DNA from: Pseudomonadota bacterium
Lineage (GTDB): Bacteria > Pseudomonadota > Gammaproteobacteria > Burkholderiales > Gallionellaceae
Direction: 5' to 3'
Assembly (NCBI GenBank): GCA_026399735.1
Contig: JAPLQK010000017.1
Span: 1 to 32,820, forward strand
Length of the DNA: 32,820 nt
Notes under the pieces: generated by a model
Databases searched by the model: none
Told to the model about the DNA's origin: nothing
The model's input: the letters and a program-made list of their open reading frames with translations, nothing else
In this document: piece after piece, positions 1-32,820 of the stretch
Position numbering within the stretch: the first letter of the stretch is position 1
Layout: the number at the start of each line of letters is the position of its first letter
Made by a program: the position numbers and the translations under genes

Positions 1-324
1 TTTCACTTTTCCTCTGGTAAGAGTACGCATCTGGATCGCCTTAAAACGATCCGTGAACTGTGGGAGGAGTACGGCGTGATGGTGGATACCCATACCGCCG
101 ACGGGCTGAAGGTCGGGCTGGAACAGCGCCGCCCGGGTCTGCCGCTGATCTGTCTGGAAACCGCATTGCCTGCCAAATTCGAGGAAACCATCGTCCTTGC
201 GCTGGGCCGCAAGCCAGAACGTCCGGCTTCAATGGAGGGTATCGAAGAATTGCCGCAGAAGGTCGAAGTGATGGATGCGGATGTGACAACGCTTAAAGCA
301 TTCATCAGTACGAATATTCAGTAA
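1..324 (+). CDS. thrC: threonine synthase, C-terminal fragment (cut by window edge)
   Basis: Frame 1 is open from the first base to a TAA at 322-324, giving the last 107 residues of a protein whose start lies outside the window. The segment containing YGVMVDTHTADGLKV, followed by LETALPAKFEETI and the LGRKPERP stretch, is the usual C-terminal end of proteobacterial threonine synthase, the PLP enzyme that turns O-phosphohomoserine into threonine in the cytoplasm. The catalytic PLP lysine lies upstream and cannot be checked. The gene is followed by a palindromic repeat and an accessory patch. The family call rests on recognition of the C-terminus only. Confidence 0.85.
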   Translation, partial: FHFSSGKSTHLDRLKTIRELWEEYGVMVDTHTADGLKVGLEQRRPGLPLICLETALPAKFEETIVLALGRKPERPASMEGIEELPQKVEVMDADVTTLKAFISTNIQ

Positions 325-329
325 TGGAT

Positions 330-357
330 GTCATTCTCGCGAAAGCGGGAATCCAGT
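330..357. repeat. 28-bp palindromic repeat, copy 1 (inverted relative to copy 2)
   Basis: This 28-bp element has a hairpin core with a GAAA loop (TCTCGC-GAAA-GCGGGA). Its reverse complement recurs at 701-728 with one difference (T instead of C at 337, which weakens one stem pair to G-T). It starts six bases after the thrC stop, so it may also fold at the 3' end of the thrC transcript. The type resembles the short dispersed palindromes common in proteobacterial intergenic DNA. Confidence 0.85.
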
Positions 358-370
358 TAATGCAAGGGCC

Positions 371-383
371 CCCGCGTAGCGGG
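371..383. repeat. short perfect hairpin CCCGC-GTA-GCGGG
   Basis: A 5-bp GC stem with a 3-base loop lies between repeat copy 1 and the GIY-YIG reading frame. It could be a remnant of another dispersed palindrome. No T-tract follows, so it is not a convincing terminator. Confidence 0.4.
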
Positions 384-404
384 ACAAACGGGTTCTGACA
401 GGTT

Positions 405-689
405 ATGCAGCCTTGTGTTTACATTCTCGCCAGCCAACGCAATGGCACACTATATGTGGGTGTTACCAGTAACTAGGTGAAGCGTGTTTGGGAGCACAAG
501 AGTGACGCCGTTGAGGGTTTTACCAAAAAATACGGTGCACATCTACTGGTTTACTTTGAGCCGTGCGAGGACATGATGGCTGCAATTGCGCGCGAGAAGC
601 AACTCAAAAAGTGGAATCGGGCATGGAAGATAGAGCTGATCGAATCGGTTAATCCAGAGTGGCGAGATTTATGGAATACAATTATTTGA
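405..689 (+). pseudogene. GIY-YIG nuclease family gene interrupted by an amber codon
   Basis: Reading from ATG at 405 gives MQPCVYILASQRNGTLYVGV and then TSN, followed by TAG at 474-476. The same frame continues without another stop to 689 (VKRVWEHKSDAVEGFTKKYG through to NPEWRDLWNTII). Together this is a single-domain GIY-YIG endonuclease of about 94 residues. The VYI and YVG strands and the tyrosines of the signature lie before the stop, and the catalytic-region arginine (KRVWEHK) lies after it. A restart at GTG 477 would make a 70-residue piece without the GIY-YIG signature, so it should be inactive as a nuclease. In related proteins the codon at 474 usually encodes Leu, so one base change (TTG to TAG) would explain the break. 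The gene sits between two inverted copies of the 28-bp repeat. A sequencing error or amber suppression are alternatives. Confidence 0.8.
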
Positions 690-700
690 TGTAATAACTC

Positions 701-728
701 ACTGGATTCCCGCTTTCGCGGGAATGAC
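701..728. repeat. 28-bp palindromic repeat, copy 2
   Basis: This copy is the reverse complement of 330-357 with one difference. It holds a perfect 7-bp stem (TTCCCGC-TTTC-GCGGGAA) and is followed by a run of six T (732-737), so it could end transcription of the GIY-YIG frame. The two copies enclose the GIY-YIG remnant as an inverted pair. Confidence 0.85.
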
Positions 729-774
729 AGATTTTTTGGAATGCTGATGCAGCACTTATTGAGGATGCATCGCT

Positions 775-1443
775 ATGAAAACGAGTGATCTGGTAAGACG
801 TATAGATGAGTTGATTGCACACGGGAACGAGGTTCTAAAGACTCGAAAAAGCACAGATCAGTACTCGGAGTGGGTGAACTCAGATGGTATGGCCGGATTT
901 CGAGCTGCTTCCTTGTCTTTTATTAAGAAACTGTACGATTTGAAACATCCATACTTTGGTGAGTTTGATAACAATACCAATAGTTCTTTAGCTAACGCAG
1001 CTGAAAAAGGTATCGCCATTCTCAAGGCAATTCGCTCGGAAATTTCTGGGGGATGGATGTTCACCTTCAAGGGACTGGTTGCCGCAGAGCTATTTGCCGA
1101 TTTTCTGGATATGGCTAATCATCTGCTTGAGACTGGATATAAGGATTCGGCAGCAGTAATGATTGGTGGGGTTCTTGAGGAGCATTTGCGCCAGTTGTGT
1201 CTCAAGCATGATCTTGCAGTGGATGATGTGAAAGAAGATCGCGTCGTAGCCAAGAAGTCGGATCGTTTGAATGCCGATCTGGCAAAGGCCGAGGTCTATT
1301 CAAAATTGGATCAGAAGCAAATTACTGCATGGCTGGATTTGCGCAACAATGCCGCACATGGGAAGTATGGTGAGTACACTGATCAGCAAGTTAAGCAGTT
1401 GCTGTCGGGTGTGATTGAGTTCATGACAAGGGTTGCTGTTTGA
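775..1443 (+). CDS. HEPN-like hypothetical protein
   Basis: A 222-residue protein that I do not recognise by name. Its C-terminal half has the shape of a HEPN domain: a helical stretch (YKDSAAVMIGGVLEEHLRQLC), then LDLRNNAAHGKYGEY, which carries an R-N-N-A-A-H (Rx4H) motif, the metal-independent RNase signature of many HEPN toxins and abortive-infection proteins. The first 110 residues are polar and helical, without membrane segments or a signal peptide. GAGG at 761-764 lies 10 bases before the ATG. The gene appears more AT-rich than its neighbours and follows a repeat-flanked pseudogene, which suggests recent arrival. Its TGA overlaps the TTG start of the next gene. HEPN proteins may be toxins, antiviral RNases or inactive scaffolds; no antitoxin-like partner is visible. 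The HEPN assignment is motif-based only. Confidence 0.6.
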   Translation: MKTSDLVRRIDELIAHGNEVLKTRKSTDQYSEWVNSDGMAGFRAASLSFIKKLYDLKHPYFGEFDNNTNSSLANAAEKGIAILKAIRSEISGGWMFTFKGLVAAELFADFLDMANHLLETGYKDSAAVMIGGVLEEHLRQLCLKHDLAVDDVKEDRVVAKKSDRLNADLAKAEVYSKLDQKQITAWLDLRNNAAHGKYGEYTDQQVKQLLSGVIEFMTRVAV

Positions 1444-2345
1444 ATAATCTTCTTTTGCTCATCCTCTGCTTTATCGCCGGCGTGCTTCTGAGGCGTTTTC
1501 GGCGCATGCCGGACAATGCGCCGGCGACGCTGAATAGTTTTATCATCCATGTCTCCTTGCCGGCGCTGACGCTGTTTTACATTCACCAGTTGAAATTGTC
1601 CGGCGACATTCTGCTGACCGGACTGATGGCCTGGCTGGTGTTCGGGTTGTCGGCGGGTTTCTTCTGGTTACTCGGCCGCTGGCTGGCGCTGCCGCGTGCC
1701 ACGACAGGTGCGTTAATTCTGGTCGGTGGGCTGGGTAATACTTCGTTTTTCGGTCTGCCGATGGTCGAAGCGTTTTACGGGCAGACAGGACTAACCACGG
1801 CGATTATTGCCGATCAACTCGGGTCGTTCTTCGCGCTGTCTATTTTAGGTATCACCGTCGCGGGCATTTATTCTTCAGGCCGCCCGACCGCGATGCAAAT
1901 CTTCAAGCGCATTGCGCTATTCCCGCCTTTCATCTCGTTAGCTGTCGCGTTACTGCTGATTCCGGTTGAGTACGCCGGGTGGTTTACGGTTTTGCTTAAA
2001 CGACTGGGCGATACGCTGGCACCACTCGCACTGCTGTCAGTCGGCCTGCAACTGCGCTTGGGGCATATCGCGGAACACAGGCGCAATCTGGCGCTGGGGC
2101 TGGGATTCAAGCTGATTTTAGCGCCGCTGGCGATTTTTTTGCTGTATGTGCCGCTGCTGGGTGCACATGGTCAGTCGATACAGGTCACGCTGTTTGAAGC
2201 CGCGATGCCGCCGATGATTACGGCTGCGATCATAGCTTCCGAACACGACCTTGATCCGCCATTAGTCAATCTGATGGTGGCGGTCGGTCTGATTGTCTCC
2301 TTCTTCACGCTCAGTGCGTGGTGGTGGTTGATGAAGGGCATATAA
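1440..2345 (+). CDS. AEC-family membrane transporter
   Basis: A 301-residue integral membrane protein with about ten hydrophobic segments, starting NNLLLLILCFIAGVLLRRF and containing NSFIIHVSLPALTLFYIHQL, GGLGNTSFFGLPMVEAFYG and EAAMPPMITAAIIA. These are typical of the auxin-efflux-carrier (AEC) family of secondary transporters in bacterial inner membranes; substrates in bacteria are mostly organic acids or unknown. The start is TTG at 1440, chosen because family members begin in this way and because AAGGG lies about 8 bases upstream, inside the preceding gene. The TTGA overlap with the HEPN-like gene makes translational coupling possible. The substrate cannot be told from sequence. Confidence 0.85.
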   Translation: MNNLLLLILCFIAGVLLRRFRRMPDNAPATLNSFIIHVSLPALTLFYIHQLKLSGDILLTGLMAWLVFGLSAGFFWLLGRWLALPRATTGALILVGGLGNTSFFGLPMVEAFYGQTGLTTAIIADQLGSFFALSILGITVAGIYSSGRPTAMQIFKRIALFPPFISLAVALLLIPVEYAGWFTVLLKRLGDTLAPLALLSVGLQLRLGHIAEHRRNLALGLGFKLILAPLAIFLLYVPLLGAHGQSIQVTLFEAAMPPMITAAIIASEHDLDPPLVNLMVAVGLIVSFFTLSAWWWLMKGI

Positions 2346-2358
2346 CCGGCGCGACAGG

Positions 2359-2364
2359 TATAAT
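2359..2364 (+). promoter_or_regulatory. candidate -10 box (TATAAT) for psd
   Basis: A perfect TATAAT lies 32 bases before the psd GTG start, in the short gap after the transporter gene. No good -35 box is visible at 16-18 bases upstream, so the promoter would need an activator or could be a chance match. Confidence 0.4.
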
Positions 2365-2396
2365 GCGCGCCCATTCAAATTATTAGTCAGGCAGCC

Positions 2397-3236
2397 GTGT
2401 TCGATTCTCTCGCTGTATTGCTGCAATATATTCTTCCTAAACAGGCACTTACCGTATTGGCCGGAAAAGTGGCTGGTGCCCGTGGCACATGGACTGCCTC
2501 TCTGATCAAATGGTTTATCGGCCGCTATCAGGTCAACATGGCGGAAGCCGCCAATCCCGATATTTGCAGTTACGCCACTTTCAATGATTTTTTCACGCGC
2601 GCGTTGAAGCCGGGTGCGAGGCCGCTGGCATCGGCTGATTTTACTTGCCCGGTCGATGGCGCAATCAGCCAGTTCGGTTCGATCGAATGCGACCAGTTGT
2701 TTCAGGCAAAGGGCCACACGTACTCGACGACCGCGCTGGTCGGCGGCGATGCGAATCTGGCCGCGCAGTTTCAGGACGGCAGTTTCGCCACGATTTATCT
2801 CAGCCCTCGGGATTACCACCGTATTCACATGCCCTGCGACGGGCGTCTTATGCGCATGATCTATGTGCCCGGTGAGCTGTTCTCGGTAAATCCGGTGACC
2901 GCGCGGGGCGTTCCCGGCCTGTTTGCACGCAATGAACGCGTGGTTTGCGTGTTTGACTCCGAACATGGTCCGTTCGTATTGACGCTGGTGGGCGCGACCA
3001 TTGTCGGCAGCATGGCCACCGTCTGGCATGGTCTGGTCAATCCGCCGCGCACGCGCGACGTGCGTGAGTGGCGATATGATGATCAGCAAATAAGTTTGAA
3101 AAAAGGCGACGAGATGGGGCGCTTCTTGTTGGGTTCAACGGTGGTAATGCTGTTCCGGAAAGATACGCTGCGATTTAATTCCATGTGGGAGCCAGCGCTT
3201 CCTGTGCGGATGGGCGAAGCAATGGGAGCTTCGTAA
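2397..3236 (+). CDS. psd: phosphatidylserine decarboxylase proenzyme
   Basis: A 279-residue enzyme of the membrane-associated Psd family, which makes phosphatidylethanolamine from phosphatidylserine. The family marks are present: FNDFFTRALKPGARP near residue 60, CPVDGAISQFG with the catalytic Asp, SPRDYHRIHMP with the catalytic His, and LGST at residues 245-248, where the chain cleaves itself and Ser247 becomes the pyruvoyl cofactor. The length is normal. The start is GTG at 2397; the N-terminus FDSLAVLLQYILPKQALT matches the family. The stop shares one base (TAATG) with the next gene, so the two are probably cotranscribed. Confidence 0.95.
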   Translation: MFDSLAVLLQYILPKQALTVLAGKVAGARGTWTASLIKWFIGRYQVNMAEAANPDICSYATFNDFFTRALKPGARPLASADFTCPVDGAISQFGSIECDQLFQAKGHTYSTTALVGGDANLAAQFQDGSFATIYLSPRDYHRIHMPCDGRLMRMIYVPGELFSVNPVTARGVPGLFARNERVVCVFDSEHGPFVLTLVGATIVGSMATVWHGLVNPPRTRDVREWRYDDQQISLKKGDEMGRFLLGSTVVMLFRKDTLRFNSMWEPALPVRMGEAMGAS

Positions 3237-3835
3237 TGAATGTGTGGAACGAGCGTTACTCAGGCGAGGAATACCACTTTGGCACCGAGCCGAATACGTT
3301 TCTGGCATCAGAACAGCGCAGGCTGAAACCCGGTATGTCATGTCTTGCGGTGGCGGATGGCGAGGGCCGCAACGGCGTCTGGCTGGCGGAGCAGGGTTTG
3401 CAGGTGCTGTCGGTGGATAACTCACATGTTGCCGTTGAAAAAGCCCGCGCGCTGGCGGCACAACGCGGCGTGAAAATGGCCGTGGAACTGGTTGATCTTG
3501 CGCAATGGGACTGGCCGGAAAGTTATTTTGATGTGGTGGCGGGAATCTTCATTCAGTTCGCAGATCCTGCCGCGCGTGTGCAACTGTTCGCCAACATCAA
3601 GCGTTGCCTCAAACCCGGCGGATTGCTGCTGTTGCAGGGCTACACGCCGCGCCAGCTGGAATACCGCACCGGCGGGCCGTCACAGATTGAGAATCTCTAC
3701 ACCGGGACAATGCTGCGCGATGCATTTGCCGATATGGAAATCTTGCATCTCTTTGAGCACGACAGCGTGATTTTCGAGGGGGCAGGGCACAGCGGCATGT
3801 CGGCGCTGATCGATCTGGTTGCGCGCAAGCGCTGA
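3236..3835 (+). CDS. class I SAM-dependent methyltransferase
   Basis: A 199-residue cytoplasmic methyltransferase beginning MNVWNERYSGEEYHFGTEPN. The SAM-binding motif I appears as CLAVADGEGRNGVWLAEQG, followed by the acidic turn VLSVDNS, then FDVVAGIFIQF and LKPGGLLLLQGYTP as later motifs. It resembles the TehB/thiopurine-type small methyltransferases, but the acceptor cannot be stated. The ATG at 3236 overlaps the psd stop; a longer in-frame reading from 3185 would only extend into psd and is not preferred. It ends 15 bases before the end of trxC on the other strand. Confidence 0.85.
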   Translation: MNVWNERYSGEEYHFGTEPNTFLASEQRRLKPGMSCLAVADGEGRNGVWLAEQGLQVLSVDNSHVAVEKARALAAQRGVKMAVELVDLAQWDWPESYFDVVAGIFIQFADPAARVQLFANIKRCLKPGGLLLLQGYTPRQLEYRTGGPSQIENLYTGTMLRDAFADMEILHLFEHDSVIFEGAGHSGMSALIDLVARKR

Positions 3836-3850
3836 GGACGCCGCAGTCTG

Positions 3851-4285
3851 TTAAACCTTGCTGCGTGCCCACTGTACGATGCCGCCGACATCCATTGCGC
3901 CCGCCTGGCGCGCCACTTCCCGGCCATTTTTGAAGAGCGCGAGGGTGGGGATGCTGCGGATATTGTAGCGTCCCGCCAGTTCCTGTGCCTGCTCGGTGTC
4001 CAGTTTGGCCAGACGCATTGCGGGTTCCAGTTGTGCGGCGGCTTGTATAAATGCAGGTGTCATCATCTTGCACGGGCCGCACCACGGCGCCCAGAAATCG
4101 ACCAGTACCGGGACATCATTGCGCGTGATGTGCAGGTTGAAATTGTCCGCATTCAGTTCGACCGGATGCGCATCGAATAACTTGAGTTTGCATCTGCCGC
4201 AAACAGGCTCTGCTGCCAGCTTGTCGGATGGAACGCGGTTGATCCCGTTGCAATGCGGGCAGACGATATGCAGTGATTCGGACAT
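3851..4285 (-). CDS. trxC: thioredoxin 2 with N-terminal zinc motif
   Basis: A 144-residue thioredoxin. The N-terminus carries two Cys pairs (CPHC at 9-12, CGRC at 29-32) that in TrxC bind zinc, and the thioredoxin fold has the active site WCGPCK (Cys69, Cys72) and the cis-proline stretch RSIPTL. TrxC is a cytoplasmic disulfide reductase, induced by oxidative stress in some relatives. The ATG at 4285 is preferred over an in-frame TTG at 4297, because the TTG overlaps a TGGAG ribosome site placed correctly for the ATG. It converges on the methyltransferase gene. Confidence 0.93.
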   Translation of the reverse strand: MSESLHIVCPHCNGINRVPSDKLAAEPVCGRCKLKLFDAHPVELNADNFNLHITRNDVPVLVDFWAPWCGPCKMMTPAFIQAAAQLEPAMRLAKLDTEQAQELAGRYNIRSIPTLALFKNGREVARQAGAMDVGGIVQWARSKV

Positions 4286-4301
4286 GACGGTCTCCAATGT
4301 C

Positions 4302-4329
4302 AGGATTCAGGATTTAGGATTCGGGATTC
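4302..4329. repeat. four tandem 7-bp units (AGGATTC type)
   Basis: Four head-to-tail heptamers (AGGATTC, AGGATTT, AGGATTC, GGGATTC) fill the gap between nadC and trxC. This is a simple-sequence microsatellite between two minus-strand genes. Its copy number could vary between strains and would change the spacing upstream of trxC. Confidence 0.75.
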
Positions 4330-4331
4330 AG

Positions 4332-5165
4332 TTAAATAAGGCGCATCGATAAATCCAGCGCTTCGATATCCTTGGTCAGCGCACCGATGGAAATGCGATC
4401 CACCCCGGTTTCAGCCACCTCACGCAAACCTTGCAGCGTGATGCCGCCGGAGGCTTCGAGTTCTGCGCGACCATGGGTGTGCTGCACTGCAAAGCTGAGC
4501 GCTTCCAGATCGAAGTTGTCGAGCAGAATCAGTTTTGCACCCGCCGCCAGCGCTTCATCCAGTTGCATGATGTTTTCTACTTCGATCTGTACGCTAACGC
4601 CAACAGGCGCCAGTTTAAATGCGGCATCGAGCACGGCTTTAATGCTGCCCGCTGCGGCGATGTGATTTTCCTTGATCAGGATGCCGTCATAGAGTCCCAT
4701 GCGCTGATTGTATCCGCCGCCTGTTCTGACCGCATATTTTTGCGCATGGCGCAGGCCGGGCAAGGTCTTGCGCGTATCCATGATTTTGACGTTAATGCCT
4801 GATACCGCATCCACATAGCGTCGGGTGTGGGTGGCGGTCGCAGACAGGGTTTGCAACAGGTTCAGTGCGCTGCGTTCAGCGGTCAGTATCGCGCGTGCGC
4901 GACCGTTGATTTCGCACAGCGTTTGTCCGGGATGAATGGCGTCGCCGTCCTTGGCCTGCCAGTTGATCTTGCAGTCAGGGTCAAGCGCCTGAAAACAGCT
5001 GTCGAACCACTGCGTTCCACAGAGTATCCCCGATTGACGGGTGATGACCTGCGCACGTGCGCAAAGCGTTTCAGGCAAGAGTTGTACGGTCAGATCGCCG
5101 CTGGCAATGTCTTCGGTCAGCGAATTGAGCGCATTTTGCTGAATGAAGTAGGCAAGGTCAGGCAT
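4332..5165 (-). CDS. nadC: quinolinate phosphoribosyltransferase (nicotinate-nucleotide pyrophosphorylase)
   Basis: A 277-residue enzyme of de novo NAD synthesis, joining quinolinate and PRPP to give nicotinate mononucleotide and CO2. Family signatures are visible in order: EDIASGDLTV near the N-terminus, ERSALNLLQTLSATAT, MDTRKTLPGLRHAQKYAV, GGGYNQRMGLYDGILIKENH, and EVENIMQLDEAL with LILLDNF and EASGGI in the barrel. The start is ATG at 5165, with only a weak GAG ribosome site. It is divergent from clpB, and the 113-bp gap holds the clpB promoter. The order nadC-trxC on this strand suggests they may share a transcript, though repeats separate them. Confidence 0.95.
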   Translation of the reverse strand: MPDLAYFIQQNALNSLTEDIASGDLTVQLLPETLCARAQVITRQSGILCGTQWFDSCFQALDPDCKINWQAKDGDAIHPGQTLCEINGRARAILTAERSALNLLQTLSATATHTRRYVDAVSGINVKIMDTRKTLPGLRHAQKYAVRTGGGYNQRMGLYDGILIKENHIAAAGSIKAVLDAAFKLAPVGVSVQIEVENIMQLDEALAAGAKLILLDNFDLEALSFAVQHTHGRAELEASGGITLQGLREVAETGVDRISIGALTKDIEALDLSMRLI

Positions 5166-5212
5166 GGTCGAGTCTCGATGTTAGTTAAAGTAGCGTAGTA
5201 TAAAGCATGCAT

Positions 5213-5240
5213 CTTGAAATTCATCAACCTCCCCCCACCT
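5213..5240 (+). promoter_or_regulatory. sigma-32 (RpoH) heat-shock promoter of clpB
   Basis: CTTGAAA at 5213-5219, a 13-base spacer, and CCCCACCT at 5233-5240 match the enterobacterial RpoH consensus (CTTGAAA, N11-16, CCCCATNT) at nearly every fixed position. It lies 38 bases before the clpB ATG, which is where a heat-shock promoter for this chaperone is expected. Confidence 0.85.
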
Positions 5241-5278
5241 CTCGATTATTCGATAGTTAACTCTCAAGGAGTACAAAC

Positions 5279-7864
5279 ATGCGTTTCGACAAATTTACGA
5301 CCAAGTTGCAGCAAGCCCTGACCGATGCACAGAGTCTGGCGGTGGGTTCAGATAATCAGTTCATTGAGCCGCAGCATTTGCTGCTGGCCATGCTTAACGA
5401 TGCGGACAGCGGTGCTAATTCGCTGCTGGCGCGTGCCGGCGGCAATGTCAATGCGCTGAAAACGGCGTTGAATGACGCGGTTGGCCGCCTGCCGAAAGTG
5501 GAAGGACATGGTGGCGAAGTTCAGGTCGGCCGCGATCTGTCCAATCTGTTTAATCTGACCGACAAGGAAGCGCAAAAACGCGGCGATCAGTTTATCGCCA
5601 GCGAAATGTTTTTGCTGGCGGCAACCGGTGATAAAGGCGAGACCGGACGCTTGCTGAAAACCCACGGCGTGGCGCGTGCGCCGCTGGAGCAGGCGATTGC
5701 AGCGGTGCGCGGTGGCGAGTCGGTAGGCTCGCAGGAAGCGGAAGGCCAGCGCGAATCGTTGAAAAAATATACCGTCGATCTGACCGAGCGCGCGCGTGCC
5801 GGGAAACTGGACCCGGTGATCGGGCGTGACGATGAAATCCGCCGTGCGATTCAGGTGTTGCAACGCCGCACCAAGAACAATCCGGTGCTGATCGGCGAGC
5901 CCGGCGTCGGCAAAACCGCCATCGTGGAAGGTCTGGCGCAGCGCATTGTCAACGGCGAGGTGCCCGAATCGCTCAAGGGCAAGAAGGTGCTGAGCCTGGA
6001 TATGGCGGCGTTGCTGGCAGGGGCGAAATATCGCGGCGAGTTTGAGGAGCGTCTGAAAAACGTGCTGAAGGAACTGGCGCAGGATGAAGGACAAACGATT
6101 GTTTTTATTGATGAATTACATACCATGGTGGGGGCGGGCAAGGCCGAGGGCGCGATGGATGCCGGCAATATGTTGAAACCTGCGCTGGCGCGCGGCGAAT
6201 TGCACTGCATCGGCGCGACCACGCTGGATGAATACCGCAAGTATGTCGAGAAAGATGCCGCCCTTGAGCGCCGCTTCCAGAAAGTACTGGTGAACGAACC
6301 TTCCGTTGAATCCACTATCGCGATTCTGCGCGGGCTGCAGGAGCGCTACGAGTTGCATCATAAAGTGGATATCACCGATCCTGCCATTATTGCCGCAGCG
6401 GAATTGTCGCACCGCTACATCACCGATCGCTTTTTGCCGGACAAGGCGATCGATCTGATCGATGAGGCGGCCGCGCGCGTTCGTATGGAAATTGATTCCA
6501 AGCCGGAAGTGATGGATAAACTGGAACGCCGTCTGATTCAGCTCAAGATTGAGCGTGAGGCGGTCAAAAAGGAAAAAGATGAAGCCTCGAAGAAGCGCCA
6601 TGTTTTGATCGAAGAGGAAATAGAAAAACTCGCGCGCGAGTACGCCGATCTGGAGGAAATCTGGAAGTCTGAAAAAGGGGCTGCACAAGGCACGGCACAG
6701 CTGAAAGAAGAGATCGAGCGGGTGCGTGCCGAGATCGTCAGGCTGCAACGCGAAGGCCGGCTTGAACAGGTAGCCGAACTGCAATACGGCCAGTTGCCGC
6801 AAATGGAAGCTAAATTGAAGGAAGCCGCACATGCCGAGGAACGAGGTGACAAGCCGAAAAACCGCCTGCTGCGCACTCAGGTCGGCGCGGAAGAAATCGC
6901 CGAAGTGGTCAGCCGCGCGACCGGCATTCCTGTCTCCAAGATGATGACGGGCGAGCGCGATAAGTTGTTGAAAATGGAAGATAAATTGCACGAGCGCGTG
7001 GTGGGGCAGGACGAGGCGGTGCGACTGGTGTCGGACGCGATCCGTCGTTCGCGTTCAGGCCTGTCCGATCCGAACAAACCCTATGGCTCTTTCCTGTTTC
7101 TGGGGCCTACGGGAGTCGGCAAGACCGAACTTTGCAAGGCGCTGGCAGGCTTTATGTTCGATTCCGAAGATCATCTGATCCGCATCGACATGTCTGAGTA
7201 TATGGAGAAACATTCCGTCGCGCGTCTGATCGGCGCGCCGCCGGGTTATGTCGGCTATGAGGAAGGCGGCGGACTGACTGAAGCGGTGCGTCGCAAGCCT
7301 TACTCCGTGATTCTGCTGGACGAAGTGGAAAAGGCGCATCCCGATGTATTCAACGTGTTGTTGCAGGCGCTCGATGACGGTCGCATGACCGACGGGCAGG
7401 GACGCACCGTGGACTTCAAGAACACCGTGATCGTGATGACGTCGAATCTGGGCAGCCAGATGATCCAGCAGATGTCAGGCGACGATTATCAGGTGATCAA
7501 GCTGGCGGTGATGGGCGAGGTGAAAAGCTATTTCCGTCCCGAGTTTATCAACCGCATCGACGAGGTGGTGGTGTTTCATGCGCTGGACGAGAAGAACATC
7601 AAGTCCATTGCGCGCATTCAGTTGCAGTACCTTGAAAAACGTCTGACTGCGATGGAGATGAAGCTGGTGGTTTCCGAGTCTGCCTTGTCCGAGATATCCA
7701 GCGCCGGATTTGATCCGGTGTATGGCGCAAGACCCTTGAAACGCGCGATTCAGTCGCAACTGGAGAATCCGCTGGCCAAACTGATACTGGAGGGGAAGTT
7801 TATGGCTAAGGACACGATCGGCGTCGATTGCATCGGTGGCGTGATGAAGTTCGATAAGGGTTAA
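5279..7864 (+). CDS. clpB: ClpB disaggregase (Hsp100 AAA+ ATPase)
   Basis: An 861-residue protein of normal ClpB length. In order: a Clp-N double repeat (about 1-145), AAA+ module 1 with Walker A GEPGVGKT at 206-213 and Walker B VFIDELHT, the coiled-coil middle domain (about 410-530, rich in K/E, with [18 protein letters not shown]), AAA+ module 2 with Walker A GPTGVGKT at 609-616 and Walker [15 protein letters not shown], and a C-terminal small domain ([11 protein letters not shown]). The middle domain separates it from ClpA and ClpC; ClpP-loop motifs were not seen. It works with DnaK to pull proteins out of aggregates. AAGGAG lies 7 bases before the ATG. The RpoH-type promoter upstream predicts heat-shock control. 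Confidence 0.97.
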
Positions 7865-7881
7865 TCGTTAAAGCCGGGCTT

Positions 7882-7900
7882 GCCGGGCCAGGTGCCCGGC
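7882..7900 (+). terminator. possible intrinsic terminator after clpB
   Basis: A perfect 7-bp GC-rich stem (GCCGGGC / GCCCGGC) with a 5-base loop lies 17 bases after the clpB stop, followed by GTATTTACTTT, a broken T-run. Structure and place fit a terminator; the weak T-tract lowers certainty. Confidence 0.55.
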
Positions 7901-7979
7901 GTATTTACTTTGAATGGCGAATTTGCAAAATTAAGGCTAATATTCACTCGCGCCTTCCATTCTGATTATCAGGAACAAT

Positions 7980-9122
7980 ATGCTACGCATGCGATTTTCC
8001 CGGTTAGTTGTATTGTGTGCGCTTTTGTTCAGCGTGGCTGCGGCATCGGCAGGCGATTTGCACGCAGGCAAATTCGATCCGATTCCCGTTTATTCCATTT
8101 ATCCGCCGCTAAAAAGCAATGGGTCTGCCGATGACGCACTGGCTACAGGTCGCGTGGTCGATGAGACTTACCCCATGGCCGCGCCGGCACACCGATCCTG
8201 GCGTATCGCTTTCCTGTTCCCGCATGTCAAGGATCCCTACTGGATTGGTTGTAGTTACGGGCTGATTACCGAGGCTAAACGTCTGGGTGTTGCGGTCGAT
8301 ATTTTTCCGGCTGATGGATATGACGATCTGATCGGGCAATTGCGAAAAATGGACGAAGTCATTGCGGCGAAATACGATGCTATCGTTATTTCACCCGTCA
8401 GCCAGACAGCCAATAATCCGGGTATCGCCAAAGCGCGTGCGCGCGGTATTCCGGTTTTTGAACTGGCGAACGACAGCACCAGCGACGATTTGACGCTTAA
8501 GGTGACTACCTCATTAAAAGGCATGGGAATCGAAGCTGCGCGCTGGGTCATCCTTGATGCGCAGCGGCGTGGTTTAAAGGAGATCAATATCGCCTTGTTG
8601 CCGGGCCCGGCCGATGCCGGCTGGGTCAAGGGGGAAGTTGAGGGTACCCTTGAAGCTGCACGTCACGCCCCGATTAAAGTCAACGTTGTCGATATCAGGT
8701 ACGGCGACAGCGACCTGATCGGGCAGTCGCAACTGGCGGCGAAATTGCTCGCCGAACACGGTAAAAAGCTCGACTATATTCTGGGCTGTAGCGGTTGTGC
8801 GCCAGCTGCCATATTGCCGGTTAAAGTGGCAGGTCTGACAGGGAAAGTCAGGATAGTCGCCTACGATCTGACCCGGGACATCGCCGAACACGTTCGCCGT
8901 GGAGAGATTTACGCCGCCGTCGACACCAAAGGGGTGAGCCAGTCCAGGGTCGTCATCAATGCGGCGGTCAGTTTTCTTGAGGGCAGAACCCGGAATCGGC
9001 CTCATACCATTCTGATCAAGCTCGGGTTGGTTGATCGTGGCAACGATGCCATCTACGACTACGACGTTTCTACCGCGCCTGCGGGTTATACGCCGGTACT
9101 TTCCTATACGCCGGAAAAGTAG
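7980..9122 (+). CDS. TorT-like periplasmic binding protein
   Basis: A 380-residue protein with a signal peptide (MLRMRFSRLVVLCALLFSVA, likely cut after ASA near residue 24), then a periplasmic sugar-binding-type fold. The stretch RIAFLFPHVKDPYWIGCSYG followed by LITEAKRLGV resembles TorT, the periplasmic partner of the TMAO sensor TorS in Escherichia coli. AGGA stands about 6 bases before the ATG. The gene after it encodes a membrane diguanylate cyclase with a large periplasmic domain, 7 bases downstream. The likely role is ligand reception for that cyclase, as TorT does for TorS; this is inference from order. No TMAO reductase genes lie in the window, so the ligand may not be TMAO. Confidence 0.75.
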   Translation: MLRMRFSRLVVLCALLFSVAAASAGDLHAGKFDPIPVYSIYPPLKSNGSADDALATGRVVDETYPMAAPAHRSWRIAFLFPHVKDPYWIGCSYGLITEAKRLGVAVDIFPADGYDDLIGQLRKMDEVIAAKYDAIVISPVSQTANNPGIAKARARGIPVFELANDSTSDDLTLKVTTSLKGMGIEAARWVILDAQRRGLKEINIALLPGPADAGWVKGEVEGTLEAARHAPIKVNVVDIRYGDSDLIGQSQLAAKLLAEHGKKLDYILGCSGCAPAAILPVKVAGLTGKVRIVAYDLTRDIAEHVRRGEIYAAVDTKGVSQSRVVINAAVSFLEGRTRNRPHTILIKLGLVDRGNDAIYDYDVSTAPAGYTPVLSYTPEK

Positions 9123-9129
9123 CATAAAC

Positions 9130-10932
9130 ATGAAAATAACCCGCCTGAGAAGCAAGCTGCTGTTGGGTGCGACAGCGATGGGCATTGTGATGGCACTCAC
9201 TTCCATGCTGGCAGTTTCATGGGTAATCAGCGGGCAATACTTGAATCAGTCAAATGCCTTGTTGGAAAAAGCGTCCAAAATAATCAATGAGGATCTGACT
9301 GATCGTAAAAATAATCAGTTGATCGCATCGCGCCAACTGGCGATGCAGAAAAATCTCGGCTCGACTATCTGGTATCTGTCGCAGTATCAGCAGGCGGACG
9401 TGAATCGCGAAATGCTGTTCGTCACTTATCAGCAACTGGTAAAAGACACTTATAAAACAGGTCGCGTGGCCAGGCTGTCCGAAATTTTCATTTATGATTC
9501 CAAGGGTCGTCTGGTGACCTTTGCCTTGTTTGACAGCAGCGGTGAACTGGTCGGCTTTGTCGAGCATAATCCTGAGCCGGTGTTCCAGGTTGCCATGCTC
9601 AAAGAGGGCGAGGAACTTAACAGAAATAATCTGCGGGCAATGAACAGCGTTGCCAAAATAGGTTTTCAGTTTTCGGGACCCTTGCCGCAGCAGGAGAGCG
9701 TGCATTATGCGGTCGTGAATGGCGAGCTTGCGATCGAATCACAGGTGCCGATCATGGGCGAGGCTTTTGATCCGGGATCGGGCCGGCAGGAGATAAAACA
9801 GCTCGGGCTGGTTGTCACGGTGCAGCCGATAGCACAGGCTTTCGTCGACCAGCTTTCACGCCTGACCGACACCCGTATCAATGTTTTTACCACGCAAGGC
9901 TACAGCAGCGGCAACCTGCCAGCCTATCGGGTGCCAAATGTTCAGGCCGTGGACAAAATCCCTGCATTGAATGAGGTTAAAATCGAGGGCGAACTCTACT
10001 ATCAGAGTCTGATCCCGCTCTATAGCGGAACCCGGCTCGCAGGCACCATTGCTGTACTCAATTCCAGGGAGCTTGTCCGGAAAAATACATGGGAAATGAT
10101 AGAAACACTCGGGCTGATTGCGCTTGCCAGCCTGTTGTTGATGTTACCGTTTTCCTGGTATCTGGCTGTTTCGATTTCCCATCCGCTTACCGTACTTAGC
10201 CGGGTTTTTCTCGGCGTCGCCAGCGGCAGAGAGACGCTGGACCATGAACTGGGCGAGCTGGAAAAAAGGCGGGGAGATGAACTGGGCGATCTTACGCGGA
10301 GCTTCATTGCGATGAATGATGCGGTTAAGCAGAAAATTCAGCAGATCAACGAAATCAACGCATCGCTTGAAGATAAGATCGATCAGCGCACCCGCGAGTT
10401 GCGGCTGGCCAATAACGAATTGACCAAACTGGCGACACATGACGTGTTGACCGGTTTGCCGAACCGCCAGCTGGTCAGTGATCGTCTGGTGCAGGCGCTG
10501 ACTGCGGCGCGTCGGGACAAGGCGCATCTGGCCCTGATGTTTATCGATCTGGACGAATTCAAGCCTGTCAACGACACGTATGGTCATGACGTAGGTGATC
10601 TGCTGCTGAAAGAGGTTGCCAAACGCATACACGGTTGCATTCGCGAATCGGACACGGTGTCGCGCGTCGGCGGCGATGAATTCATCGTATTGCTGCCCAT
10701 CATCGAAGCAGGTGGCGATGCCGGGGAAGTCGCGGAGAAAATACGTCTGGCGCTCAATCAGCCCTTCGAACTGGCAGGTTATAAGCTGCGCATTTCATCG
10801 AGCATCGGAATCGCCATTTATCCTGAGCATGGCATTGATGAGAGCACGCTGCTCAAAAATGCCGACACGGCCATGTACGATGCCAAAAACAACGGGCGCA
10901 ATACGGTGAGGCTGTTTCAGCCGGTGACATAA
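9130..10932 (+). CDS. membrane diguanylate cyclase with periplasmic sensor and HAMP-like region
   Basis: A 600-residue protein. There is a first membrane helix at about 9-32, a periplasmic domain of about 290 residues, a second helix at about 325-347, a HAMP-like linker with a coiled coil (MNDAVKQKIQQINEINASLE), and a C-terminal GGDEF domain. The active motif GGDEF (514-518) is intact, and an RxxD inhibitory site (RESD, 505-508) stands five residues before it, so it should make c-di-GMP under product inhibition. The ATG at 9130 is chosen because the membrane helix follows at once; an upstream in-frame reading (from 9031) overlaps the TorT-like gene. The 7-bp gap suggests a two-gene operon and a working pair. 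Confidence 0.88.
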   Translation: MKITRLRSKLLLGATAMGIVMALTSMLAVSWVISGQYLNQSNALLEKASKIINEDLTDRKNNQLIASRQLAMQKNLGSTIWYLSQYQQADVNREMLFVTYQQLVKDTYKTGRVARLSEIFIYDSKGRLVTFALFDSSGELVGFVEHNPEPVFQVAMLKEGEELNRNNLRAMNSVAKIGFQFSGPLPQQESVHYAVVNGELAIESQVPIMGEAFDPGSGRQEIKQLGLVVTVQPIAQAFVDQLSRLTDTRINVFTTQGYSSGNLPAYRVPNVQAVDKIPALNEVKIEGELYYQSLIPLYSGTRLAGTIAVLNSRELVRKNTWEMIETLGLIALASLLLMLPFSWYLAVSISHPLTVLSRVFLGVASGRETLDHELGELEKRRGDELGDLTRSFIAMNDAVKQKIQQINEINASLEDKIDQRTRELRLANNELTKLATHDVLTGLPNRQLVSDRLVQALTAARRDKAHLALMFIDLDEFKPVNDTYGHDVGDLLLKEVAKRIHGCIRESDTVSRVGGDEFIVLLPIIEAGGDAGEVAEKIRLALNQPFELAGYKLRISSSIGIAIYPEHGIDESTLLKNADTAMYDAKNNGRNTVRLFQPVT

Positions 10933-11221
10933 CAGGTGAGGCGTTATTCGCCGGGGAAGGTATGCGCCGGCAACGCGGATGAGACGGACGGCCTGATTCA
11001 AAAGCATTTGTAAGCTGCTTGTAAGTATTGTAAGTAATTGATTTAATTGTATTATTATGGTTGTCTCGATCATATTTGTTGAATAAAACAATTGGTTACA
11101 AATTGAAAGCAGATTTTTCTGTTCACTGAGGGAACCTGCGCTATAAATTCAATCTAAATCTGCTAGTATTCGCGTCCTTCGCCGGATTGCTCCGGTCACT
11201 CACTGATATGGTTTAGCTATC
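10933..11221. other. intergenic region upstream of the efflux operon
   Basis: The first 70 bases are GC-rich with no gene. From about 11005 the sequence becomes AT-rich and carries three TTGTAAG direct repeats (listed separately). A TATAAA at 11142-11147 could serve as a -10 box for the efflux operon, but no convincing -35 was found. No small gene or RNA is evident. Confidence 0.5.
11008..11034 (+). promoter_or_regulatory. three TTGTAAG direct repeats, possible response-regulator site
   Basis: TTGTAAG occurs at 11008-11014, 11019-11025 and 11028-11034, that is 11 and 9 bases apart, close to one helical turn. Direct heptamers at about 11-bp spacing are the usual binding pattern of OmpR/PhoB-family response regulators. 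The cluster lies about 190 bases before the efflux operon. The regulator is unknown and no two-component genes are next to it. Confidence 0.45.
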
Positions 11222-12787
11222 TTGTACAGAAAAATTGCAGTTTTGCTGCCGCTGGCACTGATGGGTTGCGCCGCAGGCCCTGATTTCAAGCGTCCGGCGG
11301 CGCCGGTTGCAGTCAGCTATACGCCGCAGGCGATGCCGGTGCAGACTTCATCTGCGAATACCTTGCAGGGTAAGGCGCAATCTTTTGTCGCGTCAAAGCA
11401 AATTCCCGCTGACTGGTGGACGCTGTTTCAGTCCGCAAAGCTAAACGTATTGATTGAACGCTCTTTTAAGGCAAATCCTGATATCGAAGCGGCGCAGGCG
11501 GCATTGCATGCCGCGCAGCAAAGCGTCATTGCACAACAGGGATTTTTCTATCCGACGGTGGGCGTGAGTTACTCGCCTTCGCGCAACAAGCTTGCCGGTA
11601 ATATGGGTGGCAACTCGCCCGGTGTGCAGGGCAACGGCACGCTGATTCAAACTTATTCCAATCCGGCAGGGCCGAAATACAACGGTCCGGCCTATTACAA
11701 TTTCCATGTTGCCCAGCTGACCGTGGGTTATGTCCCCGATGTGTTTGGCATGCGGCGCAGGCAGGTTGAGTCGGCACAAGCGCAAGCGGAAATGCAGCAA
11801 ATGCAGTTGCAGGCGACTTATATCACGCTGGCATCAAACGTAGTCGCTGCGGCCTTTCAGGAAGCCAGCGTGCGCGCCCAGTTAACCGCCGTGGAACGCG
11901 TGGTTGCCATCAATCGCGAAAATCTGGACATCATGCGTCGTCAGCTGGTGTTGGGACTATTGGCTGAAATCGATGTGGCGGCGCAGGAAGCCGCGTTAGC
12001 GCAGGCTGAGATGGCGCTGCCGCCGTTGCGTAACCAGCTGGAGCAGACGCGTGATCTGATCCGCGCGCTGGCTGGCAATACGCCCGACAATGATGTGCCG
12101 GAAACATTTGAGTTGAGCGACTTGCATTTGCCTGACGAGTTGCCGTTAAGCCTGCCCTCAAAACTGGTCGAACAGCGCCCCGATGTGCGCATTGCAGAGG
12201 CGCAGTTGCACGATGCCAGCGCGCAATACGGCGTGGCGATTGCCAACCGGTTGCCGCAATTTTCCATTATGGCTGGCATGGGCGGCATGGCCTCGACGCC
12301 GGACTGGATGTTCCGCGCCGGTGGCGGATTTTTTAATCTGGTCGGTAATGTCGCACAGACCATTTTCGATGGCGGCACCTTGCGCGCACAGTCTGACGCC
12401 GCCAAAGAGGCGCTGGTGCAGGCGGGCGCGCAGTATCGCGGCACGGTGATTGCGGCGCTGCAGAATGTGGCCGATACCTTGCACACAATTGCAGCGGACG
12501 CCGATGCACTTAAGGCTGCCGCCGCGTCTGAACAGGCAAGTAAAAAACTGCTGGATTTGACGCGAGAACAATATCATCTGGGTTATGTCAGTTATCAGAA
12601 TCTGTTGCTCGCCGAGCAAAATTATCAGCTGACACGGGTCAGTCTGGTTCAAGCGCAAACATCAAGGCTGGGCGATACCGCTGCGCTTTATCAGGCGCTG
12701 GGCGGCGGCTGGTGGAACCTGTCAGCAAAAACAGATACGAGCACAGTCACCACACCGAATTCGGCATCAGGAGTAAACGCTTTATGA
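11222..12787 (+). CDS. outer-membrane efflux lipoprotein, NodT/TolC family
   Basis: A 521-residue outer-membrane factor. The N-terminus (LLPLALMGCAAGPDF) is a lipoprotein signal, with the lipid-bearing Cys at residue 16. Two OEP-type repeats follow, rich in Ala/Gln heptads, with YVPDVFGMRRRQVESAQAQ in the first half and NRLPQFS, TIFDGGTLRAQ and YQNLLLAEQNY in the second. Trimers of this family form the exit duct of RND pumps. The start is TTG at 11222; no strong ribosome site is seen, but an in-frame extension is blocked and the lipobox spacing fits. It is the first gene of the efflux operon; its stop overlaps the adaptor start (ATGA). Confidence 0.9.
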   Translation: MYRKIAVLLPLALMGCAAGPDFKRPAAPVAVSYTPQAMPVQTSSANTLQGKAQSFVASKQIPADWWTLFQSAKLNVLIERSFKANPDIEAAQAALHAAQQSVIAQQGFFYPTVGVSYSPSRNKLAGNMGGNSPGVQGNGTLIQTYSNPAGPKYNGPAYYNFHVAQLTVGYVPDVFGMRRRQVESAQAQAEMQQMQLQATYITLASNVVAAAFQEASVRAQLTAVERVVAINRENLDIMRRQLVLGLLAEIDVAAQEAALAQAEMALPPLRNQLEQTRDLIRALAGNTPDNDVPETFELSDLHLPDELPLSLPSKLVEQRPDVRIAEAQLHDASAQYGVAIANRLPQFSIMAGMGGMASTPDWMFRAGGGFFNLVGNVAQTIFDGGTLRAQSDAAKEALVQAGAQYRGTVIAALQNVADTLHTIAADADALKAAAASEQASKKLLDLTREQYHLGYVSYQNLLLAEQNYQLTRVSLVQAQTSRLGDTAALYQALGGGWWNLSAKTDTSTVTTPNSASGVNAL

Positions 12788-13938
12788 TTACAAGGTTTAA
12801 AAAGAATAGTATTTTGGTGAGCATTGTGGTGCTGGGCGTTGCCGGCTATTTCATCTGGCAAAAAAGTCATGCGGACGACAAGGCGGCATTACTTCCGCCT
12901 GCAACGCATAAAACTTCCGATACCTTGCGCTTCGATGCGAACGCGCCGCAGTTGTCGTTCATCAGGATCAAGCCGGTCGAGGCTTTTCCTGAACCGCTGG
13001 TAGAACCTTTGAATGCGCGTATTGCCTATGACGATAATCGTACTGCACGGGTTTTTTCGCCGGTTGCAGGCCGGGTTGTCAAAATTCTGGCTGAAACAGG
13101 CAAGCAGGTCGAAAAGGGCGAGGGGATATTGGTTCTGGATTCTCCCGATTATGCGCAGGCGGTTGCTGATAGCAGTAAGGCTGACACTGATCTGCTGCGC
13201 AAACAGGAAGCTCATGAGCGTGCCAAATTGTTGTATGAGGCGAAGGGTATTGCGCGCAAAGATCTGGAGTCGGCCGAGGCGGATGCGCATCAGGCTGATG
13301 CTGAAGCCGCGCGTGCCAAAGCACGTTTGAAAAATCTGAATGGCAATCCGGGCCGTGCTGAGGAACAGTACATACTGATCGCGCCGCATGCGGGTGTGAT
13401 CAGCGAACGTCAAGTCAGTGCAGGCAGCGAGGTGCGTCCGGATGCTCAAAATCCGTTGTTTGTCATTACCGATCCGACCCATGTCTGGGTGCTGGTCGAT
13501 TTGCCGGAACAACAGATCGCTAAGGTCAAAATCGGGCAGGCTGTTATTACGCAGGTGGATGCCTATCCTGACGAGGTATTCACCGGAAAGATCACGACGA
13601 TTGCGGGTGCACTGGATCCTGTCAGCCGGCGCATGCAGGTCAGATGTGAAATTGACAATCCGAAATTGAAACTCAAACCGGAAATGTATGCCCGCGTCAC
13701 GCCGATTGCCGATGTGCATGACAGTCTGCCGCGCATACCGAATACGGCCATTGTCACGCAGGGCCTGTATAGCTATGTGTTCGTGGAACAAGGTGTCGGG
13801 GTGTTGCAGCGCCGCAAGGTATCGCTCGGACTGCAAGGACATGAGGAAAGTTACGTCAGGGAAGGTTTGGCAGTGGGTGAACGCGTCGTGACTGTCGGTG
13901 CGTTGCTGCTTAACGCCGAACTTGCGGGTACCGACTGA
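12784..13938 (+). CDS. RND efflux periplasmic adaptor (membrane fusion protein)
   Basis: A 384-residue adaptor. A single N-terminal membrane helix (about 10-28, SILVSIVVLGVAGYFIW) is followed by a lipoyl/barrel-sandwich half (VFSPVAGRVVKILAETGKQV), a helical hairpin rich in A/E/K, the second lipoyl half (YILIAPHAGVISERQVSAGS), a beta-barrel (VWVLVDLPEQQIAKVKIGQA) and a membrane-proximal domain. This is the CusB/CzcB type. No His-rich metal-binding N-terminal extension is present. The ATG at 12784 overlaps the preceding stop by four bases, with AGGAG about 11 bases upstream. The gene ends one base into the pump gene. Confidence 0.9.
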   Translation: MITRFKKNSILVSIVVLGVAGYFIWQKSHADDKAALLPPATHKTSDTLRFDANAPQLSFIRIKPVEAFPEPLVEPLNARIAYDDNRTARVFSPVAGRVVKILAETGKQVEKGEGILVLDSPDYAQAVADSSKADTDLLRKQEAHERAKLLYEAKGIARKDLESAEADAHQADAEAARAKARLKNLNGNPGRAEEQYILIAPHAGVISERQVSAGSEVRPDAQNPLFVITDPTHVWVLVDLPEQQIAKVKIGQAVITQVDAYPDEVFTGKITTIAGALDPVSRRMQVRCEIDNPKLKLKPEMYARVTPIADVHDSLPRIPNTAIVTQGLYSYVFVEQGVGVLQRRKVSLGLQGHEESYVREGLAVGERVVTVGALLLNAELAGTD

Positions 13939-16900
13939 TGCTTGAAAAACTGATCACCTTCGCGCTGCAACAGCGCGTGTTTGTGCTGGCAGGATCGCTT
14001 GTGCTGCTGATTTTCGGGGTGCGCGCGCTGGACAATCTGCCGATCGAAGCTTTTCCGGATGTGCAGGACGTGCAGGTGCAAATTGTGACCCAGGTACAGG
14101 GCAAGGCGCCTGAAGAAGTCGAGCGCAGTGTGACGCTGCCGATCGAGCGGGAAATGAGCGGCGTGCCGCGCATGACGCAACTACGCTCAGTGTCGATTAC
14201 CGGTTTGTCAGTGGTCACGCTGACCTTTTCCGATAATACCGACGATTATTTTTCCCGCCAGCAAGTGCTGGAAAAATTACAGAACGTGAATCTGCCGCCC
14301 GGTGTGCAGCCAGGCCTTGCGCCGTTGACCAATGCGGTCGGCGAAGTGTATCGCTATGTGCTGGATGTGCCTGAGAGCATGAAACCCTATGAGGTGAGAG
14401 CCTTGCAGGACTGGGTGTTGCGTCCGGCCTTGCGTCAGGTTCAGGGCGTGGCCGATGTGGTCAGTTTCGGCGGTACGGTGAAGGAGTATCAGGTTCGCGT
14501 CAATCCATCGCTGCTGCGTAAATTCAACGTGACCATCGACCAGGTGTCGCAAGCGCTAAGTGCGAATAGCGGCAATGGCGGCGGCGGTGTCTTAAGGCGT
14601 GGCGATGAGGCACTGGTGGTGCGCAGTATCGGCTTGTTCCAGACGTTGGATGACATTTCACGCGTGGTGGTTACGGCTCAGAATGGCAAGACCGTAATGG
14701 TGGGGGATGTCGGTGAAGTGGCGGTCGGCGACCGCCCGCGCTCAGGGATCGTGGCCTTCAACGAACACGACAACGTGGTGCAAGGCATCGTGCAAATGAC
14801 CAAGGGGCAGAACGCCACCAAGGTGGTTGAGGGAATCAAGGAATGCGTTGCCGAACTAACCCCCAAGTTGCCTAAAGGCGTGAAGATCGTTCCCTATTAT
14901 GACCGCACCGAACTTGTGCACCATACCGTGAGTACGGTGAGCGAGAATCTGATTGTCGGTGCGCTGCTGGTGGTCGCCATCCTGATTCTGTTTCTGCGCA
15001 ACTGGTACGCGGCGCTGGCCGTGGCCGCGATTATTCCGCTGGCATTGCTGTTTGCCTTTATTCTGATTGATGCGCGGGGTGTGTCGGCCAATCTGATTTC
15101 GCTGGGCGCGGTGGACTTCGGTATCATCATCGACAGCGCGGTGGTGCTGGTCGAAGCGTTGATGGTTAAGCTGGCGCTGGCGAAGGCAGATGAACTGAAA
15201 CAACACCATTCCTACGGCTGGCGCATCCATCTGATCAAGCAGAATTGTATCGAGATGGGCACGCCGATTCTGTTCTCCAAAGCCATTATTATTTTGGCTT
15301 TCCTGCCTATCTTCACTTTCCAGCGCGTAGAAGGCAAGATATTCTCGCCGGTCGCATTTACCTTGAGTTTCGCATTGCTCGGCGCCATCATTCTGACGCT
15401 GACCCTGTTGCCTGCGCTGCTCAGTTTTGCTGTCAGGAACAAGGATCTGGCCGAGCAGCACAGCGAGTGGATGCATCGGTTGCAGGAGCGTTATCGTAAT
15501 CTGCTGATCTGGGCGGGAAACCGTCGCAAGGTGATCGTCAGCGCATCGGCTGGATTGCTGGTCGTGACGTTGGCGTTGTCACCGCTGTTGGGCAGCGAAT
15601 TTTTGCCCAAGCTCGATGAAGGCAACATCTGGTTGACCATCAGTCTGCCACCTGCGACCGCGCTGGATAAAACCAAGGAGGTCGAGCGCCAGGTGCGCAA
15701 AATACTGAACAGCTATCCCGAGGTCAACAATGTCGCTACGCAAGTGGGACGCCCGGACGACGGCACCGACCCCAAGGGGCCGAACAACCTTGAAATTATG
15801 GCTGATCTTAATCCGCATCAGGGGTGGCGCTTTGCCGACAAGGAGGCGATGATCGCCGATATGACGGCCAAAATTCAGGAAATTCCGGGTGTACCGACCA
15901 ATTTTTCCCAGGTGATTCAGGACAACGTGGAAGAGGCATTGTCCGGCGTTAAGGGTGAGATTTCAGTCAAGATTTTCGGCCCGGATCTGGAAATACTGGA
16001 AAATAAATCCACCCAGGTGGCCGGCATTCTAGCCGGGATACGCGGATCTGCCGACGTGGCGGCGATCAAGGTGGGCGGGCAGACGGAGCTGAACATCACA
16101 CTGGACCGGCAGCGGATGTCACGTTACGGTCTGAATATCAACGACGTGAATGCGACCATTCAGACCGTGCTGGCGAGCAGTACGGTTAACGCCTTTTATG
16201 AGGGTGACCGCCGTTTTGACGTGACGGTACGCATCGCTGAGCGTTACCGCGATGCGGTGGATGATGTGCGCGATCTGCCGATCGCACTACCTAATGGCGG
16301 TTCGATTCCGTTAGGTTCGATTGCCAACATCGAAGTGCGTCAGGGTGCGGCGCGTATCGGGCGCGAGGCGGGTGGCCGGGTCGTGGCTGTCAAGGCTAAC
16401 TTGCTGGGACGCGATCAGGGGGGATTCGTGGCCGAAGCGATGGAAAAAGTGAAGGCACAAGTCACCTTGCCGCCTGGCTATACCATGACTTGGGGCGGGC
16501 AATTTGAAAATCAGCAGCGCGCCATCAAGCGACTCAAAGTGATTGTGCCGTTATCCATTCTGATGATCTTTGTGCTGCTGTTCTGGGCATTCAGATCCAC
16601 ACGCAAAGCCTTGCTGGTGATTTTGATGGTGCCGTTCACGCTGATCGGCGGACTCGCAGGTTTAGGGTTGGCCGGATTGCATCTGTCAGTGTCCGCTGCG
16701 GTAGGATTTATTGCAGTCGCCGGTATTTCGGTGCAGAACGGCGTGATCATGGTCGAGCAGTTTATGGACGGGATGCGTAACGGAAAGTCGCTTAACCTGA
16801 GCGTGATGGAAGGCGCGGTGTCGCGCCTGCGTCCCATTTTGATGACGGCCATGATGGCAGGTATCGGCCTGTTGCCGGCTGCCTTGTCGCACGGTATCGG

Positions 16901-17048
16901 ATCTGAAACGCAGCGCCCGTTTGCCGTGGTGATCGTCGGTGGCATTGTCTCGGCGACGCTGTTCACGCTGCTGCTGCTGCCGCTGCTGTTTCCCGTATTC
17001 GCTGAAGAGGTCAATATCGAACCCGGTCAGCCGCTGACCAGTGAATAA
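13938..17048 (+). CDS. RND efflux pump, CzcA/CusA heavy-metal type
   Basis: A 1036-residue inner-membrane proton/substrate antiporter with the usual RND plan: one membrane helix, a large periplasmic loop, six helices (with VDFGIIIDSAVVLVE), a second periplasmic loop and five more helices. In helix 4 the spacing D393, D399, E406 (DFGIIID...E) matches the proton and metal relay of CzcA-type pumps for divalent cations (Zn, Co, Ni, Cd) rather than the CusA pattern for Cu/Ag. Export of divalent metal ions is therefore the best guess. It starts at ATG 13938 on the adaptor stop (TGATG) and is the last gene of the three-gene operon. No metal-responsive regulator gene is adjacent. Confidence 0.92.
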   Translation: MLEKLITFALQQRVFVLAGSLVLLIFGVRALDNLPIEAFPDVQDVQVQIVTQVQGKAPEEVERSVTLPIEREMSGVPRMTQLRSVSITGLSVVTLTFSDNTDDYFSRQQVLEKLQNVNLPPGVQPGLAPLTNAVGEVYRYVLDVPESMKPYEVRALQDWVLRPALRQVQGVADVVSFGGTVKEYQVRVNPSLLRKFNVTIDQVSQALSANSGNGGGGVLRRGDEALVVRSIGLFQTLDDISRVVVTAQNGKTVMVGDVGEVAVGDRPRSGIVAFNEHDNVVQGIVQMTKGQNATKVVEGIKECVAELTPKLPKGVKIVPYYDRTELVHHTVSTVSENLIVGALLVVAILILFLRNWYAALAVAAIIPLALLFAFILIDARGVSANLISLGAVDFGIIIDSAVVLVEALMVKLALAKADELKQHHSYGWRIHLIKQNCIEMGTPILFSKAIIILAFLPIFTFQRVEGKIFSPVAFTLSFALLGAIILTLTLLPALLSFAVRNKDLAEQHSEWMHRLQERYRNLLIWAGNRRKVIVSASAGLLVVTLALSPLLGSEFLPKLDEGNIWLTISLPPATALDKTKEVERQVRKILNSYPEVNNVATQVGRPDDGTDPKGPNNLEIMADLNPHQGWRFADKEAMIADMTAKIQEIPGVPTNFSQVIQDNVEEALSGVKGEISVKIFGPDLEILENKSTQVAGILAGIRGSADVAAIKVGGQTELNITLDRQRMSRYGLNINDVNATIQTVLASSTVNAFYEGDRRFDVTVRIAERYRDAVDDVRDLPIALPNGGSIPLGSIANIEVRQGAARIGREAGGRVVAVKANLLGRDQGGFVAEAMEKVKAQVTLPPGYTMTWGGQFENQQRAIKRLKVIVPLSILMIFVLLFWAFRSTRKALLVILMVPFTLIGGLAGLGLAGLHLSVSAAVGFIAVAGISVQNGVIMVEQFMDGMRNGKSLNLSVMEGAVSRLRPILMTAMMAGIGLLPAALSHGIGSETQRPFAVVIVGGIVSATLFTLLLLPLLFPVFAEEVNIEPGQPLTSE

Positions 17049-17062
17049 TACTTTACTATATG

Positions 17063-17094
17063 CGCAACTTATTGATATTAATCAATAAGTTGCG
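17063..17094 (+). terminator. strong intrinsic terminator of the efflux operon
   Basis: A perfect 14-bp stem (CGCAACTTATTGAT at 17063-17076 with its complement at 17081-17094) has a 4-base loop and is followed by TTTGTT. It starts 14 bases after the pump stop. The plus-strand T-run overlaps the stop codon of the opposing aldo-keto reductase gene, and the symmetric hairpin may also stop that transcript. Confidence 0.88.
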
Positions 17095-17098
17095 TTTG

Positions 17099-18133
17099 TT
17101 ATGGGGCGGGGTTCGGATACCGCTGGTGTATTGCCTCGATCTGGCCGATCACGTCCGCTGATAGTGTCACATCAATACTGCCCAGATTTTCCGTCAGTTG
17201 TGCCAGCGTGGTCGCGCCCAGAATGACGCTGGCGGTGAACCGGCGGGTACGGGCATAGGCCAGTGCCATCTGCGCAGGGCTTATTCCTGCATCCTGTGCA
17301 ATTCGCACATAGGCTGCGCTGGCGGCAGGCACGTTGGGTTTGTTGTAACGCTGGCCGAATCCGGGGAACAGGGTGATGCGCCCGTGTGCCTTCGGGTCGG
17401 CGAGATATTTTCCACTCAGATGTCCGAATGCCAGCGGGCTGTAGGCCAGCAGTCCGACATCGCTGTGATGACACACTTCGGCAAGTCCGCTCTCAAAAGT
17501 GCGGTTCATCAGGTGGTAGGCATTCTGAATCGAGACGATTTTCGGTAATCCCAATTGTTCGGCGCAACGCACGAACTCGCCAACGCCCCACGGCGTCTCG
17601 TTGGACAGACCGATGTGTCTTATTTTCCCCGCCTTGACCAGTTCGGAGAGCGCCAGCAGTTGTTCGGCAACGGGTGTGGTTTCATGCTCTTGCGCCGCGT
17701 CATAGCTGGTCGCACCGAACATCGGCACGTAACGATCCGGCCAGTGAATCTGGTATAAATCGATATAGTCGGTCTGCAGGCGTTTTAAGCTGGCATCGAT
17801 CGCGGCATTGATGTGTTCGCGGTTGATGTGCGGGCCATTGCGTATCCAGGAAAACCCGCGACTGGGGCCTGCGATCTTGCTGGCGATGATGAGTTGGTCG
17901 CGCGGCTGGCGTTTGAGCCAAGAGCCGATGTAACTTTCAGTTCTGCCTTGCGTCTCGGCGCGCGGTGCGACAGGGTACATCTCGGCGGTGTCGATGAAAT
18001 TAACCCCGTGTGCCACCGCCAGATCAAGTTGCGCATGCGCATCCTGTTCGCTGTTCTGTTCGCCGAAAGTCATGGTGCCCAGACACAGGGCCGATACTTG
18101 CAGGTCGCTGCCGCTTAATTTCCGGTATTTCAT
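17099..18133 (-). CDS. tas: Tas-like NADP-dependent aldo-keto reductase
   Basis: A 344-residue soluble TIM-barrel oxidoreductase. Visible family parts are the N-terminal LGTMTFGEQNSEQDAHAQLD, the active-site region FIDTAEMYP (Asp and Tyr), the Lys in IASKIAGP, the YQIHWPDRY stretch with the catalytic His, GLSNETPWGV, and the C-terminal cofactor region SVILGATTLAQLTENL. The match is closest to the Tas group, with typical length. The natural substrate is not known for this group. GAGGGA lies shortly before the ATG at 18133. It converges with the efflux operon and diverges from mgtA. Confidence 0.88.
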   Translation of the reverse strand: MKYRKLSGSDLQVSALCLGTMTFGEQNSEQDAHAQLDLAVAHGVNFIDTAEMYPVAPRAETQGRTESYIGSWLKRQPRDQLIIASKIAGPSRGFSWIRNGPHINREHINAAIDASLKRLQTDYIDLYQIHWPDRYVPMFGATSYDAAQEHETTPVAEQLLALSELVKAGKIRHIGLSNETPWGVGEFVRCAEQLGLPKIVSIQNAYHLMNRTFESGLAEVCHHSDVGLLAYSPLAFGHLSGKYLADPKAHGRITLFPGFGQRYNKPNVPAASAAYVRIAQDAGISPAQMALAYARTRRFTASVILGATTLAQLTENLGSIDVTLSADVIGQIEAIHQRYPNPAP

Positions 18134-18151
18134 CTTCGTCCCTCAAAAATT

Positions 18152-18169
18152 GATTAGGTTATTCTAATC
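18152..18169. promoter_or_regulatory. 6-bp inverted repeat upstream of tas
   Basis: GATTAG and CTAATC are separated by six bases, 19 bases before the tas start on its 5' side. The place suits an operator, and the minus strand offers a TAGAAT -10-like hexamer inside it. The evidence is symmetry alone. Confidence 0.3.
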
Positions 18170-18200
18170 GCTTACGCGCGAACGCATCAGAATATGAAAA

Positions 18201-18215
18201 TAAAGTTTAACTTTA
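18201..18215. promoter_or_regulatory. 15-bp palindrome overlapping the mgtA -35 box
   Basis: TAAAGTT-T-AACTTTA is a perfect 7-1-7 palindrome whose right arm runs into the -35 hexamer of the mgtA promoter. A palindrome in the same place overlaps the -35 box of the porin promoter (21401-21416), and the two share TAACTTTACA. A dimeric repressor or activator binding both is likely. Confidence 0.55.
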
Positions 18216-18240
18216 CAATCAGCATTCCTTTTGCTATTTT
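18212..18240 (+). promoter_or_regulatory. sigma-70-type promoter of mgtA
   Basis: TTTACA (18212-18217), a 17-base spacer and TATTTT (18235-18240) form a reasonable housekeeping promoter. Transcription would start near 18247 and give a leader of about 264 bases. The porin promoter has the same -35 sequence and the same spacer length. Confidence 0.6.
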
Positions 18241-18246
18241 CCGCGC

Positions 18247-18510
18247 CATCTCGTTCTGTGGAGGGCATCCGTAATGGATACGTGTTCTGGTAGTTGTATC
18301 AAATTAATGGTTGGTATACTCCCGGCAAGATAACGCGCAGAAATTTCTTTGCCGACTATCTTGCCGAGAGCGAGATAGCGGTTCATACCCGGAGCGTTTG
18401 CTCTGACCGCAACAATTCTCTTCGTTTGTTGATGACAAGCACGTTGTGCAGTTGTCACAGCGTTTGTGCCGACCTCTTTCATTCGCCGTATCAAAGCAGA
18501 AAGAGAAATC
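18247..18510 (+). promoter_or_regulatory. structured leader RNA of mgtA (copy A of a shared motif)
   Basis: The 264-base untranslated leader contains, in order: hairpin ATCC-GTAAT-GGAT (18267-18279); conserved TGGTAGTTGT (18288-18297); a 6-bp stem CGGCAA/TTGCCG (18323-18328 with 18349-18354) enclosing ATAACGCGCAG; a 6-bp stem CTATCT/AGATAG (18356-18361 with 18373-18378) with GCCGAGAGC in the loop; GGTAT (18313-18317) can pair with ATACC (18385-18389) around both. A further strong hairpin lies at 18433-18457. Finally CTCTTTC (18474-18480) is fully complementary to GAAAGAG (18499-18505), which covers the ribosome site just before the ATG. The porin leader shares the core with compensatory stem changes. 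This fits a riboswitch-like element that can hide the ribosome site; the ligand is unknown, though Mg2+ is a natural candidate for this gene. Confidence 0.7.
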
Positions 18511-21276
18511 ATGAACCAAACCTTTTTTAAAGAATTTTTCGCCGGATTTATTCGCACACGCGCCATCAGCCGACACTTTCGCCGGCTTGCCATTCTCGAT
18601 GCCGTCAAAGGCGCAACCGTTGCGAGTGACATTCCCGCCGCACTCAGCCACAGGTTAACGGGCGCATCCTATAGCGAAGTCGATCCTCTGCTTGTCGGTC
18701 TCGATACTCATATTGACGGATTGTCTGAAACACAGGCAGAATTTATCCGTGCGCGTGTCGGCAGCAATGAAGTAGAGCATGAGAAGCCGCTCCCTGCCTG
18801 GCTGCATCTTTGGTATTGCTACAAAAATCCATTCAGCCTGTTACTGACGGCTCTGGCCGCTATTTCTTATTTTACCGAGGACATTAAAGCGGCCATTGTG
18901 ATTTCTGCGATGGTGGTTCTGGCCACATTTACCCGCTTTATTCAGGAAGCGCGCTCGAACAATGCGGCGGATAAGCTAAAAGATATGGTGAGTAATTCGG
19001 CAACCGTATTGCGGCGCGATCCCGCTCAAGATGCCGCCGAGGAAGCGCGCCAATACTTTAATGTCGTGCTCCATCCCAAAGGGCCGCGCAAGGCAGAAAT
19101 AGCCATTAAGCTATTGGTTCCTGGTGATCTGGTGCTGCTGTCTGCCGGTGATATGATTCCTGCCGATCTCAGAATTCTGTCTGCCAAAGATTTGTTTGTC
19201 AGCCAGTCGGCCATGACGGGTGAGTCCATGCCTGTGGAGAAATTTGCCGTTCAGCGCATTGCCAACATCAGCAATCCCATCGAACTCGACAATATTCTGT
19301 TTATGGGCACTAACGTGGTCAGTGGTACCGCTAAAGCGGTGGTGGTCACAACCGGGAATAACACCTATTTTGGTGCATTGACGCAACGTGTGACCGCTAC
19401 TACACGCACACTTACCGCCTTCCAGATCGGCATCAACAAAGTAAGTTGGTTATTGATTCGTTTTATGCTGGTTATGACCCCCGTTGTTTTACTTATCAAT
19501 GGCTTTACTAAAGGTGATTGGTTGGAAGCCTCGCTATTTGCTTTGTCCGTAGCGGTGGGTTTAACGCCTGAAATGTTGCCGATGATCGTCACTACGACCC
19601 TCGCTAAGGGGGCCGTGTTGCTTTCACGTCAGAAAGTGATCGTGAAACGTTTGGATGCTATTCAGAATTTCGGCGCGATGGATGTACTGTGCACCGACAA
19701 AACCGGAACATTGACTCAGGACAAAATTTTTCTTGAACGTCATACGGATGTGTTCGGACAAGAATCGGAAACCGTGCTGAATTATGCCTATCTGAACAGT
19801 TACTATCAAACCGGGCTGAAAAATCTTCTGGATGTGGCGGTGCTGGAACATGTGGAAGTTCATCAAGAGTTGGCGATTAACACAGCTTTTCACAAGGTTG
19901 ATGAAATTCCCTTTGATTTTATTCGACGCCGGATGTCTGTCGTGGTTTCTGAACAGGATGGACAGCATCTGCTGATTTGCAAGGGCGCGGTAGAAGAAGT
20001 GCTCGCAATATGTAACCAGGTTCGGCATGGTGATCAAGTTGAGCCGCTGCTGCCGGAAATTCTGGCGCGTATTCGTGCCGTGACCGCCTCTTTAAATGAA
20101 GAAGGGCTACGTGTTGTCGCGGTCGCTGCCAAAGAAATGCCCGCTACCAATAAGTCGTACAGTGTAGCTGATGAACAGGTGATGACGCTGATTGGTTACA
20201 TCGCATTTCTTGATCCACCCAAGGAATCAACCGCTCCAGCTATTAAAGCACTTAAAGAGCATGGCGTAACCGTTAAAGTATTGACCGGCGACAACGAATT
20301 GGTTACCGTTAAAATATGCCGGGAGGTGGGGTTGCCAATAGAAGGCGTACTGCTGGGCGCGGATGTCGAGGCTATGTCGGAAGTCGATCTGGCTGATCGG
20401 GTAGAAAAATGCAATATCTTCGCCAAGTTAACACCTTCACATAAAGAACGTATTGTTCAGGCACTGCGCAGCAATGGACACGTAGTGGGCTTTATGGGGG
20501 ATGGAATCAATGATGCGCCTGCACTGCGAGCCGCCGACATTGGAATTTCAGTGGATACTGCAGTGGATATAGCCAAGGAAGCCGCCGATATTATTCTGCT
20601 CGAACGCAGTTTGATGGTGTTGGAAAAAGGTGTGATTGAGGGACGAAAGACCTTCGCCAACATGCTGAAGTATATCAAGATGACCGCCAGCTCCAATTTT
20701 GGCAATGTATTCTCTGTGCTGGTGGCGAGTGCCTTTTTACCTTTTTTGCCGATGCTGCCGCTACATTTGCTGGTGCAGAATCTACTCTATGACTTCTCTC
20801 AAGTCGCAATTCCGTTTGATAGCGTGGATGAGGAACAGGTTAAGTTTCCGCAAAGCTGGAAGCCGGAGGATATTGGACGCTTCATGATATTTTTTGGCCC
20901 GATCAGCTCCGTTTTCGATATCGCGACTTATTGCTTAATGTGGTTCGTGTTTGCTGCCAACACGCCGGAACAGCAAACCTTGTTCCAGTCCGGTTGGTTT
21001 GTTGAGGGGTTGATGTCGCAGACACTGGTCGTACACATGATACGAACACAAAAAATTCCTTTCATCCAAAGCAAGCCAAGCTGGCAATTGATGAGCGGGA
21101 CCATACTCATCCTTACGGCCGGAATTTACCTGGTGATGGGGCCATTCGCACACTACTTCAAATTGCAAGCCTTACCGCCGATTTACTTCGTGTATCTATC
21201 CATTATTCTGCTGGGTTATATGGTACTGACTCAAGCCATGAAAGGCATCTACACCCGTAAATACGGCTGGCAATAA
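18511..21276 (+). CDS. mgtA: MgtA-type magnesium-transporting P-type ATPase
   Basis: A 921-residue inner-membrane P-type ATPase (P3B type) that in known members brings Mg2+ into the cell. The parts seen are an N-terminal soluble region, NPFSLLLTALAAISYFTEDI for the first membrane pair, the actuator motif MTGESMPVEK, VGLTPEMLPMIVTTTLAKGA in helix 4, the phosphorylation site DKTGTLTQD (Asp396), MGDGINDAPAL in the hinge, and a C-terminal membrane domain with LLVQNLLYDFSQVAIPFD. The ATG at 18511 is preferred to a GTG at 18466, because AAGAGA stands five bases before it and family N-termini fit. Palindrome, promoter and leader RNA upstream are paired with those of the following porin gene. No mgtC or phoPQ genes are visible. 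Confidence 0.93.
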   Translation: MNQTFFKEFFAGFIRTRAISRHFRRLAILDAVKGATVASDIPAALSHRLTGASYSEVDPLLVGLDTHIDGLSETQAEFIRARVGSNEVEHEKPLPAWLHLWYCYKNPFSLLLTALAAISYFTEDIKAAIVISAMVVLATFTRFIQEARSNNAADKLKDMVSNSATVLRRDPAQDAAEEARQYFNVVLHPKGPRKAEIAIKLLVPGDLVLLSAGDMIPADLRILSAKDLFVSQSAMTGESMPVEKFAVQRIANISNPIELDNILFMGTNVVSGTAKAVVVTTGNNTYFGALTQRVTATTRTLTAFQIGINKVSWLLIRFMLVMTPVVLLINGFTKGDWLEASLFALSVAVGLTPEMLPMIVTTTLAKGAVLLSRQKVIVKRLDAIQNFGAMDVLCTDKTGTLTQDKIFLERHTDVFGQESETVLNYAYLNSYYQTGLKNLLDVAVLEHVEVHQELAINTAFHKVDEIPFDFIRRRMSVVVSEQDGQHLLICKGAVEEVLAICNQVRHGDQVEPLLPEILARIRAVTASLNEEGLRVVAVAAKEMPATNKSYSVADEQVMTLIGYIAFLDPPKESTAPAIKALKEHGVTVKVLTGDNELVTVKICREVGLPIEGVLLGADVEAMSEVDLADRVEKCNIFAKLTPSHKERIVQALRSNGHVVGFMGDGINDAPALRAADIGISVDTAVDIAKEAADIILLERSLMVLEKGVIEGRKTFANMLKYIKMTASSNFGNVFSVLVASAFLPFLPMLPLHLLVQNLLYDFSQVAIPFDSVDEEQVKFPQSWKPEDIGRFMIFFGPISSVFDIATYCLMWFVFAANTPEQQTLFQSGWFVEGLMSQTLVVHMIRTQKIPFIQSKPSWQLMSGTILILTAGIYLVMGPFAHYFKLQALPPIYFVYLSIILLGYMVLTQAMKGIYTRKYGWQ

Positions 21277-21400
21277 GGAAGTGTTTTGTGCCAATAAGCT
21301 TCCGGGTTTAATTGACTTCGAGCAGGGGCAGGCGTCCGATTGAGAGTTGGATCCGCCTGGTAATAGCCACGGCGGCTAATATGGCGGAGTGTGTCATCAA
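21277..21400. other. gap after mgtA with possible stem-loop
   Basis: No gene is seen. TCCGCC (21352-21357) and GGCGGA (21383-21388) can pair, with a small GCC/GGC stem inside, which might end the mgtA transcript, but no T-tract follows. The porin promoter begins directly after this stretch. Confidence 0.35.
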
Positions 21401-21416
21401 ACTGTAACTTTACAGT
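21401..21416. promoter_or_regulatory. 16-bp palindrome on the porin -35 box
   Basis: ACTGTAA-CT-TTACAGT is a perfect 7-2-7 palindrome whose right arm contains the -35 hexamer TTTACA. The matching palindrome of mgtA occupies the same place relative to its own -35 box, which suggests a common regulator. Confidence 0.55.
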
Positions 21417-21437
21417 CTTATCATTCTGGCTGATAAT
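21409..21437 (+). promoter_or_regulatory. sigma-70-type promoter of the porin gene
   Basis: TTTACA (21409-21414), a 17-base spacer and GATAAT (21432-21437) are close to the sigma-70 consensus. It aligns base for base with the mgtA promoter over TAACTTTACA. Transcription would start near 21444, with a leader of about 267 bases. Confidence 0.65.
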
Positions 21438-21443
21438 CCGCCC

Positions 21444-21634
21444 GTTATTATTTTGCGGGAATCCCTTGTGGGTACTGATTCAGGTGGTAGTAGTCGCCTT
21501 GTCTACATGGCGATGGTAATGCACACGGCAAAATAACGTGCAGTTCACTGCCGCTACTCGCCGGGTGCAGAGTGGTGGCGTCAAGACCTTAAAGCCGGTC
21601 TCATCAATTCTTCCAGCTACTTAAGTACAGTCTG
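21444..21634 (+). promoter_or_regulatory. structured leader RNA of the porin gene (copy B of the shared motif)
   Basis: The elements of the mgtA leader recur in the same order: GGGAATCC with hairpin CCC-TTGT-GGG (21463-21472); TGGTAGTAGT (21485-21494), which starts 48 bases after the -10 box exactly as in mgtA; stem CGGCA/TGCCG (21526-21530 with 21549-21553) enclosing ATAACGTGCAG; and stem CTACTC/GAGTGG (21554-21559 with 21570-21575) with GCCGGGTGC in its loop. Compared with copy A the second stem has changed on both sides yet still pairs (one G-T wobble), while loop bases are kept. That is the signature of conserved RNA structure. A further hairpin AGACC/GGTCT follows at 21584-21601. Confidence 0.7.
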
Positions 21635-21669
21635 ACTGGATGATTTCCATCAGTTGCTGCTTGTTTTTT
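21635..21669 (+). terminator. possible regulated terminator in the porin leader
   Basis: ACTG-G-ATG (21635-21642) can pair with CATCAGT (21648-21654) as a 7-bp stem with one bulge, and TTGTTTTTT follows at 21661-21669. Upstream, CAGTC can pair with GACTG (about 21628-21638), which would break the terminator stem. This is an attractive but unproven switch between stop and read-through. Confidence 0.4.
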
Positions 21670-21710
21670 ACTTCAAGTGAAATTTCGCTTTCATCAGAAG
21701 GAACGTTTTT

Positions 21711-23081
21711 ATGCACTTTGAAATACCTGGTCGATTTACATTGGCCTCCGCACTATTGGCAACGTTTTTGGGTGGATTTGCAGCGGTAAGTCATGCGGAT
21801 ACGATTGATGAAGAACAGGTTTCGGCTCATGTGCAGATGACCTATAACTGGCAGTATCATCCAGCCTACGGAGCCGCTTACACCGGGCCGAACAGTATCA
21901 TTCCGACTGCTGAAAAAATGTACACCTTTACCACGACAGGATTTTTCGGTTTTCGTCCCTGGCAGGGGGGAGAGCTCTACCTGACGCCTGAGATTTCGCA
22001 GGGGGTGCCATTTTCGACTAATCTGGTGGGTCTGGGTGGATTCACCAACGGGGAGATTACTCGTGCCGCAGGGACGAATCCCACCCTGTATCGGCAAAAG
22101 CTTTTTCTGCGAGAAACGTGGAACAATGGCGGAGAATCACAGCGCGTTGAACCTGGTCAAAACAACCAGATGGCGGGATGGGTGGACAAGAATCGCGTCG
22201 TTCTGACGGTGGGTAATTTTTCCACACTCGATGTGTTTGATCCGAATACCTACGCCAAGGATCCGCGAACCCAGTTCATGAATTGGGGAAACTGGACTTA
22301 TGCCGCCTACGATTATGCTGCGGATGCGCGCGGTTTTGGCTGGGGCGCGGCGGTTGAATGGTACAGGAATGACTGGGTGTTGCGTGCAGGTCGTATGACC
22401 GGGCCCGCCTTGCCCAATATGCTGCCTGTCGATCAGAAAATATTCAATCACTTCGGTGACCAGATTGAGATTGAGCATGAACATTCGCTGTCCGGCCACC
22501 CGGGGAAAGTGCGGGTGCTGGGATGGCGCGACCGGGCCATACTCGCCAGCTTTAGTGATGCGCTTGTCTGGTTAAGGGCCAATCCTAATCCTGCAGGCGG
22601 GCCTTACACCGGGCCCGATGCGCTGATTGCGGTGCGCGGTTCGGAAAAAAATAAATACGGTCTTGGTATTAATGTCGAGCAGGAACTATCTGATAATACT
22701 GGGTTTTTTATGCGCATCATGCAGACGGACGGGCGCACCGAGACTTACGCATTTACCGAAGTGGACGGTTCGTTGTCTGCCGGCGTTATCATCAAGGGCA
22801 ATGCCTGGGGGCGTAGCGAGGACGGAATTGGCGTGTCGTTAATGCGCAATGTGCTGTCGAAGGATCGCCGTCAATTCCTGGCCGCCGGCGGAACTTCATT
22901 CTTTATTGGGGATGGGGCATTAAATTATCGTCCCGAAGATATATTCGAGGGATTTTACAGCTACGGTCTTTACAAGGGCGGATGGCTGACGGCCGACTAT
23001 CAACGCATGCAGAACCCTGCGTTCAATGCCGATCGCGGACCAATTAATATCTATGCCTTGCGTTTTCACGCGGAATTTTAA
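21711..23081 (+). CDS. outer-membrane porin, probably carbohydrate-porin (OprB-like) type
   Basis: A 456-residue outer-membrane beta-barrel. There is a signal peptide (cut after SHA at residue 29), then alternating amphipathic strands with many aromatic residues, and the chain ends in Phe (LRFHAEF), as outer-membrane porins do. Segments such as TFTTTGFFGFRPWQGGELYL, RVVLTVGNFSTLDVFDPNTY, and NWTYAAYDYAADARGFGWGA recall carbohydrate porins. AAGGAA lies 8-9 bases before the ATG. The shared promoter and leader with mgtA suggest its real job is linked to cation supply; in that case the pore would pass Mg2+ or another cation through the outer membrane. The family call is moderately sure and the substrate is not known. 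Confidence 0.75.
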   Translation: MHFEIPGRFTLASALLATFLGGFAAVSHADTIDEEQVSAHVQMTYNWQYHPAYGAAYTGPNSIIPTAEKMYTFTTTGFFGFRPWQGGELYLTPEISQGVPFSTNLVGLGGFTNGEITRAAGTNPTLYRQKLFLRETWNNGGESQRVEPGQNNQMAGWVDKNRVVLTVGNFSTLDVFDPNTYAKDPRTQFMNWGNWTYAAYDYAADARGFGWGAAVEWYRNDWVLRAGRMTGPALPNMLPVDQKIFNHFGDQIEIEHEHSLSGHPGKVRVLGWRDRAILASFSDALVWLRANPNPAGGPYTGPDALIAVRGSEKNKYGLGINVEQELSDNTGFFMRIMQTDGRTETYAFTEVDGSLSAGVIIKGNAWGRSEDGIGVSLMRNVLSKDRRQFLAAGGTSFFIGDGALNYRPEDIFEGFYSYGLYKGGWLTADYQRMQNPAFNADRGPINIYALRFHAEF

Positions 23082-23172
23082 CGCCCTGCCACACAGTTCA
23101 TGATTCCGTCGGCCGGGCCCGGCTGTATGCGCATTGAACTGATTGGGTTATATGTGCAACGAGCCTTCAAAA

Positions 23173-23185
23173 ATTCTATTAGAAT
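23173..23185. promoter_or_regulatory. 13-bp palindrome upstream of the large signalling gene
   Basis: ATTCTA-T-TAGAAT is a perfect 6-1-6 palindrome 36 bases before the start codon. It contains a TAGAAT hexamer that could be a -10 box, but no clear -35 box is found. It may be an operator or chance. Confidence 0.3.
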
Positions 23186-23221
23186 ATCAAAGAGTAATTA
23201 TTTTTGTGAGGCTATCAAGGC

Positions 23222-26200
23222 ATGACTTCGTCAATGGAACTGACGCTGGCTGACATCATGAGTCGTGCTGTGCGGCATGTGTTGCCGGAATGTACGCTGG
23301 GTGAAGCAGCAAGGCAGATGAATGAAGCGCATATTTCATCCATGCTGGTCATGTCTGGAAATAAGCCGCTGGGCATTATTACCGAGCGTGATTTGCTGCG
23401 CCAGTTGAGTACGCATACCGACAAAAATACACCCGTGTCTGAAATCATGAGCGCGCCCGTGCTGACCGCCTCGCCGGATACGGGTTTTACCGCCGCCTAT
23501 GCACAAGTGCTCAATCACCATGTGCGTCATCTGGTTGCGGTGGATGAAACAGGTGCAGTCGCAGGTCTTGCCAGTGAAACCGATTTTCGCAACCATCTGG
23601 GTGCGGATCTGTTGCGCAGGATCGATGATCTACAGGCGGTCATGGACTGCAAACTTCCGCAATTAAACCCGGATGCCATGCTTGATCAGGCAGTGGCCAT
23701 GATGTTGCAGGAGCGGACTTCCTATACGCTGGTTGTGGAAAATGGCCGTGCTGTCGGGATACTGACCGAACGCGATATGGCGGGATTGCTGCTCTTGGGC
23801 GCGGAAAATATTGTCTTGCGGGATGTGATGCACTCGCCGGTGCTGACGGTCTCACACCATACCCCGGTTTACGAGATGGCAAGCCTGATGCAATTGCGAG
23901 GCTTGCGTCATTTGGCGGTGGTGAATGACGATGAGCAGGTGTTGGGTATGGTGACCTTGCACAAACTGATGGAACGCATCGCGGCCAGTGTGATGAGCGA
24001 GCAGGCTTTGCGCCACAGGGAAGCGCTGGAAAACAGCCGCCAGCATGCCGAGTCGCTATTGCGCCTCATCGTGCAGACCATTCCCGATCTGATCTGGCTG
24101 AAGGATGCAGACGGGATTTATCTGAGCTGCAATCCGATGTTCGAGCGGTTTTTCGGCGCTTTGGAAGCGGATATTGTCGGCAAGACGGATTATGATTTTG
24201 TTGATCGCAAGTTGGCTGACTCCTTTCGCGAACATGACCAAAAAGCGATGGCGTCAGGCAAACCCATTGTCAATGAGGAGTGGATCACCTTTGCAGATGA
24301 CGGAAGACGAACCTGTGTGGAAACGACCAAGTCGCCGATGTTTGACGCAAAAGGGCAACTGATCGGTGTACTGGGTATCGCCCATGACATTACACGCCGA
24401 CTTGCGGCGACCGGGAAAATACAGCGACTGAGCCATCTGTACGCTACACTGAGTCAATGCAGTCAGGCGATTGTGCGTGCTACCTCTGAAGCGCAATTGT
24501 TTCCGCAAATCTGCCAGGATGCAGTGCAGTTCGGCGGCTTCAAGATGGCATGGATAGGCATGCTGGATGAATCGACCGGGCTGGTGTTGCCTGTAGCCTC
24601 CGGCGGTGAAGGGGTGGAGTATCTGCAAGGTCAACAGATTTCAGTGGATGAAAACAGCCCTTACGGGCGAGGTCCGACGGGTGTTGCGATACGCGAAAAT
24701 CAGCCGGTCTGGTGTCAGGATTTTCAACATGATTCTGCAACTGGTCCCTGGCATCAGAGCGCTGCTCATTTTGGTTGGGGTGCGTCAGCATCGCTGCCGC
24801 TGCACCGCAATGGTGTTGTCGTTGGCGCCTTTACACTCTATTCGTCTGATGTAAATGGTTTCGACGAAGCTTCGCGCAATCTGCTGATCGAAATGTCTGT
24901 CGATCTCAGTTATGCGCTGGATAATTTTGAGCGTGAAGCGGTGCGCGCACGCCTGGAGATGCAGAGCGAAAGCGAGCGAGGCGTGCTGGAACTGCTGGCC
25001 AGAGGAGAGCCGTTGCCGGCCTTGTTGAATCAGCTGGCCTGCAGTTATGAAAAGATGTATCCGGGCATGTTGTGTTCGGTGTTGCTGTTAAGCAAAGACG
25101 GACTGCATCTTGAGCATGGCGCAGCCCCTGGCTTGCCGGAAGCCTATTGCAAAGCCATTAACGGATCTCCTGTGGGAGATCAGGCAGGATCGTGCGGTAC
25201 GGCGATTTACACCCGGAAAACGATCATCGTGTCCGATATTGCCAGCGATCCGTTGTGGAAGAACTATAAGGATCTGGCGCTGAGTCATGGGCTGGCCGCT
25301 TGCTGGTCGGTACCGATTTTATCTACCCAGAATTTTGTGCTGGGTGCCTTTGCGCTGTATTATCGGGCGCCTCGCAGCCCGCAGCCTGCGGAGCTGGCGA
25401 CCCTTGAACGCGGTGCGCATCTGGCGAGCCTGGCGATTGAACGCGCGCAGACCGAAAGTACACTGAACAAGCTTTCACAGGCGGTTGAACAGAGCCCTAA
25501 CACCATCGTGATCACGGATCTTGAGGCCAATATTGAATATGCCAACACCGCTTTTGTAACTGCGACAGGTTATAGCCTGGCAGAGGCGATGGGTAAGAAT
25601 CCGCGCATATTGCATTCGGGAAAAACACCGAAGGCAACTTACGATGAGATGTGGGCTCAGTTGACTGCGGGTGAAATATGGCGGGGCGAGTTGATCAATC
25701 GCCGCAAGGACGGAACGGAATACATTGAGTCAGCGCGTATTTCGCCGCTGCGTCAGGCGGACGGACGGGTGACCAATTATCTGGCGATCAAGGAAGATAT
25801 CACCGAGCAAAAACAGGCTGAAGCACATATTAAGCAACTTGCCCATTTTGATTTTCTCACCGGCTTACCCAACCAGACTTTGTTGAAAGACCGGGTGGCC
25901 CAAGTCATGCAAATGGCGCAGCGCAGCAGCACGCAGCTGGCAGTGCTGTTCCTGGATCTTGACCATTTCAAGAATATCAATGACACTCTGGGACACCGTA
26001 TCGGCGATGAATTGTTGATCCAATTGGCCGAACGGCTCAAATCTCTGGTACGTGAAGAAGACACGCTGTCGCGTCTGGGCGGCGATGAGTTTATTCTGGT
26101 ATTGCCCGGCACGAGCTCAGTGGGTGCCGCGCATGTTGCCGAGAAGTTATTGGCGACCGTTGCAAGGTCTTATCATATTGAGCAACATGAGCTGGTGGTG

Positions 26201-27127
26201 ACGCCCTCGATCGGCATCGCCATGTATCCCGATGACGGTACGGATTTTGACAAATTATACCAATGCGCCGATGTGGCGATGTATCGCGCCAAGAAGGACG
26301 GGCGCAATAATTTTCGTTTCTTTACCGCTGCAATGCAACAAAGTTCGGCACGCCGCCTGCTGCTGGAAAATGCGCTGCGCCATGCACTGGAGCGTAATCA
26401 GTTTGAGCTGTACTATCAGCCTCAGGTCTCAATGCAGGACGGGCATGTCGTCGGCGCGGAAGCGTTGCTGCGCTGGCAACATCCCGAACTGGGATCGGTA
26501 TCTCCTGCCGAATTTATTCCGGTTGCCGAGGAGAGCGGGCTGATTCTGAATATAGGCGAATGGGTGCTGCGCACAGCGGTGCAGCAGGCAAAATCCTGGA
26601 TGGACAGCGGGCAGGCACCGATTGTTATTGCGGTGAATCTGTCGGCGGTGCAGTTCAGGCATGCGCGCCTGACTGAACTGGTCATGCAAATTCTGGATGA
26701 AGCCAGTTTACCGCCGCAATATATCGAACTGGAACTGACCGAAAGTGTGGCGATGGATAACCCGCTGGCGGCCATTGCGGTGATGGACGAACTGCATGCG
26801 CGCGGCATACGCATGTCGATTGACGATTTTGGCACAGGCTATTCCAGTCTGAGTTACCTGAGGAAATTCAAGATCAGCAAGCTCAAAATAGACCAGTCAT
26901 TTGTGAGCGACATATCCGAAGATCCTGAAAGCCGTGCTATCGTGACGGCCATCATCACGCTGGCCAGCAGTATGGGTTTTCAGACGATCGCGGAAGGGGT
27001 GGAGACGGCCGGGCAATTGGCCTTTCTGCGCCTGCAAGGTTGTAATGAAGTACAGGGGTATTACTTCAGTAAACCGCTTGCCGTTGGTTTATTCGAGGAA
27101 TTCATGCGCGGACAGAAACAGAACTGA
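23222..27127 (+). CDS. CBS-PAS-GAF-GAF-PAS-GGDEF-EAL c-di-GMP signalling protein
   Basis: A 1301-residue cytoplasmic protein without clear membrane helices. Domains in order: two CBS pairs (about 7-260), PAS (about 275-395, TIPDLIWLKDADGIYLSCNP), GAF (about 405-570), a second GAF (about 585-745), PAS (about 745-870, NTIVITDLEANIEYANTAF), GGDEF (about 872-1035) and EAL (about 1050-1290). GGDEF is intact at 953-957, with an inhibitory RxxD (944-947) five residues before. EAL is intact (GAEALLRW, 1080-1082), with ELTES and DDFGTGYSS further on, so both synthesis and breakdown of c-di-GMP look possible. CBS domains often bind adenine nucleotides; GAF and PAS may bind small ligands or haem. The hemerythrin gene starts 7 bases after the stop, a likely operon linking oxygen or iron status to c-di-GMP. 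Confidence 0.93.
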   Translation: MTSSMELTLADIMSRAVRHVLPECTLGEAARQMNEAHISSMLVMSGNKPLGIITERDLLRQLSTHTDKNTPVSEIMSAPVLTASPDTGFTAAYAQVLNHHVRHLVAVDETGAVAGLASETDFRNHLGADLLRRIDDLQAVMDCKLPQLNPDAMLDQAVAMMLQERTSYTLVVENGRAVGILTERDMAGLLLLGAENIVLRDVMHSPVLTVSHHTPVYEMASLMQLRGLRHLAVVNDDEQVLGMVTLHKLMERIAASVMSEQALRHREALENSRQHAESLLRLIVQTIPDLIWLKDADGIYLSCNPMFERFFGALEADIVGKTDYDFVDRKLADSFREHDQKAMASGKPIVNEEWITFADDGRRTCVETTKSPMFDAKGQLIGVLGIAHDITRRLAATGKIQRLSHLYATLSQCSQAIVRATSEAQLFPQICQDAVQFGGFKMAWIGMLDESTGLVLPVASGGEGVEYLQGQQISVDENSPYGRGPTGVAIRENQPVWCQDFQHDSATGPWHQSAAHFGWGASASLPLHRNGVVVGAFTLYSSDVNGFDEASRNLLIEMSVDLSYALDNFEREAVRARLEMQSESERGVLELLARGEPLPALLNQLACSYEKMYPGMLCSVLLLSKDGLHLEHGAAPGLPEAYCKAINGSPVGDQAGSCGTAIYTRKTIIVSDIASDPLWKNYKDLALSHGLAACWSVPILSTQNFVLGAFALYYRAPRSPQPAELATLERGAHLASLAIERAQTESTLNKLSQAVEQSPNTIVITDLEANIEYANTAFVTATGYSLAEAMGKNPRILHSGKTPKATYDEMWAQLTAGEIWRGELINRRKDGTEYIESARISPLRQADGRVTNYLAIKEDITEQKQAEAHIKQLAHFDFLTGLPNQTLLKDRVAQVMQMAQRSSTQLAVLFLDLDHFKNINDTLGHRIGDELLIQLAERLKSLVREEDTLSRLGGDEFILVLPGTSSVGAAHVAEKLLATVARSYHIEQHELVVTPSIGIAMYPDDGTDFDKLYQCADVAMYRAKKDGRNNFRFFTAAMQQSSARRLLLENALRHALERNQFELYYQPQVSMQDGHVVGAEALLRWQHPELGSVSPAEFIPVAEESGLILNIGEWVLRTAVQQAKSWMDSGQAPIVIAVNLSAVQFRHARLTELVMQILDEASLPPQYIELELTESVAMDNPLAAIAVMDELHARGIRMSIDDFGTGYSSLSYLRKFKISKLKIDQSFVSDISEDPESRAIVTAIITLASSMGFQTIAEGVETAGQLAFLRLQGCNEVQGYYFSKPLAVGLFEEFMRGQKQN

Positions 27128-27134
27128 GGCCATT

Positions 27135-27590
27135 ATGTATATCCATTGGGACAAAGCGTTGGAGTTGGGCAATGATCTGATCGACACGCAGCATCGCATG
27201 TTGGTGTTGCTTTGCCGCCGGCTGGACATTGCAATCAAGTCACGTCAATCGGAACAGCGAATCCGCTGGATCATGCTGGAATTGAAGAAGTTCGTTGAGT
27301 TTCACTTTGTCAGCGAAGAGTGTCTGATGCATGAATTGAATTATCCCGAGGTGCATGAACATTCGCTGATTCATTCGGAAGCCGTGATGCAGATCGATAT
27401 GATGCTGGCCAGGATCAGTCATCACAAGGAATTCCCCGAAGATTTACTGTACTTTCTCAATAAATGGTTGCTTGAACACATCGTGAACGATGATCTGAAA
27501 ATTTCCGAATACGCCAAAAACTCGGGGCAGCGACCTGTTGGCGAAGACCTTTATGCGCTGTTCCTGTTGAATAACCGGACAGAGTCGTAG
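27135..27590 (+). CDS. bacteriohemerythrin
   Basis: A 151-residue four-helix protein with all seven di-iron ligands of hemerythrins: His20 (DTQH), His57 and Glu61 (HFVSEE), His76 and His80 (HSLIH), and His115 and Asp120 (HIVNDD). Such proteins bind O2 reversibly at a non-haem di-iron centre and act as oxygen carriers, stores or sensors. The ATG at 27135 is preferred to a longer reading that overlaps the preceding gene, because TGAGG stands 5-6 bases upstream and the family N-terminus (IHWDKALELGNDLIDTQH) begins there. The close spacing behind the GGDEF-EAL gene suggests joint work in oxygen-linked c-di-GMP signalling. Confidence 0.93.
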   Translation: MYIHWDKALELGNDLIDTQHRMLVLLCRRLDIAIKSRQSEQRIRWIMLELKKFVEFHFVSEECLMHELNYPEVHEHSLIHSEAVMQIDMMLARISHHKEFPEDLLYFLNKWLLEHIVNDDLKISEYAKNSGQRPVGEDLYALFLLNNRTES

Positions 27591-27672
27591 ACGGCCAAGT
27601 CACGAATGTTTTTACAGCATCCATTCAATTTTGTGGATGAACGATTTTTTATCGATTTATTCAGGACTTTGC

Positions 27673-27702
27673 TTGTCAGCATGGCCGCTATCTTGCTATT
27701 GT
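27673..27702 (+). promoter_or_regulatory. candidate promoter of the coiled-coil gene
   Basis: TTGTCA (27673-27678), an 18-base spacer and TATTGT (27697-27702) resemble a sigma-70 promoter, 55 bases before the start codon. The rest of the 167-bp gap (27591-27757) holds a weak CGAT/ATCG hairpin with T-rich loop and no gene. Confidence 0.4.
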
Positions 27703-27757
27703 CGCGGGTATTCCAGGATAACGCCGAAGCGCGTTGATCCGCATCATAAGGTAATGC

Positions 27758-30700
27758 ATGTCATCCACTTTTAAATTTCGCCTGGTTGACAACGATAGCG
27801 AAGAATATCTCGCCCAATCACAGGCTATACAGGAAGCCCGTGCGCATCAGGAAGCCGAAATGCAGGCGGGGTTTACTGCGCAGGCGAGAGCGAGGGCCGA
27901 AGCCCACGGACGTGCCATTGCACAGGCTCGTGTGCGTATGGAAATGGAGCTGATTGCGCAGCTGGAAGCCAAATGTCAGGATGAGACGCGGCTCTCCGAA
28001 GTCGCGCAGGGCAGGTTGGAAGTCGAGAAGCAGTTGTCGCACGAGTTGCGTGAAAAACTGCTCGGCGAAATGCGGCTGCAGGAAGAAAATCAGGCCAGAT
28101 TACGCGCCGAGATACAGGCTCAGGAAGAATTGACGCAACGTTTGCAATCCGAACAAATTGCAAGGGCGGCGGCGGAAAACAAGATTCGTGCCGAGCGCGA
28201 ATTGCAGGCGTTGATTGCCCGGCAATATCAGGCAGAGCAGACCTCCTTGCAACGTGCCGAGGCTGAAATACGCACCATCCGGGTTGCGACAGAAAAGCTT
28301 GAGGCTCAGGTCGATCACGAGGTCGCCGAGCGTATGGCGGCTGAGCAATGGCAACTCGCTCAGGCGGAAGAAAAGCTGCAAATTGAAACGCGCCTGAGTG
28401 AGGCGGCGCGTTTGCGGGTAGAAAATGAAGCCGAAGAGTTGCGTCTGGCCAGAGTACGTGCCGATATTGATCAGCATGAGATGGCGCTGATTGCCAAGCG
28501 ACTCGATGCGGAACGCGGCGCTGCCAAAGCCGCAGAAGTTCGCAGCAGACTGGAACAGCAGGCAGCCAGCCTGGCGCAGGAAAAAATTACCACTGACCAC
28601 ACGATTTCACGTGTGCTGCATGAAAAAGTAATTCAGGAACAAAAGCTTGCAACACAGCTTGCCGCGAAGCTGGATACCGAACAGGTGGCGAAAGAAGCTT
28701 TGCTGGCGCGAGTCAACGCCGAATCGCTGGCTTTAGCCGAAATCGAAGCGAAACTGAAAGCCGAGCGCGATGCGGAACAAGCCGCACTGGTGCGGGCGAG
28801 TACAGAGCAGCTGGCCATAATTGCGGCCAATCAACGTAAACAAACTGAAGAGCAATTACGCATTGAGGCTGAGCAGCGGGTGCAGACCGAGCGTCTGGCT
28901 TATAAAGCGGCAATGCAGCGCACTCAGGCGGAACTTGATGCACGTACCGAGGCTGAGCGCAAAGTCAAGGTGGAGCAGGAGGCCGCTGCGTTATTGAAGG
29001 CTCAGGCAGAAGTCGATAAAAAATTGGCTGAGCAACAGGAAGAAACGCAGGCATTGTTGTTGCAGACTGTGCGGGATGCGAATGAACAGCTGAACAGTGA
29101 AAATCTGACCTTTCAGGCGGCGGCGCAAAAGTTGGCGACCGGGCGGGATCAGCTGATTTTTGCCCAGCAACGCGCAGAAGTGGAAATACAGGCAGCGCAA
29201 GCGTTGGAACAGCAGTTGCAAGCTGAAGCGCTGGCAATCAGTACGGCGAATGAACGCCGACTGGCATCAAAACGGGCATTGAGTGCGGCACAGGAAAAAA
29301 ATCGCATCGAAGCGGAACTGCTGATAACCGAGCAGCAAAGAGCGCAGGCTGAGCAGTTGGCCGGGCAGGCTCTGCTGGAAAAATTGCATCTGCAGAACAC
29401 GGTATTGCAAGCAGCGCAGTTGCGTGCAGAAGCGTTAAGTCGTGAAAAGCTGGCGGCTGAACAGAACTTGCAAGCCGAACAGGCGCTGATCAAAGCCGCT
29501 CAACAAAAAACCGTGGCGACGGAACTTTCCAATCAGGCCTTCTTGCGGCGAACTACGCTTGAGTCTGATGCGTTGCGTATTGCACAGGCGCAGTTTGAGG
29601 CAGAAACGCGAGCGATATCCGCAATCGAAGCCAGAATGGCGGATGAGCTGCTTGCGATTGAATCGGACAATCAACGCATCGAAATGGAAGTGCGTGCGCA
29701 GGCAATCGCACAGAAAACACTGCAACTCAACGATCAAGCTGATCTGGATGCGCAAAATCAGGAACAGGCTGCAGTACGTGCACTGAATATCGCGCGGATG
29801 CGTGCCGATACAGAAGCACAGGCTTTGAGGCAGAAAGAGCAGCACATTCATGCCGAAGCGTTGGCGGCGGCAGCTTTAAAGAAGCAAATGAATGAGGCTC
29901 GTTTGCTTCATGAACAAACCTTGCAGCGCGCCGAAAACATGTCCATGTTGCGTGTGGCTGAGGAACAGAAAGCGGTTGAACAGGAAGAAGCGCGGATCCG
30001 CAGCGAAGCACGCGCTTCAGTCGCGGCCAGAAAGCAGGCTGAAGCTGCCAGGGCTGCTACCGGGGTTGCAGCAGAATGTGAGCAGATGGCGCTGCAGCTG
30101 GCCGCGCAGGAACAGCAGCGTCTGGCGCATGAGCGGGCGCTGGAGATTCAGCTGGCGCAACGTGTCGCACTTGCGTCGGAAGCGAATGCAGCTTTGCAGG
30201 CGCGAGTCATGGCGGAGCAACAGGCATGCGAGGCTGAACAGGCAAAAATAGCAGCAGCGCAACAGGCTATGGATCTGGCTCATGCGCATGAAGTCGCGCA
30301 AGGTCTGGCAATTGAGGCGGAACAGGAAAAGATTCGCAGCGAACAGTCGGCCATCGCTGCACTGAGTCAACTGGAGGAAATTTCCAAAGCCGCGCGGCAG
30401 GTAGCGCTTGAACGTGAGCAGATGGCAAAGCGCTTGATCGAACAGGAGCAGCTGCGTCTGGCGCACGAGCGCGAATTAGAGGCAGCGCTGGTGCAAAGAA
30501 CCGCCCTGGAGGCTGACGCCGTTGCTGCCGTGCAGGCGCATCTTCAGGCGGAGCAGCAGGCCTGTGAAGCTGAACAGGCGAAAATAGCCATTGAACAGCA
30601 GGCGCATCAACAGGCTTCTGCACACGAAGCATTGCAGCGACAGATGGCTGACGCCCTGCAGGCGCAGTTGCGCAGTGAAGCGTCGGCAGTTCAGCTCATG

Positions 30701-32820
30701 CAGCAAAAGGTTCAGGCTGCCGAGGCCGCCAGATTGGCCGCTGTGGAATGCGAACAATTTGCACAGCGTTTGGCAGAACAAGAGCAACAGCGTCTGGCAT
30801 ACGAGTGTGAATTGCAGGCCGGAGTCGAGCAGCATGCCGTACTTGAAATGGAAGCCGTTGCTGCCGTGCAGGCGCGTGTTCTTGCGCAGCAGCAGGCCTG
30901 TGAGGCAGAACAGCTGAAAATAGTCGCGGAACAGCAGGCACGTCATCTGGCGCTTGAGCGCGAAACAGCACAAGGTCTGGCGATTGAAGCCGAACAGCAG
31001 AAAATGCGTGTTGAAGCAGAGGTGCTTGCTGCAATGCAGCAACGAGAACAGCTGGCATTGCAACTGGCCGAACAGGAGCGGCAACAGCTGGCGCAAATCG
31101 AGCAGCGTGCCGCACTCGAAATGGAAGCCGCTGCTGCAGTCGGGGCGCGGCTTGCAGCCCAGCAGCAGGCATGTGAGGCCGAACAGCTGAAAATAGCTGC
31201 GGAAAAACAGGCGCAGCAACAGGCATCTGATTATGAAGCAGTGCAACGACAAGCTCTGGCGTCCGAACAGGAAAAAATTCGTCGCGAAGAATCGGCAATC
31301 ACGGCGATGCAGCAACGCGTTCATATTGCCGAGGTAGCCAGACTGGCAGCGCTGCAGCGTGAGCAGATGGAAAATCAGCTGGCCGGGCAAGCCGGGAAGC
31401 AGTTCGAGCTGGAGCGGGATTTACAAGCCAAAATTACGCATCAACAATCGCTTGCTGACGCAGCCAGGCAGGCTGTGCTGGCTCGTCTGGAAGCGGTGCG
31501 GCTGGCCGCCTGTGCCGAGCAGGAAAAATATGCCGCAGCAGAGCAGGCAAGACTGCAAGCCTGTGCACATGAAGAGGCCGACCGGCTGGCTGCGGAAGCC
31601 TGCCAGGAAAAAATTCGTCATGAAGAATCGGCTATTGCAGCAATACAGCAACACTTGCAAATTGCCGAAACCGCCAGGCTGGCAGCGTTTGAACGCGAAC
31701 AGCTGGCATTGCAGCTGGCCGGGCAGGAGTCGTTACGGCTGGCTCACGAGCGTGAATTGCAGGCGCAGCAGGAATTGCGCGCCGCACTTGAAACGTCGGC
31801 TGATGCCGCAGTGCAAGCCTGTCTGGTCGCCGAGCAGCAGGCATGCGCTGCTGAACAGGCAAAAATAGCGGCAGCACAACATGCCAGGCAGCTGGCTGAG
31901 GCGCATGAGGCGGCGCAACGTCAGGCGTTTGATGCCGAACAGCAGCAAACTCTTCAGGAGGAGTCGGCTATTGCAGCGCTGGCGCTACGTGCGCAGCATG
32001 CTGAATCGGCCCGTCTGGCAGCGTTGGCGCGCGAGCAGATGGAGAATCAGTTGGCCAGGCAGGAGCGGCAGCTGGCCGAGCGTGAACGCACATTACATGA
32101 AAATTTATCGTATAAACAAACAATTGCAGAGAAATCTGCGCAGGCAAAGCAGGACAGGATTGAAGCCGAGCAACATTTAATTGAGGCGGAGCAGGGGAAA
32201 TTGTCTGCCGAACAGGCGGCAAAGCGCCAGGCGGATGAGCAACTTATTGTCCTGCTAAAACAGTCAGAGCAAGCAGCGAGTGAAATTACAGAATTTGGCG
32301 CGCATCGCGCCGCCATGCAGCAACTGACCGTGCAGTCTGAACAGGCGAAGCTTCAGGCAGAGCAGCTTGAACTCAGAATAGCGGCTGAACTGGCTGCGAC
32401 TGCGGAACAAGCTGAACAAGTCGCCGTGCAGAGGCAGCAGGAGCAGCAGCAGTTGCTCCATCTGCAGCAGTCAAGGCTGGTAGATGAGCAGCAGTTGTTC
32501 GGGCAGATGGAACAGCGTCTGCAAGCTGAGACGGAAGCCCATGCGGCAACGGCAGAACATATTTCAGCCGAACAGAGGGCGACGGTCGCGGCTCAGGAAA
32601 AGGCGGTGCTGGAAAAACAGGTGGCACTGCAGTGTCTGCAGCTGGCCGAATTGGACGAGCAGGCGAATCAACAGCTGCAAGTTCATATCGAACATTTTCG
32701 CATCGATCTGCTGCCGCACCAGATTCAGGCGCAAAAGCGCAAATCCGGAAAATTGCTCAAGGTGGCAGCAGGCTTGCTTTCGGCTGCGGTATTGCTGGGT
32801 TTTTCATGGCCATTTTTTAC
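27758..32820 (+). CDS. giant coiled-coil protein with membrane segment (3' end beyond window)
   Basis: From ATG 27758 (AAGG about 6 bases upstream) one frame stays open to the window end, 1687 codons. The first 15 residues (SSTFKFRLVDNDSEE) are ordinary; then almost everything is Ala/Glu/Gln/Arg/Leu in heptad pattern, that is, an extremely long coiled coil. I found no proline before residue 1653 and very few Gly or aromatic residues. Near the end come HFRIDLLPHQIQAQKRKSGK and then a hydrophobic stretch from residue 1669 (VAAGLLSAAVLLGFSWPFF), a probable membrane helix with basic residues before it, so the coiled coil should lie in the cytoplasm. What follows the helix is outside the window. 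No signal peptide is present. The family is not recognised; a cytoskeletal, scaffold or envelope-anchoring role is only a guess. Confidence 0.85.
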   Translation, partial: MSSTFKFRLVDNDSEEYLAQSQAIQEARAHQEAEMQAGFTAQARARAEAHGRAIAQARVRMEMELIAQLEAKCQDETRLSEVAQGRLEVEKQLSHELREKLLGEMRLQEENQARLRAEIQAQEELTQRLQSEQIARAAAENKIRAERELQALIARQYQAEQTSLQRAEAEIRTIRVATEKLEAQVDHEVAERMAAEQWQLAQAEEKLQIETRLSEAARLRVENEAEELRLARVRADIDQHEMALIAKRLDAERGAAKAAEVRSRLEQQAASLAQEKITTDHTISRVLHEKVIQEQKLATQLAAKLDTEQVAKEALLARVNAESLALAEIEAKLKAERDAEQAALVRASTEQLAIIAANQRKQTEEQLRIEAEQRVQTERLAYKAAMQRTQAELDARTEAERKVKVEQEAAALLKAQAEVDKKLAEQQEETQALLLQTVRDANEQLNSENLTFQAAAQKLATGRDQLIFAQQRAEVEIQAAQALEQQLQAEALAISTANERRLASKRALSAAQEKNRIEAELLITEQQRAQAEQLAGQALLEKLHLQNTVLQAAQLRAEALSREKLAAEQNLQAEQALIKAAQQKTVATELSNQAFLRRTTLESDALRIAQAQFEAETRAISAIEARMADELLAIESDNQRIEMEVRAQAIAQKTLQLNDQADLDAQNQEQAAVRALNIARMRADTEAQALRQKEQHIHAEALAAAALKKQMNEARLLHEQTLQRAENMSMLRVAEEQKAVEQEEARIRSEARASVAARKQAEAARAATGVAAECEQMALQLAAQEQQRLAHERALEIQLAQRVALASEANAALQARVMAEQQACEAEQAKIAAAQQAMDLAHAHEVAQGLAIEAEQEKIRSEQSAIAALSQLEEISKAARQVALEREQMAKRLIEQEQLRLAHERELEAALVQRTALEADAVAAVQAHLQAEQQACEAEQAKIAIEQQAHQQASAHEALQRQMADALQAQLRSEASAVQLMQQKVQAAEAARLAAVECEQFAQRLAEQEQQRLAYECELQAGVEQHAVLEMEAVAAVQARVLAQQQACEAEQLKIVAEQQARHLALERETAQGLAIEAEQQKMRVEAEVLAAMQQREQLALQLAEQERQQLAQIEQRAALEMEAAAAVGARLAAQQQACEAEQLKIAAEKQAQQQASDYEAVQRQALASEQEKIRREESAITAMQQRVHIAEVARLAALQREQMENQLAGQAGKQFELERDLQAKITHQQSLADAARQAVLARLEAVRLAACAEQEKYAAAEQARLQACAHEEADRLAAEACQEKIRHEESAIAAIQQHLQIAETARLAAFEREQLALQLAGQESLRLAHERELQAQQELRAALETSADAAVQACLVAEQQACAAEQAKIAAAQHARQLAEAHEAAQRQAFDAEQQQTLQEESAIAALALRAQHAESARLAALAREQMENQLARQERQLAERERTLHENLSYKQTIAEKSAQAKQDRIEAEQHLIEAEQGKLSAEQAAKRQADEQLIVLLKQSEQAASEITEFGAHRAAMQQLTVQSEQAKLQAEQLELRIAAELAATAEQAEQVAVQRQQEQQQLLHLQQSRLVDEQQLFGQMEQRLQAETEAHAATAEHISAEQRATVAAQEKAVLEKQVALQCLQLAELDEQANQQLQVHIEHFRIDLLPHQIQAQKRKSGKLLKVAAGLLSAAVLLGFSWPFF
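30080..32206 (+). repeat. in-frame 336-bp (112-residue) repeats in the coiled-coil gene
   Basis: An anchor motif like EQQACEAEQAKIA recurs with its first codon at 30215, 30551, 30887, 31160, 31496, 31832 and 32168. Steps are 336, 336, 273, 336, 336 and 336 bases. The fifth and seventh anchors are degenerate (VRLAACAEQEKYA, EQHLIEAEQGKLS) but fall exactly on the lattice. The short step is 63 bases (21 residues) less. A second motif (EQMALQL / EQMAKRL) keeps the same 336-base step between 30080 and 30416. 112, 91 and 21 are all multiples of seven, so the heptad register is never lost. This points to growth by unequal recombination under selection for an unbroken coil. Confidence 0.85.

Follow-up and report, generated by a model that had tools for sequence, protein, structure and literature searches.

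A folded leader RNA with a small upstream reading frame precedes mgtA and an OprB-family porin gene and has relatives before other Mg2+-uptake genes

Known Mg2+ leaders and the two copies in the window

Control of Mg2+-uptake genes through a short upstream open reading frame (uORF) has been studied in enterobacteria. The leaders of E. coli corA and mgtA are described in PMC11552253 as switches that depend on uORF translation, which is the kind of control that we propose here; the same source reports two mutually exclusive folds and Rho for corL (ysgD), the leader of corA in E. coli and Salmonella, and Rho for the mgtA leader mgtL in Salmonella. Attenuation with uORFs has been reported before mgtC in the Salmonella mgtCBR leader (PMC3641672), and the M-box (ykoK) Mg2+ riboswitch is reported to precede mgtA, corA, mgtE and Nramp-related genes (PMC4072509).

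In the window, by which we mean the whole stretch of 32,820 nucleotides analyzed, two homologous leaders represent one kind of folded RNA with a tiny uORF, one of them before mgtA (921 aa, 18511..21276; TIGR01524, 1337.8 bits) and the other before the gene of an OprB-family porin (456 aa, 21711..23081; PF04966, 96.1 bits). Each comprises a Shine-Dalgarno site, the uORF, a hairpin around the uORF start (P0), a hairpin inside the uORF (P1) and three segments, the second of which is able to pair either with segment 1, at the end of the uORF and its stop, or with segment 3, to form P3. A uORF before a Mg2+ transporter gene is shared with corL and mgtL, and the alternative pairings predicted here resemble the exclusive folds reported for corL and the exclusive stem-loops of mgtL; the mgtCBR leader has two uORFs versus one here and is likened by description, not by sequence, while the M-box has similar targets but differs in that the present element holds a uORF and has no match in Rfam.

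All features lie on the forward strand. Copy 1 has promoter-like hexamers (18212..18240; TTTACA-17-TATTTT, the second preceded by TG), which were identified by consensus match alone, one being found against 0.5 expected. By eye, the arrangement CTTTAC..TTTTG[CT]TA at this place is also present in L021, L022 and L024. A Shine-Dalgarno GGAGG (18260..18264) is followed by P0 (ATCC/GGAT, 18267..18279), supported by sequence and family covariation, which holds the uORF start codon in its loop and 3′ arm. The predicted uORF has 19 codons (MDTCSGSCIKLMVGILPAR, stop TAA; 18274..18333) in a frame kept over the family. It encloses P1 (GTATCAA/TTGGTAT, 18296..18317), seen by eye and by family covariation, and absent when the complete leader of copy 1 is folded to minimum energy. 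Segment 1 (CGGCAAGATAACGCGCAG, 18323..18340) spans the last codons, the stop and bases beyond, and enters the 1:2 helix in that fold. Covariation and folding both mark segment 2 (18348..18366), the 5′ arm of P3 or the 3′ arm of the 1:2 helix, and covariation marks segment 3 (GCGAGATAGCGG, 18370..18381), the 3′ arm of P3.

Copy 2 has the same layout. Its hexamers (TTTACA-17-GATAAT, 21409..21437) are again a consensus match alone, one found against 0.6 expected; P0 (CCC/GGG, 21463..21472) is supported by sequence, covariation and folding, and the uORF, with a GTG start and a frame kept over the family, has 22 codons ((M)GTDSGGSSRLVYMAMVMHTAK, stop TAA; 21468..21536). P1 (TCGCC/GGCGA, 21494..21513) is present in the minimum-energy fold. 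Segment 1 (CGGCAAAATAACGTGCAG, 21526..21543) follows the exact pattern, with a weaker 1:2 duplex of −8.7 kcal/mol, and the arms of P3, segment 2 (21549..21562) and segment 3 (21567..21580), are supported by covariation and folding. The lowest-energy fold of this copy has P3, with a folding z-score of only −1.73 and a weak 1:2 helix.

The sequence-only reading, which had noticed a motif used twice, was looking at fragments of this larger element with its uORF; the motif itself is real. Its common block (TGGTAGTTGT at 18288-18297, TGGTAGTAGT at 21485-21494) does begin 48 bases after the −10-like hexamer in each copy (the hexamers end at 18240 and 21437), and it lies inside the uORF, 14 bases (copy 1) and 17 bases (copy 2) after the start codon, that is, one codon apart. 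Its second stem, CTATCT../..AGATAG in copy 1 and CTACTC/GAGTGG in copy 2, is P3, which covaries over the family; as had been noted, the distance from its end to the start codon (18511 and 21711) is 132 bases in copy 1 and 135 in copy 2. The letters of its first stem are present (CGGCAAGATAACGCGCAG...TGCCG, CGGCAAAATAACGTGCAG...TGCCG) but form only the edge of the longer alternative helix; as an independent helix CGGCA/TGCCG was rejected, its five pairs alone being without covariation above shuffles.

Relatives of the leader and the genes behind them

A covariance model built from 25 other leaders, with the window copies left out, found both copies, at 45.5 and 44.5 bits (E 1.2e-8 and 7e-9; 946 kb searched), and the resemblance between the two is beyond chance. 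We discarded the idea that copy 2 is a recent duplicate of copy 1, since copy 1 lies closest to the mgtA leaders of same-genus genomes and copy 2 to a porin leader in L045. At E≤1e-3 there were 27 matches in 25 of 38 whole genomes. Twenty-five of them adjoin mgtA, mgtC or porin, one stands before another porin, and the last precedes a gene family that elsewhere sits between leader and mgtA. Model R2 adds CorA (5), the Nramp family (2) and ABC permease (2) as targets. Because relatives sit before several different Mg2+-uptake genes in other bacteria, the leader looks, from sequence, like a widespread switch for magnesium uptake. The earlier proposal of a functional RNA is supported to this extent: the element looks like a functional cis RNA, is kept in relatives, shows real covariation and stands before cation-transporter genes.

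The association is not universal. Not every mgtA of this type carries the leader, which was found at 61 of 80 loci at E≤0.01, and none was found at mgtA in the 70-73% relatives L025 and L026; with model R1, none of five porin relatives (L007, L008, L009, L012, L018) had one, and L042, which has mgtA and porin side by side, gave the mgtA leader only. The exact pattern of the segment-1 region occurs at 18323-18354 and 21526-21553 alone among 61 genomes, and read backwards it has no match in them; being restricted to the window's genome, it was rejected as too strict a family probe. A class-wide search with R1 (369 genomes) returned only the window's own genome, a weak negative because nine candidates were scored per genome. 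R1 matches with E between about 0.02 and 1 were set aside as mostly chance.

The sequence-only reading had not placed the motif with confidence in a known class, and a comparison with Rfam gave none either: there were no matches in the whole window, nothing but rows far below gathering scores with relaxed thresholds for the two leaders, and none in eight relatives' loci save a tRNA-Sec; the window leaders did not reach the gathering threshold of M-box or any other Rfam riboswitch. The mgtL leader is known in Rfam as Mg_sensor, and this family was without a match in the window. At mgtL itself, on its own strand, R2 gave no row, and the K-12 mgtL peptide is proline- and acid-rich versus the Ser-rich peptides here, which sets the family apart from mgtL on this point. 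E. coli corL may, to judge from its sequence, be a distant relative. It has a TTG start, and in K-12 the annotated frame opens with (M)DTPSR, which resembles VDSPSSR.. of this family. Of the 18 bases that follow its start codon, 12 agree with a family member, a similarity that ranks joint first to fourth among 1151 NTG sites; R2 scored 2.4 bits (E 4.4) at the corL place. A corA match at E≤1e-60 was present in 20 of 229 genomes, the window's included. At the 20 corA loci that came from other gammaproteobacterial genomes, the sole R2 result was a weak, partial row of 8.2 bits. A uORF at the corA locus L238 (MDSTPPSCVLSATPVTV) is a mere lead.

Covariation and a conserved reading frame

P0, P1 and P3 covary strongly. 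In the family alignment A4, 93.3% of their cells are paired against at most 46.7% when slid, and 118 cells changed on both sides against 27.1 expected, figures to be read with the fact that A4 was fitted to the model and pair counts lean towards it. P0 has 88.3% of its cells paired, with three of four pairs changing on both sides, and all six pairs of P1 do so. On a plain alignment RNAalifold recovers P0 together with the base of P3 and misses P1; it also proposes two further short helices. The competing 1:2 helix is 78.4% paired (at most 45.7% when slid) with 46 both-sided cells against 24.2 expected; a shorter 11-pair form is above shuffles in cells paired and in score, and not clearly so in pairs and types, where 153 and 220 of the 500 shuffles reached the observed values. 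The minimum-energy fold takes the 1:2 helix both in copy 1 and in one leader from Pseudomonas. In 51 of 57 leaders (L024, on the minus strand, left out) the C/G ratio is higher beyond P3 than in the motif.

A short predicted uORF, 13-22 codons in length, is present in 58/58 aligned leaders. Its start is GTG in 40, ATG in 14 and TTG in 4 (in L107, where the alignment slips one base, it was set by hand), and 56 of 58 have a Shine-Dalgarno-like string before it. The first in-frame stop (TAA 43, TAG 12, TGA 3) always falls −8 to +7 bases from segment 1; within a wider interval (−16 to +12) the first stop is found in frame in 58/58, in frame +1 in 26/58 and in frame +2 in 0/58. In 30 further distinct matches, none identical to a model sequence and counted after L213 (same letters as L211) was left out, the uORF is intact in 28, the exceptions being a broken uORF beside an mgtA remnant and a false match.

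A translation-dependent attenuator and its alternatives

The presence of the uORF in all 58 leaders, together with a stop in or beside an arm of the RNA switch, suggests an attenuator that depends on translation, as corL and mgtL do; the earlier suggestion of a riboswitch is not supported as it was stated. We put the probability that each leader works in this way on its Mg2+-uptake gene at about two in three, inferring translation of the uORF and Mg2+ as the signal. A ribosome would enter at the GGAG-type site, start within P0 and read the uORF; standing at the stop it would cover segment 1 and leave segment 2 to pair with segment 3. With poor reading of the uORF, or none, segment 1 would be free to pair with segment 2, and one of the two folds would let RNA polymerase, or ribosomes, proceed to mgtA or the porin gene. 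By analogy with corL and mgtL, we infer that high Mg2+ would favor efficient reading and P3 (OFF), low Mg2+ poor reading and the 1:2 helix (ON), and that the likely output would be termination by Rho within the C-rich sequence downstream of P3.

The first codons bear on a different explanation, that of an ion-sensing riboswitch in which the conserved sequence at P1, GGTACTTGTTCGAGTGACAGT, belongs to an aptamer that would bind Mg2+ or another ion directly, the ORF being secondary or only an aid to ribosome traffic. Pseudomonas and similar hosts are GC-rich, and yet in 52 leaders (after removal of L025 and L114, regex matches) all 48 Cys codons at position 4 are TGT and all 46 Ser codons at position 8 are AGT; conservation of the first codons at the nucleotide level goes beyond what the amino acids require. 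Codon statistics on 25 leaders gave no sign of peptide selection (codon-position heterozygosity 0.212/0.151/0.205; synonymous to non-synonymous changes 28:62 in frame versus 25:65 and 19:73), so part of the conservation lies at the RNA level, and the covariation of P0, P1 and P3 would also suit an aptamer. L104 was also left out before selections A1/A2, and leaders more than 93% alike before A1-A3. A pure aptamer, however, needs no frame, Shine-Dalgarno site or stop position, all of which stay while start type, stop type and length vary; no Rfam family matches, and the Herbaspirillum type, with its stop moved upstream, loses the TAA of segment 1. We regard this explanation as improbable, at roughly one chance in five. 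Just as tentative is a dual role, in which the same 60 bases would be both an ion-sensing fold and a translated uORF, Mg2+ being read by the RNA (P0, P1 and the first codons) and by the ribosome; such a family, in Pseudomonas, Burkholderiales relatives and others, would control mgtA, mgtC, corA, carriers of the Nramp and ABC types and a porin dedicated to Mg2+, and enterobacterial corL would be a distant branch of it.

The peptides are Ser/Cys/Gly-rich, and MGTCSSDS and a C-terminal AR are frequent among them, as might be expected of an arrest peptide or leader peptide whose Ser/Cys/Thr-rich N-terminus responds to a small molecule such as an amino acid, and which controls transporters by chance. 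This is quite unlikely: most of the targets belong to Mg2+-uptake families and not to Ser/Cys metabolism, diverged forms such as VDSSPSSRSCIGS and LGSPYSDMRPSLHGRLAR lack both the Cys pattern and a common C-terminus, and peptide-level selection was not detected. Searches of the uORF peptides against NCBIfam and Pfam returned one weak HrpT row (E 0.03) only, and among the literature matches listed for peptide strings of the family there was a single paper, on crustin. Least probable of all is a conserved structured 5′ UTR that affects mRNA stability or translation start alone, which strong hairpins near the 5′ end and the failure to find an intrinsic terminator in either window leader would allow, but mutually exclusive conserved pairing and the restriction to Mg2+-type genes suggest regulation.

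Among the literature matches listed (titles and starts of abstracts on mgtA, mgtC, leaders and uORFs, a coverage that omits most subscription journals and preprints), we found no description of this leader and nothing on leader-level control of mgtA in Pseudomonas and Burkholderiales. Whether RNA or ribosome is the Mg2+ sensor is still called open in PMC11552253, and this question could be tested by comparison within a family that has an anatomy of its own and many natural variants. The leader also marks candidate Mg2+ carriers, namely the OprB-type porin, the Nramp-type carrier, the ABC permease and an unnamed family, and may serve as a native Mg2+ reporter for Pseudomonas.

A short reading frame in both leaders

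In the window, mgtA (18511-21276; TIGR01524, 1337.8 bits) and an OprB-family porin gene (21711-23081, 434 bases beyond mgtA; PF04966) each have their own leader, copies 1 and 2, respectively, and their own promoter-like site, the promoters being consensus matches only. Just upstream of the mgtA region lie CusA/CzcA-type heavy-metal RND efflux genes (11222-17048; NodT-family outer membrane factor, adaptor and pump), and the stretch 28100-31868 is repetitive-looking, with numerous overlapping Arg/Gln/Leu-rich ORFs in several frames. The sequence-only reading had described two similar structured leaders, likely a riboswitch or other cis-sensor, and its blocks, stems and distances are indeed present in both copies, a single exact pattern, searched across 61 genomes, hitting these two places alone. 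Covariation in its five-pair stem, taken by itself, did not exceed that in shuffles, and the motif matched no Rfam family. What had been missed is that the blocks are portions of a short ORF (uORF), located at 18274-18333 in copy 1 (GGAGG followed by ATG; peptide MDTCSGSCIKLMVGILPAR) and at 21468-21536 in copy 2 (GTG start; peptide (M)GTDSGGSSRLVYMAMVMHTAK), where 'CGGCAAGATAACG' is made of the last uORF codons and the stop. Three of the four same-genus genomes with an mgtA 87-91% identical have MDTCSSNSSRYTSLVGILLAR, MDTCSGHCSHYIPTVGILPAR and MDTCSSNSSRYALMAGRLLAR ahead of the gene; in the fourth (L023) the contig stops 137 bases before mgtA.

Occurrence and conservation of the leader

We scanned named genomes for MgtA and retained the best 80 loci. 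An ORF-biased regular expression picked up the uORF at 49 loci, one of them spurious, in Pseudomonas, Herbaspirillum, Glaciimonas, Thermomonas and other hosts, with MGTCSSDS[SC]RPVSVTGxx[SLP]AR as a frequent peptide form. To lessen this bias, 25 of these leaders, but neither window copy, went into a covariance model (R1). R1 recovered 61 of the best 80 loci at E<=0.01, including its own 25 sequences, and gave scores of 45.5 and 44.5 bits to the two copies in the window; two same-genus mgtA loci (L025 and L026, 73 and 70% identity) gave no match at E<=1. The 58 hits that were aligned to R1, its own 25 sequences among them, served to build a second model (R2). Run over 40, 41 and 41 genomes, R2 gave 30 further distinct matches, none identical to an aligned row. 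Pseudomonas carries the leader in 18 of 40 genomes, as a single copy and always at mgtA; in the window's genus the DNA of the mgtA leader is common to 3 of 41 genomes, the window's own being one of them. In one Pseudomonas locus (L186) the mgtA downstream of the leader is reduced to residues 811-921.

The 58 aligned uORFs start with GTG (40), ATG (14) or TTG (4), one start (L107) being placed by hand after an alignment slip of one base, and 56 have a Shine-Dalgarno-like string ahead. They run for 13-22 codons to a first in-frame TAA (43), TAG (12) or TGA (3). The uORF is intact in 28 of the 30 further R2 matches; in L222 (leader 526-626), which has an mgtA remnant alongside, it is broken after three codons, and L223 (E 5e-4) was rejected as a false hit. 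Position-specific variation of the uORF codons gave no sign of amino-acid selection, yet TGT and AGT codons are fixed; the reading frame therefore looks conserved and the peptide much less so, the RNA sequence itself being under constraint.

Alternative pairings and a putative attenuator

Three hairpins were delineated: P0 around the uORF start, P1 within the uORF and P3, formed by segments 2 and 3, downstream of it. By eye, the P0 arms around the start codon read ATCC/GGAT, ACCC/GGGT, GTCC/GGAC or CTCC/GGAG, and where codon 2 has changed to Asp or Glu in place of Gly, the opposite P0 strand has mostly changed as well. With the alignment fitted to the covariance model, 93.3% of P0, P1 and P3 cells are paired (slid versions, at most 46.7%), and both-sided changes occur in 20 of 22 pairs, for a total of 118 cells where shuffles give 27.1. 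RNAalifold, run on 38 leaders in a plain MAFFT alignment, recovered P0 and the base of P3, plus two other short helices; P1 was not recovered there.

Segment 1, the uORF end (CGGCAAGATAACGCGCAG), has complementarity to the 5' arm of P3 (segment 2), giving an alternative 1:2 helix. In this helix 78.4% of cells are paired, compared with no more than 45.7% in slid versions, and there are 46 both-sided cells versus 24.2; a shorter form exceeds shuffles on some measures only. The minimum-energy fold contains the 1:2 helix in copy 1 (z -3.7) and in one Pseudomonas leader (z -3.1); in copy 2 this helix is weak, and the minimum-energy fold has P3 instead (z -1.7). In all 58 leaders the stop falls between -8 and +7 bases relative to segment 1, and within a wider interval (-16 to +12) the first stop is found in frame in 58/58, in frame +1 in 26/58 and in frame +2 in 0/58. 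Herbaspirillum-type leaders have the stop at codon 16, and the later segment 1 TAA is altered in L071, L086, L087, L090, L095 and L100.

Such stop-codon placement fits attenuator logic: with segment 1 covered by a ribosome terminating at the uORF stop, segment 2 would be free to pair with segment 3. We propose the logic of the enterobacterial Mg2+ leader uORFs corL and mgtL, to which the family may be likened in its way of working, although mgtL differs from it in sequence. In enterobacteria, corA or mgtA is reportedly switched off when its leader uORF is read efficiently at high Mg2+, Rho taking part in the cases of corA and of Salmonella mgtA; the same report calls the question of RNA versus translation as the Mg2+ sensor not fully understood (PMC11552253). 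We found no intrinsic terminator in the two window leaders. Of 57 leaders, 51 have a higher C/G ratio after P3 than in the motif (medians 1.24 vs 0.92, with some gene starts placed manually), a pattern compatible with Rho without being proof. E. coli corL, annotated as ysgD (L224, 2719-2775; TTG start, (M)DTPSRYWLTILSSRINS), scored 2.4 bits with R2 (E 4.4), and over the first 18 bases past the start it ranks in the top four of 1151 NTG sites; kinship with the leader family is a lead, not a result. No description of this leader was among the literature matches listed, whose coverage is incomplete, and we call it undescribed in the sense of not found in our searches.

Origin of the copies and genes behind the leader

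Copy 1 most resembles the mgtA leaders in genomes of its own genus (0.74), and copy 2 a porin leader from L045 (0.70), so the two are probably old paralogues rather than products of a recent duplication. R1 found the leader in 0/5 loci of near porin relatives; where mgtA and porin adjoin in L042, it is present at mgtA only. Elsewhere, identical leaders in opposite orientation (L211 and L213, G057:C308) flank an mgtA about 3.7 kb apart, representing either an assembly artefact or an inverted duplication.

We also searched 38 genomes, picked for having mgtA, over their whole length with R1, and obtained 27 matches at E<=1e-3 in 25 genomes, 25 of the matches adjoining mgtA, porin or mgtC. One match (L154, in the genome of L074) precedes a second porin. 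Another (L155) precedes a family that also occurs between leader and mgtA in L062, L103 and L105 and shares ARP[ML][VIT]TDDA.IV.A.ACQ.E.W; the four gave no Pfam match, and L062 no NCBIfam match. The 30 R2 matches are followed by mgtA (13), CorA (5), porin (3), mgtC (2), Nramp-family (2) and ABC permease (2) genes; of the others, one precedes a weak MgtC-like ORF below cut-off, one lies beside an mgtA remnant and mgtC, and one is false. The permeases, from two genomes (BPD_transp_1; L197, 1936-3120, and L199, 1800-3110), are candidates for an unrecognised Mg2+ uptake system. The Nramp-family carriers (L191 and L194; PF01566) score far below the MntH cut-off and are possibly NrmT-like Mg2+ carriers; some Nramp-related carriers under Mg2+ riboswitch control are reported to transport Mg2+ (PMC4072509). 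It is mainly because of this range of genes that we name Mg2+ as the signal of the leader, the porin, Nramp and ABC proteins being putative Mg2+ carriers only.
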